From assembly GCA_003132505.1 (NCBI GenBank), contig PKXY01000044.1, positions 1-64,000 on the forward strand: 64,000 nucleotides of DNA, read 5' to 3'. A program made the translations under genes and the position numbers. The DNA comes from Solirubrobacterales bacterium. Lineage in GTDB: Bacteria; Actinomycetota; Thermoleophilia; Solirubrobacterales; Solirubrobacteraceae. Below the pieces are notes generated by a model, which did not search any database, was not told the origin of the DNA, and worked only from the letters and a program-made list of their open reading frames with translations. Within the stretch, counting starts at the first letter, position 1. Every line of letters begins with the position of its first letter. Shown here piece after piece: positions 1-64,000 of this stretch.

Positions 1-288
1 CCCCTTTACGCGACAGCCTCGCCTGATGCTGACAAGCGCAAAGGCACCCGGCCCGGCTGGGATGGCGGGCCCTACGCGTTCATGCGCAGCGTCCTCGAAA
101 CAGAGCTCGGCCAAGCGCTCTACCGAAAACGTCAGGAGCTAGTCGAGCCAGTGTTCGCGCACACGAAGTTCAACCGTAGCTTCGACCGCTTCCAGCGTCG
201 CGGCAGAGCCGCCTGCCACTCCGAATGGCGCCTCATCACCGCCACCCACAACCTAATGAAGCTCCACACCGCCCTCCAGACGGCCTAA
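1..288 (+). mobile_element. C-terminal part of a DDE transposase (IS1182/IS5-like), truncated by the window edge
   Basis: Frame 1 is open from base 1. ...YRKRQELVEPVFAHTKFNRSFDRFQRRGRAACHSEWRLITATHNLMKLH resembles the 'RK..vEpvFg..K...gf.RF..RG......EW.l...ahNl.Kl' C-terminus of IS transposases. Confidence 0.75.
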
Positions 289-777
289 AAGGCCTGACCA
301 GCCGGTCGACAGCCCTCCCGACCGCCGAGGCAGACAGACCACGGCCGGGAATGCCGCGGAATTACGCAACAACCACCGCGACGAGGAGGCGCGGTCCAGG
401 CCGGTGCTAGCTCCTCTAGACGAACCACGGAACGGTGCCATCGACGACGCCACGCCGGACTCCGAAATCGCGATCGACCAGCCGTTCGGCACGGCGCCAG
501 TGAATGGGCAGCGCGTTCCCAGTACGCCGCCCCGGACCATCGGATCATCCGCGAGCACCTTCGCAGCCGCCTCGACTGACTCGACGTCCAACAGCGCGAG
601 CCCGACTGGATCCTCGCTCATCACCGCCGCCAGGTCGACGAGCGGCCCCACCTCAATGATCACGCCACGCTCCCGCAAGCCGCTCACAAACTCGACATGC
701 TCGGTAAAGGACAGTTGCTCCGAGAGCGGGCGCCCGGCATCCCATCTGCCGCCACGCGCAAGAAGAACCGCGATCAC
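253..777 (-). CDS. YciI-like domain protein, probably with a non-native C-terminal extension
   Basis: LLARGGRWDAGRPLSEQ..FTEHVEFVSGLRERGVIIEVGPL...EAAAKVLADDPMVRGGV is YciI-like. The last ~70 aa look like random read-through next to the IS remnant. Confidence 0.5.
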   Translation of the reverse strand: MIAVLLARGGRWDAGRPLSEQLSFTEHVEFVSGLRERGVIIEVGPLVDLAAVMSEDPVGLALLDVESVEAAAKVLADDPMVRGGVLGTRCPFTGAVPNGWSIAISESGVASSMAPFRGSSRGASTGLDRASSSRWLLRNSAAFPAVVCLPRRSGGLSTGWSGLLGRLEGGVELH

Positions 778-837
778 GACCCAACACTACGCTGACCGGC
801 CTCGCTTGCCGGCGCTTGGGGTGGGGAATCGAGCGCG

Positions 838-1458
838 TTATTTCTTGCGGACCCGGTGTGCGTGGGCTCTGTGCCGGCCACCGCGTCCGCTTGGTGGTGG
901 TGTGGGCTGTTGTCGCTCGTAGGCTCGCAGCAGTTTGCGGAGCAGCTCGGTGAGGGTGCGTTGCTCGTGTTCGTCTAGCTGCGCGAGCAGGGTGGCCTCG
1001 TTTGCCAGATGCAGCGGCGCTACTCGGTCCACGAGAGCCGTTCCTTTGGCGGTGAGCTCGACCAGCATTCCGCGCGCGTCATGCGGATCGGGGATGCGCT
1101 TGACGAGGCCGGCACGCTCGAGGCGGTGGAGTCGGTGGGTGATTGCCCCGGAGGAGCGCATCAGAGCGACGTAGAGCTGGGTGGGCGAGAGGCGGTGTGC
1201 GGGCTCGTTGCGACGGAGGCTGGCGAGCACGTCCCAGGCCGCCCGGTTCAGCCCGAATTCGGCGAGCCGGGCGTTGACGCTGGCGTCGATGTATGCGGTC
1301 GCCCGGCCTAGGCGTGCGATCACGGCGACTGGTGCGGTGTCGAGGTCGGGACGTGCCGTGGCCCACTGGGCGCGGACGCGATCCACGTGGTCGGAGTCCG
1401 CGCGCGAGGAATTATCTCCAAGTTCAGCTATATTATCTTCAAGTTCAGAGATGTGCAC
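838..1458 (-). CDS. MarR family transcriptional regulator
   Basis: wHTH: NRAAWDVLASLRRNEPAHRLSPTQLYVALMRSSGAITHRLHRLERAGLVKRIPDPHDARGMLVELTAKG. True start may be downstream of the annotated M. Confidence 0.85.
   Translation of the reverse strand: MHISELEDNIAELGDNSSRADSDHVDRVRAQWATARPDLDTAPVAVIARLGRATAYIDASVNARLAEFGLNRAAWDVLASLRRNEPAHRLSPTQLYVALMRSSGAITHRLHRLERAGLVKRIPDPHDARGMLVELTAKGTALVDRVAPLHLANEATLLAQLDEHEQRTLTELLRKLLRAYERQQPTPPPSGRGGRHRAHAHRVRKK
1411..1448. repeat. Two direct repeats, ATTATCT(C/T)CAAGTTCAG, 17 bp with one mismatch, 21-bp period
   Basis: 1411-1427 attatctccaagttcag; 1432-1448 attatcttcaagttcag. Confidence 0.85.
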
Positions 1459-1500
1459 AGTCTAGCGGGGCCGGGCTAGCCGGCATCCAAGGGAGGCCGC

Positions 1501-1806
1501 ATGGTCGTCGAGTACATCCGCTACCGAGTTCCCGCCGCACGCCATGGCGAGTTCGAAGGTGCCTATACGCAAGCCGCGACGGAGCTCGAGGATTCGCCGC
1601 ACTGTTCCGCCTACGAGGTTTCGCACGGCATCGAGGAGCCGGACAACTATGTCGTGCGGATCGAGTGGGATTCAGTCGAAGGCCACGAGCAGGGCTTTCG
1701 AAAGAGCCCCGGATTCGCGGCGTTCTTTGCGGCGGTCAAGCCGTTCTTCGAGCAGATCGAAGAGATGCGCCACTACCAGCCGACCAGTGTCGCAAGCGAC
1801 GCATGA
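1501..1806 (+). CDS. Antibiotic biosynthesis monooxygenase (ABM)-type small protein
   Basis: MVVEYIRYRVPAARHGEFEGAYTQAATELEDSPHCSAYEVSHGIEEPDNYVVRIEWDSVEGH; SD GGGAGG at 1491-1496. Confidence 0.75.
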   Translation: MVVEYIRYRVPAARHGEFEGAYTQAATELEDSPHCSAYEVSHGIEEPDNYVVRIEWDSVEGHEQGFRKSPGFAAFFAAVKPFFEQIEEMRHYQPTSVASDA

Positions 1807-3692
1807 GCGGCCCGCGCGCGTCGGCAGCTGATCTTCGCGCGGATCTGGCCGCGCTCCTGTCACGAGCCAGAGAGCTTGACGCCGACCTCAGTGCGGCTGT
1901 CGCTGCGGGGGAAGACAGCTCGGACCAAGAGACTCCTCTGCGCTACGCCGCGCGCCGGTTGCAGCGCTCGGTGATCCGCCCGCTCCAAGAAGCGTTCGAG
2001 CACGGCCGGTCACACAAAGCCGGTGCGCCGAAGGTTCGCGCCGACCAAGCAGCGCCCGGCGATGACGCTCCGGCGGATGCCGGCGACCCGGCCGGTTCGG
2101 TCGCAGGCGAAGCCCTGTGGCAACTTGCACGCGACGCGACCCGCCTTCGCCTGAAGCCAGGTCTGCCGACAGAGGTCCAGGAGGCCACGGCGGCGCTACA
2201 GGATCTCGCCGTCCGGTTCGCGCCGCCCGAGGCCGGCAGCGGTGTGGACCGCCTCGGTGAGCTCAAGGGGATCCAGGGTCAGCTTCCGTGCGAGATTCGC
2301 AGCCAAGAGAACGGTCCCTATTTGGTTACCAACGCGGAGAACCTCACCAACTGGCTCGGCGAGCGTTTGCCGACGCGCCCGCAGATGGCGTTGTGCCGCT
2401 GCGGCGCCTCGGCGATCAAGCCGTACTGCGACGGCACGCACGCCGATATCGGCTTCACAACCGAGAAGGACCCCAAACGCGTCCCGGATCGGCGCGACAC
2501 CTATGTCGGCCAGCAGGTCACGGTCCTCGACAACCGTGGGATCTGCCAGCACTCCGGATACTGCACCGATCGCTTGGCGACAGCCTTTCACCAGGGCGAC
2601 GAACCGTTTGTCACCCCGAGCGGTGGCAGGATGGATGAGATCATCCGGGCCGTCCGCGACTGCCCGTCCGGCGCACTCAGCTACGCGATCGATGGCCGAG
2701 AAGCACGTGAGCAAGTCGACTACGACGACAAACGCCCGCCCGCGATCGAAATCTCCCGCGACGGGCCGTACCGCATCACAGGTGCGATCGCGCTCACAGA
2801 CGGCGAAGGCGACGACGAGCCTCATGACGAAGGCTCGTCGCGTGAGCACTATGGGCTTTGCCGCTGCGGACACTCACAGAACAAACCGTTCTGCAGCGGC
2901 ATGCACTGGTACGTCGACTTCAAGGACCCGGTAGCCGAGCCCGATCATGAGCCGACGATCTTCGAGTGGTGCGGAGGCGTGCCCGCACTCATCAGGATGA
3001 CGCGCTTGTTCTACGAGAAGTACGTGCCGCAGGACCCGCTGCTCGCGCCGCTGTTCGCGAACATGTCCGCCGACCATCCGCAACGCGTGGCGAAGTGGCT
3101 GGCCGAAGTGTTCTGCGGCCCGAAGGACTACAGCGAGGAGTACGGCGGTTACACCCGCATGATCTCCCAGCACATCGGCAAGGGCCTGACCGAGGAGAAG
3201 CGGGCGCGCTGGGTCGCGCTGATCCTGCAGTCCGCGCAGGAGACCGGCCTGCCGGCAGACCCCGAGTGGCGCTCCGCCTTCGGCGCATACATCGAGTGGG
3301 GCTCCCGCCTAGCGCTCGAAAACTCTCAGGCCGGCGCTCGGCCCCCCGAGCACATGCCGATGCCGCACTGGGACTGGCAAACCTCCGCCGGCTCCCCCGG
3401 CAGCCGGATCTCCGCCCTAGCACCGCACACCGAGGACGACGAGCAGCCGGCTGTCCTGCCCGCCGCGAACGAGCAGCTCAGCTTCGAGAAGCACGTTCGC
3501 GGGCTTTTCCGCCAGCAAGACCAACGGTCAATGAAGTTCGCCTTCGACCTCTGGGCCTACGACGACGTCAAACAAAACGCCCGCGCGATCCTCGAGCGCC
3601 TCCAGAACGGGACAATGCCATGCGACGGAGCATGGTCACAAAAAAAGATCGACGCGTTCAACCGCTGGGTCACCACCGGCATGAGCCCATAA
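1803..3692 (+). CDS. Multidomain protein: CDGSH Fe-S domain, Fer4-like domain, second CDGSH domain, group II truncated haemoglobin, C-terminal helical module
   Basis: ATG overlaps the ABM stop (ATGA). CRCGASAIKPYCDGTH and CRCGHSQNKPFCSGMH CDGSH motifs; CQHSGYC...CPSGAL; trHb-like LIRMTRLFYEKYVPQDPLLAPLFANMSADHPQRVAKWLAEVFCGP...GYTRMISQHIGKGLTEEKRARWVALILQSA. Confidence 0.85.
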   Translation: MSGPRASAADLRADLAALLSRARELDADLSAAVAAGEDSSDQETPLRYAARRLQRSVIRPLQEAFEHGRSHKAGAPKVRADQAAPGDDAPADAGDPAGSVAGEALWQLARDATRLRLKPGLPTEVQEATAALQDLAVRFAPPEAGSGVDRLGELKGIQGQLPCEIRSQENGPYLVTNAENLTNWLGERLPTRPQMALCRCGASAIKPYCDGTHADIGFTTEKDPKRVPDRRDTYVGQQVTVLDNRGICQHSGYCTDRLATAFHQGDEPFVTPSGGRMDEIIRAVRDCPSGALSYAIDGREAREQVDYDDKRPPAIEISRDGPYRITGAIALTDGEGDDEPHDEGSSREHYGLCRCGHSQNKPFCSGMHWYVDFKDPVAEPDHEPTIFEWCGGVPALIRMTRLFYEKYVPQDPLLAPLFANMSADHPQRVAKWLAEVFCGPKDYSEEYGGYTRMISQHIGKGLTEEKRARWVALILQSAQETGLPADPEWRSAFGAYIEWGSRLALENSQAGARPPEHMPMPHWDWQTSAGSPGSRISALAPHTEDDEQPAVLPAANEQLSFEKHVRGLFRQQDQRSMKFAFDLWAYDDVKQNARAILERLQNGTMPCDGAWSQKKIDAFNRWVTTGMSP

Positions 3693-4200
3693 CCGGCGAC
3701 GGCAGCACACCGAGGCACGACTCGCGGCCAGCACGAACGCGGTAGTGCCTGTCCACGCGCCGATCGCGCCCCCTCCGGACGACCAGCAGGAGTCCGCGAC
3801 CGCCCCGGCCTCGCGCCTGCTTTCGGCGAAGCAGCAGTCTCGGCTCGTTGGGATCACGTTGTCGCTAAGCGCGAACAGCAGCCGCGTTGGGACGCTGAGC
3901 CGGCTGTACGATCGCCGGAATGGTGCGAGACCCTTTCGGCATTGCCGGCTGACGTCCGCGAGAGCGCGCACGTCCTCGAAAATTGCGAGGTCCAGTGGCG
4001 GCTGTAGACGCCGTGTCGCACATCGGGCATAAGGGGCCAAATCCCGGGTTACACCCTTTACATACCGGCAAATGCAACTTAGCTCGTCAGGGGATCGCGC
4101 GTGAGCCGTCGCTCACGGCGATGGCGCCGCCATCCGGCGCTCACGTGCGGGAAGCAGAGCAGCGCACACCCTTGCGCACTCGGGCGACGCGACCTGGGAC

Positions 4201-4428
4201 ATGATCTTCCTCGACGCGGAGCGGCCCGCATACGTGGCGTACTGGCCCGACGTGCTCCGCGTCCTAAAAGGCGGAGGGCTGCTCGTCACCGACAACGTCC
4301 TCTCACATGCAGACGAAGTGCGCGAATTCCGCCAGCTCGCGACCGAGAATCCCAGAATCAGCGAAGCGCTCGTGCCGATCGGCGCCGGTGTCTTGTTGAT
4401 CGTCAAACAACCGAACGCCACCGACTAG
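4201..4428 (+). pseudogene. O-methyltransferase C-terminal remnant
   Basis: [44 protein letters not shown] matches the SAM O-methyltransferase C-terminal half. No N-terminal half upstream. Confidence 0.6.
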
Positions 4429-4439
4429 TCCAGGAGTAC

Positions 4440-4628
4440 ATGCGCCACAGCCCGGCAACCCACGACGTCTTCCGCCCGTCCTACACCTTCGCCGACGGAA
4501 TGCTGGCCCCCAGCGAGGCGCCCGGCCTGGGCGTCGACTACGACGACGCGGTCGCGTCGGCGCATCCGTACGGGGCCGCCTACCTGCCAGTCAACCGGCT
4601 CCTTGACGGCACGATGCACGACTGGTGA
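4440..4628 (+). pseudogene. C-terminal remnant of an enolase-superfamily (mandelate racemase/RspA-like) enzyme
   Basis: [50 protein letters not shown] is typical of RspA/ManD-like C-termini; only ~62 aa remain. Confidence 0.6.
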
Positions 4629-5920
4629 GCGCCGGCTCCCGGGTGGGCTTGCGCGCGGGTTTCAGCGCGCTGCGAATCCCGGTCTTCCGCTGGTGGTTCG
4701 CGAGCCAGGTGCTGTCTGGCTCGGGCAACCTCACGCAGGGGCTCGCGCAGGCCTGGCTCGTGCTGCGGCTCGGTGGCGGCGGCCTGGCGCTCGGCGCGGT
4801 CACGGCCTGCACCTTCGGACCACTCCTGATCGGCGGTCCCTACGCCGGCGCGCTCGTCGACCGGATCGACCGGCGACATCTGCTGATGGGCACGCAAGCC
4901 AGCTTCATCGCGGTATCGACGGCGCTCGGCGTGTTGACGGCGCTCGGCTCAGTCCGGCTCTGGATGGTCTTTGCCGGCGCTCTCGCCGGCGGCTGCGTCA
5001 ACGCGCTCGACCAGCCGGCCCGGCAGGTCTACGTCATCGACCTCGTCGGCCGGGACCGCACGGCAAACGCGATCAGCCTGACCGAGGTCGTGATCAACCT
5101 CTCGAGGGTGCTAGGCCCGGCCACCGGCGGCGTTCTCATCGCCGTTACCGGCGTCGCCGGCTGCTTCTTCTTCAACGCCGCGACCTTTGTGCCGCCGCTG
5201 CTGGTGCTGCTGCGCTTCCGCCCGAGCGACCGCGTCCCGCCCCGGCCACGTGAGCGCGGCGCGGCGCGCGCCGGGCTGCGCTACGCGTGGGGTCAGCCGC
5301 CGATTCGCTACTGCCTGCTGATGGCCGCCGCGTCAGGGATGCTCTTCGGCACGGTTGCTCTGCCGCTCGTCGCCGGGCAGGTGTTTCACGTCGGCGCCAG
5401 CGGCTATGCGCTGATGCTGGCTTGCTTCGGTGTCGGGGCCGTCGGTGGCGCGGTGCTCGCCGCCTCCGCCCCCGCATTTCCCGCCGGCCGCAGCGTGCGA
5501 GCGCTCGCGCTTACGAGCGGGACCGTCGTCCTCGCGACTGCCGTCTCACCGATGTTCGTCGTGGAGCTGGCCGGGCTCGCCGTCTGCGGACTCTTCTCGA
5601 TCTGGTTCGTTTCGCGCGCCAACGCCTTCGTCCAGCTGTTCGCGGCGCCGGAGATGCGCGGTCGCGTGATGGGAGCGTGGACGATGGCTCTGCCAGGAAT
5701 GAATCCGCTCACCGGTGTCCTGGTTGGCCTGGTCTGCCAGGAGATCGATCCGCGAGCTGGGTTCGCCCTCGCCGGGATCGGACTCGTCGTGACCGCGGGC
5801 CTGGCCTGGCGCGTTCTCGGGGACACGCCGGCCGTCGGCGCGCACGCGGTGCTCGACCCGGGCGACGACGTTGTCACGGCGCCGGCGCCGCGCGACGCGC
5901 GAACTCGCCGATCGAGATAG
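4625..5920 (+). CDS. MFS transporter
   Basis: 431 aa, multi-[31 protein letters not shown]...[30 protein letters not shown] start overlaps the preceding stop. Confidence 0.85.
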
Positions 5921-5978
5921 GCGCTCGCGCGGACGCATCAGTCACACCCGGATTCTCCTGTGTGCCCCTGGGTAAGAG

Positions 5979-6203
5979 TCAAGCAGCAACTGCAGCCACG
6001 ATCTCGGTGAGCTCCTTCACGACTCCGAGCTGCTTTTCACGGTTGAGTACGTTGACCGGTGCCAAGACCTGGGCTCGGATGTAGTTGCTTGCACCGGCGG
6101 CGTTTCGCGATCGAGTCAACCGGGACGTCGTGGATGAACGCGGCCGTGTTGTCGAGGAACCCTCTGATTGTGTGCGCCGGATCGGACCGGCACGGGCGAG
6201 CAT
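5979..6203 (-). pseudogene. Tautomerase-like remnant with frameshift
   Basis: Joining two minus-strand frames at TTT 6103-6105 gives IRGFLDNTAAFIHDVPVDSIANAAGASNYIRAQVLAPVNVLNREKQLGVVKELTEIVAAVAA. Confidence 0.45.
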
Positions 6204-6228
6204 AATCGCGCCGTATGCCAGCGGTTTT

Positions 6229-7095
6229 TCAGCGTTCGCGAGCCTGTGGCGTAATCCGCCGCTTGCCCGTGGCGGGCGCCGACGGCGGCGGCACGACCGG
6301 GCCGATGTCTCCGTCGGGCGCCGCGTCCAGGTCGACGATCACCGGCGCGTGATCGCTCGGGCCGGTCCCCTTGCGTGCCTGGCGGTCGACCCACGCGGCC
6401 TGGACCCGCTCGGCGACCGGCGGGCTTGCCAGCACGAGGTCGATCCGCATCCCGAGATCCTGGTGGAACATCCCCGCGCGGTAGTCCCAGTAAGTGAAGA
6501 TGCGTTCCTCGGGCCAGCGCTCGCGGACGACGTCGTGCAGGCCGAGCGACCGCAGCTGCGATAGCGCGGCGCGCTCAGGCGCCGTCACGTGCGTGTGCCC
6601 GATGTAGGCGGCCGGATCGAAGACGTCAGCGTCGCTCGGTGCGACGTTCATGTCGCCGCAGACGACGGTGTCGGTCGGGCCCGTGGCGAGGGCGGAGCGC
6701 AGCGCGGCCAGCCACTCGAGCTTGTAACGGTAGTGCGCGGACTCGGGCTCGCGACCGTTGGGCACGTAGACGCAGTGGACGCGGATCCCGCCACATGTGG
6801 CGGCGACCGCCCGGGCCTCGGCCTCCGGGAAGCCCGGCGCGCCGGCAAGGCCGACCTCGACACCGTCGAGTCCCGCGCGCGAGAGGATCGCGACACCGTT
6901 CCACTGCGCCTCGCCGTGCCGCGCGACCAGATAGCCGCGGGTGGCCAGCTCGTCGCCGAGCAGCGCATCGAACGCAGCGTCCGCGAGCTTCGTCTCCTGC
7001 AGGCACACCACGTCCGGTGAGCGCTCCGCGAGCCACGGCAAGAGCCGCGGCAGGCGCTGCTTGACCGAGTTGACATTCCAGGTCGCAATCCGCAC
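6229..7095 (-). CDS. xth: Exodeoxyribonuclease III
   Basis: VRIATWNVNSVKQRLPRLLPWLAERSPDVVCLQETKL...GDMNVAPSDADVFDPAAY...GPSDHAPVIVDL; GTG start favoured. Confidence 0.93.
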   Translation of the reverse strand: MRIATWNVNSVKQRLPRLLPWLAERSPDVVCLQETKLADAAFDALLGDELATRGYLVARHGEAQWNGVAILSRAGLDGVEVGLAGAPGFPEAEARAVAATCGGIRVHCVYVPNGREPESAHYRYKLEWLAALRSALATGPTDTVVCGDMNVAPSDADVFDPAAYIGHTHVTAPERAALSQLRSLGLHDVVRERWPEERIFTYWDYRAGMFHQDLGMRIDLVLASPPVAERVQAAWVDRQARKGTGPSDHAPVIVDLDAAPDGDIGPVVPPPSAPATGKRRITPQARER

Positions 7096-7162
7096 GCGCC
7101 TACCGTAGCGGCCGGGCAAGGAAGCTACGCTACCTCGGCACTATCTTCGGTCGTGTCTGTGG

Positions 7163-7402
7163 TCAATCTGCGGGAGCGGTATTGCATCCGCTTTTTGCGG
7201 CTGCTCGGCGGAGCTCGCGATCCCAGCTGACGAATGTGGTGTCGGTCGCGAGCGACAGCGCGCTTGCGAGGTGAACGCCGTCGTAGCCGCGCAGGCCGTG
7301 TTGTTCTGCGAGTTCTCCGGCGCGTTGGGCGAGAGCCTTATCGATGCCGACGACAAGCAGCTCGCTTTGCAACGACTCGAACTCGGCGCGCGCGAGCGTC
7401 AT
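7163..7402 (-). pseudogene. PIN-domain (VapC-like) C-terminal fragment
   Basis: LAQRAGELAEQHGLRGYDGVHLASALSLATDTTFVSWDRELRRAA; N-terminal Asp-containing strand is missing. Confidence 0.65.
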
Positions 7403-7435
7403 GGCGTCCGGTGTTTCGCGGCGCCTGCCGCGCGG

Positions 7436-8197
7436 TCAGGCGCTCGGTGCTCTCTCGCGGCGTGGCGCGCGCCGACCGACGATCAGGCGCTCGCGGTCGA
7501 GCATTGTGGCGGCGCCCCAGCCGGCGAGGCAGTCGAGCACGACGATGGCGACGCCGATGGCGACGGCCGACAGCACGGTCGGAGCGATCACTCGAAGCGT
7601 GATCAAGACCGCCAGCCCGAGCGGCGGAAGGCTCGCCAGCGTCGAGAGTTGCTGGGCCACGCGTACATCGGTCGACCGCACGGAGATCGCCATGCTGACG
7701 CAGACCGACCAGGTGGCGAGCAGCGGCGCGAACAGCACCTCGACGAGGATCGGCGGGCCCTGCCACACATCGGAGAACACGGCGTGCGCTGCCCACAGAC
7801 GCACGGCGACGACGAAGACCACGTACAACACGTATGTGACGGCGAGAGCGGGCAGCACGGCCGCAAGCCCTTTGCCGAGCATCAACTCGCCGCGGCGGAC
7901 CGGGGTCGTCAGCAGCGGCTCGAGGGTCCCCTCAACACGTTCGCCGACGACGGAGTACGACGAGATGGCGGCGGGCAGGATCACCGGCACGATCAGCATC
8001 AGCAGGAGAACTGAGTCGACCACGCCGCGCGCAGTTGAGCTGCTCGTGGAGGCGGTCAGCGAGAAGATGTTGACCATCGGGCCGGTCAGGAACAGCAGCG
8101 GCAGGATCCCCATCGTCACGACGATCGCGCGGTTGCGCCGTAACTGGCGCACCTCTTTGCGGAAGACGGCCCGCACGCGCCCCGGATCGATGCTCAC
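7436..8197 (-). CDS. ABC-2 type transporter permease
   Basis: FRKEVRQLRRNRAIVVTMGILPLLFLTGPMVNIF...; ~6 TM; overlaps the upstream ATPase gene by 4 nt. Confidence 0.85.
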   Translation of the reverse strand: MSIDPGRVRAVFRKEVRQLRRNRAIVVTMGILPLLFLTGPMVNIFSLTASTSSSTARGVVDSVLLLMLIVPVILPAAISSYSVVGERVEGTLEPLLTTPVRRGELMLGKGLAAVLPALAVTYVLYVVFVVAVRLWAAHAVFSDVWQGPPILVEVLFAPLLATWSVCVSMAISVRSTDVRVAQQLSTLASLPPLGLAVLITLRVIAPTVLSAVAIGVAIVVLDCLAGWGAATMLDRERLIVGRRAPRRERAPSA

Positions 8198-9501
8198 GAG
8201 CGGCTCGCCTCCACGTCCTCGTCGATCAGCTCTAGGTAGACGTCTTCGAGCGAGTGTCGCCGCTCGCCGATCGAGATTACGTCGGCGCCCGCGGCTACGA
8301 GCGCCCTGGTCAGCGCGGGCGCGGCGGCGCGCGGGTCGGACACCGTCAGCTCGTAGCCCCCAGCGCCGTCCGGATGCCAGCCGTCGACGCCGGGGACGCC
8401 CGCGAAAACGCGCTCGGGGGCGTCCAGCGGGGCGACGGTGGTGACCGCCAGTGATTGCGCGAACAGGCGCTCGCGCAGCTCATCGGGACGGCCCACCGTC
8501 CGCAGCGTCGTGTTTAGGATCGCGACGCGGTCGCACATCCGTTCAGCCTCCTCGAGGCGGTGGGTCGTCAGGAAGATCGTCACGCCGCGCTGACGCAGCG
8601 CGGCGATCAGCTCATGAACCTCGCGCGAGGCGACCGGGTCGAGCCCCGAGGTCGGCTCGTCGAGGAACAGGACCCGCGGGTCGCTCAGCAGCGCCCGCGC
8701 GATCGCGACGCGCTGCTTGAGGCCCTTCGACAAGCTGCTGCAGGGGTCGTCTGCGCGCTCAACAAGGTTGACGGTGGCCAGAGCCTGCTCGATCCGCGTC
8801 CGGACGTCCGCTAGGCCATAGAGACCGGCGAAGAACTCGAGGTTCTCGGCGACCGTAAGGCGCGCGTACAGGCCCGGAGCCTCCGGCATGATCGCGATAC
8901 GGCTGCGGATTGCGACGGCGTTCTCGGGGCTCAGCGGGATGCCGGCCACGACGGCCGAACCCGCGGACGGCGCGATCAGCGTCCCGAGCGTTCGCACGGT
9001 CGTGGTCTTGCCCGCTCCGTTCGGCCCGAGGAAACCGAACACCTCACCCCAGCCGACGCTAAACGAGACGTCGCCCAGAGCGGTGCGCTCGCCAAAGCGC
9101 TTAGTCAGCCCCTCGACGATGATCGCGTCGTCCCCAGTCGGCCCGCGCCGCGGGGGCGACGTCCACGCCTCGGCCCGTAGCCTGGCGATCACCGCCACCT
9201 GCTCCGGCGTGCGCTCCACCGGCTCTCGCGCCGCGACCGCGGGCGCCTCCTCGACCGCGTCCCCCACGTCCTGTCGCTCGCCGGACAGGCGCCAGCCGAC
9301 CGCGGTGTACACGGCGACGAGCGCGAGCACGACGATGATCCGCGCGGTCGAGGCGTGCACCACCGCCAGCAACACGATCGTGGCGGCAACCAGGACGCCA
9401 GCGATCACCCATCCCTGCCACGCCAGCGGCCGGTAGCCCACCCCGTAGCGGCGGCGGACGAACCACGGCTGTGACCGCGATCCGAGCTCCGGCGGCGGCA
9501 T
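8194..9501 (-). CDS. ABC transporter ATP-binding protein with N-terminal two-TM extension
   Basis: GPNGAGKTTT Walker A, LSKGLKQRVAIARALLSDPRVLFLDEPTSGLDP; N-terminal WVIAGVLVAATIVLLAVVHASTARIIVVLALVAVYTAVGW. Confidence 0.88.
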   Translation of the reverse strand: MPPPELGSRSQPWFVRRRYGVGYRPLAWQGWVIAGVLVAATIVLLAVVHASTARIIVVLALVAVYTAVGWRLSGERQDVGDAVEEAPAVAAREPVERTPEQVAVIARLRAEAWTSPPRRGPTGDDAIIVEGLTKRFGERTALGDVSFSVGWGEVFGFLGPNGAGKTTTVRTLGTLIAPSAGSAVVAGIPLSPENAVAIRSRIAIMPEAPGLYARLTVAENLEFFAGLYGLADVRTRIEQALATVNLVERADDPCSSLSKGLKQRVAIARALLSDPRVLFLDEPTSGLDPVASREVHELIAALRQRGVTIFLTTHRLEEAERMCDRVAILNTTLRTVGRPDELRERLFAQSLAVTTVAPLDAPERVFAGVPGVDGWHPDGAGGYELTVSDPRAAAPALTRALVAAGADVISIGERRHSLEDVYLELIDEDVEASRS

Positions 9502-9588
9502 CGCGGGGACTATACGCGGGAGCCCGGCGCTCTCGACCGCTGGCAGGACGGCCACCCAACGCGTCGACATTGTCAACTCGGGTACCGC

Positions 9589-9760
9589 CGACCCAACCCA
9601 AGGACGGAAGATCGGCTACGACCCCTGCGACGACCCAACCCAAGGCCTACAGCTCGGCTCAAAACCGTACGACGACCCGACCCAAGGCCTACAGCTCGGC
9701 TCAAAACCGTACGACGACCCGACCCAAGGACGCCAGATCGGCCGGCGCTCACGCCTACGA
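9589..9760. repeat. Tandem repeat, 42-bp unit, ~4 copies (central two near-identical, outer two degenerate)
   Basis: cgaccc(a/g)acccaaggcctacagctcggctcaaaaccgtacga at 9631-9672 and 9673-9714; degenerate copies at 9589-9630 and from 9715. Confidence 0.9.
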
Positions 9761-9791
9761 CGACGCACCCAAGTTCGCTAGGCACTCACCC

Positions 9792-10184
9792 CTAGCTGGG
9801 TTCCTCGCCGAGATCGATTTCGCGCTCCGGCGGGATCCAACGTTGCAGCGCCTGAATCAGCTGCGCGCGCCGAATCGGCTTGCCGACGTAGTCGTCCATG
9901 CCGGCGGCGAGGCATTTCTCAACGGCGCCCGTCATCGCGAGCGCGGTCATCGCGATGACCGGTGTGTGGCGCTCGCCGTTCTCGCGTCGCCGCAGCTCGG
10001 CGGTCGCCGCGAAGCCATCCATGTCGGGCATCTGGCAATCCATCAGGACTGCGGCGTAGTCGCATGCGGACAACATCTCGAGCGCTTGCCGTCCGTTATT
10101 GGCGACGTCAGCCCGACAGCCGCATCGCTCGAGTGTGCGGACTGCGACCATCTGATTCACGGGGCTGTCCTCGGCGACAAGCAA
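9792..10184 (-). CDS. CheY-like receiver domain, probably the C-terminal remnant of a hybrid histidine kinase
   Basis: LLLVAEDSPVNQMVAVRTLERCGCRADVANNGRQALEML...VLMDCQMPDMDGF...GMDDYVGKPI; no kinase domain upstream. Confidence 0.8.
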   Translation of the reverse strand: MLVAEDSPVNQMVAVRTLERCGCRADVANNGRQALEMLSACDYAAVLMDCQMPDMDGFAATAELRRRENGERHTPVIAMTALAMTGAVEKCLAAGMDDYVGKPIRRAQLIQALQRWIPPEREIDLGEEPS

Positions 10185-10239
10185 CAGCGGTGCGGTCGCA
10201 GTTCTGGGGCTCCAATTGCCCGAACTCCCCTGTGTGCGC

Positions 10240-10752
10240 TTAGTGCGGCTGTCTGGCCGGGGGTGGAGGTTGTCCTGGTGGTGGCGGGATCGTCGTTAGC
10301 GACGGAGCGGGATCGGTCCAGATGAGCAGCACGCGGCAGGGGGCGTGGTCGATGACGAAGCGGGCGGCAGGGCCGATGCTGCGCGGGCCAAGATGGGCAC
10401 GGTCGCCGTCGCGCGCGAGGATCAGGATGTCCATGCCCTCGGTGGCCGCAACGACTTCGCGCTCGACGCGTCCGCGGCGGGCTTCGCATCGCGCGGGTCG
10501 CCCGAGGGTTCTCTGCGCGTCGCTGAGAAGCTCTTCGGCGGCCTGCTCGGAGATCACGCGCAGCTGGTCTTCCTGCGTGTGGGCAGGGACGTGGCGGCCG
10601 AGTAGGCCGTGGCGTGCGGCGCGCGCGACGGCTTCGGCCTCAGTGTCGGCGACGTGTAGCAGCGTGACTTCGGCGTCGGCGGGCAGATAGACAGCGGCTT
10701 GGGCGACGGTGGCCTGCCACGTGTCCTCGATGATCCAGACGAGCGCGCGCAT
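10240..10752 (-). CDS. Universal stress protein (UspA) family
   Basis: RALVWIIEDTWQATVAQAAVYLPADAEVTLLHVAD...MDILILARDGDRAHLGPRSIGPAARFVIDHAPCRVLLIW. Confidence 0.75.
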   Translation of the reverse strand: MRALVWIIEDTWQATVAQAAVYLPADAEVTLLHVADTEAEAVARAARHGLLGRHVPAHTQEDQLRVISEQAAEELLSDAQRTLGRPARCEARRGRVEREVVAATEGMDILILARDGDRAHLGPRSIGPAARFVIDHAPCRVLLIWTDPAPSLTTIPPPPGQPPPPARQPH

Positions 10753-10753
10753 T

Positions 10754-11998
10754 TCAGATCACCTGCAGACTCAACCACAGGAGGACCGTCGCGGTAACGA
10801 GCGACGCGGGCACTGTCAGAAGCCCAAGGCGAACGAACTCGCCGAGCTCTATGTCGGTGTCCTCGGCGCGCAGCACGCGGCGCCACAACAATGTCGCGAG
10901 CGATCCGACGTAGGTGAGGTTCGGACCGACGTTTACGCCAATCAGCATGGCGAGAACGGCGCCGGGACCGCTGGCGACGGCCACCGGGATCAGCAGCAGT
11001 GTTGCGGGCACGTTGTTCACGAGGTTCGCGAGGAGTGCGCTCAGCGCGGCGACCGCGAGCAGGTCGGGCAGCGACGCGCCGGTCGGCAGAACGGCGCGCA
11101 CCGCTGAGGCGAGCCCGTTGTCGCTGGCGGCTGCCACGATCACCCCGAGCCCGAGCACGAACAGCAGGAAGCCAGGCTCGACCGCTCGCGCGAGCGCTAG
11201 TGCGCTCGTCGTCCTGGGTCTTAGTGCCGGGACCGTGATGACGACGGCACCTGCCGCCGCGACCCACACGGGAGCGATCCCCAGCAGCGAGCTCAACGCG
11301 AAACCTGCCAGCGTCAGGGCGAGGACCGCCAGTGCAAAGCGCGGTATGGTCGGCCGTGCCGGCTCGACTGCGCGCTTGCGGGGACGGCGCAGATCGGTCG
11401 CGAAAAAGCGCCTTAGAACGACCCACTCCACGGCCACAACGCCGATCGTGGGCAGCACCATCAACGCGCCGAAGCGCGCGAACGACAGGCCGCTGGCATG
11501 GAAGGCCAACAAGTTCGTCAGGTTCGAGACGGGCAACAGCAGCGAAGCGGAGTTAGCCAGATGGGCGCAGGCATAGACGTGGGGCTTGGAGCTCGTGCGT
11601 ATCCGGGTCGCTGTCGCGAAGACGATGGGGGTCAGAAGGAGGATGTTCGCGTCGAGGCCCAGCAGCGCCGTCACGCCCACCGCGACCATGAACACGAGGG
11701 CAAGCAGCCGCTGCGGGCTACCCCGCGACCCACGCGCCATCACCGCGCCGAGCGCCTCGAACAGCCCCTCCCGACGACAGCCTTCGGCGATAAGCAGCAG
11801 CGCCGCCAAGAAACCGACAGTGGGCGCGAGCCCTCGCAACGCGTCGCCAGCACGCGACAACCCGACCGCGCCGACTGCCACAAGCAACCCGCCACCGACC
11901 ACCGCCAACACCGGCAGATACCGTGGTCGCGCCGCAGCTACCCCCAACGCCAACGCCAAGACGACCAGCGCCAACGCGAGCGCCAGCCCGTTAGACAC
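10754..11998 (-). CDS. ArsB/SLC13-family anion permease
   Basis: 414 aa, ~11 TM; GLDANILLLTPIVFATA...HLANSASLLLPVSNLTNLLAF...LVNNVPATLLLIPVA...GVNVGPNLTYVGSLATLLW. Confidence 0.85.
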   Translation of the reverse strand: MSNGLALALALVVLALALGVAAARPRYLPVLAVVGGGLLVAVGAVGLSRAGDALRGLAPTVGFLAALLLIAEGCRREGLFEALGAVMARGSRGSPQRLLALVFMVAVGVTALLGLDANILLLTPIVFATATRIRTSSKPHVYACAHLANSASLLLPVSNLTNLLAFHASGLSFARFGALMVLPTIGVVAVEWVVLRRFFATDLRRPRKRAVEPARPTIPRFALAVLALTLAGFALSSLLGIAPVWVAAAGAVVITVPALRPRTTSALALARAVEPGFLLFVLGLGVIVAAASDNGLASAVRAVLPTGASLPDLLAVAALSALLANLVNNVPATLLLIPVAVASGPGAVLAMLIGVNVGPNLTYVGSLATLLWRRVLRAEDTDIELGEFVRLGLLTVPASLVTATVLLWLSLQVI

Positions 11999-12039
11999 GC
12001 TCTTCTCCTAGTAAAGCTCGCAACGATCGGCCTCCGCTT

Positions 12040-12651
12040 TCAACCGTGGATCTGCATTTCGATCATGCGTTCGACGTAGTCGTGTTCGGTTGGCCATGGG
12101 AATGTGGGAATGGCCTGGCGGAGTGTTGCGAAGCCGTGGAGTCCGGCCCAGAAGTAAGCGGACTGGGTGAACGGGTCAGGCTCGTTTGGTAGGCAGCGGG
12201 TGACGATCTCGAGGAAGTCGTTGAACGCGTCGACGCCTTCGTCCTCGCCGGTGGGTCCGCCGCGTGCGGGGACCGGTACTCCCTCTCGGATCGTGGTCAT
12301 GAAGAGGACGCGGTACAGCCCGGGGCGTTGCGCTGCGAACTCGAGGTAGGCGCAGCCGTAGGCGCGGAGTTGCTCGATTGGATCGCTCGTTTCCGGTATG
12401 GCGGCTTGCAGGACGGTGCGGAACTCCTTGTAACCGGCGGTCATGACGGCCCTCAGCAGTGCTTCCTTGTCGGCGAAGTGCAGATAGAGGGCGTTCGGCG
12501 TCACGCCGGCGCGGGCTGTGACAGCGCGCACGGACAGCTTCGATTGGTCGCCGAGCTCGAGCAGCAGGTCGCGCGCGGCGTCGAGCAGGGCGGTGCGCAG
12601 GCGCTCCCCCTGGCCGCGCGGGTTCGGCGAACGGCTCTTCTGGGGTGGCAT
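12040..12651 (-). CDS. TetR/AcrR family transcriptional regulator
   Basis: LRTALLDAARDLLLELGDQSKLSVRAVTARAGVTPNALYLHFADKEALLRAVM. Confidence 0.9.
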   Translation of the reverse strand: MPPQKSRSPNPRGQGERLRTALLDAARDLLLELGDQSKLSVRAVTARAGVTPNALYLHFADKEALLRAVMTAGYKEFRTVLQAAIPETSDPIEQLRAYGCAYLEFAAQRPGLYRVLFMTTIREGVPVPARGGPTGEDEGVDAFNDFLEIVTRCLPNEPDPFTQSAYFWAGLHGFATLRQAIPTFPWPTEHDYVERMIEMQIHG

Positions 12652-12673
12652 GAGGGGAAGATATCACGTTGAC

Positions 12674-12703
12674 TTGACAGACGTACATGTACATATGTAC
12701 AGT
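12674..12703 (+). promoter_or_regulatory. Candidate sigma70-type promoter with overlapping palindromic operators, upstream of the DUF4389 gene
   Basis: TTGACA 12674-12679, TACAGT 12698-12703 (18-bp spacer); palindromes GTACATGTAC 12683-12692 and GTACATATGTAC 12689-12700. Confidence 0.6.
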
Positions 12704-12741
12704 GATTGATGTTCAGGCCAAACGACCGGAGGCACCAAGTC

Positions 12742-14112
12742 ATGCAGTCCACCTTCCCCGCAGCTCTCCCGCCCTACCCCGTCCGCGTCGAGGGGCACAT
12801 GGAGCAGCCCTCTCGCGGGCTGTGGCTCGTCAAGTGGCTGCTCGCGCTGCCGCACTTCATCGTGCTGGCCGGCCTGTGGCTGGCATTCTCGTTCTCGTCT
12901 GCCGCGGCCTTCGTTGCGGTCCTGTTCACCGGGCGCTACCCGCGCCGGCTGTTCGATTTCAACGTCGGAGTGATGCGCTGGTCCTGGCGGGTCGCCTTCT
13001 ATGCCTACGGCGTGAACGGCACCGACCGCTACCCGCCGTTCACCCTTGCCGAGGTGACGGACTACCCAGCTCGCCTCGAGGTCGCCTACCCCGAGCACCA
13101 GCGCCGCGGCCTGCCACTGATCGGATGGTGGCTCGCCGGGATTCCCCAGTACCTGATCGCCGGAGTCTTCGTCGGCGGCTGGATCATCGGCTGGAGCGCC
13201 TCGCCCTGGGGCGGACTGATCGGACTGCTCGTCCTCGTCGCCGCAGTCGTGCTGCTCGTGCGCGGCACCTATCCGGACTCGATCTTCGACCTTCTACTCG
13301 GCCTGAACCGCTGGGTCCTCCGCGTCGTGGCCTACGCGGCGGTGATGACGCCTGAATACCCGCCGTTCCGGGTCGATCCGGGCGCGAGCGATCCCGCTGG
13401 CGCGATCATCGACCTGCCGGGCGCTGACGCAACAACGACGGCCCAGCGGCGTTCAGCGACTTGGAGCGTACGGCGCATCACGGCGCTGGCCCTCGCGAGC
13501 CTCACCGCGCTCGTAGCGATCGCCGCCATCGCCGCGGGAGCGACCGGCATCGTCTTCGACCAGACGCAGCGCAACCACGCCGGATACCTGATGAGTGCTG
13601 GGGCGCCGTACTCGACCGGCACCGATGCCCTCGAGTCGGAGAGCTACAACGCAGAGGGCGCAGGCGGGTTCGCTGCCCGCGAGCTGCTCGGCACGATCCG
13701 CATTCGCTCGCAAAGCGACCGACCGGTGTTCGTCGGGATCGCTTCCGCGCACGCCGCGACCTCGTACCTGGCACGAGTCGCGCACGCGCAGGCGAGCAAC
13801 CTCGGCGCGGAGAGGGCTGACTTCCGCACACAACCCGGTGGCGCGCCGAGTACAGCCCCGAGCGCTCGGCACTTCTGGGTGGCGAGTACGGCCGGCGCCG
13901 GCGTTCGCACGCTCACCTGGAAGGTCCGCAACGGGAGCTGGCGCGTGGTCGTCATGAACGCCAACGGCTCGCCCGACGTCGCAAGCGATCTGAGCATCGG
14001 CGCGAGCTTCCCACACCTGCTGACGCTCGCCATCGCTCTGCTCGGCGGCGGGATCCTGATCCTCCTCGCCAGTGGCGGTGTCATCTATCTCGCCACGCGC
14101 CGGACACGCTGA
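12742..14112 (+). CDS. DUF4389 domain-containing membrane protein
   Basis: YPVRVEGHMEQPSRGLWLVKWLLALPHFIVL...FTGRYPRRLFDFNVGVMRWSWRVAFYAYG...DRYPPF, repeated; SD GGAGG 12729-12733. Confidence 0.8.
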   Translation: MQSTFPAALPPYPVRVEGHMEQPSRGLWLVKWLLALPHFIVLAGLWLAFSFSSAAAFVAVLFTGRYPRRLFDFNVGVMRWSWRVAFYAYGVNGTDRYPPFTLAEVTDYPARLEVAYPEHQRRGLPLIGWWLAGIPQYLIAGVFVGGWIIGWSASPWGGLIGLLVLVAAVVLLVRGTYPDSIFDLLLGLNRWVLRVVAYAAVMTPEYPPFRVDPGASDPAGAIIDLPGADATTTAQRRSATWSVRRITALALASLTALVAIAAIAAGATGIVFDQTQRNHAGYLMSAGAPYSTGTDALESESYNAEGAGGFAARELLGTIRIRSQSDRPVFVGIASAHAATSYLARVAHAQASNLGAERADFRTQPGGAPSTAPSARHFWVASTAGAGVRTLTWKVRNGSWRVVVMNANGSPDVASDLSIGASFPHLLTLAIALLGGGILILLASGGVIYLATRRTR

Positions 14113-14400
14113 TGACGCACCCCCGGGACCCGGTCTTCCACACGCGAATACCGCTGCGCGTTTCCTTGACACGCGCAGTATTTTTTTGCTGAGGGCATTC
14201 GCCGTGGGGTCTGCATCTGGCTCGCAGCGCGACGTGACTTCTGATGGCTCACCAACCGCGGAGGTCGCCATGCCCGATGCGCCTACTGTCCCCGCTTCGA
14301 GCGAAAGCGCTGTGCCCTCCGCATTCGCGGTCGCATACCTGACGTTGACCCACGTCGCGCGCTTGCACAACGTGCGATCGCGTCGAGGACGGAGGTAGCG

Positions 14401-16653
14401 ATGCGTGGTCTCGCTCGCTTCTGCGTCGCTCACCGTCGTCGCGTTGTTTTGGCGTGGATCGCGGTCGCGGTGCTTGTCACTGTGGCGTCCCATGCGGTAG
14501 GGCCTAACTACGTCACGGTCTACAGCCTGCCCGGGACTCAGTCACAGATCGCGCACGACCTGCTGACGAAGGACTTCAAAGCGCAGAGCGGTGACGCTGA
14601 CTCGATCGTGTTCCACGTTTCGCGCGGGACGATCGACTCCCCGGCGGTGCGCGCCGCGATCACGCCGCTCTTGGCGCGCGCGAGCACACTCCCGCACGTC
14701 GCGGGAGTCGTCAGTCCGTACAGCGCCCAGGGCGCCGCCCAAGTTTCCCGTAACCGCGCAACCGCGTTTGCGACTGTCAACTACAACGAGCCAGCGGCCC
14801 AGCTGCCAACGAAGACTGGCGCACCGCTCCTCGCAGACGTCAAGGCAGTGCACGTGCCGGGGCTTCAGGTCGCGGCAGGGGGTCAGGTCGTAGAGGCGGC
14901 GGAAGGGTTCAGCATCGGTCCGGCCACGGAGATTGGGGTCATCGCGGCGCTCTTCATCCTGCTGATCACGTTCGGCTCGCTCGCAGCGGCGGGGATGCCG
15001 CTGATCACGGCCGGGCTCGGTCTGATCACCGGGGTGGCGCTGATCGGGCTCGCGACCCGCGTCACGAACATGTCGAACGTCGCCCCCGATCTCGCGCTGA
15101 TGATCGGCCTCGGCGTCGGCATCGACTATTCGCTCTTCATCGTCACGCGCTTTCGTGAGAACTACGCCGCGTCCGGCGACGTCGAAGGCTCAGTGATGGA
15201 GGCGATGGACACCTCCGGCCGCGCGATCCTGCTCGCCGGCGCCACAGTCGTAATCGCGTTGCTCGGCATGTTTGCGACCGGTGTTGCATTCATGTACGGC
15301 CTCGCGATCGCCGCGGTGATCGCCGTGCTGCTGGTGCTCGTCGGATCGCTCACCCTGCTGCCGGCGCTCCTCTCACGGTTTGGGCCTCGGCTCGTGCGCC
15401 AGCGCGGCGCTGGAGCGCACAGGCTTGGTCGGCGCCGCGCGCCAGCGACCGGCGTTGACGGTGCGGGCAACGCGCTCACGGCTTCGCGGCGACCGAGCTG
15501 GCGGCGCTGGAGCAAGACGGTCAAGGCGCACCCGTGGCCGCTAGCGATTACGTCTCTGGCATTGATGATCGCGCTGCTTGTCCCGGTCCTCGCGATGCGA
15601 CTGGACAGCAGCGACGCCGGCAACGATTCGGCGAGCACCAGCTCACGCCATGCCTTCGACCTCCTCGCGCAGGGCTTTGGACCGGGATTCAACGGGCCGC
15701 TACTGCTCGTAGCCGAGCTGCCGCACAGCAACGACACCGCTCTACCGCTGTTGCGCGCGCTCGTCAGCTCGACGCCCGGGGTAGTCGCCGTCACACAGCC
15801 GCGGATCGCGCCGGCGGGAACAGTTGCGGTGATCGAGGCGTACCCCGACTCGGCACCCCAGGCCGTGAAGACAACCAACCTCGTCAACCATCTGCGTGAT
15901 GACGTGCTTCCGGCATTCGATCGCAGGACAGGCCTCACGGTCCTCGTAGGCGGCTTCACGGCCGGTTCGATCGACTTCTCTCACGTGCTCTCGGACAAGT
16001 TGCCGCTGTTCTTCGGGATCGTAATCCTGCTCTCAGCGCTGCTCCTGCTGCTGATCTTCCGCTCGATCGTGATCCCGATCCAGGCCGCGATCATGAATGT
16101 CCTCACGATTGGCGCCGCGCTCGGGGTGACGGTCGCCGTATTCCAAGACGGCGTCGGGGCAAGCCTGCTCGGAGTTCAGAAAGGCCCGATCGAGGCATGG
16201 ATACCAGTGCTCATGTTCGCCGTCGTCTTCGGACTCTCGATGGACTACGAGGTGTTCCTGATCTCCCGCGTGCGCGAGAAGTGGATACTCCGCCGCGACG
16301 CCTCCGCCGCAGTGGGCGACGGCCTCGCGCTGACCGGGCGCGTGATCACCGCCGCCGCCGCGATCATGGTCTGTGTCTTCCTTTCGTTCACGCTAGGCGA
16401 CGAGCGCACGCTCAAGGAGTTCGGCTTCGGACTCGCCGTCGCCGTGTTCCTCGACGCGCTCGTCGTGCGCTGCATGATGCTGCCCGCCGTTCTCGAGCTG
16501 ATCGGCCCACTCACCTGGCGCCTGCCGCGCTGGCTCGACGCGCTGCTACCTCACTTCAACATCGAAGGCACGACCGCGCGTGCCCTGCCCGATCTCGACG
16601 GCGTGGCTCCGAACGAAACACCAGCGCCAGCAACGACACCGGCACAGGTCTGA
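14401..16653 (+). CDS. MMPL/RND family transporter
   Basis: 750 aa; GPATEIGVIAALFILLITFGSLAAAGMPLITAGLGL...IGLGVGIDYSLFIVTRFREN...VFGLSMDYEVFLISRVREKW. Confidence 0.93.
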   Translation: MRGLARFCVAHRRRVVLAWIAVAVLVTVASHAVGPNYVTVYSLPGTQSQIAHDLLTKDFKAQSGDADSIVFHVSRGTIDSPAVRAAITPLLARASTLPHVAGVVSPYSAQGAAQVSRNRATAFATVNYNEPAAQLPTKTGAPLLADVKAVHVPGLQVAAGGQVVEAAEGFSIGPATEIGVIAALFILLITFGSLAAAGMPLITAGLGLITGVALIGLATRVTNMSNVAPDLALMIGLGVGIDYSLFIVTRFRENYAASGDVEGSVMEAMDTSGRAILLAGATVVIALLGMFATGVAFMYGLAIAAVIAVLLVLVGSLTLLPALLSRFGPRLVRQRGAGAHRLGRRRAPATGVDGAGNALTASRRPSWRRWSKTVKAHPWPLAITSLALMIALLVPVLAMRLDSSDAGNDSASTSSRHAFDLLAQGFGPGFNGPLLLVAELPHSNDTALPLLRALVSSTPGVVAVTQPRIAPAGTVAVIEAYPDSAPQAVKTTNLVNHLRDDVLPAFDRRTGLTVLVGGFTAGSIDFSHVLSDKLPLFFGIVILLSALLLLLIFRSIVIPIQAAIMNVLTIGAALGVTVAVFQDGVGASLLGVQKGPIEAWIPVLMFAVVFGLSMDYEVFLISRVREKWILRRDASAAVGDGLALTGRVITAAAAIMVCVFLSFTLGDERTLKEFGFGLAVAVFLDALVVRCMMLPAVLELIGPLTWRLPRWLDALLPHFNIEGTTARALPDLDGVAPNETPAPATTPAQV

Positions 16654-16663
16654 CCCCCCAGCA

Positions 16664-17614
16664 GTGGGTGAGGACCAACTGCACGTCGTGTTCGGCGCCG
16701 GCCAGGTCGGGCGTGCGCTCGCCACCCGACTGACGGAGCTCGGCCTGCCGGTGCGAATTGTCTCGCGACACCGGCCTGCAGCCCTGGCCGACACGGTCAA
16801 CTGGCAGGCGGCCGATGCGACCGACCCCGCGGCCGCCACCGAAACGGCGAAAGGCGCAGCAGTCATTTACCAATGCCTGAACGCGCCGTACACGACCTGG
16901 CCGGAGGACTTCCCACCGCTCCAACGGGGCGTGCTCAGCGCCGCCGAACGAAACGGTGCGCTGATGGTGACCCTGGAAAACCTCTACGCCTATGGTCCGA
17001 CTGCGGGCCAGCCGATGACCGAAGATCTCCCGCTGTCGGCTACGACCGTCAAGGGCCGAACCCGAGCGGCGATGAGCCAGGAACTGCTAGCCGCCGCGGA
17101 CGCTGGTCGCGTCCGCGTTGCGATCGGGCGTGCGTCGGACTTCTTCGGCGCGGGCGTCACCGAGTCAGCACTCGGGAGGCGCGTCTTTGCCAACGCGCTG
17201 GCCGGTAAGCGTGCGGACTTCATCGGCAACGCCGACCTGCACCACACCTACAGCTACGTCCCCGATGTCGCGGCCGGCCTGGCGACCCTCGGCACGGACG
17301 AGCGCGCCGTGGCCGGCGTGTGGCACCTACCCGGACCCGAGACCGTTACAACCCGGGCGGTTCTGGAACTCATAGCCGGCGAGGTCGGACATGCAGTCGG
17401 CGTCCGCTCGGTCCCTAAGCTGGCCGTTCGCGCGCTCGGACTCGTCAACCCGCTGATGCGAGAACTTGCCGAGGTCGCCTACGAGTTCGAAGAACCGTTC
17501 GTCCTCGACACCACCAAGTTCGAGTCAACGTTCGGCAGAGCAACAACCCCACTCCAGGCCGCGGTTGCCGCGACCGTCGCCTGGTATCGGAACGGGAACA
17601 GCGCGATGCCATGA
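16664..17614 (+). CDS. NAD-dependent epimerase/dehydratase family protein
   Basis: LHVVFGAGQVGRALATRLTELGLPVRIVSR...ENLYAYGPTAGQPMTEDLPL...FFGAGVTES. Confidence 0.88.
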   Translation: MGEDQLHVVFGAGQVGRALATRLTELGLPVRIVSRHRPAALADTVNWQAADATDPAAATETAKGAAVIYQCLNAPYTTWPEDFPPLQRGVLSAAERNGALMVTLENLYAYGPTAGQPMTEDLPLSATTVKGRTRAAMSQELLAAADAGRVRVAIGRASDFFGAGVTESALGRRVFANALAGKRADFIGNADLHHTYSYVPDVAAGLATLGTDERAVAGVWHLPGPETVTTRAVLELIAGEVGHAVGVRSVPKLAVRALGLVNPLMRELAEVAYEFEEPFVLDTTKFESTFGRATTPLQAAVAATVAWYRNGNSAMP

Positions 17615-18255
17615 GCCGCCTCGACACCACGAGCGCCGGCAAGAGTTCGGGCGACGGCCAGAGTGACCCGATTCCCGCCATCCGGTTCAAGCCTTTCTTT
17701 AACGCCGCCACCAGCGAGTGGATCGAGTACACGACCACCGGCCAGGACAGCGACGGCGAGGTCGTGCGTTTCAACTGGCGCAGTGTGCCCGGCGGGGAGA
17801 TCACCGAGCACTTCCATCCCCACCAGGAGGAGCGCTTCCGCATCACTTCGGGCGAAGCCCACTTCACACTGGACGGCAAGAGCCTGGTGGTGGGACCCGG
17901 CGAGACACTCGTCGTGCCGGTCGGCGCCCGACACGCCGAACGCAACCCCGGACCGGACGAGATCCACGGCGTCGTCGAGCTTCGCCCGGCGCTCCACACC
18001 AAAGAGATGCATGAGGCATTCGCCGGGCTCGTAGCCGACGGCAGGACGACTTCGCGCGGCGCGCCAAGGAACCCACTGCAGCTCGGCGCCACTCTCTGGC
18101 ACTTCCGACACGAAAGTCGCGTGACCTCGCCCCCGGTCTGGCTGCAGAACCTCGCGCTGCCGCCACTGGCGGCCTTGGCGAAGGTCTTTCGCATGCGCCC
18201 GTACCACGCCCGCTGGGACAGCCAGGAGACCACGCGATCGGAGCCGACGCCATGA
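17611..18255 (+). CDS. Cupin domain protein
   Basis: VRFNWRSVPGGEITEHFHPHQEERFRITSGEAHFTLDGKSLVVGPGETLVVPVGARHAERNPG; ATGA overlaps at both ends. Confidence 0.85.
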   Translation: MSRLDTTSAGKSSGDGQSDPIPAIRFKPFFNAATSEWIEYTTTGQDSDGEVVRFNWRSVPGGEITEHFHPHQEERFRITSGEAHFTLDGKSLVVGPGETLVVPVGARHAERNPGPDEIHGVVELRPALHTKEMHEAFAGLVADGRTTSRGAPRNPLQLGATLWHFRHESRVTSPPVWLQNLALPPLAALAKVFRMRPYHARWDSQETTRSEPTP

Positions 18256-19049
18256 AGATTCACGCCCTCGCAACCGGAAAGGTGCAGGTCAAGCGCAGCT
18301 TTCTCTACCCAGGCCACGGACCGCGCCGGCAGTTGAACCTGTTTCTGCCTGGACCGTGGGCTGACTCGCTGCCTATCCACTGCTGGGCGATCGAGCATCA
18401 CGGAGTCCTGCGACTGGTGGACACCGGTGAGACCGCCGCGGCGCGGAACGTCCCGTTCGCGCGCATGGAGGTGACTCGCGATCAAGAACTCCCGGCCGCC
18501 ATGGCCGCTGCTGACCTCGCCCTCGATGACGTATCCGAGGTGGTGCTCACCCACGCACACGGCGACCACATCGACGGGACGGTCCACGTTCGCGCGCGCG
18601 TACTGATGAACGAGGCGGAACTGAGGTTCGTCGCTAAGCCTTCCTCGGGTGTGATGCGTCGCCTCCTGCGCCAGCCCCTGCCGTCCGGGTTTGCCCCCGA
18701 GCCGCTCGTACTCGACGGCGGACCGTTCGGCGCGTTTCCGCGAAGCCGTCCGATCAGCGACGACGGACGGATCGTTGCCGTCGACACGCCTGGGCACACC
18801 CCGGGTCACGTTTCAGTGATCTGCATTGACGACTCAGGCAATCACGTGATGCTCGCCGGCGACACCACGGACTCGCTCGAGCAGCTTCACTCGCTCCGCG
18901 TCGACGCTGTCGCCCCGAAGCCCGACGTGCACGTCGCAACGATGAGAACGATCCTCGCTCACTGCGCGCAGCACCCGACGGTCTACCTGCCGTCTCACGA
19001 CCCCGAGTCAGCCGCCCGCCTCGCAGAGGCAGTCACGTCGTCAACCTAG
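18252..19049 (+). CDS. MBL-fold metallo-hydrolase
   Basis: VVLTHAHGDHIDGTV (HxHxDH-like), DTPGHTPGHVSVIC, MLAGDTTDS. Confidence 0.88.
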   Translation: MKIHALATGKVQVKRSFLYPGHGPRRQLNLFLPGPWADSLPIHCWAIEHHGVLRLVDTGETAAARNVPFARMEVTRDQELPAAMAAADLALDDVSEVVLTHAHGDHIDGTVHVRARVLMNEAELRFVAKPSSGVMRRLLRQPLPSGFAPEPLVLDGGPFGAFPRSRPISDDGRIVAVDTPGHTPGHVSVICIDDSGNHVMLAGDTTDSLEQLHSLRVDAVAPKPDVHVATMRTILAHCAQHPTVYLPSHDPESAARLAEAVTSST

Positions 19050-19067
19050 CTGGCGGTCGCCAGCTAG
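19046..19067. repeat. Perfect inverted repeat with 10-bp arms and 2-nt centre, overlapping the MBL stop codon
   Basis: CTAGCTGGCG-GT-CGCCAGCTAG. Confidence 0.9.
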
Positions 19068-19102
19068 CAGAGCGATGAGCAATCAACGACTAGGAGGAAA
19101 GC

Positions 19103-19366
19103 ATGCACGCAGTCATCGTCAACGTCACCATCAACGATCCCGAAGCCGCCGCCAGTGAGCTGCACGAGCAGCTCGTGCCACGGGTATCGCAGGCCCCTGG
19201 GTTCGTCGCCGGCTATTGGACGATCAAGGACAACACCGGCCTGACGATGCTCATCTTCGAAACAGAGGAGGCCGCCGAAGCCATGAGCGAACAGGCCAGA
19301 GCAGGTGTTCCTGATGCGATGACGCTGGTCGGCGTCGAGGTACGCAACGTCGAAGCGCACGCCTGA
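19103..19366 (+). CDS. Small ABM/YdhR-like alpha-beta barrel protein
   Basis: MHAVIVNVTINDPEAAASELHEQLVPRVSQAPGFVAGYWTIKDNTGLTMLIFETEEAAEAM; SD TAGGAGG. Confidence 0.7.
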   Translation: MHAVIVNVTINDPEAAASELHEQLVPRVSQAPGFVAGYWTIKDNTGLTMLIFETEEAAEAMSEQARAGVPDAMTLVGVEVRNVEAHA

Positions 19367-19429
19367 GTCGACTGCCCGCTACCGGTCGCGGAACGTGCGA
19401 GAGGCCGGTGTTTCGTCTGGCGTGGTTAC

Positions 19430-20365
19430 TCATGGGGCTGGGGTGTGGAAGTAGTGGCCCTGGTCGAGATCGTCGATCAGCCCGAGATGGGTCGGCTCCC
19501 ACGCCAGCAGCGCGCGGGTCAGCGCGCTTGACGCCGGGCTATCGGACCCGAGGAACCCGGCCAGCCACGTGAAATGCTCGCCCGCGTCCTCGGGTGAGAT
19601 GGAGAGCACCGGGATGTCGAGGTGCCGTCCGATCACCTCGGCGATGTCGCGGATCGCGACGCCCTCGTCGGCGACCGCGTGCAGGGCCGATCCGGCCGGG
19701 GCCGTCTCCACCGCGAGACGGAACAGCCGGGCGGAATCCAACCGGTGCACGGCGGGCCAGCGGTTGGTCCCGTCGCCGATGTAGCCCGAGACACCCTTGT
19801 CGCGGGCGATTGCGACCAGCGTCGCCATGAAGCCGTTGTCTCCCTCACCGTGGTTCGTCGGGGGGAGTCGCACGACGGACGAGCGGACGCCTCGGGAGGC
19901 GAGCTCAAGGGTCATCTGCGCGTTGCGCGCCCGGATCGCCGGACCGCCGGTAAAGAGCGTCGTGGCGGCGTCCAGATCCGGCATGTCCCGTTCGGTCGCC
20001 ACGCGACCGGGTGCGAGCCCGAGTGTCCCGGAGGCGATGAGGAACGGGCGATCCGAACCCACCAGCGCCTCGCCGAGCGCCTCGATGGCGAGGCGGTCTG
20101 CGTTGGCAGCCCCCTCGAAGTCCCCCGTGAACGCGAGGTCGTGCTTGAACGCCAGGTGGATCACCCCGTCGGACGCAGCAGCCGCACTGCCCAGGATGTC
20201 CAGATCATCAAGGCCGCCGCGCTGCACCTCGGCACCGGCGGCGGTGAGCGCCGCGGCCGACGCATCGGAGCGGGCCAGCCCAATGACCTGATGGCCGGAG
20301 CCGATGAGCTCGGGAACGACGGCGGAGCCGATCCATCCGGACGCGCCGGTGACGAAAACACGCAT
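19430..20365 (-). CDS. SDR/NAD-dependent epimerase family protein
   Basis: MRVFVTGASGWIGSAVVPELIGSGHQVIGLARSDASAAALTAAGAEVQRGGLDD. Confidence 0.9.
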   Translation of the reverse strand: MRVFVTGASGWIGSAVVPELIGSGHQVIGLARSDASAAALTAAGAEVQRGGLDDLDILGSAAAASDGVIHLAFKHDLAFTGDFEGAANADRLAIEALGEALVGSDRPFLIASGTLGLAPGRVATERDMPDLDAATTLFTGGPAIRARNAQMTLELASRGVRSSVVRLPPTNHGEGDNGFMATLVAIARDKGVSGYIGDGTNRWPAVHRLDSARLFRLAVETAPAGSALHAVADEGVAIRDIAEVIGRHLDIPVLSISPEDAGEHFTWLAGFLGSDSPASSALTRALLAWEPTHLGLIDDLDQGHYFHTPAP

Positions 20366-20423
20366 GAGAAACCTCCAGGTCAGTCGATCGTCGTCGGCGA
20401 ACCGTGTGCTCGGGACCACGTCG

Positions 20424-20470
20424 ATGTCAGTTGCTGCCATCACAGTAGCACCAATGTCAGTCCCTGTCAT
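20424..20470. promoter_or_regulatory. Two near-palindromic 17-bp operator candidates, ATGtCAGnnnCTGnCAT
   Basis: ATGTCAGTTGCTGCCAT 20424-20440; ATGTCAGTCCCTGTCAT 20454-20470; between divergent SDR and TetR genes. Confidence 0.65.
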
Positions 20471-20487
20471 CAGCTACGCTCCTTCGT

Positions 20488-21054
20488 ATGACGCGATGGG
20501 AGCCAAACGGACGCGGCCGGCTGGAGCTCGCAGCCCTCGCCCTCTACGGCGAGCGAGGGTTCGAGAACACGACGGTGGCTGAGATCGCCGCGCTGGCCGG
20601 GTTGACGGAACGAACGTTCTTCCGTCATTTCGCCGACAAGCGCGAGGTCCTGTTCTCCGGCGCCGACGCATTGCACGAGCTCCTCGTGAGCAACGTCGCC
20701 GCCGCGCCTGATTCCACCGGTCCGATCGACGCGGTCGGCGCGGCGCTCGAGGCGGCCGGCGGCCTGCTTCAGGAGCGCCGTGAATACGCCCGGCGGCGGG
20801 CGGCCATCATCGCTGCGAACGCCGAGCTCCGCGAACGCGAGCTGATCAAGCTGGCATCGCTCGCCTCCGCGATCGCCGACGCGCTGCGCCGACGCGGCAT
20901 CGCCGACCCCGCGGCAAGTCTGAGCGCCGAGGCCGGCATCGCCGTCTTCAGAATCGCCTTTGAACGGTGGGTCGACGAGACCAACCAGCGAGACCTGCCG
21001 GAGCTCATCCGGGACTCGCTGGACGAACTGAAAGCCGTGACCGCCGGCAAATGA
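20488..21054 (+). CDS. TetR/AcrR family transcriptional regulator
   Basis: LELAALALYGERGFENTTVAEIAALAGLTERTFFRHFADKREVLF. Confidence 0.92.
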   Translation: MTRWEPNGRGRLELAALALYGERGFENTTVAEIAALAGLTERTFFRHFADKREVLFSGADALHELLVSNVAAAPDSTGPIDAVGAALEAAGGLLQERREYARRRAAIIAANAELRERELIKLASLASAIADALRRRGIADPAASLSAEAGIAVFRIAFERWVDETNQRDLPELIRDSLDELKAVTAGK

Positions 21055-21097
21055 ACAGCCGCGTCACGATGATCGCCGCCCTCAATAGAGTCCGGGC

Positions 21098-21397
21098 ATG
21101 CCGACCTTCGTCCTGCGGCTCATTGCTCCGCGTCCGAACTTCGCCCAGACCCTCACCGACTCGGAGCGGGAGATCATGGACCGCCACGCTGCGCACTGGC
21201 GCCCCTACCTCGAGCGCGGCGACATGGTCGTGTTTGGGCCGGTCCTGACCGACGAGAACTCGTACGGCCTCGCGGTCGTCGAGACAGACGACGAGCGGGT
21301 GCTGCGCGAGTTTGCTGCGCAGGACCCCGTCGTGACGACCGGAACGGCGGCCTTCGAGTTCGGGCGAGTGGCCGCGGGTCACGTTCGGGGGCGCTGA
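21098..21397 (+). CDS. YciI family protein
   Basis: FVLRLIAPRPNFAQTLTDSEREIMDRHAAHWRPYLERGDMVVFGPVLTDENSYGLAVVETDD. Confidence 0.8.
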   Translation: MPTFVLRLIAPRPNFAQTLTDSEREIMDRHAAHWRPYLERGDMVVFGPVLTDENSYGLAVVETDDERVLREFAAQDPVVTTGTAAFEFGRVAAGHVRGR

Positions 21398-22002
21398 CGG
21401 AGGTTCCTTTCCCGCCGCCGCGGGAGTCCGCGCGGAGTTTGCCCGTCGTCGGGATGCATCGCCCGGCGGAGGAGCCAGGCCGTCGCCACGCCAACGAGCA
21501 CTCCGAGGATGGTGTCGGCGAACCGCAGGATCGGCTGCTCCCAGGCATTGCGCGGTTCGAGCTCGGCGACAACCATGACGACCGTGACGGTGACGCCCGT
21601 GGTGATGGCGTCGCCGGCCCTCCCAGCGAGTGTCACGAGGATTGTGCCGAGCGCGATCAGCATCGCCAGCGCCCAGGGGTGCGACGGGGCTACCAGCAGG
21701 TAGATCAGGGTCAGTGCGAGGCCAACGGCGGTCGCGGCCATTCGCGAAATGGCCGCAGCGAAGCTCGCTGTCTGCGTGTCACGGTAGACAAATACCGTGG
21801 CGATACAGCCCACATCCCGCCGAGGAGGTCGTCCGAGGATGCCACTGAGTAGGTGGGTGGTTGCCTCGTAGCTGGCCGGGCACGCCAGGCCGAGCGCGAT
21901 GCCGCGGACTACAACTTCACTCGACCGCGAGGGCGCGGAGATTCGTCTTCGCCAGTTCGAGGATTTCGTCGCCTCGGCCGGAGAGGATCGTGCGGGTGGC
22001 AT
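21379..22002 (-). CDS. FUSC-like membrane protein (true start probably internal, ~21.9 kb)
   Basis: RGIALGLACPASYEATTHLLSGILGRPPRRDVGCIATVFVYRDTQTASFAAAISRMAATAVGLALTLIYLL; several TM segments. N-terminal part overlaps the poxB C-terminus. Confidence 0.6.
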   Translation of the reverse strand: MPPARSSPAEATKSSNWRRRISAPSRSSEVVVRGIALGLACPASYEATTHLLSGILGRPPRRDVGCIATVFVYRDTQTASFAAAISRMAATAVGLALTLIYLLVAPSHPWALAMLIALGTILVTLAGRAGDAITTGVTVTVVMVVAELEPRNAWEQPILRFADTILGVLVGVATAWLLRRAMHPDDGQTPRGLPRRRERNLRQRPRT

Positions 22003-23653
22003 AGAGCGTGAACCCCTTTATTTGCTCGAGGGTGAGCTTGGGCGGCATCGACAGCTCCTGGCGGGCGGTGACGATGTCAATCACCGCCGGGCCGGCGTGG
22101 ACGAACGCGTCGCGCAGCGCCCCCTCTAGTTCGTCCGGGCGCTCAACCCGCACGCCGTGCAGCCCGATCGCGCGCGCGACCTCGGCGAAGTTCGGGTTGT
22201 CGAGATCGGTCGCGTAGTTGACGATCCCCGCGGCTTTCATCTCGAGATCCACGAACGCCAGCGACCCGTTGTTGAACACGACGACCTTGACCGGTAGCGC
22301 AAGCTGGCGAAGCGTGAGCAGCTCGCCGAAGAGCATCGCGAGACCGCCATCCCCAGACAGGGTCACGACCTGCCGCCCTGGCTGCGCGGCTTGCACGCCG
22401 ATCGCCTGGGGCAGGGCGTTCGCCATCGTCCCGTGGTTGAACGATCCCACCAGACGCCGACGGCCGTTCATCGTCAGATACCGCGCTGCCCACACGACCG
22501 GTGATCCGACGTCGGGCAGGAACACCGCGTCGTCGCTCGCGATCCGGTCGATCGCCGCGGCGACGGTCTGCGGGTGCAGCGGCGAACCGACACGGTCGCC
22601 ACCGGCGAGCGCGTCGAGGCGCTTCCGAGCCCTCGCGTAATGAGCCCGCATCCGCTCCAAGTGGTCGGTGTCGGATTTCGGAGTTAGCCGGGGAATGAGC
22701 GCGGTCACGGTGTCTCTCACGGTTCCCACGAGCGGGACGTCGACTCGGGTCCGGCGACCGATGTGCTCGCCTCGCAGGTCGATCTGAACGACCCCGACCC
22801 CCGGCGGCGGGTAGAACTGCCGATACGGGAAGTCCGTCCCGAGCATGACCAGCGCGTCGCAGTGCTCCATCGCGCGGTAGCCCGAGCTGACCCCAAGCAG
22901 GCCCGTCATCCCGACGTCATACGGGTTGTCGTACTCCACGAACGCCTTGCCACGCAACGCGTGTACCACCGGCGACTGGAGCGCGCCGGCGAACGCGATC
23001 AGCTCGTCGTGAGCGCCTTCGCACCCAGCCCCGGCCAGGATCGTCACCCGGTTGGCCGCGTTCAGAACGTCTGCCGCAGCGGCGAGCGCGACCTCATCAG
23101 GGCACATCGCCGACGACGTCGGCAGGATTGCGCGTCCCTCCGCGGGGCCGATTGCCGGCTCGAGAAACACCTCGCCCGGGACGACGAGCACCGCCGTTCC
23201 ACGCTGGGACAGCGCCGAACGGATCGCGATCTCGAGCAGGCGCGGCATCTGCTCCGAGACGCTCACCAACTCGACGTACACGCTGCACTCCCGAAACAGC
23301 TCGGTCGGATGGGTCTCCTGAAAGTAGCCACCCCCGATCTCGACCCGGGGGATCTGGGCGGCGATCGCCAGTACCGGCACGCGGCTGCGCTGAGCCTCGA
23401 ACAGCCCGTTGATCAGGTGCAGGTTCCCAGGCCCGCAGCTGCCGACACAAACCGCCAACTGCCCCGTCACGGTCGCTTCTCCCACCGCCGCGAACGCCGC
23501 GGCCTCCTCATGGCGGACGTGCTCCCACGCGAGCGCGCCGTCGCGCCGAAGCGCGTCGGTGAAGCCATTCAGTGAGTCGCCCGGCACGCCATACACGCGC
23601 TTGACGCCTGAGGCCCGCAACGTCGCGACGACAACATCGGCAACCGTCGGCAC
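21917..23653 (-). CDS. poxB: ThDP-dependent pyruvate oxidase/dehydrogenase (PoxB-like)
   Basis: TVADVVVATLRASGVKRVYGVPGDSLNGFTDALRR...WEHVRHEEAAAFAAVGEA...LSGDGGLAMLFGELLTLRQLALPVKVVVFNNGSLAFV. Confidence 0.88.
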   Translation of the reverse strand: MPTVADVVVATLRASGVKRVYGVPGDSLNGFTDALRRDGALAWEHVRHEEAAAFAAVGEATVTGQLAVCVGSCGPGNLHLINGLFEAQRSRVPVLAIAAQIPRVEIGGGYFQETHPTELFRECSVYVELVSVSEQMPRLLEIAIRSALSQRGTAVLVVPGEVFLEPAIGPAEGRAILPTSSAMCPDEVALAAAADVLNAANRVTILAGAGCEGAHDELIAFAGALQSPVVHALRGKAFVEYDNPYDVGMTGLLGVSSGYRAMEHCDALVMLGTDFPYRQFYPPPGVGVVQIDLRGEHIGRRTRVDVPLVGTVRDTVTALIPRLTPKSDTDHLERMRAHYARARKRLDALAGGDRVGSPLHPQTVAAAIDRIASDDAVFLPDVGSPVVWAARYLTMNGRRRLVGSFNHGTMANALPQAIGVQAAQPGRQVVTLSGDGGLAMLFGELLTLRQLALPVKVVVFNNGSLAFVDLEMKAAGIVNYATDLDNPNFAEVARAIGLHGVRVERPDELEGALRDAFVHAGPAVIDIVTARQELSMPPKLTLEQIKGFTLYATRTILSGRGDEILELAKTNLRALAVE

Positions 23654-23975
23654 TCCCCACTTCCCCTCCGCGTCGTTGTGTCAGACGAGACCGCGCCGCG
23701 CCGCAGCGCAGGTCACTCCGGATCGTAACGCCGACATGGCACCAAACGGAACGAAGCACCCCGCGTCTCGAGGAGGTGGCTCCCACCTCACACAACGCAG
23801 TCCACCGCTCGACGCGTTCATCGCCGCAACGCGTCCCGAGCGACGCGAGTCGTGCCGAGAATCGGGGGCCCGACCGACGGTCTGCGCGCTACCGGGATGA
23901 CTCATACTGGAGCGGGAAATCGCGCGCCGGCGAACGGGTACGCGCAGCCTCGCGTTCGATCACCAAGGGGGAGTC

Positions 23976-24381
23976 ATGGGTCTCGATCGGGAAAGAGCGA
24001 CCGCGTTTGTCGAGGGCTATGGGGCGAACCTGGGAAAGTTGGGATCTTCCAGGCTTCGTTGCGCTGTTCAGCGACGACGTCGTCTACGTCGAGCACCCGA
24101 CCGACGAAACGGTCGTCGGCAGAGAGGCGATGGCGCACTACATTCGCAACGAGCAGATCGAGCAGGGTGTCGCGAGCGTCCGGATGGGCAAGCCGATCGT
24201 CGACGGAGATCAGGTCGCGGCTGAGTTCTGGGCCAAGATGACCAACGGCGAGGTGGCGGGGACGCTGATCGGCTGCTTCATCGCTCAGCTCGACCCGCGT
24301 GATGGGCGATGCACCCACTTTCGCCAGTACTGGTTCGATGTCGATGGACACCGCAGCGCCTACCGGGGCTGGGGCGAGTAG
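23976..24381 (+). pseudogene. SnoaL/NTF2-like protein disrupted by a 1-nt frameshift at GGGG 24021-24024
   Basis: Frame A MGLDRERATAFVEGYG continues in frame B as RTWESWDLPGFVALFSDDVVYVEHPTDETVVGREAMAHYIRNEQ...; removing one G restores one ORF. Confidence 0.75.
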
Positions 24382-24520
24382 GTGAACTCGGGAGTGCAAC
24401 GCGGCGCGCGAGCGGCGTGGGTCTCGGGACGAGTGGCCACGCTGGCTGAGCTGGACCTCGTGACGGACGTCGTGGCGACGTGACAAGTGGGGATCCCCAG
24501 CACGCTCCTACACTGGCATC

Positions 24521-24961
24521 GTGACGCCGCACGACCTCGCCAACCTCGCGCACCTGCGCCGCTCCCGCGACCTGATGGACCGCGAGTACGCGCGCCCGCT
24601 CGACGTCGCCACGCTCGCCCGCGCTGCGCTGATGTCGACCGCACACTTCTCGCGGCAGTTCAGCGTGACGTACGGGGAGACGCCCTACGCCTACCTGATG
24701 ACGCGGCGCGTCGAGCGGGCGAAGGCGCTGCTGCGCCGCGGCGACCTATCGGTCACCGCGGTCTGCATGGCGGTCGGGTGTACGTCCCTCGGCTCGTTCA
24801 GCGCCCGCTTCACCCAGCTGGTGGGCGAGACGCCAACGGCCTACCGGGCCCTTGACCACAGCGCGCTCGCGAGCGTGCCGGGCTGCGTCGCCAAGGACCT
24901 CACCCGCCCGAGCCCCAAACCGAGCAGGATCGGACAAACGCTCGGGGCACCGGCTCCCTAG
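24521..24961 (+). CDS. AraC family transcriptional regulator
   Basis: REYARPLDVATLARAALMSTAHFSRQFSVTYGETPYAYLMTRRVERAKALLRRGDLSVTAVCMAVGCTSLGSFSARFTQLVGETPTAYR. Confidence 0.92.
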   Translation: MTPHDLANLAHLRRSRDLMDREYARPLDVATLARAALMSTAHFSRQFSVTYGETPYAYLMTRRVERAKALLRRGDLSVTAVCMAVGCTSLGSFSARFTQLVGETPTAYRALDHSALASVPGCVAKDLTRPSPKPSRIGQTLGAPAP

Positions 24962-24971
24962 TGTTGGGGGC

Positions 24972-25379
24972 ATGAACCTCACTTTTTCCCAATGCTTCGT
25001 CCTAGTCCATGACCCCGACCTCGCACTGGCCTTCTACCGCGACACTCTCGGCCTCGAACTGCGCAACGACGTCGCCCGCGAGAACTTCCGCTGGATCACC
25101 GTCGGCGCCGCCTCCCAGCCCGGCGTCGCGATCGTCCTCACGAACTACCTGAACGGCAGCCCCGCCGACGCCGACGCGCTCGCCGCCCTGCTCGCCAAGG
25201 GCGCCCTCAACGGCGTCCACTTCCACACCGACGACCTCGACGCTACCTTCGAGAAGCTGGGCGCCGCGGGCGCCGAGATCGTGCAGGAGCCGACCGAGCA
25301 GTTCTGGGGCACGCGGGACTGCGCCGTGCGCGACCCGTCCGGCAACCTGGTGCGCATCGACCAGCCACCCGCCGCGTAG
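24972..25379 (+). CDS. VOC (glyoxalase/bleomycin resistance) family protein
   Basis: QCFVLVHDPDLALAFYRDTLGLELRNDVARENFRWITVG...WGTRDCAVRDPSGNLVRI. Confidence 0.92.
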   Translation: MNLTFSQCFVLVHDPDLALAFYRDTLGLELRNDVARENFRWITVGAASQPGVAIVLTNYLNGSPADADALAALLAKGALNGVHFHTDDLDATFEKLGAAGAEIVQEPTEQFWGTRDCAVRDPSGNLVRIDQPPAA

Positions 25380-25484
25380 GCCGCCGCCGCCGCCAGCCTG
25401 CGTGCCTTCGCCGGCCCCGACGTTGACGGCGCCCAGCGCACCGAGCTCGTCGGGGAGCTGTCAGTCACGGCAAGCGTCTGCGGT

Positions 25485-26648
25485 CTAGATGCCGAGGATG
25501 TGCTCGATCATGAGTTGGTCTGCGGCTTCGTGGTGGCGACCTTCGGTGTTTGCGAGCAGCGCGGTGAAGTCCTCATCACGGATCGCCTCAAGCACTTCGG
25601 GCGAGAACCCCGGCGTCGGTTCGCTGAGTTGCGCGGCGCCGGCTTTGTCGCAGGCTGCTTGGATCGCCTCGTTGGTATCGAATGCTGCGGCTTTGGCGGC
25701 GAGGATCTTGTAATTGCGGATGCAGCCGCGAGCGAACGCCGCATAGACGTCGATGTCGTCCTCGCTGCGATACGCGCGCGCATCGAAATGACGAGGCCCG
25801 TCATAGCCCGAGCGCTCTAGCAGCCGCACCGTCAGGAACGCTTCCTTGAGGTCCTCCGCGCCGAAGCGGAAGTCCTGGTCGAAGCGCGGCCCATTCTGGG
25901 AGTTGAGATCAACGTGGAACAGCTTGCCCGCCCACAACGCCTGACCGACCGACTGCGAGAACGACAGGCCCGCCATCGACTCGTGCGCCATCTCCGGATT
26001 CACGCCAAGCATCTCCGGATGGGCGAGCGTCTCGATGAAATGCAGCATGTGCCCGGTCGTCGGCAGATAGATGTGGGCGCGCGGCTCGTTCGGCTTTGCC
26101 TCGAGCGCGATCCGCGTCGCGAGACCCTGCGAGCGCACGTACTCACAGAGAAAATCGACGCCCTCCCGGTAGCGCTCCAACGCCACGCGCGGATCGCGAG
26201 CCGCGCCCGACTCGACGCCCTCCCGGCCACCCCACAACACAAAGATCCCGGCCCCAAGCTCAGCGCCAATATCGATCGCCGCGACAGCCTTACGCAACGC
26301 GAAACGCCGCACCGCCGGATCCGCCGCCGTCAACGCGCCGTCCTTGAAGACCGGCTGCCTGAACAGATCCACCGTCGTCATCGGCACGCACAAACCCGCA
26401 CCACGCACCGCCTCGCCGAAACGCGCGACGATCCGATCGCGTTCCGCCGGAGAGGAGCCAAACGGCACCAAATCATCGTCGTGCAGGCTCACCCCCCACG
26501 CACCAACCTCAGCCAACCGCTCCACGATCGTCTCTGGCTCAACCGGCGGACGCGTCGGCAACCCAAACGGGTCACCCCCACGATGACCGACGGTCCACAA
26601 CCCAAAACTGAAGCGGTCCTCGGGTGCGGCTGCATACGGATCAGACAT
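25485..26648 (-). CDS. xylA: Xylose isomerase
   Basis: DRFSFGLWTVGHRGGDPFGLPTRPPVEPETIVERLAEVGAWGVSLHDDDLVPFGSS...ALEAKPNEPRAHIYLPTTGHML...WAGKLFHVDLNSQNGPRFDQDFRFG. Confidence 0.95.
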   Translation of the reverse strand: MSDPYAAAPEDRFSFGLWTVGHRGGDPFGLPTRPPVEPETIVERLAEVGAWGVSLHDDDLVPFGSSPAERDRIVARFGEAVRGAGLCVPMTTVDLFRQPVFKDGALTAADPAVRRFALRKAVAAIDIGAELGAGIFVLWGGREGVESGAARDPRVALERYREGVDFLCEYVRSQGLATRIALEAKPNEPRAHIYLPTTGHMLHFIETLAHPEMLGVNPEMAHESMAGLSFSQSVGQALWAGKLFHVDLNSQNGPRFDQDFRFGAEDLKEAFLTVRLLERSGYDGPRHFDARAYRSEDDIDVYAAFARGCIRNYKILAAKAAAFDTNEAIQAACDKAGAAQLSEPTPGFSPEVLEAIRDEDFTALLANTEGRHHEAADQLMIEHILGI

Positions 26649-26821
26649 CAAACTCCTCTGTTTGGGCGATGAATCGTCGACGGCCGGGGCAGCGACATCC
26701 GCTCCGCGAGCTGGCTGAGGCTCAAACCCCGGTGCTCGCTCTCCAGTGCCCGAAGCACGCTCGCGGCGCGGGCGATCACCTGGATTCCGCTAGCGCTTGC
26801 GTCCTTTGCACCTGCTGCCAC
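26648..26821 (-). CDS. IclR-type HTH-only mini-ORF (57 codons), or remnant, overlapping the xylA start
   Basis: GTG start: VAAGAKDASASGIQVIARAASVLRALESEHRGLSLSQLAERMSLPRPSTIHRPNRGV*; stop overlaps xylA ATG (TGATG); TATAAT on the minus strand at 26828-26833. Confidence 0.55.
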   Translation of the reverse strand: MAAGAKDASASGIQVIARAASVLRALESEHRGLSLSQLAERMSLPRPSTIHRPNRGV

Positions 26822-26958
26822 GCCTCTATTATATTTCGCGAGCCCGAACGGACCGGTTCAGCTTGTGGTCTTTCAATCGACCGCTTGCCGCACCGATGCT
26901 CGCGACTGCTGGCGTCAGCCAGTCCTCGCCTCGCGGCTGGTGGGCCGTCGCGGTGTCG

Positions 26959-28476
26959 TCAGTCGGCGAGTGCGGCATGGGCCGGCTCGGCGAAGATTCG
27001 CTCGTAGAGGTCTTCGCCGTAGCTGGTGGTGAGCGGCTCGCCTTCGACGAGCCTGAAGGTTCGCTGGCCCTCGTCTTGGCGTGGCGCGCGCAGGAAAGCG
27101 GCTGTCTCCGCACGCTCCGCGTAGAGCCCGCCGGCGAGGTCGTACATGTGCGTGACGAAGAAGATCTTGATGCCTGCTTCCTGGAGTGCGCGAATGATCT
27201 GCCGGGCGATCTCCGAGCCTTCTTGCTCGTTGGTCGCGGCGAATGACTCGTTGAAAAGCAGCGTGCTGCCCGGGGTGAGCTGGTCGGCGATCTGACTCAT
27301 CCGGCGGAGCTCCTCGTCGAACTTGCCGGCCTCGAGCGTGACGTCCTCCTCGCGCTTGAAGTGCGTGAACACGCCGGTCCGGATGTCGGCGGCGAACGAC
27401 TGCGCGGCGACGAACATGCCGGATTGCATCATCAGCTGCGCGACTCCGACGCCGCGCAGAAACGTCGATTTGCCGCCCTGGTTGGCGCCCGTGACGATGA
27501 TCAGCGTCTTGTCGTTGGCGTTTAGGTCGTTGCCGACGACGCCTTGGATTTTCAGCGCCAAACACGGGTCGTACAAGCCGCTGGCCTGCAGCTTCGCGAA
27601 TCCCGCGGCGGACGGGTCGGGCATGCAGGTCGGTTGGCCTGTGCCGGTGAGTTGCGCGTAGAGGTTGAGGGTCGCGACGTACAAGCCGAGCTCCGCGCGG
27701 AGCAGGCTGAAGAAGCTCAGGATGTGGTCGACGGATTGCCGGGCGGCGTTGGCGGCGAGGTTGAGGCCTCTGTCTCGCAACTCCTCGAGCGCGCGAAAGC
27801 CGGCCTCGTCGCGGTCGGCGATCGCGAAGCTGTAGTGCGGGCCTTTGGCGAGCGGGGAGAGGCGCGAGCGCCAGCTGCCGCGGCGGTCGGACGGGCGGCG
27901 CAGGACGTATTTCGTGCCCTTGTTGCCGTCGTCGAGCTCGGCGCTGATCAGGACGCCGCGGCGGAAGCGCAGCTCGCGCAGCTGCGCCTGGACCTCGGCG
28001 AGGTAGTCCTCGCCGAGGTCGCTTTTGATTGTCGCGAACAGGCGCGTGAAGCCTTCGCATGTGAACTGCGTGGCGTGCGCTTCGGCGATCTCGTGAAGGC
28101 GTTTGAGTGCGCCGACGAGCAACTCGAGGACTCGCAGCGAGTTGGCGAGCACCGACCCGGACGAGCGCAGCAGGGGGCTGAACCAGACTGTTTTAGGCGC
28201 CGCGAGCGCCTCGATCGCGACGGCGTAGATCTCTCTGACGGTGTCCGGGTGCTCGATGCAATCAGCGAGGATCTGTTGGCGATAGCGGATAGCGGCTGGA
28301 TCGGAGAGACCTAGGAGTAGCGCGCGCTGGGCGATCTCGCGCAGGAAGCCGTCGCCGAGCGCCATCGCTTCGAGCAGCGTGTTCAGCTCGAGGTCTGATG
28401 TGAGCACGTCGGTGTTCGCCGGCAGCTCGCGCCCCAGGTCGAAGTCCTCGTCTCTGTGCATGAGGTAAGCCTTCAT
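26959..28476 (-). CDS. MutS-related ATPase (second gene of pair)
   Basis: GANQGGKSTFLRGVGVAQLMMQSGMFVAA...STLLFNESFAATNEQEGSEIARQIIRAL; no MutS domain I. Confidence 0.85.
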   Translation of the reverse strand: MKAYLMHRDEDFDLGRELPANTDVLTSDLELNTLLEAMALGDGFLREIAQRALLLGLSDPAAIRYRQQILADCIEHPDTVREIYAVAIEALAAPKTVWFSPLLRSSGSVLANSLRVLELLVGALKRLHEIAEAHATQFTCEGFTRLFATIKSDLGEDYLAEVQAQLRELRFRRGVLISAELDDGNKGTKYVLRRPSDRRGSWRSRLSPLAKGPHYSFAIADRDEAGFRALEELRDRGLNLAANAARQSVDHILSFFSLLRAELGLYVATLNLYAQLTGTGQPTCMPDPSAAGFAKLQASGLYDPCLALKIQGVVGNDLNANDKTLIIVTGANQGGKSTFLRGVGVAQLMMQSGMFVAAQSFAADIRTGVFTHFKREEDVTLEAGKFDEELRRMSQIADQLTPGSTLLFNESFAATNEQEGSEIARQIIRALQEAGIKIFFVTHMYDLAGGLYAERAETAAFLRAPRQDEGQRTFRLVEGEPLTTSYGEDLYERIFAEPAHAALAD

Positions 28477-30194
28477 CTTGCGACCCCTGCCTTGAGCGTG
28501 TCGTAGTCCAGCCTGTACTTTTGGGCCAGTGCTGCGGCGTAGGCGCGCCCATCGGCGGGGCGCCGCTCGAGCTTGAACGTCCGCATCGTCGGATCGCCCG
28601 GATCGACCATGCTGGTCATGCTGACGATCTTCTCGTTCAGCGACGCGAGCTCGTCGACGAATGTGACGTACACGCACAGAAGGTCGAGCTGTGTGATCCG
28701 CTCGAGCACCTTCGCTCCGAGCAGACGCGCGTCCTGCAGTGTCGTCGAGCCGAAGCTCTCGTTCATGATGATGATGCTGTTCGGCGTCGCCACCTCGAGG
28801 ATCTCGTGGATCCGGTAGAGCTCGTCTTCGAGCTTGCCGCGCAACGTCGCGAGGTCCTCCTCCCGCTCGAAGTGGGCGAACATCTGGTCGAAGAGGAAGA
28901 GCTGCGCTTCATTGCCGGGCACCTGACAGCCGAGCGCGGCGAGGTAGTGGAGCTGTCCGAAGGTCCGCGCGAATGTCGTCTTGCCGCCATTGTTGGGGCC
29001 GGATACGACGAACACGCGCTCGCGGTCGTCGAGCTGGAAGTCGTTGCAGACCACGGTTTCGTCGTCGCCTGAGAGCTTGTCAGCGAGCGCGATGTCGAAG
29101 GCGTCGCGTGCCCGGATTGCCTTCGAGCCGTCGGAGACCCGCGGATAGCAGAAGCGCAGTGCTGGGCGCTCGAGGCGCTCGAGGTACTCGCGGTAGGCGA
29201 CGTAGAACTGGATCTCGCGGTCGAAGGTCAGGATCGTCGGATCGGTGTACGCGCTGGTATTGGCGCAGTACTCCTGGAGCGCGCGGAAGGGCTCGGGGTG
29301 GATGCGCGCCACGAGGTCGAGGACCTGTGCTTCGACGTGGTTCATGTCCGCCGGTCCGGCGGGGGACGCGACGCGGTAGTCCTTGACGGCGCCCTGCTTG
29401 AAGCGCGCGAACGTCTCGTCGACCTCGGCGCCCTGGTCGGCCTGGTCGTTGTAGCTGGTCACGGTGATGCGGTTGCCCTTGATGTGAAGGTTGTATTGGA
29501 GTCCAACGAGGTCGTTCGCGACCTTGGTTGTCTGCTCGACGAGCGTGGTGAACGCCGGCGAGGTGGCGTAGCTGAGGAGGTAGACGCGAAAGGCAAGCAT
29601 GCCGTGCGACCTGAGGCGTGCTTTGCTCAGGTCGCCAGCAAGGCACTTGACGGCGTCGCAGTAGTCCTCGACGGCTCTCAGGTACCAGCGCTGCTGCTGC
29701 CGCGCGAAGTGGAGCTTGCCGACGAGCGCGCGGTGTCTGCGCATCCACCGCAGCTTCGTGGCGAACGAGCGGATGTCGTCGAGCACTGTCTTGTTCTCGA
29801 GGTCGCGGAAGACTTCGTGGCGGTAGTTGATCGTCGCGACGCTGTGAAGCGGCGCCCGGTAAAGCGGCACGAGGTCGTATTCCTCGCGACCTTTGGTGAT
29901 CGAGCCGACGACGCGGTCGAGCTGGAGATCAGCGAAGAACGCTGGAGTGGCAGCGTCGTCCACGCCAGCAGTGGGCTCAGGCTGATCGAAGAGGATGCTG
30001 CGAAACACCGACGGCGCGTCGCGCGGCGTTTTCGCGGCTGCGAGGCGCGTCGCGCCGGCTCGCGGTGTCGCGGCACGCCCGTTCGCTTCGGACGCTCCGC
30101 GGTGGCTTGCGGGAGGCGCTGCTGCGCGACCGGACTCGCTCACGAATGACCTCGCGGTTCGGTAGAGGCCATCAGCGCGGCAGTGCGCAGACAA
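28473..30194 (-). CDS. MutS-related ATPase (first gene of pair); exact start uncertain
   Basis: VFVVSGPNNGGKTTFARTFGQLHYLAALGCQVPG...SIIIMNESFGSTTLQDARLLGAKVLERI; overlaps next gene by 4 nt. Confidence 0.85.
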   Translation of the reverse strand: MSAHCRADGLYRTARSFVSESGRAAAPPASHRGASEANGRAATPRAGATRLAAAKTPRDAPSVFRSILFDQPEPTAGVDDAATPAFFADLQLDRVVGSITKGREEYDLVPLYRAPLHSVATINYRHEVFRDLENKTVLDDIRSFATKLRWMRRHRALVGKLHFARQQQRWYLRAVEDYCDAVKCLAGDLSKARLRSHGMLAFRVYLLSYATSPAFTTLVEQTTKVANDLVGLQYNLHIKGNRITVTSYNDQADQGAEVDETFARFKQGAVKDYRVASPAGPADMNHVEAQVLDLVARIHPEPFRALQEYCANTSAYTDPTILTFDREIQFYVAYREYLERLERPALRFCYPRVSDGSKAIRARDAFDIALADKLSGDDETVVCNDFQLDDRERVFVVSGPNNGGKTTFARTFGQLHYLAALGCQVPGNEAQLFLFDQMFAHFEREEDLATLRGKLEDELYRIHEILEVATPNSIIIMNESFGSTTLQDARLLGAKVLERITQLDLLCVYVTFVDELASLNEKIVSMTSMVDPGDPTMRTFKLERRPADGRAYAAALAQKYRLDYDTLKAGVAR

Positions 30195-30342
30195 AGGCGA
30201 GCCTCATCGCCTATCGACAACAGGATACAAGGTCGGTCGCGGTAGCAGACAGTGCTGCAGCGGGCCGGTGGCGTGACCGGTGACTCGCCGCCAGCAGTGA
30301 AGTGATGCTCGCGGACGCGAGAGCGGAGATCGAGAGTGTTGA

Positions 30343-31722
<1,380 letters not shown>

Positions 31723-31880
31723 CTGCGCTGAGCTTCACCGCCGGCCATGCTCACCGACCTCGTGCCGTGCCGTTCGACTTCGAGGCGACCGGACATGGCG
31801 TTTCGGGTCACGGTGCATGCCCTCGAGTGGCCCGTATCGTCGGTCTCACCTTGCGCTCTGCGTCTGCGGTTTCGCTGCCG

Positions 31881-32084
31881 TTACCCGTTCGCTCGTGTGA
31901 GGATCAGGACGATGACCACCGACAGCGCAATCAGGTATGCGAACGCGAACGCCGCGCGCCGTGCCGCCTCGAGCGCGGCGTAGCGCGAGCCTCTGGCGTG
32001 GCGTTGGAGCTCGTCGTAGGAGATCAGGAACGCCATTGCCGCCCCGATCAGGTCCAACGGCAATAGCAGGAAGAGGAGACTCAT
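31881..32084 (-). CDS. Small membrane protein, 67 aa, two predicted TM segments
   Basis: MSLLFLLLPLDLIGAAMAFLISYDELQRHARGSRYAALEAARRAAFAFAYLIALSVVIVLILTRANG. Confidence 0.55.
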   Translation of the reverse strand: MSLLFLLLPLDLIGAAMAFLISYDELQRHARGSRYAALEAARRAAFAFAYLIALSVVIVLILTRANG

Positions 32085-32478
32085 CAGGCGGCGTCCACGA
32101 ACCGTCGCTGGATGTCGCCGGCGCTGCGTGCGAGCGTGCCGACGAACACACCGGTCGGCAGCCAACGTACGGTCGAGCGACCGCGCGTGCGGCAGCGCCC
32201 GGATGCGTCGCGCCAATCGCTCATCGACTGCGAAGGGTCGCACGTTATAAGGAGGCCACGGGCGCCACGTGTGGCCGAGCTCCGCCGAGTTCGAGGCGGC
32301 AGGTGAGGCGCGTCTGCTGAGGGCCGTGCGAAGTCTCGGCGGGCGCAAGCGCTGGACAGTCGAATTCCGGCTAGCAGAGCGGAGCGCCAGATCGCGCTGA
32401 GCGAGCGCACCGATCGCGGGATCAAGCGCGAAGCCCGACAAACACGACGGATCTGGCGAGGATCCGGCCGACCTCGCC

Positions 32479-32508
32479 TTGACAGGCGGTACGCCGCTGC
32501 AATAGAAC
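32479..32508 (+). promoter_or_regulatory. Candidate promoter for Ehr module 1
   Basis: TTGACA 32479-32484, TAGAAC 32503-32508 (18-bp spacer), with GGCG-GTA-CGCC inverted repeat in the spacer. Confidence 0.4.
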
Positions 32509-32606
32509 CCCCGCGGAGTACGCGCTGAAGTCCGCGTTATGCCGGTAGCCCGGACGATGACTTCTACCTCGACAACGAGCGTGGAGTCCTTCGACCGGAG
32601 ACGTAC

Positions 32607-33554
32607 GTGGACTACGTCATACAAGTCCTACAGAGCGCCGTGGTGCTCTTCCTGGCGCCCCTTTACACGGGCGCGATCGCTCGCGCCGAAGCAATCGTGC
32701 AGTCGAAACGCGGCCCGAGCGTGCTGCAGCCGTACCGCGACCTCGCGAAGCTGCTGCGCAAAGGCAGCGCGACCTCGGAGGACGCGTCGTGGATCTTCCG
32801 TGGCGCCCCGTTCGTAGCGTTTGCGTGCTACCTGACAGTGTCGGTGATCGTGCCGGTGATCACCGACGAGCCGCTCCCGCTCGCGTTCCTCGCCGACCTG
32901 ATCGGCGGCGCGTTCGTGCTCGGGCTAGCGAGCTTCGCGATCTCGCTCGCGGCGCTCGACACCGCCAGCCCGCTCGGCGGCCTGGGGGCGAGTCGCACGA
33001 CCTGGGTCGGCAGCTTCGCCGAACCGGCGCTGATCCTCGTCTTCTTCACCGTCGGCGTGCTTTCGGCATCAGACAACCCCTACCTGATGAACCACGCGCT
33101 CGCGCACTCGCCGGATGCCCTGGTGCTGCCGACACACATCCTCGGCGCGATCGCGTTCTTCATGATCGTGCTCGCCGAGAACGGAAGGATCCCGATCGAT
33201 AACCCAGCCGGGACGATCGAGATCTCGATGATCGAGGAAAGCCGCGTGCTCGAGTACTCCGGCCGTGAGTACGCGCTCGTGAAGTGGGGCGGCTGGATGA
33301 AGGTCTTCCTGATGTCCGCGATCTTCATGAACGTGTTCGTGCTCCCCTGGGGTCTCGGCGGCGCCAGTGACCTCGGGAGCGCGCTGCTCGGGATCCTCGC
33401 CCTCGCCGGGAAGCTGATCGTCTGCGGTACCGCGATCGTGATCGTCGACAGCTCTTTCGCGAAGCTGCGCTTCTTCCGCATCGCCGAGTTCCTCGGCGCG
33501 GCGTTCCTGCTCGCGCTCGTCGGCGTGGCGACCTCCTACGTGATCGGAAAGTGA
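32607..33554 (+). CDS. Ehr module 1: HyfC/HycD/NuoH-like membrane subunit
   Basis: LFLAPLYTGAIARAEAIVQSKRGPSVLQPYRDLAKLLRKGS...ILAENGRIPIDNPAGTIEISMIEESRVLEYSG. Confidence 0.9.
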   Translation: MDYVIQVLQSAVVLFLAPLYTGAIARAEAIVQSKRGPSVLQPYRDLAKLLRKGSATSEDASWIFRGAPFVAFACYLTVSVIVPVITDEPLPLAFLADLIGGAFVLGLASFAISLAALDTASPLGGLGASRTTWVGSFAEPALILVFFTVGVLSASDNPYLMNHALAHSPDALVLPTHILGAIAFFMIVLAENGRIPIDNPAGTIEISMIEESRVLEYSGREYALVKWGGWMKVFLMSAIFMNVFVLPWGLGGASDLGSALLGILALAGKLIVCGTAIVIVDSSFAKLRFFRIAEFLGAAFLLALVGVATSYVIGK

Positions 33555-33557
33555 GCG

Positions 33558-34232
33558 ATGGAGGGCCTGTCGTCCCTGTCGACTGAGGGGGTCCTGCTCG
33601 ACCTCGCCGCGGTCGTGATCCTCTTGTGCGCGTTCGCCTGTCTGGGATCCAAGCTCTTCGACCGCTACGTCGCCTATTACGGGCTGCAGTCGCTGACGCT
33701 GGCGTTTGCGGCGGGCGTCGTCGCTCAGCACAACGGCGAGGCGGGGCTGTGGGTGTTGGCCGCGATCACGTTCGCACTCAAGGGCGTGGCGATCCCACTG
33801 GCGACGCGGCGCTTTCTGCTCGAGCGCTTCCACCTCAACCGTGATGTGGCGCTGTCCACCGGTCTGTCGCGCTCGCTGATCGTCGGCGCAGCGCTGACGG
33901 TGTTCGCCTATCTGACGATCGGGCGCGGCGAGATCGGCGTCGCGCTCGTCGCGCGAGCGGTCGTGCCGATCGCCGTCGCGGTCATCCTGCTCGGCGGGCT
34001 GTGCATGGTCGTGCGCCGTCACACGATCGCCCAGCTCATCGGCTGGCTGATCATCGAGAACGGCGTCTTCCTCGCCGCGATCGCGACGATCGCGACGTTC
34101 CCGTTCATCGTCGAGGCCGGCGTCTTCCTCGACCTCGTCGCCGCCGTGCTGATCATGATCACGTTCGTCTCCGGCTTGGCCCACCAGCTCGCCGAGGCCA
34201 GCGCAACCGAGCTGCGTCAGTTGAGCGAGTGA
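33558..34232 (+). CDS. Ehr module 1: HyfE-like (NuoK-like) membrane subunit
   Basis: YVAYYGLQSLTLAFAAGVVAQ...ITFALKGVAIPLATRRFLLERF...GWLIIENGVFLAAIA. Confidence 0.85.
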   Translation: MEGLSSLSTEGVLLDLAAVVILLCAFACLGSKLFDRYVAYYGLQSLTLAFAAGVVAQHNGEAGLWVLAAITFALKGVAIPLATRRFLLERFHLNRDVALSTGLSRSLIVGAALTVFAYLTIGRGEIGVALVARAVVPIAVAVILLGGLCMVVRRHTIAQLIGWLIIENGVFLAAIATIATFPFIVEAGVFLDLVAAVLIMITFVSGLAHQLAEASATELRQLSE

Positions 34233-35716
34233 CGATCGCGCTCGCACTCGCCGTCGTCGGGCTGCCGCTGCTGCCCGCGCTGCTCGCGATCTTCACCTCC
34301 CGCGCGCGGCCGCTCGGCTTCACCGCCACCGCCGCCGGCTTGCTGACGCTCGCGGCGGCGATCGTGCTCGCGGTGCGCCTCGCGGGCGGGCATCACACAC
34401 ACGCGCTGAGCGGGTTCATCTCGCTCGACGCGCTGAGCGGCTTCTTCGTCTTCACGATCTCCGTGGTCGTCGCGCTGGCGAGTTTCGGCTCGGCCGCCTA
34501 CCTGCGTGCCGAGGAGGAGCGCGGCGATCTCAGACCACTCCAGGTCCGGCTCTACTTCGTCTTCTTTGCCCTGTTCGCGTCGCTGATGCTGGCCTCGTTC
34601 GAAACCGGGAACCTCGGCCTGCTGTGGGTGCTGATCGAGGCCAGCACGCTCGCCAGCTGCGTTCTCGTCGGACTCGAGGCCAAAGCCGTCTCGCTCGAAG
34701 CGGCTTGGAAGTACATCATCATCAGCTCGTTTGGCGTCACGATCGCGCTGGCCGGCACGTTGTTCGTCTACTACGCGGCCGGCGGCCTCCAGGGATCACC
34801 GACCGAGCACCTGACCTGGTCCTTCCTGTTCGCGCACGCGAGCGCGCTGCACCACGACAGCCTGCGGCTGGGGTTCCTCCTGATCGTCGTCGGCTACGGC
34901 ACGAAGGTCGGGTTGGCACCGATGCACACCTGGCTGCCCGACGCGCACTCCGAGGCACCAAGTCCGGCCAGCGCGATGCTCTCCGCGGCGCTGCTGAACA
35001 CCGGCATGTACGCGATCATCCGCTTCCAGGCCCTCGCGGGCATCGGGCTCGGCCGACACTACCCCGGGGACGTGCTGCTCGTCTTCGGATTCATCTCGAT
35101 CGTCATCGGCGTGCTGTTCCTCGTGCTGCGCGGCAACTTCAAGCGGATGTTCGCCTACTCTTCGGTCGAGCACATGGGCATCATCGCGGTGGCCCTCGGC
35201 TTCGGCGGCACGCTCGGGTTATACGGCGCGCTGCTGCACACGCTCTGTCACGCGGTCGGCAAGGCGGTGCTCTTCCTGACCAGCGGGGACCTCGTCTTGC
35301 GCTACCGCACGCGTCTCGTCGACGACGTCCGCGGCGTGCTCGGGGTGATGCCAATCACCGGCGCCGCGCTGCTGCTCGGCGCGCTCGCGGTCACCGGCTC
35401 ACCGCCCTTCGGCCTCTTCCTCAGCGAGCTGACGATCGTGCGCGCCGGCTTCGCCGCGTCGAGCCCCGTGCTCGTCGGCCTGCTCCTGCTGCTGCTCGTC
35501 GTCGGCTTCATCGCGTTGATGCGCGCCGCCACCGGCATGGCGCTCGGTGCGCCGCCGAATAACGGCGTGACCACCGTCGCCTACGCCGAGCGCAGCGGTC
35601 GTCTGCTGGCGGCCACGCCGCTCGTCGCCGGACTCTGCGGGCTGCTGGTTCTCGGCGTCTGGATTCCCGGGGGCCTCAACACGCTGATCACCCATGCGAT
35701 CGGATCGATCACATGA
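34229..35716 (+). CDS. Ehr module 1: HyfF/NuoN-like antiporter-type subunit
   Basis: LLWVLIEASTLASCVLVGLEAKAVSLEAAWKYIIISSFGVTIALAG...GYGTKVGLAPMHTWLPDAHSEAPSPASAMLSAALLN...FAYSSVEHMGII. Confidence 0.92.
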   Translation: MTIALALAVVGLPLLPALLAIFTSRARPLGFTATAAGLLTLAAAIVLAVRLAGGHHTHALSGFISLDALSGFFVFTISVVVALASFGSAAYLRAEEERGDLRPLQVRLYFVFFALFASLMLASFETGNLGLLWVLIEASTLASCVLVGLEAKAVSLEAAWKYIIISSFGVTIALAGTLFVYYAAGGLQGSPTEHLTWSFLFAHASALHHDSLRLGFLLIVVGYGTKVGLAPMHTWLPDAHSEAPSPASAMLSAALLNTGMYAIIRFQALAGIGLGRHYPGDVLLVFGFISIVIGVLFLVLRGNFKRMFAYSSVEHMGIIAVALGFGGTLGLYGALLHTLCHAVGKAVLFLTSGDLVLRYRTRLVDDVRGVLGVMPITGAALLLGALAVTGSPPFGLFLSELTIVRAGFAASSPVLVGLLLLLLVVGFIALMRAATGMALGAPPNNGVTTVAYAERSGRLLAATPLVAGLCGLLVLGVWIPGGLNTLITHAIGSIT

Positions 35717-37230
35717 GCGCCCGGCAGACTACGGCGGGCCTGCCGCCCGCGTTTAGCGAGCTCGCGCCAGGGGTCAGCGGCGCACGGGTGAGGCCCGATC
35801 AGCTGGTCGCGATCACCAACGAGCTCGCCACGACGCACCCCGCCCGCCTCGCCGACCTGTTCGCGAGCGAGCCCCGGCACGGCGCGGAGCTGACGTTGCG
35901 CGCCGTGTACGCGCTCGACGACGCGGCCCGCTATGCGATCGTCGAGTGCCCCACGAGCGGCGATGAGTTCCCAGCCCTGTCGGACCTCGATCCGGCCGCA
36001 TTCGTCGAGGAGTGCGAGATCTACGAGCAGTTCGCGGTCCGTCCGGCGAACGACAAGCCGCTCAACCGCGTGCTGATCCCGCCGCACGCCGACGCGACGT
36101 TCCCGCGGCTGGGGCACCGCCCACGCCCGGAGCTCGAATCGCTGCACGCGCGCCACGTGGTCGAAGGGGAGGCGTTCGAGTTCCCGTTCGGTCCGGTCCG
36201 CGCCGCCGGCTGGGAGAGCCTCTACATGGGTCTCGTGACGACCGGCGAGGAGGTGCTCGACCTCTACCTCTTCCACTGGCACAAGCACCGCGGCATCGAG
36301 CGGCGGCTGGTCGGATTGAAGCCCGAGCGCGCGCTGTTCTTTGCCGAACGAATGGATGGACTGAACGCCGTCGGCAACGGACTGGCCTTCTGCCGCGCGA
36401 TCGAAACGGCGGCCGGCGCCAGGGTCGCCGCCGCCGCCGCGCACACGCGCTCGATCGCGCTCGAAATGGAGCGCATCTACAACCACGCGGCCGCGGTCGC
36501 CGCGACCTGCCAGACGACCGGCTTGTCGGTTGGCCAGGCGCGCGCCGAGATCGTGCTCGAAGAGCTGCTGCGGCTCAACGCCGCTGCCTTCGGACACCGC
36601 TACCTGTTCGACGTGCTCGCGCCCGGCGGCGTGCGTCGAGTCGGCGACGCTGACGCAATCCGCAAGCAGCTGCCACGCGCCTGCGGTGAGTTCCGCCGCG
36701 TCACCGAAGCGCTCCTGCGGACCAACTCGCACGTCGACCGGCTCGAGGCCACCGGGATGCTCACGCACGAGCAGGCCCAGCGCCTCGGACTCGTCGGTCC
36801 GGTCGCGCGGGCGGCCGGCTGCCCGATCGACTCGCGCGCCGACCACCCGTTCGCTCCCTACGACCAGCTGGAGCTCTCGCCGCCGGTGCGCGAGAGCGGC
36901 GACGTGCTCGCGCGGATGGAGGTGATGCTCGCCGAGGTCGCGGCCTCGGAGCAGCTCGTGCTCGAGCAGCTCGCCGATGCCGGGCCAGGGCAGATCGACG
37001 TGCAACCGCGCTCCGCCGCGGCGCTCGGCTGGGCGGAGTCGCCGCGCGGCGAGGCGCTGACCTGGGTTTCGTTTGACTCGCGCGGGGCAATCGAGCGCGC
37101 ACGCCTGCGCCCGGCATCGGTGCGCAACTGGCGCGCGTTCGATGACGCGGCCCGCGCCGAGAACGTGTTCACCGACATCCCGATCATCGAGGCCAGCTTC
37201 TGGCTGACCGTCGCGGGGTTCGCGCGCTGA
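35713..37230 (+). CDS. Ehr module 1: HyfG/HycE/NuoCD-like large subunit lacking NiFe ligands
   Basis: HKHRGIERRLVGLKPERALFFAERMDGLNAVGNGLAFCRAIE...EMERIYNHAAAVAATCQTTG...APGGVRRV; C-terminus TDIPIIEASFWLTVAGFAR without DPCxxC. Confidence 0.88.
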   Translation: MSARQTTAGLPPAFSELAPGVSGARVRPDQLVAITNELATTHPARLADLFASEPRHGAELTLRAVYALDDAARYAIVECPTSGDEFPALSDLDPAAFVEECEIYEQFAVRPANDKPLNRVLIPPHADATFPRLGHRPRPELESLHARHVVEGEAFEFPFGPVRAAGWESLYMGLVTTGEEVLDLYLFHWHKHRGIERRLVGLKPERALFFAERMDGLNAVGNGLAFCRAIETAAGARVAAAAAHTRSIALEMERIYNHAAAVAATCQTTGLSVGQARAEIVLEELLRLNAAAFGHRYLFDVLAPGGVRRVGDADAIRKQLPRACGEFRRVTEALLRTNSHVDRLEATGMLTHEQAQRLGLVGPVARAAGCPIDSRADHPFAPYDQLELSPPVRESGDVLARMEVMLAEVAASEQLVLEQLADAGPGQIDVQPRSAAALGWAESPRGEALTWVSFDSRGAIERARLRPASVRNWRAFDDAARAENVFTDIPIIEASFWLTVAGFAR

Positions 37231-37568
37231 TGGCGTTCTGGTTCTTCCGCGGGTTGGGAAAGGGCATCGTCACGACGCGCTACCCGAAGGCGATCGATCC
37301 GTGGACGAGCGCCTTGCCCACACCCCCGGCCTTCCACTCCGACCGCCTGACGATCGCGCTCGTCGACAGGCTGATCGAGGTCTGCCCATCGCGGGCCCTC
37401 GCGCGTGAGCACAACGAGCTGATCTTCGACGTCGGCGCCTGCAGCGCCTGCGAGCGCTGCGTGCAGGAAGGCGCCGGTGCGGTCGAGCACAGTGGCGTCT
37501 TTGAACTCGCGAGCACGCGCCGCGAGCACCTCCTCAAGCGCGTTCACATCGGCAGGGGCTCGGCGTGA
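37230..37568 (+). CDS. Ehr module 1: HyfH-like ferredoxin subunit, degenerate
   Basis: IVTTRYPKAIDP...LIEVCPSRALAREHNELIFDVGACSACERCVQEGAGAV. Confidence 0.8.
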   Translation: MAFWFFRGLGKGIVTTRYPKAIDPWTSALPTPPAFHSDRLTIALVDRLIEVCPSRALAREHNELIFDVGACSACERCVQEGAGAVEHSGVFELASTRREHLLKRVHIGRGSA

Positions 37569-38056
37569 CCGACGACGCGCTGGCCGCTGAGCTGCGTCGC
37601 CGGGCGCTCGCGCTGTTCGGGCGCAGCCTGCACATCCGCACGGTCGACACCGGCTCGTGCGCGGTCTGCGAGTCGGAGATCCGGCTGCTCTCAGCGCCAC
37701 CCTACGACCTGCACAGGCTCGGATTCTTCTTCACGCCGGCGCCGCGCCACGCGGACCTGCTGCTCATCACCGGTCCCGCCGTCCGCGCGATGGACACCGC
37801 GCTGTTGAAGACCTTCGAAGCCACGCCCGACCCGAAGGCGGTCGTCGCCGTCGGTGCCTGTGCGCTTGGCGGCGTCTACGAGGAGGATGGATTCGTCCAC
37901 GGCGCCGTCGATCGCGTTCTGCCGGTCGACGTCTACGTCCCAGGCTGTCCGCCGAGCCCGCTGGCGCTGCTGCACGGCCTGCTGGTCGCAGTCGGCCGCC
38001 TCGAGGAGCGCGTCGCCGCCCTCACCTTCGATCTCGCAGCGGAGGTCGAGCGGTGA
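37565..38056 (+). CDS. Ehr module 1: HyfI/HycG/NuoB-like subunit, N2-type cysteines intact
   Basis: RSLHIRTVDTGSCAVCESEIRLLSAPPYDLHRLGFFFTPAPRHADLLLITGP...VGACALGG...VYVPGCPPSPLALL. Confidence 0.9.
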   Translation: MTDDALAAELRRRALALFGRSLHIRTVDTGSCAVCESEIRLLSAPPYDLHRLGFFFTPAPRHADLLLITGPAVRAMDTALLKTFEATPDPKAVVAVGACALGGVYEEDGFVHGAVDRVLPVDVYVPGCPPSPLALLHGLLVAVGRLEERVAALTFDLAAEVER

Positions 38057-40068
38057 ACCAGGCGATCACCGACCTGGTCCTGGCGGCCGGCGCGGCCTGG
38101 GTGCTCGCGGCAGCCGTCGGTCTCGGTGCCGTCCGCGCGCTGTGGCTGCGCGCGGCGGCGCTGCTCTCGGGTCTCGGCGGCGCTTGCGCGGTCGTCGGCG
38201 GCGTCCTGCTCGCCGTCCACGGTCACGCGACCAACGTGAACCTGGGATCGAGCCTCGTCGGCGGCGCCAGCCTGCGATTCACGCCGCTCGCCGCGGCGTT
38301 CATCGTCCTGCTCGGCATCGTCGCCGTCGCGATCGCGCTGTACGCGCCTCGCTATCACGTTCCTGGGCGCGGCACTGCGGTCTACCTAGCCGTCTATAAC
38401 CTCGCGCTCGTCGCGTCGGCGATCGTGCTCGCGGCCGGCAGCGTCGTGACGTTCCTCGTTGCATGGGAGTCGATGGCGCTGTTCAGCTACCTCGTGATCC
38501 TGCGCCACCAGGAGCGCGAGGAAGTCGCGCGCGGCGCGTTCCTGTTCCTCGCGTTGAGCGAGATCGGCTTTGCGCTGATCGTCGCCGCGTTCGCGATCCT
38601 CGCGACCCAGACCCACACGCTCGACCTGGCCACGATCGCCGCGCGCGCCGGCCACATCGGCAGCGGCTGGCGCACCGCCGCATTCCTGCTCGCGCTGACC
38701 GGCTTCGGCTTCAAGGCCGGCGTCGTGCCATTTCACATCTGGCTCCCGGCGGCGCACCCGGTCGCGCCGGCCGACGGCTCGGCGTTCCTCTCGGGCCTCG
38801 TGATCAAGCTCGGCGTCTACGGGATCGCGCTGTTCAGCGTGACGCTGCTGCGCGGCGGTCCGGCGTGGTGGGGATTGGTGATGATGGGGCTTGGCGCGCT
38901 CTCGGCCGTGCTCGGCATCCTCTACGCGCTGATGGAGCGCGATCTCAAGCGCTTCCTCGCTTACTCGAGCATCGAGAACATCGGCATCGTCCTCGTCGCT
39001 CTCGGTGCATCACTGACGTTCGCGGCCTACCACCAGCGCGCGATCGCGACGTTCCTGCTGATCACCGCTCTCTACCACGTCGTCAACCACGGTGTCTATA
39101 AGACGCTCCTGTTCCTCGAGGCCGGCGTCATCGAGCACGCGACAGGCACCCGCGACCTCGACCGGCTCGGCGGACTGATCCGGCTCCTGCCGCGCACTTC
39201 GGTGATCTCGCTGATCGGCACGCTGGGGATCGCGGCCCTGCCGCCGCTAAACGGCTTCGTCACCGAATGGATGCTCTTCCAGGGGCTGTTCCAGGGTTTT
39301 CGCATCCCCAACCACACCGTCGGCATCCTGATCGTCGTCGCCGGCGCAGTCATCGCGCTGACCGCCGGCCTCGCGCTGAGCGCGTTCGCGCGCGCGTACG
39401 GGATCCCGTTTCTCGGTCGGCCCCGCTCCGAGGGCGCAGCACGCGCGCGGGAGCGTGGTCAGCCGATCGCCGGCCCGGCGTTGCTGGCCGTCACCTGCGT
39501 CTTTCTCGGTGTCGGCGCGCCGCTCGTCCTGACCGTCCTGGCCCGCGCGGCGCGGGCCGTCACGGGCGTCAATATTCACGCTGAGCTGCTCGTCCCCAAG
39601 CTCACGGTGATCCCAGCACACACGAACTTCTCCGGCTTCTCGCCGACCTACCTCGCCGTGTTCATCGTTGTCGTCGCCGCGGTTCCGATCCTGATCTACC
39701 TCGCCGGGCGTCCGCGGGCGGCGAGCCGCAAGGTGCCGGTCTGGGACGGCGGCATTCTCGCGTTCGAGGCGCGGATGCAGTACACGGCGACGACGTTCGC
39801 GAATCCGGTCCGGGTCACGTTCGACCCGCTGTACCGGCCGGCGATCGAGCTTCAGCGCGCATCGGACGAGCCTGCCGGACGCTCCGGCCCGGTGCACTAC
39901 GACGCTCGCGTGACGCCGATCTTCGAGCGTTTCCTCTACCGGCCCGTGGTCCGCTTCGTCGAGTTGCTGGCCCGAGCTGCGCGCCCGATCCAGTCCGGTG
40001 ACGTGAACCTCTATCTGCTTTACGTGCTCGTCGTAGTGATCGTCGCGTTTGCCATCTATGCGAAGTGA
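38053..40068 (+). CDS. Ehr module 1: HyfB/NuoL-like subunit
   Basis: FLVAWESMALFSYLVILRHQEREEVARGAFLFLALSEIGFALIVAAFAIL...GVVPFHIWLPAAHPVAPADGSAFLSGLVIKLGVYGI; 671 aa; GTG overlap. Confidence 0.92.
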   Translation: MNQAITDLVLAAGAAWVLAAAVGLGAVRALWLRAAALLSGLGGACAVVGGVLLAVHGHATNVNLGSSLVGGASLRFTPLAAAFIVLLGIVAVAIALYAPRYHVPGRGTAVYLAVYNLALVASAIVLAAGSVVTFLVAWESMALFSYLVILRHQEREEVARGAFLFLALSEIGFALIVAAFAILATQTHTLDLATIAARAGHIGSGWRTAAFLLALTGFGFKAGVVPFHIWLPAAHPVAPADGSAFLSGLVIKLGVYGIALFSVTLLRGGPAWWGLVMMGLGALSAVLGILYALMERDLKRFLAYSSIENIGIVLVALGASLTFAAYHQRAIATFLLITALYHVVNHGVYKTLLFLEAGVIEHATGTRDLDRLGGLIRLLPRTSVISLIGTLGIAALPPLNGFVTEWMLFQGLFQGFRIPNHTVGILIVVAGAVIALTAGLALSAFARAYGIPFLGRPRSEGAARARERGQPIAGPALLAVTCVFLGVGAPLVLTVLARAARAVTGVNIHAELLVPKLTVIPAHTNFSGFSPTYLAVFIVVVAAVPILIYLAGRPRAASRKVPVWDGGILAFEARMQYTATTFANPVRVTFDPLYRPAIELQRASDEPAGRSGPVHYDARVTPIFERFLYRPVVRFVELLARAARPIQSGDVNLYLLYVLVVVIVAFAIYAK

Positions 40069-40285
40069 CGTCGGCCGTAGCGGGCCGCTCCATACCCCCG
40101 CCGGGTGAGGCGCGTCCGGCTGATGAGCATGAGGGCGTCGTGACAGATCGACGGCCAGACGACACGTTATGATTTCGGCCGCATCAAAGCGGCGATGGAG
40201 TTCGCCGTGGCGTGTTCGCCGAATCGCCTGCTGGCTAATGGCTCCTGTTGCAAGGTAACCGCTGGTCTAGGAGCCACTGGATTCC

Positions 40286-41242
40286 GTGACATTGCCGCCA
40301 TGGGGAGCTCAGGTCTGTCAGGTCGCCGCGCTGCTGCTGTTCGCGCCCCTGATCAGCGGCGTTATCGCCAAGGCCGAGGCGCGCGTGCAGTCGCGCAGTG
40401 GCCCGCCGGTGCTGCAGCCGTACTACGACATCGCGAAGTTCTTCGCCAAGGAGTCGCTGCGTCCGAACACCGCCTCGCCGTTCTTTGAGCTGGCGCCGCT
40501 GATCGCGTTCGCCTGCTACTGCTCGATCGCGCTGCTGATCCCCGTGCTGACGAGCTTCCCGCTGCCGCTCGGGACGTCCGGTGACATCCTCGGCGGTGCG
40601 CTGTTGTTCGGGCTCGCCGGCTTCGTCACCGCGCTGGCGGGCGTCGACTCGGGCTCGGTGTATGCGGGGCTCGGGTCGAGCCGCACGCAGTCGGTCGCGA
40701 CGCTCGTCGAGCCGACGCTGATCTTCGTCTTCTTCACCGTCGCGCTGATCACCGGCACCGACCTGCCATACGCGCTGAACGCGACGCTCGCGCACTCCTC
40801 CGCGGAGTACTTCCGGCCGAGCCACCTGCTGGCCACGGCGGCGTTCTTCATGATGCTGGTGGTCGACACGGCGCGGGTGCCGATCGAGAGCCAGGGCTCG
40901 ACGCTCGAGTTCGGGATGATCGATGACGCCCGCCTGTTCGAGCACTCGGGGCCGGCGATGGCGCTGTTCCGCTGGAACGCGTCGATGAAGCAGTTCCTGC
41001 TCTACGTCGTTTTCCTGAACGTGCTGCTCGTGCCGTGGGGGCTGGCCGGGGATCGCGACGTCGGCGCGGTCGCCGTCGCCGTCGGACTCCTGCTCGCGAA
41101 GATGGCTGGCCTCGGCCTCGTGATGGTCGTGATCGAGTCGAGCTTCGCCAAACTGCGGCTGTTTCGCATCCCCGACTTCATGGGCGCGGGCTTCGTGCTC
41201 TCCGTGCTCGCGATCCTCGTCTTCTACCTCGCGAACGGATAG
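40286..41242 (+). CDS. Ehr module 2: HyfC/NuoH-like membrane subunit
   Basis: LLFAPLISGVIAKAEARVQSRSGPPVLQPYYDIAKFFAKESLRPNTASPFF...VDTARVPIESQGSTLEFGMIDDARLFEHSG. Confidence 0.9.
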   Translation: MTLPPWGAQVCQVAALLLFAPLISGVIAKAEARVQSRSGPPVLQPYYDIAKFFAKESLRPNTASPFFELAPLIAFACYCSIALLIPVLTSFPLPLGTSGDILGGALLFGLAGFVTALAGVDSGSVYAGLGSSRTQSVATLVEPTLIFVFFTVALITGTDLPYALNATLAHSSAEYFRPSHLLATAAFFMMLVVDTARVPIESQGSTLEFGMIDDARLFEHSGPAMALFRWNASMKQFLLYVVFLNVLLVPWGLAGDRDVGAVAVAVGLLLAKMAGLGLVMVVIESSFAKLRLFRIPDFMGAGFVLSVLAILVFYLANG

Positions 41243-41245
41243 GCG

Positions 41246-41917
41246 ACGCTTCCCACCCCACACCCCGACTTTGCGCACGCGCTCGCCGCGATCATCGCAG
41301 TTGCGGCGCTGCTCAGTGGTCTTGGGCTGCTCGCGATCAAGCAGGTCCACGAGCAAGTCCGCGTCTATGCCGTGCAGTCGGTGTTCGCCGCTGGCTACAC
41401 GTTGCTCGTTGGTGTCGATCGCGCGTCGCCGGCGCTGATCGTGCTGGCGGTCTGGACGGCGCTGATCAAGGTGATCGTGATCCCAGTCTCGATCGACCGC
41501 CAGATCACGCGTCAGCTGTCCGAGCACGAGGTACCGCTGGTCGTGCAGGTGCCGATGTCACTGCTGCTCGGCACCGCGCTCGCGGGCCTCGCCTACTGGT
41601 CGAGCTCCGTGCTGCCGATCCATGGCGCGCTGCTGCCGACGCCGGCGCTAGGGATGCCGATCGCGTTCGTGCTAGTCGGCTTCTTCTTCATGATCACCCG
41701 CCAGAACGCGGTCAGCCAGATCGTCGGGCTGTTGACGATCGAGAACGGGGTCTTTTTTGCGACCGTCGCGATCGCGCCCGGCCTGCCGTTCGTGATCGGC
41801 TTCCTGCTGCTGCTCGATCTGCTGCCGGCAGTGCTCTTTTACGGCGTCTTCGCGCGGCTCATTGCCGCTAGGACGAAGAGCACGAGCGTCCAGGACATGA
41901 CGGTGCTGCGGGGCTGA
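41246..41917 (+). CDS. Ehr module 2: HyfE-like subunit with apparent ACG start
   Basis: TLPTPHPDFAHALAAIIAVAALLSGLGLLAIKQVHEQVRVYAVQSVFAAGYTLLVG...; no ATG/GTG/TTG between the HyfC stop and the first TM in this frame. Confidence 0.7.
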   Translation, partial: TLPTPHPDFAHALAAIIAVAALLSGLGLLAIKQVHEQVRVYAVQSVFAAGYTLLVGVDRASPALIVLAVWTALIKVIVIPVSIDRQITRQLSEHEVPLVVQVPMSLLLGTALAGLAYWSSSVLPIHGALLPTPALGMPIAFVLVGFFFMITRQNAVSQIVGLLTIENGVFFATVAIAPGLPFVIGFLLLLDLLPAVLFYGVFARLIAARTKSTSVQDMTVLRG

Positions 41918-43381
41918 ATGGGCGCTTGGCTCGTGATCTGCCTTGCGTTGCCGGTCGCGGCAGCCGCCCTCTCGCTGCTGATCGGCGACCGGCGGGCGAG
42001 CGCGTGGCTGACCGCCGCTGCCGCGAGCGGAGCATTCGCGGGAGCTCTCGTCGCGGTGTTCGCCTACCACGCGTCGCGTGGCGCCTCGGCGTTCGGCGGC
42101 AGCATCCGCCTCGACGGTCTGAGCGGGGTATTCCTGCTCGCGGTCGCATTCGTCTACGCCGTAGTCGCGATCTACTCGGTCGGCTACCTGCTGCCCGGCA
42201 TCGGACACGTGCGACTGCGCCGCATCTACTGGCCGCTGCTGAACCTGTTCGGCTTCGCGCTCCTGGCGACGCCGGTCGTCAACAACCTCTGCGTCATGTG
42301 GGTCGCGGTCGAGCTGACGACGGTCGTCAGCGCGTTGCTCGTGACGAGCGAGGGCTCCGACCAGTCGCTCGAGGCGGGCTGGAAGTACATCGTCATGGGA
42401 TCGGCCGGACTCGCCATTGGCCTGCTCGGGATCGTCTTGATCTACGCCGCCGGCATCGCGACACTCGGTGATCACTACAGCCCCACGTTCACGACGCTGG
42501 TCGGCGCGGCGCCGCACCTTAACCGGGCGCTCGTGCACGTCGGGTTCGCGTTGGCGCTGGTCGGGTTCGGCACGAAGGTCGGGCTCGTGCCGATGCACGC
42601 CTGGCTGCCGGACGCGCACTCCGAAGGCCCGAGCCCGATCAGCGCAATGCTCTCGGGGGGGCTGCTGGCCGGCGCGCTGTACGCGGTGCTGCGGCTGGGC
42701 GCGATCGCGCAGGGCGCGGTCGGCGCCTCATACGTCCACGTCCTGCTGCTCGTGTTCGGTGTCGCGTCGCTCGTGCTCGCGGGGTTCTTCGCGCTGCGCC
42801 AGACCAACTACAAGCGCCTGCTCGCCTACTCCTCGATCGAGCACATGGGGATCATCTCGCTCGGGATCGGGATCGGCGGTCCGATTGCCGCCTACGGCGC
42901 GTTCCTCCACGTGATCGTGCACGCCGCCGGCAAGTCGTTGGCTTTCTTCGGCTCCGGCGGGCTGCTCAGCCGCTACAGGAGCCGCGAGGTCGACGACGTG
43001 CGAGGCGTTATGCGAGCCGCGCCTTTCACCGGCGTGATGGTCCTGCTGGGGGCGCTCGCGATCGCCGGGCTGCCGCCGTTTGGGATCTTTCGCAGCGAGC
43101 TCCTGATCGTCACGGGCGGCTTCTCACATTCGTCGTTCGCGATCGCCGGGCTGCTCGTCCTGTTCGCCAACGTCGCGTTTGTCGGGCTGTACACGACGTT
43201 CCATCGGATGGTGCTCTCGGGTGAGCCGCCAGTGGAGCCAGTGCGCCGCCGCGAACAGCCACTGATGGGTGTGGCGATGCTCGTGAGCCTCGCCGTGCTG
43301 CTGGTGCTCGGGCTGTGGATCCCCGGTCCGCTTGACCAGCTGCTGCACAGCGCCGTCGGCGTGATCGGGGGGCGCTCGTGA
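41918..43381 (+). CDS. Ehr module 2: HyfF/NuoN-like antiporter-type subunit
   Basis: MWVAVELTTVVSALLVTSEGSDQSLEAGWKYIVMGSAGLAIGLLG...FGTKVGLVPMHAWLPDAHSEGPSPISAMLSGGLLAGALYAVLR. Confidence 0.92.
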   Translation: MGAWLVICLALPVAAAALSLLIGDRRASAWLTAAAASGAFAGALVAVFAYHASRGASAFGGSIRLDGLSGVFLLAVAFVYAVVAIYSVGYLLPGIGHVRLRRIYWPLLNLFGFALLATPVVNNLCVMWVAVELTTVVSALLVTSEGSDQSLEAGWKYIVMGSAGLAIGLLGIVLIYAAGIATLGDHYSPTFTTLVGAAPHLNRALVHVGFALALVGFGTKVGLVPMHAWLPDAHSEGPSPISAMLSGGLLAGALYAVLRLGAIAQGAVGASYVHVLLLVFGVASLVLAGFFALRQTNYKRLLAYSSIEHMGIISLGIGIGGPIAAYGAFLHVIVHAAGKSLAFFGSGGLLSRYRSREVDDVRGVMRAAPFTGVMVLLGALAIAGLPPFGIFRSELLIVTGGFSHSSFAIAGLLVLFANVAFVGLYTTFHRMVLSGEPPVEPVRRREQPLMGVAMLVSLAVLLVLGLWIPGPLDQLLHSAVGVIGGRS

Positions 43382-44820
43382 TCGCGCCGCAAGAGCGCAC
43401 CGTCGACGCGAAGGGTCTCGCAACGGCGATCGAAAGCGAGCACGGCCGCCTGATGATGCTGTTCGCCAACGATCGCTCAGGGCAGCGCGAGCTGACCGCG
43501 CTCGTCGCGGGCCGCGACGGAGCTGTCGTTCGCCTGCGGGCAGCGTTGCCTCTACCCAGCTACCCCGCGGTCACACCGCGCGTGCCCGCGGCACATTGGT
43601 TCGAGCGCGAGATCCACGACCTCCACGAGATCGTCCCGGCGGGTCACCCGCGGCTCGAGCCGCTGATCCGCCATGACGACGGCCAGGCGACGCTCGCGGA
43701 CTCCGCGAGCGGAGAGCACCGCGGGGCTGAGCGCTTGCAGGGTCCTGGCGTGTTCCTGATCCCCTATGGCCCCGTCCGCTCGGGCGTGTTCGAGACCGCG
43801 CAGTTCCTTGTCCAAACCGGCGGTGAGAACGTCGCCTACTGCGCGCAGCGGTTGTTCTTCAAGCGCCGCGGCGCCGAGCGGCGGATCTGCGAGGTGCCGC
43901 TCGAGCTGGCGGTGCTCGTCGCCGAGCGCGTGTCGGGAACCTCGAGCGTCGCGCACGCACTCGCGTTCTCGCACGCTGTCGAGGCGCTCGCCGATACCGA
44001 GGTGCCGCCGCGCGCGCAGGCGATCAGGCGAATCCTCGCGGAGCTCGAGCGGCTCTACAACCATCTTGAGGTCACCGTCAGGGAGTGCGAGGACGCCTCG
44101 CTCGTCGTCGCCCAGGCGCAGTTCGCCGCCCTCAAGGAGCGCCTGCATCGCCTAGCGGCTGAGCTCGTCGGAAACCGTTTCCTGCGCGGCGCGATCGTGC
44201 CGGGCGGCTTGCGAATCGCGATTGCCACCGATGCGCTGGATCGGCTGGGCTCGCACCTGGGCGCCTGGCAGCGCGACTTCAGTGCCACCCTGACGGTGCT
44301 GCTGCGAACCGACTCGTTCCTTGATCGGCTCGTCAGCGCCGGGCCACTCGCGGCGCAGGACGTGCGCGATTTCGGCTGCGTCGGGCCGGTTGCGCGCGGC
44401 TCGGGCGCTGATCTCGACACGCGCCGCGACCTGCCCTACGACGGCTACCGCGACGTGCCGGTCGCGACGCACGACGGCGGCGACGCAATGGCGCGCATGG
44501 AGGTCCGCTTCAAGGAGATCGACGTCTCGCTCGAGCTGATCCACGAAGCGATCGGAACGCTGCCAGCCGACCGTGAGCTCCGCGGCGAGGTAGGCCCCTT
44601 CACCCGGAAGGAAGCGCTCGGCGCAGCGGAGTCGGCGCGCGGCGAGACGCTCTACTGGCTCGCAGCCGACGGGCCAGATCGCCTCGGATTCTGCAAGCTG
44701 CGAGCCGCGTCGTTTGTCAATTTCGGGATCTTCAACCGAGTGTTCGATGCGCAGGTGCTGACAGACTTCTCTTTCATCGAGCACAGCCTCGGGCTCTCGC
44801 CCGCCGGGTGCGACGGATGA
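43378..44820 (+). CDS. Ehr module 2: HyfG/NuoCD-like large subunit lacking NiFe ligands
   Basis: WFEREIHDLHEIVPAGHPRLEPLIRH...LAVLVAERVSGTSSVAHALAFSHAVEALADTEVPPRAQAIRRILAELERLYNHLEV; C-terminus TDFSFIEHSLGLSPAG. Confidence 0.9.
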   Translation: MIAPQERTVDAKGLATAIESEHGRLMMLFANDRSGQRELTALVAGRDGAVVRLRAALPLPSYPAVTPRVPAAHWFEREIHDLHEIVPAGHPRLEPLIRHDDGQATLADSASGEHRGAERLQGPGVFLIPYGPVRSGVFETAQFLVQTGGENVAYCAQRLFFKRRGAERRICEVPLELAVLVAERVSGTSSVAHALAFSHAVEALADTEVPPRAQAIRRILAELERLYNHLEVTVRECEDASLVVAQAQFAALKERLHRLAAELVGNRFLRGAIVPGGLRIAIATDALDRLGSHLGAWQRDFSATLTVLLRTDSFLDRLVSAGPLAAQDVRDFGCVGPVARGSGADLDTRRDLPYDGYRDVPVATHDGGDAMARMEVRFKEIDVSLELIHEAIGTLPADRELRGEVGPFTRKEALGAAESARGETLYWLAADGPDRLGFCKLRAASFVNFGIFNRVFDAQVLTDFSFIEHSLGLSPAGCDG

Positions 44821-45146
44821 TCCGCTGGTTCGCTCGAGGCGTCAGCCGTCGTCGGCTTACAACCCGCTACCCGCGCGTGCGCGAGCAGCCGCCGGCGGGC
44901 TTTCGGGCCCGCGTACTGCTGAACCTGGGGGCCTGCGATCCTAGCGACGGGGCGCCCTGCGCGGCGGTCTGCCTGCCCGCCGCGTTGGGGCTCGACGACG
45001 CCGGCCGCCTCGGACTCGATGCCGCGCGGTGCATCGGCTGCGGCCTGTGCGTCGAGGCGTGCCCGGCGGGGGCCTTAACGTTTGATCCCGGCTTCGAGCT
45101 CGCGGCGCTGACCCGCGAGCAGCTCATCGTGGAGGGCCGGCGGTGA
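44817..45146 (+). CDS. Ehr module 2: HyfH-like ferredoxin subunit
   Basis: GACDPSDGAPCAAVCLPAALG...AARCIGCGLCVEACPAGALTFD; ATG overlaps the preceding stop. Confidence 0.85.
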   Translation: MIRWFARGVSRRRLTTRYPRVREQPPAGFRARVLLNLGACDPSDGAPCAAVCLPAALGLDDAGRLGLDAARCIGCGLCVEACPAGALTFDPGFELAALTREQLIVEGRR

Positions 45147-45589
45147 CGACGCTCAGTGGCCCGTTTCGCCGCTCGCTGCACATCCGCCACGTCGATGCGG
45201 GCTCGGACGGCGCGATCGAGCAGGAGATCGCAGCGCTGCTGGGCCCCCACTACGACATGCAGCGCCTCGGCCTGTTCTTCACCGCGACGCCGCGCCACGC
45301 CGATCTGCTGCTCGTCACCGGACCTGTGACGCTGGCGATGCGGGAGCCGTTGTTGCGCACCTATGAGGCCATGCCCGAGCCGCGTGCTGTCGTCGCCGCT
45401 GGCACCGACGCGTGCAGCGGCGGCATCTGGCGCGGACCGGAAGTGCTCGGCGGCGTCGACCGCGTGCTGGCGGTCGACGTCTACATCCCCGGCGACCCGC
45501 CCAGCCCGATCGCGCTGCTGCATGGGCTGCTGCTCGCCGCCGGGCGCGTCACGCAGGTCGAGCCGCCACTGCGCGAGGTGAGCGCTTGA
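45143..45589 (+). CDS. Ehr module 2: HyfI/NuoB-like subunit that has lost N2-type cysteines
   Basis: RSLHIRHVDAGSDGAIEQEIAALLGPHYDMQRLGLFFTATPRHADLLLVTGP...GTDACSGG...VYIPGDPPSPIALL. Confidence 0.9.
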   Translation: MTTLSGPFRRSLHIRHVDAGSDGAIEQEIAALLGPHYDMQRLGLFFTATPRHADLLLVTGPVTLAMREPLLRTYEAMPEPRAVVAAGTDACSGGIWRGPEVLGGVDRVLAVDVYIPGDPPSPIALLHGLLLAAGRVTQVEPPLREVSA

Positions 45590-47571
45590 GCGCTCTTGCT
45601 GTCCTGATGATCATTGCCGGCGTTGGACTTGCGCTGGCCGCGCTGCTCGGCGGGATCGGCGCCGGTCGCACGGGCGCGTTGGTCGGCACCGGCGCGTCGC
45701 TCGCGCTGGCCGCCGCCGGCGCACTTGGGATCTTCGACGAGCGGCTCGTCTGGCGGCCGTTCGCGTGGTTCGCGCTCGGACGCGGCGGCGTGCAGATCGA
45801 TCCGCTCGCGGGGCTCTTTCTGATCGTCACTGGTCTCGTGGCGGCGCCGCTGTTCATCGGTAGTGCGGGCACGCGTCGCGTCGCGCTCGCGTTGCGCCCG
45901 GTGCTCGTGCTCTGCGTTGTCGGCGTCCTCATCGCAGATAACGTGTTCGAGTTCCTGATCGTCTGGGAGCTGACGGTTGTCGTGATCTACGCGCTCGTCA
46001 GCGCCGGCCGGGACGGCCCCGCAGCCGAGCGCGCCGCGGCGCTAACGCTCACGCTCGCGAAGCTCGGCGGCGCCGCGGTGCTCACCGGGCTCGTGCTGCT
46101 CGCGGCCAAGAGCGGGACCTTCTCCTTCGAGCAGCTGGCGCACTCGGCGCCGAGGCTCAGCGAGGTGGTGCGCGGTGTCTGCTTCGCGTTGCTGCTCGCC
46201 GGATTCGCCGTCAAGGCTGCGCTCGTTCCGCTCCAGACCTGGCTGCCCGCGGCATACGGCGAGGCCGACGCCGACAGCTCGGCATTCGTCGCTGCAATCT
46301 CGCTCAACGTCGCGTTCTACGCGATGCTGCGCGTCTGGTTCGGCTTCCTCGGGCACCCCGCGTTGTGGTGGGCGATCGTCGTGCTGCTGTTGGGTGCGGT
46401 GACGGCGCTCGTCGGCATCTTAGGCGGCGTGCTGCAGCAGGAGCTGAGGCGGTTCATCGCCTACTCCTCGATCGAGAACGCCGGCATCATCGTCGCCGAC
46501 CTCGGCATCGCCCTGATGGGCTCGGCACAGCATCAACCCGGCCTGATCGGACTCGGCCTGGTGGCTGCGACCTTCCAGATCGTCGCGCACAGCTTCGCCA
46601 AGGCCGGACTGTTCGCCGCCGTCGCGGCGGTCGAGCGCGGCACCGGCACCAGCGACATGGCGCGCCTCGGCGGTCTGTGGCGCCGCCTGCCGACTGCGAC
46701 GCTCGCGACGCTCTGCTGCGCCGGCGCGCTCGCCGCGCTGCCGCCGTTCAGCGGCTTCGTCAGCGAGTGGCTCGCCCTCGAGGGCCTGATGCAGGGCTTT
46801 CGCGTCGGCGGCACCATCTCGCACCTCGCGATGGCGCTCGCCGGCGCGATCCTCGCACTGACCGCCGGTCTCGCGGCGCTCGCGTTCGTGCGCGCGATTG
46901 GTATGACGTTCATGGGCATGCCGCGCGACGAGTCGATCCGCCCACAGCGCGAAACGACCTCGCAACGTACCGCGCTGCTCACGCTTGGGGCGGCCTCACT
47001 CGCCGTCGGCGTCGCCGCACCGTGGGTCGTCGACGTGCTGCAGCGAGGCACCGCTCCGATCGGCGGCAGCGCTGCGTACGGCCACATCAGCCAGCTCGGC
47101 TGGCTGATCGAGCCGGGCTATGCGAAGTTCGCCAGCATCAGCCCTACCGTCTTGATCCTGACCCTCACCGGCTTCGCCACGGGCGCCGCCTGCCTGCGCT
47201 ACGGCTTGCGGCGACGGGGCCGCACGCGCGTCGTGCCCGTCTGGGCATCGGGCGCCGCCACATCCGGCGAGCGCACGCAGTACACGGCGGTTGGCTACGC
47301 AAACATGGTCAGGGTCATCTTCAACGTCGTCTACCGCATCCGCACCCAGATCCACACGCACGGCGACCAGCGCTTCCCCGAGCGGCTCAGCGTCATCCAC
47401 GCCGAGCCGCGGATCTTCGACCCCGACTGGCTCTACCGCCCGATCACGGTCGCGTTCAACCGCACCGCCGAGCTCGTGCGCTATGTCCAAGCCGGACCGC
47501 TCGGCCTGTACCTGCTCTACATCCTCGTGGTCGTAGTGGTCATGCTCCTCGTCACCCCGCGGCTCGCCTGA
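45586..47571 (+). CDS. Ehr module 2: HyfB/NuoL-like subunit
   Basis: EFLIVWELTVVVIYALVSAGRDGPAAERAAALTLTLAKLGGAAVL...AALVPLQTWLPAAYGEADADSSAFVAAISLNVAFYAML; frame continues from 45412, functional start taken at the HyfI overlap. Confidence 0.9.
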   Translation: MSALAVLMIIAGVGLALAALLGGIGAGRTGALVGTGASLALAAAGALGIFDERLVWRPFAWFALGRGGVQIDPLAGLFLIVTGLVAAPLFIGSAGTRRVALALRPVLVLCVVGVLIADNVFEFLIVWELTVVVIYALVSAGRDGPAAERAAALTLTLAKLGGAAVLTGLVLLAAKSGTFSFEQLAHSAPRLSEVVRGVCFALLLAGFAVKAALVPLQTWLPAAYGEADADSSAFVAAISLNVAFYAMLRVWFGFLGHPALWWAIVVLLLGAVTALVGILGGVLQQELRRFIAYSSIENAGIIVADLGIALMGSAQHQPGLIGLGLVAATFQIVAHSFAKAGLFAAVAAVERGTGTSDMARLGGLWRRLPTATLATLCCAGALAALPPFSGFVSEWLALEGLMQGFRVGGTISHLAMALAGAILALTAGLAALAFVRAIGMTFMGMPRDESIRPQRETTSQRTALLTLGAASLAVGVAAPWVVDVLQRGTAPIGGSAAYGHISQLGWLIEPGYAKFASISPTVLILTLTGFATGAACLRYGLRRRGRTRVVPVWASGAATSGERTQYTAVGYANMVRVIFNVVYRIRTQIHTHGDQRFPERLSVIHAEPRIFDPDWLYRPITVAFNRTAELVRYVQAGPLGLYLLYILVVVVVMLLVTPRLA

Positions 47572-47680
47572 CATGCCCGGGCGGGCCACCCACCCCGTCG
47601 GCCGAGCGACGGTAGCCAAAAAAAGTGCGCCGCAACACGAAACTGTGAACCTATGCGTGACAGCTGGCGAGTGCGCCGAC

Positions 47681-47950
47681 ATGCAGCTCTGGGTTTTGCG
47701 CGGGCCCAGCGCGAGGCGCGACACTGTCGGGATGCTGACGGCGTATGGAGCTGCCTCGGTGACGTTCATGATGCTGATGTACGCGCTCGAGCATCGAAGG
47801 CCCGCCTTCGTCGCGGCGTTTGCGTGCGGCTGCGCGCTGTCGAGCAGCTACGGGTTCTTAGCGGGCACGTGGCCGTTCGGCGTCGTAGAGGCGATCTGGA
47901 CCTTGATCGCGCTCCGACGCTACCGCCGACTACGCCTCGACGCCCGGTGA
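47681..47950 (+). CDS. Small membrane protein (possible start also at 47732)
   Basis: MLTAYGAASVTFMMLMYALEHRRPAFVAAFACGCALSSSYGFLAGTWPFGVVEAIWTLIALRRYRR; two predicted TM segments. Confidence 0.65.
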   Translation: MQLWVLRGPSARRDTVGMLTAYGAASVTFMMLMYALEHRRPAFVAAFACGCALSSSYGFLAGTWPFGVVEAIWTLIALRRYRRLRLDAR

Positions 47951-48064
47951 CGACGCCCCCAAGCCGGGCTCGACCGCTCGAACGAGCGTCATCGCCCTGG
48001 TCGTCCGGGTCGCCAGCGCGGCGTGTCGGCAGGCGGCGCCTGAGTCCAGGCGGGATCCGGCGAC

Positions 48065-49588
48065 CTAGTCGTCGCTCACGGTCGCGGGATGCGCCAACTC
48101 GACGGCGTGGTGTGCGTAGGCGATTCCGTTAGCGAGCGCGGTCCTGAGAGTGCAGGCGCGGCGCGCGGTCTTCCAAGGCAGGATGAGGAGCGCCAGGAGC
48201 AGGCCAAGCGCAAAGATTCCGGCGGTCCACGTGAACGCTGTCGCATAGCCATGGATCGCCGCAGCAGCGGCTAGCCCGTGCAGGTGGGCGTGGCTGGTGG
48301 CGTAGGCGCCCGCCGCACTTGCCGACAGCGTGCTCAACAACGCCAGGCCAACCGAGCCACCGACCTGTTGCGAGGTGTTGACCATCGCCGAGGCGACGCC
48401 CGTTTCGTGCACCTCGACGCCAAGGGTCGCAGTTCCGATCGCCGGCGCAAAGATGCACCCCATTCCGAGGCCGATGATCAGCAGCCCGGGAAGGATCCCG
48501 CTCACGTAGCTGCTGGTGGGCGTGAGACGCGTGAACACGATCATCGCGATCACGCCGAGTCCCATGCCGGCCATCACCAGCGGCTTGGCCCCCGTCCGCG
48601 GCAGCACCTTGGTCTGCGCGGTCACCGAGGTGGCGACAAGCACGGCTGTCATTGGCAGGAACGCCAGCCCGGTTGTCAGCGGCGAAATGCGGAGGTTCTG
48701 CTGCATGTAATAGGTGAGAAAGAAGAACACCCCGAATATGCCCGCGGCGGCGAGAAGGACCGAGATGTAGGCGCCTCCGCGAGAGCGATCCCGCACGATG
48801 TGAAGCGGCAGCAGGGGATGCGCGACGCGCTGCTCGAGGACCACAAAGGTGCACAACAGCACCGCGCTCGCAGCCAGCGCGACGATCGTTGCTGAAGCCG
48901 TCCAGGACTGGGTTTCAGCGTTCGAGAAACCGTAGACGAGCGCGAACAGCCCCCCGGATCCGGCGAGCAGGCCGGGCAGATCGAGCCGCGCTCGCTCGGG
49001 ATCGCTGCGATTGACGAGTAGGCGCAGCGCAAAGATCGCCGTGGGCACGGCAATCAGGAGGTTGACGTACAGGCAAAAGCGCCAGGACAGGATCTGGGTG
49101 AGCGCCCCACCGAGCAGGAGACCGACCGACGCGCCGCCGCCGGCGATCGCACCGAAGATCCCGAACGCCTTTGGTCGGTCCGGGCTGTCGGCGAAGGTCA
49201 ACGTCAGCAGTCCCAGCGCGGACGGCGCCAGCAGCGCGCCGAACATTCCCTGGAACGCCCGCGCGGCCACGAGCATGTCGTAGGACGTCGCCAGCCCGCC
49301 GATCGCTGAGACGATCGCAAACCCACAGAGGCCGGTGATGAACGTCCACTTGCGTCCAAATAGGTCCCCGAGCTTGCCGCCCAGCAGCAGCAGACTGCCG
49401 AACGCCAGCGCATAAGCGGTAACGATCCACTCCCGGTCACTGGTTGAGAAATGAAGGGCCCGCTGGGCAGACGGAAGAGCGATATTCACGATCGTCGAGT
49501 CGAGCACCACCATCAGCTGCGCCGTTCCCAGGAGAGCAAGAACGGCCCAGCGGTTTGGCTCGGCGCGCGCTCCGGCGATGGATGTCAT
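48065..49588 (-). CDS. MFS transporter, DHA2 (EmrB/QacA) family
   Basis: NRWAVLALLGTAQLMVVLDSTIVNIALPSAQRALHFSTSDREWIVTAYALAFGSLLLLGGKLGDLFGRKW; ~14 TM. Confidence 0.95.
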   Translation of the reverse strand: MTSIAGARAEPNRWAVLALLGTAQLMVVLDSTIVNIALPSAQRALHFSTSDREWIVTAYALAFGSLLLLGGKLGDLFGRKWTFITGLCGFAIVSAIGGLATSYDMLVAARAFQGMFGALLAPSALGLLTLTFADSPDRPKAFGIFGAIAGGGASVGLLLGGALTQILSWRFCLYVNLLIAVPTAIFALRLLVNRSDPERARLDLPGLLAGSGGLFALVYGFSNAETQSWTASATIVALAASAVLLCTFVVLEQRVAHPLLPLHIVRDRSRGGAYISVLLAAAGIFGVFFFLTYYMQQNLRISPLTTGLAFLPMTAVLVATSVTAQTKVLPRTGAKPLVMAGMGLGVIAMIVFTRLTPTSSYVSGILPGLLIIGLGMGCIFAPAIGTATLGVEVHETGVASAMVNTSQQVGGSVGLALLSTLSASAAGAYATSHAHLHGLAAAAAIHGYATAFTWTAGIFALGLLLALLILPWKTARRACTLRTALANGIAYAHHAVELAHPATVSDD

Positions 49589-49766
49589 CCGACCGGCGTC
49601 GGATTGCCTTCAGGCACAACGACCTCCGAAGTTGGTGTGCGCGCGGAAGTCAGGTCGTGCTGCCGGCCCGGCTGATCCCACGGGATGCCCTCGAGAGCCA
49701 ACAGTACTCCGCGATCGCAGTCCGGGCGGCGCGCGCGGGCACCGCTCGGCCGAGCGATCTAGACTG

Positions 49767-50087
49767 ATGCCGCGCATGGATGCGGTCTTCCTCATCGCCT
49801 CTTGGACCGTCACGCCCTCACGGCACGACGAGCTCCTTGATGCGCTGTCGGGGCTGATCGGGGACGTCGCCGCGAAGCAGCCGGGCTTCGTCTCGGGGGC
49901 GCTGTTCGAGAGCTCCGGTGGGAACACGGTGATTGCGCGGATCCAGATGCGCACAGTCGAGGATCGCCAGCGCCTAGAGGAGCTCCCCAAGCTGCGGAGC
50001 GCACTTCGCGAGCTGCGCACGATCGCGCAAACCCACGCTCAGCGCTACCGGCTCGTCGAGAGCTTCGGCGACAGCGACAGCGCGTAA
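49767..50087 (+). CDS. ABM-type monooxygenase-like protein
   Basis: AVFLIASWTVTPSRHDELLDALSGLIGDVAAKQPGFVSGALFESSGGNTVIARIQMRTVEDRQRL. Confidence 0.65.
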   Translation: MPRMDAVFLIASWTVTPSRHDELLDALSGLIGDVAAKQPGFVSGALFESSGGNTVIARIQMRTVEDRQRLEELPKLRSALRELRTIAQTHAQRYRLVESFGDSDSA

Positions 50088-50142
50088 CCGGCCGCGCCGA
50101 TCGCGGGGGCCCGGTCGCCCGGCCGTAGGGTACGGTCCTGAG

Positions 50143-50886
50143 GTGCTCGGTCTACCTGCCGGCGTGACGCTGTGCCTGTTCGATCTCGATGGCGTGCTGA
50201 CGCAGACCGCCAAGGTGCACGCGCTTGCTTGGAAGCAGATGTTCGACGCCTACCTGCACAGCCAGGCAGACGAGAGCGGCGCGGATTTCGTTGCGTTTGA
50301 TGCGACGCACGACTACGACGAGTACGTCGACGGTAAGCCCCGCGCCGACGGCGTGCGGTCGTTCCTCGAGTCGCGCGGCATCGACTTGCCCGATGGTAGC
50401 CCGGACGACCCTCCCGACGCGGCGACGATCAACGGCTTGGGCAACCGCAAGAACGACATCGTCCTCAAGATGATCCGCGACAACGGCGTCGACCCCTACG
50501 ACGGCTCGGTCCGCTACGTCAAAGCGGCGCGCGACGCCGGACTGCGGCGCGGAGTCGTGTCGTCGAGCACCAACTGCCGCGACGTCCTGGCGGCGGCTGG
50601 CATCACCGACCTGTTCGAGGAGATCATCGACGGCCATGTCGCCGAGGCCGAGCACCTCAAGGGCAAGCCCGCACCGGACACCTACCTCGCCGGGGCACGA
50701 GCTGCCGGCGTGGCGCCCCGGAACGCGGCAGTCTTCGAGGACGCGCTGGCCGGCGTCGAGGCAGGACGGGCGGGGAAGTTCGCGATCGTGATCGGGGTCG
50801 ATCGGGTCGGGCAAGCCGATTCACTGAGAGCGCATGGAGCGAACATCGTCGTCAGCGACCTCGCCGAGCTGCTCGACGCCCCGTGA
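50143..50886 (+). CDS. HAD family hydrolase, beta-phosphoglucomutase type
   Basis: LCLFDLDGVLTQTAKVHALAWKQMFDAYL...GNRKNDIVLKMIRDNGVDPYDGSVRYVKAARDAGLRRGVVSSSTNC...AAVFEDALAGVEAGRAG. Confidence 0.9.
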   Translation: MLGLPAGVTLCLFDLDGVLTQTAKVHALAWKQMFDAYLHSQADESGADFVAFDATHDYDEYVDGKPRADGVRSFLESRGIDLPDGSPDDPPDAATINGLGNRKNDIVLKMIRDNGVDPYDGSVRYVKAARDAGLRRGVVSSSTNCRDVLAAAGITDLFEEIIDGHVAEAEHLKGKPAPDTYLAGARAAGVAPRNAAVFEDALAGVEAGRAGKFAIVIGVDRVGQADSLRAHGANIVVSDLAELLDAP

Positions 50887-53243
50887 TCCTTCATCCAGCC
50901 TTCCCCGTGGAGCCGTGGAGCGTTCGCGAAGTCGAGCTTGTGCTCGACAGCCTCGCTCAAACAGAGTCCGTGTTCGCGCTATCGAACGGGCATATCGGGC
51001 TGCGCGGGAACCTCGATGAGGGCGAGCCGTTCGGCTTGCCGGGCACGTACCTGGCGGGCTTCTACGAGGTGCGGCACCTGCCCTACGCGGAGTCCGCTTA
51101 CAGCAACCCGGAGGCCGGGCAGACGATCGTCAACGTGACGAACGGAAAGATCATCCGGCTGGTGGTCGAGGACGAGTCGTTCGACGTGCGCTACGGCGAA
51201 CTGCGAAGCCACGAGCGCGTGCTGGACCTGCGGGCCGGGGTCCTCCGACGCAGCGCCGAATGGGTCTCGCCGGCGGGACGCGCCGTACGCGTCTCCTCAA
51301 CGAGGCTGGTGTCGTTTTCGAAGCGCGGCGTCGCGGCCATCTTCTACGAGGTCGAACCGCTCGACGGACCGACGAGCGTCGTCGTGCAATCGGAGCTCGT
51401 GACCAACGAGACGTTGCCCGACAGTGAAGCCGACCCGCGCGCCGCCGGCCCTCTCACCTCACCGCTGAAGTCGGCGGCTTTCGACGATCTCGGAACGCGC
51501 GCGATCCTCGTGCATTCGACTCGAGCCAGCGGCTTGACGATGTCCGCGGCGATGGACCACGTCATCGACGGGCCGGCCGGCACCGAATCGAACATCGAGA
51601 GTTTCGAGGACCTGGGCCGCCTGACGATAGCCGCCGAGGTGGCGCCCGGGCAGCCACTTCGACTGGTCAAGTTCCTCGCCTACGGCTGGTCCAGCGAGCG
51701 CTCGGTGCCCGCGGTCCGTGACCAGGTTTCCGCGGCGCTCACGCAGGCGCGGCAGGCCGGCTGGGATGGGCTAATGGCCGAGCAGCGCGCCTACCTCGAC
51801 GACTACTGGGACCGCGCCGACATCGAAGTGGAAGGCGACGCCGAGCTGCAGCAGGCGGTTCGCTTCGCGCTGTTTCATGTCCTTCAAGCCGGCGCCCGGG
51901 CTGAGCGACGGGCGATCGCCGCAAAGGGTCTGACCGGACCAGGGTACGACGGGCACGCTTTTTGGGATAGCGAGACCTTTGTGCTGCCGGTGCTCACGTA
52001 CACGACCCCGCAAGCTGCAGCGGACGCGCTCGGCTGGCGGCACGACACGCTCGAGCTCGCACGAGAGCGGGCGCGGCAGCTGGGTTTCGCTGGTTCCGCA
52101 TTCCCGTGGCGCACGATTCACGGAGAGGAGTGCGGCGGCTACTGGCCGGCCGGGACCGCCGCATGCCACATCAACGCCGACATCGCTGACGCAGTAGTTC
52201 GCTATCAGGCGGCCGCCGGAACCGGTGCCGTCGCGTTCGAACGCGACGTCGGTGTCGAGCTGCTGGTTGAGACAGCGCGGCTGTGGCGCTCACTCGGCCA
52301 CCACGATGCGCTGGGGAACTTCCGCATCGATGGCGTCACGGGACCGGACGAATACAGCGCGCTTGCCGACAACAACGTCTTCACGAACCTGATGGCGCAG
52401 CGGAACCTGCTGGCGGCCGTCGACGCAATCCAACGACACCCCGACCGCGCCGCGCAGCTGAACGTCGACGTCGAGGAGACCGCCAGCTGGCGCGACGCGG
52501 CGCAGGCGATGTTGGTCCCCTACGACAGCGATCTAGGAATCCACCCACAGGCCGAGGGATTCAGCCAACACCAGGCTTGGGATTTCGAGAGCACGACGCC
52601 GGAGCAGTATCCGTTGCTGTTTCACTTCCCCTACTTCGATCTCTATCGCAAACAGGTCGTCAAGCAGGCGGATCTTGTGCTGGCGCTGCATGTCCGCGGC
52701 GACGCCTTCAGCGACGAGGAGAAGGCGCGCAACTTCGCCTACTACGAGCGCTTGACCGTCCGCGACTCGTCGCTGTCGGCCTGCACGCAAGCGGTCATCG
52801 CCGCCGAGGTCGGCCATTTGGAGTTGGCCTACGACTACCTCTGCGAGGCCGCGCTGATCGACCTCAACGATCTTCAGCACAACACGCGCGACGGGCTGCA
52901 CATCGCGTCGCTCGCGGGGACGTGGATCGGCGCCGTGGCAGGCCTCGGGGGGATGCGCGACCACGACGGCGTTCTCAGCTTCGCACCTCGCCTCCCCCAG
53001 GCGCTCAGCCGGCTCGCCTTCCGGCTCTGCGTCCGTGAGCGCCGACTGCTCGTCGAGGTCCGGGCCGAGGAGGCCACCTACTCGCTGTTAGCGGGCTCCT
53101 CGCTCGAGATCGTGCATCACGGCGATCGCGTGACGGTCGAGCCGCAGCGACCGCTGACCGCGCCGATCGCTGCAGCGCCGGCGCGCGACTCCCCCAGCCA
53201 GCCACCGGGCCGCGCGCCGGAGCACAGACGACCCACGGCCTGA
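50883..53243 (+). CDS. Glycoside hydrolase family 65 (maltose/trehalose/kojibiose phosphorylase-like)
   Basis: [39 protein letters not shown]...[28 protein letters not shown]-type motif (read here as [21 protein letters not shown])...[23 protein letters not shown]; GTGA overlap. Confidence 0.93.
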   Translation: [786 protein letters not shown]

Positions 53244-53252
53244 GAAGCGCTC

Positions 53253-54428
53253 CTACTCAGACAGCTCCGCGCCGCCGCCGGCCACCGCTTGCGTCTTCAA
53301 CCTCGCGCTCCACTTCTCCTCGACGTGACCGAACTTCCAGAAAGTCAACGCAGCGGCCCAGCAGACGACGAACATGCCGACGATCACGAATCCGGCCTTG
53401 TTGATGTCGAAGCCGGCCATGAAGCTCCAGAAGCCGCCATGCAGGCCGCCGACTTCCGTCGGCAGCAAGCCGAGCAGCTCGATCGTGGCGATGAAGAAGC
53501 AGATCGATACCGAGAGCCCGGTGATAGCGAGGTTGTAATAGACCTTGCGGACCGGGTTAAAGAACGCCCACGAGTAGGCGAAGTTCATGAAGACACCGTC
53601 GAGCGTGTCCATGAGGGTCATCCCAGCGGTGAACAAGACGGGCAAGCACATGATCGAGTAGAACGGCAAGTGCTGCGTCGCGAGCAGCGCGGTCGTGGCC
53701 AGCAGGGCGACTTCGGTGGCGGTGTCAAAGCCCATGCCGAATAAGACGCCGATCGGGTACACCTGCCACTCACGGGTGATCGACTGCATCCACCTGCCGA
53801 AGAAGCGGTACATCAAGCCGCGGCTCTGGAGCTGCCGTTCAAGCTCGGCCTCGTCGAAGCTGCCTTCGCGCATGGATCGGAATACGCGGAAGATCCCAGC
53901 GAGGATGACGACGTTGAGCGCCGCGATGAGGTAGAGGAACGACGCCGAGACGGCCGTGCCAAAGACCCCGCCGAACTGCTCGAGGGTGGAGTTGCCGTGC
54001 GAGACGGCGCGGTAGACGGCTTTTTCGGCGACGACAATGCCGACGCCGATCGCGATCACGATCGTTGAATGCCCGAGCGAGAACCAGTAGCCGATGCTGA
54101 GCGGACGTTTGCCCTCGTTCATCAGCTTCCGCGTCGTGTTGTCGATCGCGGCGATGTGGTCCGCATCGAAGGCGTGGCGCAGTCCGAGCGTGTAGGCGAG
54201 ACCGGCGACCCCGATTCCCAACCCCTTGTAATGCGACGGGACGACGCACAGGATGAAGACACCAAACCCGATCGCATGCAGGATCGCGATCGTCGCGAAC
54301 ATCAAACCCGCCCGCCGTCGCTCCCGTGGCGTCAGCGCCTTCGCCACCTGACCGATCGAGGAGAGAATGCCCGGCCGGCCACCGGAACCATCTGACGGCA
54401 TGGTCTGCGTGCTCACCGGTCCGGACAA
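53253..54428 (-). CDS. NiCoT-family nickel/cobalt permease (HoxN/HupN/NixA)
   Basis: LGLRHAFDADHIAAIDNTTRKLMNEGKRPLSIGYWFSLGHSTIVI...IGVLFGMGFDTATEVALL...GMTLMDTLDGVFMNFAYSWAF. Confidence 0.95.
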   Translation of the reverse strand: MSGPVSTQTMPSDGSGGRPGILSSIGQVAKALTPRERRRAGLMFATIAILHAIGFGVFILCVVPSHYKGLGIGVAGLAYTLGLRHAFDADHIAAIDNTTRKLMNEGKRPLSIGYWFSLGHSTIVIAIGVGIVVAEKAVYRAVSHGNSTLEQFGGVFGTAVSASFLYLIAALNVVILAGIFRVFRSMREGSFDEAELERQLQSRGLMYRFFGRWMQSITREWQVYPIGVLFGMGFDTATEVALLATTALLATQHLPFYSIMCLPVLFTAGMTLMDTLDGVFMNFAYSWAFFNPVRKVYYNLAITGLSVSICFFIATIELLGLLPTEVGGLHGGFWSFMAGFDINKAGFVIVGMFVVCWAAALTFWKFGHVEEKWSARLKTQAVAGGGAELSE

Positions 54429-54548
54429 CTCCTCTCGGGAAGTGGACAGCCGTCTCCAGTCCGCCGCGCCTCGCGATCAAGCTGCGCACTTCATCGCGGA
54501 GCCTGCGTCAACCTCGAGCCTATCGAGCCTATGTCGAGGCCATCACAA

Positions 54549-54565
54549 TTGCAACCGACTAGTAA
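54549..54565. promoter_or_regulatory. Nur-box-like sequence TTGCAA-N5-TAGTAA
   Basis: ttgcaa ccgac tagtaa; resembles TTGCaa-N5-ttGCAA with a degenerate right half (4/6); between divergent NiCoT and Fur-family genes. Confidence 0.35.
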
Positions 54566-54626
54566 TTAGGCTCGGTCACGTCGAACACGGGATTACCATG
54601 AAGAGGTTGAAGGCCCGGCAGAGCCC

Positions 54627-55235
54627 ATGACGGCTGCTCCCCAAACTCCTCGGTTGGCGTTCGCCGATCTCGCCGGCGCGGTTGAAGCCCTGCGAACTCG
54701 CGGGCTGCGGCTGACAACGCCGCGGCGACTCGTACTGGAGGCGCTGTTCGCGGCTGATGGCCCGGTCTCAGCCGAGCACGTCGCGAGCGGGTCGGGCCTC
54801 GACGTGACGTCGGTCTACCGCAACCTCGAGGCGCTCGAGCAGCACGGCCTCGCGCGGCACGTCCACCTCGGACACGGACCGGGCCTCTATGCGCTCGTCG
54901 GACGCGGCGAGCGAGAGTTCCTATCGTGCGAGCGCTGCGGTGCAGTCAGGACACTCACGCCCGAGCAGATCGACCCCGTTCGCGAACAGATCAAGGAACT
55001 GTTCGCCTTCGAGGCCCACTTCACCCATTTTGCGATCGTCGGTCTCTGCCCGGCCTGCGCGCGCCACCGCCCGCCGCAATCTCGTCGGCTCCGCTCGAAG
55101 GCCTGGGTCAAGCCCGCGATCGATGACAACCCTGCTCACGCTCACGAACACAGCCACGGCGACCACGTCCACGCCCACGCACACTCGCACCAGCGCGATG
55201 GCGTCGAGCAGCACGCGCACGGGCACATCGCGTGA
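54627..55235 (+). CDS. Fur-family regulator (Nur/Zur-like) with His-rich C-terminal tail
   Basis: LRTRGLRLTTPRRLVLEALFAADGPVSAEHVASGSGLDVTSVYRNLEALEQHGLARHVHLGHGPGLYAL...CERCGAV...GLCPACAR; tail HAHEHSHGDHVHAHAHSHQRDGVEQHAHGH. Confidence 0.9.
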   Translation: MTAAPQTPRLAFADLAGAVEALRTRGLRLTTPRRLVLEALFAADGPVSAEHVASGSGLDVTSVYRNLEALEQHGLARHVHLGHGPGLYALVGRGEREFLSCERCGAVRTLTPEQIDPVREQIKELFAFEAHFTHFAIVGLCPACARHRPPQSRRLRSKAWVKPAIDDNPAHAHEHSHGDHVHAHAHSHQRDGVEQHAHGHIA

Positions 55236-55269
55236 TGGCTCGATGTCGTAGTTGCGGCGAATGCTGCGC

Positions 55270-55776
55270 TCACGGCAGCGAACGGCGATAGCAAATGTCC
55301 TCGACGCTGTAGCCAGCGACCTTGGCTGGGCGTCTGCACCCGTCGGGGGACCAACCGTCGAGCCGGTAGAAGCGCTCGGCCCACTCATTTCCGGCGAGCA
55401 CCCAAAGACACGCCTCGGCAAACCCCTGCCGAGCGAGACGAGCTCGCGCCTCCTGGATAAGTGCACGGCCGACGCCGAGCCCGCGCCGGTCTGGATCGAC
55501 GTAAAGCGCGATCAGCTCCCCGACCGCCTGCTGGTCGCCGTCCCCGGCCGGCCCGATCGTGGCGAGCCCGCAGATCTCACTCCCCTCAACAGCCAGGACG
55601 GTCAGGGGATTCGTCGCCTGCGGGTCCGCGAACGTGTACCGCTGCGCCCATTCCTCGGGCTGGAGGGCGTCAAGGTAGTCGTCGAACAGCAGCCCCCGAT
55701 ATGCCGTCTGCCAGGAGCGCACGTGCATTCGAGCTACCGCCATCGCGTCGGCGGGCCGCGCTACTCGCAAGAACAT
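55270..55776 (-). CDS. GNAT family N-acetyltransferase
   Basis: LRVARPADAMAVARMHVRSWQTAYRGLLFDDYLDAL...ALYVDPDRRGLGVGRALIQEARARL...NEWAERFYRLDGW. Confidence 0.9.
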   Translation of the reverse strand: MFLRVARPADAMAVARMHVRSWQTAYRGLLFDDYLDALQPEEWAQRYTFADPQATNPLTVLAVEGSEICGLATIGPAGDGDQQAVGELIALYVDPDRRGLGVGRALIQEARARLARQGFAEACLWVLAGNEWAERFYRLDGWSPDGCRRPAKVAGYSVEDICYRRSLP

Positions 55777-55786
55777 GCCCTCAGTA

Positions 55787-56665
55787 TCACCGCTGTGGAC
55801 GATGAGGACCAACAGCCGCGCCCTGAGACGCGGCGCCTTGGACTCCGAGGTCGGCGAGGCTGAGCGGGCGGAGCGGTGGATGGTCGATCACCACCGTCGA
55901 TGACACTCCCAGGTCGCGATCGACGTGCAGAAGCTCGCCGGATGCAAGCAGCCGCCAAGCGAGGTCCTCGTCCATCGGTTCGCTTGCAACGACAACGGCG
56001 CGGCGCTCGCCGAGCTCAGAGCTGTGCACGCGGATCGTGCCGACGCTGCTGGCGTGCTCGAGCGCAGCACCAGGCCTGCGCTCCAGCACGTAAAGCGTGT
56101 GCGTGTCGGGATAGCGCAGCGCCCAGAGCTCATCGCTCGTCGTGAGCACCACGTTCAGCGCGAACAGCGGGAGTTCCCGGGCAACCCAGCGGGCCGCTGC
56201 GATGAGGCCCGCAGTAACGTCGCCATCATGGCCGGCGATCTCCTTGCTGACAAGCGCGAAGAAGCGCTCAGAGTCCGTGTCGCCCTTGACGAGGCGGCGG
56301 CATCTCCCGAGGCGCGCCTCGAGCTTCGCAAGGTCTCCGATCACGCCGTTGTGGGCGAGCAGACGACCTTCCTGCTCGAATGGATGCGTGTTCGCCGCAA
56401 TCAGACCACCGGTCGTGGCGAAACGGATGTGGGCGACGAAGGTCTCCGACTCCACATCTCGCGCCTCGCGGGCGAAGGACCGATCCTCGAATGCAGCAAT
56501 CGCACGCTTGTCGACTCGCGGCAGCGCGTTGGCCGTGAAGTAGCCGAGACCTGTGCCATCGGGCTCGCGGTGACTCTGCGCGACCAGGCTGTCCTCGGCG
56601 TCGAGCAGCCAGAACGTGGCACGCACGCGATCCGGAGCACTGGACATACCGAATAGCCGGCACAT
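55787..56665 (-). CDS. Class II glutamine amidotransferase
   Basis: MCRLFGMSSAPDRVRATFWLLDAEDSLVAQSHREPDGTGLGYF...HIRFATTGGLIAANTHPFEQEGRLLAHNGVIGDLAKLE...VKGDTDSERFFAL. Confidence 0.92.
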   Translation of the reverse strand: MCRLFGMSSAPDRVRATFWLLDAEDSLVAQSHREPDGTGLGYFTANALPRVDKRAIAAFEDRSFAREARDVESETFVAHIRFATTGGLIAANTHPFEQEGRLLAHNGVIGDLAKLEARLGRCRRLVKGDTDSERFFALVSKEIAGHDGDVTAGLIAAARWVARELPLFALNVVLTTSDELWALRYPDTHTLYVLERRPGAALEHASSVGTIRVHSSELGERRAVVVASEPMDEDLAWRLLASGELLHVDRDLGVSSTVVIDHPPLRPLSLADLGVQGAASQGAAVGPHRPQR

Positions 56666-56976
56666 CGTTGCAAGACGATAACGCTGCCGGCTTGGGCAGG
56701 GCAGAGCAGCCGCGTCGGCTGATCGCCAGAGCGCCGCGACGGTTGCGCACGCTGCACGAGCGGAGTATCGTGAGCCGTAGAGGGCACGATTGTGAGGTTG
56801 ACCCGACGTGGGCCGGCCGCACCGCCTGACTTCTTAGGACTTATCGGAAGTCGACGAGCCCCACGGGCAGGTTCCGTCCTGACTGCGCCGCGACTGCGGC
56901 TGAGCCTGGGTTTGGCCTCGCGTCAGCGCGCGGGACCGTCGAGATCGCAGTTACACCAACCCGACCAGGAGGACCG

Positions 56977-57159
56977 ATGACTGACACGCACATCGACAGC
57001 GCAAAAGGCCGCCTCAAGGAAGCCGCGGGCGTACTGAGCGGAAATCGACAGCTGAAGCACGAAGGGCGGGTCGACCAGGCGAAGGGCTCAGTCAAGGGCG
57101 CCGTCGACAGGATCGCGAACGCTCTGGTCGGCCACAAGGCCGACCAGAAACAGGACTGA
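56977..57159 (+). CDS. CsbD family stress protein
   Basis: TDTHIDSAKGRLKEAAGVLSGNRQLKHEGRVDQAKGSVKGAVDRIANAL; SD AGGAGG. Confidence 0.88.
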   Translation: MTDTHIDSAKGRLKEAAGVLSGNRQLKHEGRVDQAKGSVKGAVDRIANALVGHKADQKQD

Positions 57160-57194
57160 CCGACTGACCGTCAGCGAAGCATTAGGAGGCAGTA

Positions 57195-57272
57195 ATGCTT
57201 GTGATCGTTCTCTTGATAATCGTGATCCTCATGCTCAGCGGATTCAGCCTGAGACGCCGCAGTCGCCGCTAG
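57195..57272 (+). CDS. 25-aa single-TM microprotein
   Basis: MLVIVLLIIVILMLSGFSLRRRSRR*; SD AGGAGG 57184-57189 five nt before ATG; not in the supplied ORF track. Confidence 0.55.
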   Translation: MLVIVLLIIVILMLSGFSLRRRSRR

Positions 57273-57301
57273 TCGGCCGGAGCGTCGCTCTGGGGCTGGT
57301 C

Positions 57302-57748
57302 TCAGGTCCGCTCGTCGGAGTTGCGCCGGGCCCGAGTTCTCGTGCGGCGGCGCAGCTGCGGCAGGTGGGGCGCGCGGCGCGGTGGCTCGTCGGGCGGATC
57401 CAGCGGCGCGGGCAGCGCTTCGCCGTCGGGGCCGACGGCGGCGAGTGCCTGCGTGTCGGAGGCCACCTCAGTCACCTTCTCGGCAGTCTGCTCGATGATC
57501 TCGGTGGCATGCTCGACCGTCCGCCGCGTCTCGTCGATGCCGACTCTTGCGGCGTCCTGCTCGACGCGCAACTCGCGCTGGAGTCGGTGGACTTCCTCGC
57601 TGATTTCCTTGGTGTCCACGACGAGCGCGGTGAGCTCCTCTTGGATCCGGCGTAGGTTGCGTGCCTCGCGCATGCTCTGCACTGCCACGTAGCCGAGCGG
57701 GATGATCGCGAGCATGCTGACCGTGCTGGCGAAGACCTCGAAGCTCAT
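57302..57748 (-). CDS. N-terminally membrane-anchored coiled-coil protein
   Basis: FASTVSMLAIIPLGYVAVQSMREARNLRRIQEELTALVVDTKEISEEVHRLQRELRVEQDAARVGIDETRRTVEHATEIIEQTAEKVTEV. Confidence 0.65.
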   Translation of the reverse strand: MSFEVFASTVSMLAIIPLGYVAVQSMREARNLRRIQEELTALVVDTKEISEEVHRLQRELRVEQDAARVGIDETRRTVEHATEIIEQTAEKVTEVASDTQALAAVGPDGEALPAPLDPPDEPPRRAPHLPQLRRRTRTRARRNSDERT

Positions 57749-59814
57749 GAAGCACCAGCGCTGTTGGGAACCGGCTTACGCTGGCCTGGTGCGCCGTTGC
57801 GCGACGCAGCTGGCGGCGCCCCGGTTGGCGTTGGCTGTCTGTGCAACGCAACCGCTCCGATCGATCCAGGGATGGCGACGCTCGCGGAGCTCGTGGCCGG
57901 CTCGAGCTTGAGCAGCGCCGTGAGCAGGAGCAGCGGTGTACCGGCGGCCCAGGCCTGCGGGCGCGACGCGCTCGGGTAGGCAACCGGAACCGAGGTCAGC
58001 TCAGCCGGGTAGCCCGCGAAGACTTCCGGGAGCCGGTACTCGAAATGCGGGGCTGCCGAGAGGATCGAGCACGCCAAGCGGGCCGCCGCCTCTTCATGCC
58101 CGCAGCGCATAAGGCCCGCGACGATCAGCGAGTTGTCGTGCGGCCAGACCGTTCCGGTGTGGTAGCCGAGCGGGTTGTAGCCGGCTTCGCGTGCGCTCAG
58201 GGTACGGACGCCCCAGCCCGAGTAGAGCGGCGCGTCGAGCAGCCGCTCGACGGTCGCGGCAGCCTCGTCCACACCGACGATGCCCGACCAGAGCAGCTGT
58301 CCGATGTTCGAGGAGAGGCTGTCGACCTGGCGCTTCTCGCCGTCGAGTGCGATTGCGTGGGCGCCGCGCTCGGGCATCCAGTAGTCCGCGTTGAACTGCG
58401 TCTGCAACGCTCCGGCAAGAGCGTCCAGCCGATCGGCGAGAGCGTGGTCTCCCCAGACCTCGCGCGCCAAGCGGGCGCCCCGCCGGCGGGCGTCGAAAAC
58501 GTAACCCTGGATCTCGCACGTGGCAATCGGCCCGCGCGCAAGGGTGCCGTCGGCGAACTGGATCGACTCGCCGCTGTCCTTCCAGCATTGGTTGACGAGC
58601 CCGTTGATCTGGTTGCGACGGGAGTACTCCACGTATCCGTCGCCGTCGAGGTCGCCGCCGTCCTCGGTCCAGGCGAGCGCCGCGCGCGCGTTTGGCTCGA
58701 GCCGGCGCACCAGATCGTCGTCGCCGGTCCAGCGGTGGTACTCGTCCAACAGGATCACGAACAGCGGCGTCGCGTCGGCACTCCCGAAATAAGGGGAATG
58801 GGGCTGGCGTCCGGTCGCGGTCAGCTCGCCGAAGCGCAGCTCATGCAGGATCTTCCCGGGCTCCATCTCGTGGAAGTCATCGCGCGCCTGCGCTTGCCGT
58901 GCGGCGAGGACGCGCAACGTCGTCGCCGCGAGCTCCGGCAGGTAAGGCAGCGCTTGGAAGCTCGTGATCAGGCTGTCGCGCCCGAACAGGGCCATGAACC
59001 AGGGCAGGCCGGCGGCCGGCAACGTCGCCGGATCGCCGAGATCGGGCTGTAGCCGCAGCGCCGCGAGGTCGGTCAGACTCGCGCGGTACGTGCGGGCGAG
59101 TCCAGCGTCCTGGGTCTCCAGCACGGGCGTACCCGAGAGCCATTCGTCGAGCTCGGCGGCCTTTGCGCGGCGCACCTCGTCGACGCTCCCGCTCACGGCG
59201 CGCGCAGCAAACATCGTGCCCTTCTGCGCCGAGCAGGGGGTGACGCTCAGCTCGACCGTCCACTGGGCGCCGCGTTCGAGCACGAACGAGAACGCCATGC
59301 CGTTTCGTGTCACCTGCGCCGGGCGACTGCTTGTGATCGTGACCGAGCGCGAGAAGTCCTCGTGACCGTACTCGAGCACCAGAGCGTCGCCGTCAGCGCG
59401 CCAGCGAACCTCGCGCGGAGCGACCGTCCCGCCCTTCACCTCGAACAGATCCGCGAAGTCGGTGTCGATGTCGAGCTCGACCAGCATTTCGCTCGCAGCC
59501 AGCCGGTGGTTGACGATCGTGATCTCCTCGAGCCACACGCGGTCGACGCAGCGCCGGCGCATCACCGAGCACGGCGCCGCGGCATCCGTGCCCACGCGCG
59601 GCGTCAGGAAGAACTGCGCTGCGAAATGGAAGTCCTGGTCGAGCCCGAGCAGATCGAGCGGAGTGTTGTCGACGCGGAGCGCCCACTGCGACAGGAAGCG
59701 GGTGTCATCGGAGAAGAAGCCGTGCTCGCGTCCATCCCCAGGGAGGAGATCCCCCCGACGGTCGCCGAGCACGAAGGTGCTGCCGTCGAGAACGCTGAGC
59801 GTCTCCTCAGGCAC
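57745..59814 (-). CDS. Glycogen debranching / amylo-alpha-1,6-glucosidase-like protein
   Basis: DGSTFVLGDRRGDLLPGDGREHGFFSDDTRFLSQWALRVDNTPLDLL...GLPWFMALFGRDSLITSFQALPYLPELA...QINGLVNQCWKDSGESIQFADG...GYNPLGYHTGTVWPHDNSLIVAGL. Confidence 0.93.
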   Translation of the reverse strand: MPEETLSVLDGSTFVLGDRRGDLLPGDGREHGFFSDDTRFLSQWALRVDNTPLDLLGLDQDFHFAAQFFLTPRVGTDAAAPCSVMRRRCVDRVWLEEITIVNHRLAASEMLVELDIDTDFADLFEVKGGTVAPREVRWRADGDALVLEYGHEDFSRSVTITSSRPAQVTRNGMAFSFVLERGAQWTVELSVTPCSAQKGTMFAARAVSGSVDEVRRAKAAELDEWLSGTPVLETQDAGLARTYRASLTDLAALRLQPDLGDPATLPAAGLPWFMALFGRDSLITSFQALPYLPELAATTLRVLAARQAQARDDFHEMEPGKILHELRFGELTATGRQPHSPYFGSADATPLFVILLDEYHRWTGDDDLVRRLEPNARAALAWTEDGGDLDGDGYVEYSRRNQINGLVNQCWKDSGESIQFADGTLARGPIATCEIQGYVFDARRRGARLAREVWGDHALADRLDALAGALQTQFNADYWMPERGAHAIALDGEKRQVDSLSSNIGQLLWSGIVGVDEAAATVERLLDAPLYSGWGVRTLSAREAGYNPLGYHTGTVWPHDNSLIVAGLMRCGHEEAAARLACSILSAAPHFEYRLPEVFAGYPAELTSVPVAYPSASRPQAWAAGTPLLLLTALLKLEPATSSASVAIPGSIGAVALHRQPTPTGAPPAASRNGAPGQRKPVPNSAGAS

Positions 59815-60955
59815 GAGCTACGCGTACCTCGGGGCGTGCGAGGATCGCGTCACGGAAGACCTGCACGTACGCGCGGGAGACGACGTCGACATCGCAGTGC
59901 GCGGCCGCCCAGGCGCGACACGAGGCGGGTGAGATCTGCTCGAGCCGGCCGACGGCAGCGGCCATCGCGGCCTCGTCGTCAACGAGGAACCCCGTGTGTT
60001 CGTGAACGACGAGCTCACGGGCTGCGCCCTCGGGAAACGCGATCACAGGGGTGCCGCAGGCGAGCGCCTCGACCATGACCATGCCAAACGGCTCCTCCCA
60101 GCGGATCGGCATCAACAGGGCGCGCGCATTCGCAAACAGGCTGCGCTTCGTGGCGCCGCCCACCTCCCCGATGAAACGGACGCGGTTGCCGTCCACGTGT
60201 GGCGCGATCTCGCGCTCGAAGAACGCCCGCTGTCCGGGCTGGATAACCCCGGCGAGGACCAGCGGCACGCCGGCGGCACGCGCCGCAGCGATCGCGCGAT
60301 GCGGGCCCTTGACCTCGGTCATCCGGCCGATCCACAGGAGGTAGTCGCTCTTGTGCTCCTGGAGGCTCCAAGCGCTCAGGTCGACCGGGTTTGGAATCGC
60401 CGCGACCACCGCGAGCTCCGACGGAGCGCACGCGATCTGGGTGCGGCTGATCGCCACCACCGTGGCCTTGTGCCCATGGTGCGCGTAGAACGCGGCCGTG
60501 CTCGGGGTGAACTGGCCGTGGAGCGTGTGAACCAGCGGCGTCTCGATGCGATCGGCCATCGCCACGGCGGTGAAGCCGCAGTGGTCGTGCACGACGTCGA
60601 AATGGCCGCGCTCGATCACCGCGAAGGCACGCGCAACGTGATCGACCTCGTAGAGCGAGCGCTCGATCTCGTCCGGGTGCGCCTCGTCGAGCAGCGTGAC
60701 GACGCGAGCGCTGGAGCGCGAGCCCGGCGCACACAGGAGCGTGACGTCGTGGCCCTGCTCGACGAAGGCCTCCGTGAGCGAGCTGACGACGGTCTCGACG
60801 CCGCCATATCCCGGCGCGGGCACCGGGATCCACGGTGGGGCGAGCATCGCGACGCGCAGGGCGTCCGGTGGTCGAGTGCGATCGAGAGCTAGACCGCGTT
60901 GGCGTAACTGGCGGCTGTCGCGGCGCCTGCGCTGTGGCCCGGGGGCGATATCCAC
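59807..60955 (-). CDS. Glycosyltransferase family 4
   Basis: VAMLAPPWIPVPAPGYGGVETVVSSLTEAFVEQGHDVTLLCAPGS...LLWIGRMTEVKGPHRAIAAARAAGVPLVLAG...PIRWEEPFGMVMVEALACGTPVIAFPEGAARELV. Confidence 0.93.
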   Translation of the reverse strand: MDIAPGPQRRRRDSRQLRQRGLALDRTRPPDALRVAMLAPPWIPVPAPGYGGVETVVSSLTEAFVEQGHDVTLLCAPGSRSSARVVTLLDEAHPDEIERSLYEVDHVARAFAVIERGHFDVVHDHCGFTAVAMADRIETPLVHTLHGQFTPSTAAFYAHHGHKATVVAISRTQIACAPSELAVVAAIPNPVDLSAWSLQEHKSDYLLWIGRMTEVKGPHRAIAAARAAGVPLVLAGVIQPGQRAFFEREIAPHVDGNRVRFIGEVGGATKRSLFANARALLMPIRWEEPFGMVMVEALACGTPVIAFPEGAARELVVHEHTGFLVDDEAAMAAAVGRLEQISPASCRAWAAAHCDVDVVSRAYVQVFRDAILARPEVRVARA

Positions 60956-61392
60956 ACGTTCCTCCTGACGAGCCTCTCAAGGGCTGCGGTCGCGAGTCAG
61001 AGAGGTCGAAAGAGACCGAGCGAGCGCCCTACGATCGAGCGACATCCTCGACACCAACCAACCACTCAAGCCTAGCAAGGTCCAAGGCGCGATCAAAGAC
61101 GCCGCCGTCAGACGGACTGGACAGCTGTTCGACAACGTCGGCCTGCCAGCCGATCTCCGACGACGTCCGTATCCCTTGAGATGGTAGGGACCGATGCACC
61201 GGCCCATACCGACCCGAGAGTAGACTGAAGGAACAGTCGAGCGCTAGCGAGGCGGGTGCGGCTCGCCTGCGCCCGTACATGGCACGACGATCACGGATGT
61301 GCAAGGGGCTCGACCGGAGCGTGCTGCTCTGGGATGCAGGCCGACCGAGTGGCCCCGCCGCCGCGCCCGCCACCCTACAAGGAGAACGACAA

Positions 61393-61602
61393 ATGGCTTC
61401 AAGGGGCAAGAAGAAAACGACGATGGCGAAGCTCGCGCGCGAAGGCAGACTCCGCGAGCGTCAGCTCGATAAGCGGGCCAAGAAGGACGCCAGGAAGCGG
61501 GCGCCGGCAGCCGCAGATGGCCCGGAGTACCCGCTCGACGGTGACGAGCGCGGGGAGGGTCTGAACGACGCTGCGGTCGTGCCCTCGCTTGCCGACGCCT
61601 GA
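61393..61602 (+). CDS. Small basic hypothetical protein, 69 aa
   Basis: MASRGKKKTTMAKLAREGRLRERQLDKRAKKDARKRAPAAADGPEYPLDGDERGEG; SD AAGGAGA upstream. Confidence 0.6.
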   Translation: MASRGKKKTTMAKLAREGRLRERQLDKRAKKDARKRAPAAADGPEYPLDGDERGEGLNDAAVVPSLADA

Positions 61603-61949
61603 GTTCGCCAGACGCGCGAGATCGGAGTAGCCTGGCTCCTATCGAGGACGATCAGATCCGCGCACTCGTGACCCGCTTGGCACGCCCGCACCGTTCCGGA
61701 GGCGACGTGATTGAGCGGGCGGCAATCTTTGCCGACGGTGCGGACTTTGCCGAGGTGATGGCCTGGATCGTCGCGCGCGGCGGCACAGCGGAGGCCCCAG
61801 CGCCGGCGACCGGGGGCGGCCTCCACGATAGGCACTTGAACGCCGGCCGAGGCGACGCGGCACCGGCGCCGCGGCGGTTCGTGCTGCCGCCCGGAGCGCT
61901 CACCCGGTAGGCCGCGGCAGCCACCGCGCCAAGTGATTGAATCCTTGCC

Positions 61950-62693
61950 ATGAGCGACTCGCTGAGCGCGGAGTCGGTGCGCATCACGGGCCACGACGGC
62001 GAGGAGATCGAGGCCTATCTGGCCCGCCCGTCTCACCCGCCGTCACGCGGCGGGGTCGTCGTGATCCATCACATGCCCGGTTACGATCGCGGCACGAAGG
62101 AGATCGTGCGGCGGTTTGGCGAGCTCGGCTATGACGCGGTCTGCCCCAACCTCTACTGGCGTGAGGCGCCGGGCGCAGATCCCGCAGACGCAGCCGCGAC
62201 GGCACGGGCAGGCGGGGGCGTGCCCGACGAGCGCCTGGTCGGCGACGTCGGCGGTGCCGCCGGCTACCTGCGCTCGCTGCCGAGCTCGAACGGCAAGGTC
62301 GGCGTGATCGGCTACTGCTCCGGCGGTCGCCAGTCGGTGCTCGCAGCGTGCAACCTCGACCTCGACGCCGCGGTTGACTGCTACGGCGCATTCGTGACGG
62401 GCACGCCGCCGGAGGGATTCCCGCTCCAGGTCACGAACCTCGTCGAGCAGCTCCCCAGTCTGCGCGCGCCGCTCCTCGGGCTGTTCGGCAACGAGGACTC
62501 ACATCCGAGCCCGGAGCAGGTTGACGAGCTCGATCGGATCCTCACCGAGCACGGCAAGCCGCACGAGTTTCACCGCTACGACGACGCCGGCCACGCTTTC
62601 TTTGCGACCGACCGACCGTCCTATCGCGTGGCGGCGGCAAACGACGGCTGGGAGCGGATCGTCGAGTTCTACGGCAAATACCTCGGAGGCTGA
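61950..62693 (+). CDS. Dienelactone hydrolase family protein
   Basis: VVVIHHMPGYDRGTKEIVRRFGELGYDAVCPNLYWREAPG...GKVGVIGYCSGGRQSVLAACN...GLFGNEDSHPSPEQVDEL...DAGHAFFATDRPSYR. Confidence 0.95.
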   Translation: MSDSLSAESVRITGHDGEEIEAYLARPSHPPSRGGVVVIHHMPGYDRGTKEIVRRFGELGYDAVCPNLYWREAPGADPADAAATARAGGGVPDERLVGDVGGAAGYLRSLPSSNGKVGVIGYCSGGRQSVLAACNLDLDAAVDCYGAFVTGTPPEGFPLQVTNLVEQLPSLRAPLLGLFGNEDSHPSPEQVDELDRILTEHGKPHEFHRYDDAGHAFFATDRPSYRVAAANDGWERIVEFYGKYLGG

Positions 62694-62695
62694 GC

Positions 62696-62962
62696 ATGTG
62701 CACATACGCGACAGTCCAGACGACGCTCGAGGGCAGCGCGAAGGGGCCTGAAGGCAGCTGGTTCGCCGTCACCGACGCAACCGTGTACTTCGATCACCCG
62801 GTCCACGCGCTGGCCGAGCACACGCTCAACATCGACTTCGCCGACCCGGCAAAGGGGCCGGGCGCGCGGGTTGCGGTCGAGCTCACGGCAGCTGCCGCGC
62901 GCGATCTCCTCAGCGCAATTCAGGAGGCGCTCGACTCGGCGCCCGCCGAGCTGACGGCCTGA
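62696..62962 (+). CDS. DUF6295-like small protein
   Basis: MCTYATVQTTLEGSAKGPEGSWFAVTDATVYFDHPVHALAEHTLNIDFADPAKGPGARVAVELTAAAARDLLSAI. Confidence 0.7.
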   Translation: MCTYATVQTTLEGSAKGPEGSWFAVTDATVYFDHPVHALAEHTLNIDFADPAKGPGARVAVELTAAAARDLLSAIQEALDSAPAELTA

Positions 62963-62992
62963 GGCACCTCGCGGCGGCGCCCGGGCCGCGGC

Positions 62993-64000
62993 TCAGCGCT
63001 CGACGAAGTACGGCCCGGAGCCGTCAGCACCCGAGAAGTAGCGGCTCGTGACCGTCTTCTTGCGCGTGAAGAAGTCGATCGCGTCGCCGCCGTGGGCGTG
63101 CAGGTCGCCAAAGAAGGAGTCCTTCCAGCCGGAGAACGGAAAGCAGGCGACCGGTGCGGCGACGCCGATGTTGACACCGATCATGCCCGCCTGCACGTCG
63201 TGGCGGTAGCGTCGGACTGCGGCCCCCGATTCCGTGAAGATCGACGTGCCGTTGCCGAAGCGGCTCGCGTTGACGACGGCGATCGCGTCGTCAAGCGTCG
63301 CCACCGCGATCACCCCGAGCACGGGGCCGAAGATCTCCTCCTGAGCGACCTCCATCTCTGGCGTGACGCCGTCGAGGATCGTCGGGCCGACGAAGCTCGC
63401 GCCGCGCGCCGCGACGCCCTCGCGCCCGTCGAGGACCACGCGCGCCCCGCCGGCGGCAGCACGCTCGATCCAGCTGCAGATGCGCTCCCCCGCCGCCTCG
63501 GACACGAGGGGGCCGACGTCGGTCGACTCCTGCATGCCGTCGCCGATACGGAGTTGCTCCGCCGCGGTGATCAGCTTCGCCATCAGCCGCTCGTGAGCGC
63601 CAGCGACGGTGACGACGACCGAGCCGGCCATGCAGCGTTGGCCGGCCGCGCCGAACGCCGAGCCGATGATCCCGGCGACGGCCTCGTCGATCGCGGCATC
63701 CGGCATCACCACGATGTGGTTCTTGGCGCCACCCAGGGCCTGTACGCGCTTGCCCGTGCGCGCCGCCCGCTCATAGACGAGGCGCGCCACACTCGCCGAG
63801 CCGACGAACGAAATCGCGTCGATGCCGGAATGATCGAGCATCGCCTCGCCCAGGCGGCGTCCGCCGTTGAGGAGATTGACGACGCCCGGCGGCAGGCCGA
63901 GTCCGTCGAGCACCTCGAAAACGATCTGCTGCGTGATCGGGACCTGCTCGGACGGCTTCAGCACGAACGTGTTGCCGCAGGCGATCGCAAACGGCAGGAA
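62993..64000 (-). CDS. mmsA: CoA-acylating methylmalonate-semialdehyde dehydrogenase, N-terminus beyond the window
   Basis: FVLKPSEQVPITQQIVFEVLDGLGLPPGVVNLLNGGRRLGEAMLDHSGIDAISFVGSASVARLVYERAARTGKRVQALGGAKNHIVVMPDA...GAAGQRCMAGSVVVTV. Confidence 0.92.
   Translation of the reverse strand, partial: FLPFAIACGNTFVLKPSEQVPITQQIVFEVLDGLGLPPGVVNLLNGGRRLGEAMLDHSGIDAISFVGSASVARLVYERAARTGKRVQALGGAKNHIVVMPDAAIDEAVAGIIGSAFGAAGQRCMAGSVVVTVAGAHERLMAKLITAAEQLRIGDGMQESTDVGPLVSEAAGERICSWIERAAAGGARVVLDGREGVAARGASFVGPTILDGVTPEMEVAQEEIFGPVLGVIAVATLDDAIAVVNASRFGNGTSIFTESGAAVRRYRHDVQAGMIGVNIGVAAPVACFPFSGWKDSFFGDLHAHGGDAIDFFTRKKTVTSRYFSGADGSGPYFVER

What the first reader, a model, noticed from the sequence alone, without database searches (positions are those of the whole stretch)
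32607..47571. Two tandem seven-gene Ehr-type modules in identical order (C-E-F-G-H-I-B twice)
Seven genes at 32607-40068 (HyfC, HyfE, HyfF, HyfG/NuoCD, HyfH, HyfI/NuoB, HyfB-like) are followed, after a ~217-bp gap, by seven homologues in the same order at 40286-47571. Most gene junctions are 4-nt overlaps. No NuoEFG electron-input subunits, formate dehydrogenase or hydrogenase maturation genes are nearby. Established knowledge: group 4 hydrogenases, complex I and the Ehr family share this architecture, and M. tuberculosis Rv0082-Rv0087 is a single-locus relative. Inference: a divergent tandem duplication that produced two specialised modules, possibly two halves of one larger ion-translocating complex.
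Basis: partly seen in the sequence, partly recalled or inferred. Interest (0 to 1): 0.88.

Follow-up and report, generated by a model that had tools for sequence, protein, structure and literature searches.

The report
Fluoride-switched paired complex-I-like modules
A soil actinobacterium carries two seven-gene sets resembling a respiratory proton pump, one behind a clear fluoride-sensing RNA switch and one behind a decayed copy; one set has lost the iron-sulfur wiring such pumps normally need, which suggests a fluoride-defence ion transporter and not a hydrogen-making enzyme.

Summary
In detail: two complete seven-gene modules, both C-E-F-G-H-I-B, at 32607-40068 and 40286-47571. A fluoride riboswitch (RF01734, 41.7 bits) lies in the gap, in front of module 2. 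A decayed copy precedes module 1, which keeps a better copy in a sister genome. A third precedes a divergent MutS-like gene, beside a second enolase. In 80 related loci (Actinomycetota, Chloroflexota, Eremiobacterota, Nitrososphaerota) the same gene order recurs, and 66 of 83 C genes have such a switch upstream. Its 3' strand pairs either with the aptamer loop or with the ribosome-binding site, and covaries with both.

The complexes descend from hydrogenase-4/formate-hydrogenlyase-like ancestors, but no large subunit has the nickel ligands. Module 2 belongs to a clade that also lost the proximal (N2) iron-sulfur ligands, while the ion-pathway residues are invariant. Module 1 keeps N2. All six bacterial doubles found pair one N2-intact with one N2-less module. 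Trees show ancient paralogues, not a local duplication.

Best reading: fluoride-induced, largely redox-dead ion transporters. Whether they move H+/cations for pH balance, or fluoride itself, is open. The association 'fluoride riboswitch - formate hydrogenlyase' was published; the enzyme reading of it looks wrong here.

The parts
30149..30220 (-). fluoride riboswitch (sub-threshold) in front of the MutS-like gene
   Evidence: RF01734 30.9 bits (gathering 34), E 4.2e-5; own model R1 23.2 bits
28473..30194 (-). MutS_V-domain ATPase gene (true start lies inside the ORF, after the riboswitch)
   Evidence: PF00488 62.9 bits; MutS-like genes recur beside related modules
30454..31722 (+). second enolase of the genome (fluoride-sensitive glycolytic enzyme)
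   Evidence: PF00113 397.5 bits; the genome has another enolase on contig C25; enolases 72-75% identical lie next to the single modules of relatives
32512..32588 (+). decayed fluoride riboswitch in front of module 1
   Evidence: RF01734 13.5 bits, E 0.24; the aligned site in sister genome G002 scores 33.4 bits
32607..33554 (+). C1, HyfC/NuoH-like membrane subunit
   Evidence: PF00146 117 bits
33558..34232 (+). E1, HyfE/NuoK-like
   Evidence: PF00420 weak, 17.6 bits; position and homology to E2
34229..35716 (+). F1, HyfF-type antiporter-like subunit
   Evidence: PF00361 162 bits
35713..37230 (+). G1, HyfG/NuoCD-like large subunit without nickel ligands
   Evidence: PF00346 and PF00329; no CxxC
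37230..37568 (+). H1, NuoI/HyfH-like, ligands for one [4Fe-4S] only
   Evidence: four invariant Cys in the family alignment
37565..38056 (+). I1, NuoB/HyfI-like with all four N2-type cysteines (type 1)
   Evidence: PF01058 81.7 bits; GSCAVCE, GAC, PGCPP
38053..40068 (+). B1, HyfB/NuoL-like antiporter-like subunit
   Evidence: PF00361 164 bits
40182..40254 (+). fluoride riboswitch aptamer in front of module 2
   Evidence: RF01734 41.7 bits, E 3.7e-8
40236..40276 (+). expression platform: hairpin AUGGCUCCU...AGGAGCCAC that hides the ribosome-binding site of C2
   Evidence: minimum-energy fold; family covariation
40286..41242 (+). C2, HyfC/NuoH-like
   Evidence: PF00146 117 bits
41243..41917 (+). 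E2, HyfE/NuoK-like, in frame with C2 after one TAG, no canonical start
41918..43381 (+). F2, HyfF-type antiporter-like subunit
   Evidence: PF00361 177 bits; best solved relative MbhH
43378..44820 (+). G2, HyfG/NuoCD-like, no nickel ligands
   Evidence: PF00346; best solved relative HycE 7z0s
44808..45146 (+). H2, NuoI-like ferredoxin subunit
   Evidence: Fer4 matches
45143..45589 (+). I2, NuoB-like without N2 ligands (type 2)
   Evidence: PF01058 73 bits; GSDGAIE, GTDAC, PGDPP; confident NuoB/HycG fold
45586..47571 (+). B2, HyfB/NuoL-like antiporter-like subunit
   Evidence: PF00361 161 bits

Best explanation
The locus is a fluoride-defence island. Shown by sequence: module 2 carries a translation-type fluoride riboswitch just before its first gene. 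Without fluoride, the strand CUCC pairs with the ribosome-binding site and blocks translation. With Mg-fluoride bound (established for this RNA class), the same strand pairs with the aptamer loop and frees the site. The product is an Ehr-like complex: a membrane arm (B, C, E, F) whose ion-pathway residues are intact, and a peripheral arm (G, H, I) that has lost the nickel site and, in module 2, the N2 iron-sulfur cluster. Inferred: module 2 cannot pump by the electron-transfer mechanism of complex I or Mbh, so it works as an ion-coupled (secondary) transporter. It is made when HF entering the cell acidifies and poisons the cytoplasm, and it restores pH/ion balance, or less certainly extrudes fluoride in exchange for H+. 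Module 1 is an older, N2-intact paralogue that may still be redox-coupled and acts in the same response; its own switch has decayed in this strain. The two modules are separate complexes of one response rather than halves of one.
For: Riboswitch 41.7 bits in the gap, another before the MutS-like gene, second enolase adjacent. In 80 related loci the gene order is constant and 66 of 83 C genes have a match to the switch model within 450 bases at E <= 0.01. Eleven control Ehr clusters of the same bacterial order (gene order B-C-E-F-G-I) have none at E <= 0.1. In 93 distinct switches the pseudoknot, which was not part of the model, is 94.9% paired and the SD helix 97%; one 3' base covaries with loop and SD together (G-C-G 43, A-U-A 14; A-U-A 63, G-C-G 12). 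CrcB/Fluc genes lie beside 10 of the 80 loci, in L076/L028 right after B. No nickel CxxC pair at the C-terminus in any of 67 G sequences; N2 ligands lost in 56 of 62 I sequences outside the window; four H cysteines invariant in 55/55, and E/K/H/K/E pathway residues of F (74 sequences) and B (61) invariant. I2 keeps the NuoB/HycG fold, pLDDT 91, TM 0.85. Isolated complex I antiporter-like subunits conduct protons without redox (PMC11496545), and fluoride switches often precede Na+/H+ antiporter genes (PMC11139923).
Against: No transport, expression or fluoride phenotype is shown. Invariant G and I residues outside the lost ligands suggest the peripheral arm still does something specific that this account does not name. 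H keeps one [4Fe-4S] in every sequence, so a redox or sensing role is not excluded, and module 1 keeps N2. The 80 loci were ranked by similarity to C2, so type 2 is over-represented, and 16 of the 66 switch matches were seeds of the model. The archaeal relatives have no such switch. Module 1's switch in this strain may be dead.
Confidence: 0.6

Rival explanations
1. Fluoride exporter: the complex itself moves fluoride (or HF) out, using the emptied active-site cavity between G, I and C as entry and proton flow through B/F as the drive.
For: The window genome has no Fluc and no CLC; all four genomes of its genus lack Fluc. Fluc is in 20 of 50 module carriers against 72 of 101 relatives, and 5 carriers have neither Fluc nor any CLC. 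The N2 positions are now mostly conserved D/E/D/S (56, 42 plus 7 D, 49, 47 of 63), which could hold a hard metal ion that binds fluoride (inference).
Against: Many carriers also have Fluc, sometimes in the same gene cluster (L076). Most genomes are incomplete MAGs of different taxa, so the Fluc comparison is confounded. Complex I relatives are known to move cations and protons, not anions. The window's own I2 has I at one of the four positions.
Confidence: 0.2
2. Formate hydrogenlyase or another H2/formate enzyme that shifts metabolism to fermentation, as the literature reads the fluoride riboswitch - FHL association.
For: Best solved relatives of G2 and I2 are FHL subunits HycE and HycG; Weinberg 2010 (PMC2864571) and a 2024 review (PMC11139923) name FHL as a switch-controlled gene.
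Against: No nickel ligand set in 67 of 67 G sequences, no formate dehydrogenase found among scanned window proteins, N2 ligands lost in type 2.
Confidence: 0.03
3. A redox-driven complex with another electron path: H feeds electrons to an unknown acceptor and drives ion pumping (classical Ehr/Mbx-like).
For: H has one [4Fe-4S] ligand set in all 55 sequences; module 1 and the archaeal relatives keep N2.
Against: Type 2 lacks the cluster next to the coupling site, so no known electron route reaches it.
Confidence: 0.12
4. The two modules form one hetero-complex, the N2-intact one giving redox drive and the N2-less one doing transport.
For: All six bacterial genomes found with two modules have one of each type, five of them with both on one contig (window, G101, G108, G109, G111).
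Against: Both types have full subunit sets; type 2 is alone in many genomes and type 1 alone in G002. Only about four independent lineages; the chance of all mixed is up to 0.06 if types were equally common.
Confidence: 0.1

Closest known systems
Ehr complexes (energy-converting hydrogenase-related; includes Mbx and, from memory, Rv0082-Rv0087)
   Same: Group 4 hydrogenase/complex I architecture, no nickel ligands, Mrp-like antiporter subunits (definition as in PMC6349859).
   Different: Fluoride riboswitch control, C-E-F-G-H-I-B order, N2 ligands lost in the type 2 clade; the Ehr clusters of related genomes (B-C-E-F-G-I) keep N2 and lack the switch.
Hydrogenase 4 / formate hydrogenlyase (Hyf, Hyc)
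   Same: Closest solved relatives of G2 and I2; F and B score best with HyfF and HyfB models.
   Different: No nickel site, no formate dehydrogenase found; no subunit reaches an NCBIfam cut-off.
Mrp cation/proton antiporters
   Same: Homologous ion-translocating subunits, no redox needed.
   Different: Mrp has no NuoH/B/CD/I-like subunits; this complex keeps them all.
Fluoride riboswitch regulons (crcB, eno, uspA, ppaC; for example Enterobacter cloacae FRM, PMC5533749)
   Same: Same RNA class, enolase and crcB neighbours.
   Different: Here the main cargo is a complex-I-like complex, and the switch acts on the ribosome-binding site.

Membership tests
Fluoride riboswitch (RF01734) | match above the Rfam gathering score, with the conserved pseudoknot | tested here: met
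   40182-40254: 41.7 bits, cut-off 34; loop GGAGU pairs with GCUCC. 30156-30220 (30.9 bits) and 32512-32573 (13.5 bits) fall below the cut-off
Group 4 [NiFe] hydrogenase / formate hydrogenlyase | four Ni-ligand cysteines in the large subunit | tested here: not met
   no C-terminal CxxC in 67 of 67 G sequences
Formate hydrogenlyase | formate dehydrogenase partner gene | tested here: not met
   none among 20 scanned window proteins outside the modules; the rest of the genome was not searched for it
Respiratory complex I | N2 [4Fe-4S] ligands in the NuoB subunit | tested here: not met
   module 2: all four ligand columns changed; module 1 meets this
Respiratory complex I | NADH-input subunits NuoEFG | tested here: not met
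   none among the scanned window proteins
Ehr complexes | group 4 hydrogenase-like large subunit lacking Ni ligands, with antiporter-like subunits | tested here: met
Ehr complexes | couples a cytoplasmic redox reaction to ion translocation | not testable with these tools
   module 2 lacks N2 ligands, which argues against it; activity needs experiment
Mrp antiporter | MrpA-G subunit set without NuoH/B/CD homologues | tested here: not met
   C, G, H and I subunits present
Known fluoride exporters (Fluc, CLC-F) | CRCB or Voltage_CLC domain | tested here: not met
   no such Pfam match in module proteins; none in the window genome

The most novel reading that the evidence does not exclude
Type 2 is a redox-free member of the complex I superfamily that exports fluoride (or HF): a third kind of bacterial fluoride exporter beside Fluc and CLC-F, with the emptied N2 site turned into an acidic metal/fluoride site.
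Probability: 0.2. Interest if true: 0.95.

Novelty: new variant of a known kind. Interest (0 to 1): 0.8.

Why it matters
Since 2010 'formate hydrogenlyase' has stood in lists of fluoride-riboswitch genes without explanation, and a 2024 review reads it as a shift to fermentation. For the family seen here that reading cannot be right: the enzyme has no nickel site, and one large clade has no N2 cluster either. A complex I relative that keeps its proton pathway but lost its electron wiring is a natural test of how much of complex I can work without redox. It also offers candidate genes for fluoride tolerance, which limits organofluorine degradation.

Tried and rejected
Rfam at gathering thresholds found no switches in L027-L031 although they are visible by eye; a model built from 16 upstream sequences recovered them. 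A text pattern for the aptamer found 60 of 86 and was replaced by the model. Idea that modules 1 and 2 lost Fe-S ligands in a complementary way (I in one, H in the other): rejected, because H keeps four cysteines in every sequence. Local duplication: rejected by trees. FHL function: rejected by ligand loss. Clean exclusion between Fluc and the modules: not found, many carriers have both. Literature searches for the complex under fluoride control found no study of it in the open-access library; subscription papers, including Baker et al. 2012, could not be read.
Full report
Observation. The two seven-gene modules are real, in identical order, at the stated coordinates. Each subunit matches its counterpart best, at 31-59% identity. 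Seven of twelve junctions are 4-base overlaps.

Rfam finds a fluoride riboswitch at 40182-40254, inside the gap before module 2, and a weaker one at 30220-30156 before a MutS_V-domain gene. Between them and module 1 lies an enolase, the second in the genome. Enolase is a main fluoride target and is often under this switch (PMC11139923, PMC5533749). In front of module 1 there is a decayed copy (13.5 bits; the first A of the conserved AUG is C), while the aligned site in sister genome G002 scores 33.4 bits. G002 has module 1 only, between mutS-like genes and an enolase.

Family. A scan of about 85,000 species genomes found at least 544 relatives of the C subunit; the best 80 were kept. The order C-E-F-G-H-I-B is the same in practically all that are long enough. 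Thirty-one of the 80 loci also hold an enolase, MutS-like or crcB gene. In a sample of 396 genomes of the phylum, 16 have a C gene at E <= 1e-60, so the family is uncommon.

The switch. A covariance model from 16 upstream sequences matches within 450 bases of 66 of 83 C genes at E <= 0.01 (the 16 seeds are included). Some of the remaining 17 have weaker matches, and the archaeal loci have none. Eleven control Ehr clusters have no match at E <= 0.1. In the model the strand CCUC pairs with the ribosome-binding site. The aptamer pseudoknot was left out of the model, yet it is 94.9% paired in 93 distinct matches, and single positions change together in loop, 3' strand and ribosome-binding site. 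This is direct comparative evidence for two mutually exclusive states. In the window the OFF hairpin is part of the minimum-energy fold.

The complex. The large subunit is closest to FHL HycE among solved proteins, but no sequence of 67 has the C-terminal CxxC, and the N-terminal pair is replaced as well. H has exactly four invariant cysteines, enough for one cluster. In I, the four N2 ligand columns read mostly D, E, D, S in the type 2 clade; 56 of 62 sequences outside the window have lost the ligands, 4 keep them and 2 (Rubrobacter) are intermediate. AlphaFold gives I2 a confident NuoB-like fold, which argues against mere pseudogene decay. In F and B the glutamate, lysine and histidine residues at the positions of the complex I proton path are invariant. 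No NCBIfam model covers any tested subunit above its cut-off.

Two types. In all six bacterial genomes found with two modules (window; G108 and G109, Eremiobacterota-like; G101, Chloroflexi; G111 and G126, Acidimicrobiales) one module is N2-intact (type 1) and the other N2-less (type 2). In G101 and G111 the type 1 module is split between two contigs, and their joining is inferred. Trees of C, F, G, I and B each make type 2 one group (support 91, 98, 95, 92, 95), and 100 in the concatenated tree; type 1 is a grade around it. So the loss of N2 most likely happened once, early, in whole modules, and the window's pair is not a recent duplication. Long branches meet in the I and F trees, so the deeper order is uncertain.

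Mechanism. What is shown: control element, subunit set, lost and kept residues. What is inferred: without nickel site and N2, type 2 has no known electron route, while its ion path is intact, and isolated antiporter-like subunits of complex I do conduct protons (PMC11496545). It is therefore most likely an ion-coupled transporter made under fluoride stress. Fluoride enters as HF, acidifies the cell and lowers the proton-motive force, and Na+/H+ antiporter genes are common under this switch (PMC11139923); in G002 a third switch precedes a gene that looks like a Na+/H+ antiporter (by sequence appearance only). Direct fluoride export is possible: the window genome has neither Fluc nor CLC, and Fluc is less common in carriers (20 of 50) than in relatives (72 of 101, Fisher p 0.0003), but taxonomy and incomplete genomes confound this.

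Relation to the known. The association of this RNA with 'formate hydrogen lyase' genes was reported in 2010 (PMC2864571) and repeated since (PMC8004769, PMC11139923). What is new here, as far as the open library shows, is that the cargo is not FHL, that one clade lost N2, that the switch is translational with a traceable SD swap, and that two ancient types are repeatedly paired.

Noticed in passing
41240-41372: E2 has no canonical start codon and follows C2 in frame after a single TAG; in L028, L030 and L031 C and E are one fused protein, in L066 E starts with GTG right after the C stop. Point mutation, ACG start (41246), readthrough or sequencing error cannot be told apart.
   Followed up: partly
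L028 8490-9341, L030 6637-7647 and most type 2 loci: H and I are fused into one protein in most relatives; in the window they are separate genes with a 4-base overlap.
   Followed up: partly
L033:13884-13969 (-): A third fluoride switch of sister genome G002 precedes a gene that looks like a Na+/H+ antiporter.
   Followed up: partly
G116 (L163, L164, L165) and L140, L141: Nitrososphaerota archaea carry N2-intact modules in the same order, three copies in G116, without a fluoride switch detected before the C genes.
   Followed up: partly
L034, L036, L038, L043, L044, L046: Ordinary Ehr clusters of related genomes keep a C-terminal CYACxDR motif (half of a nickel site) and N2, but not the N-terminal nickel cysteines.
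   Followed up: no
53253-54428 (-): High-affinity nickel transporter (NicO) gene downstream, although the modules have no nickel site.
   Followed up: no
28473-30194 (-): MutS_V-domain protein under a fluoride switch, far below the MutS1/MutS2 model cut-offs; a recurrent, unexplained partner in this family.
   Followed up: no
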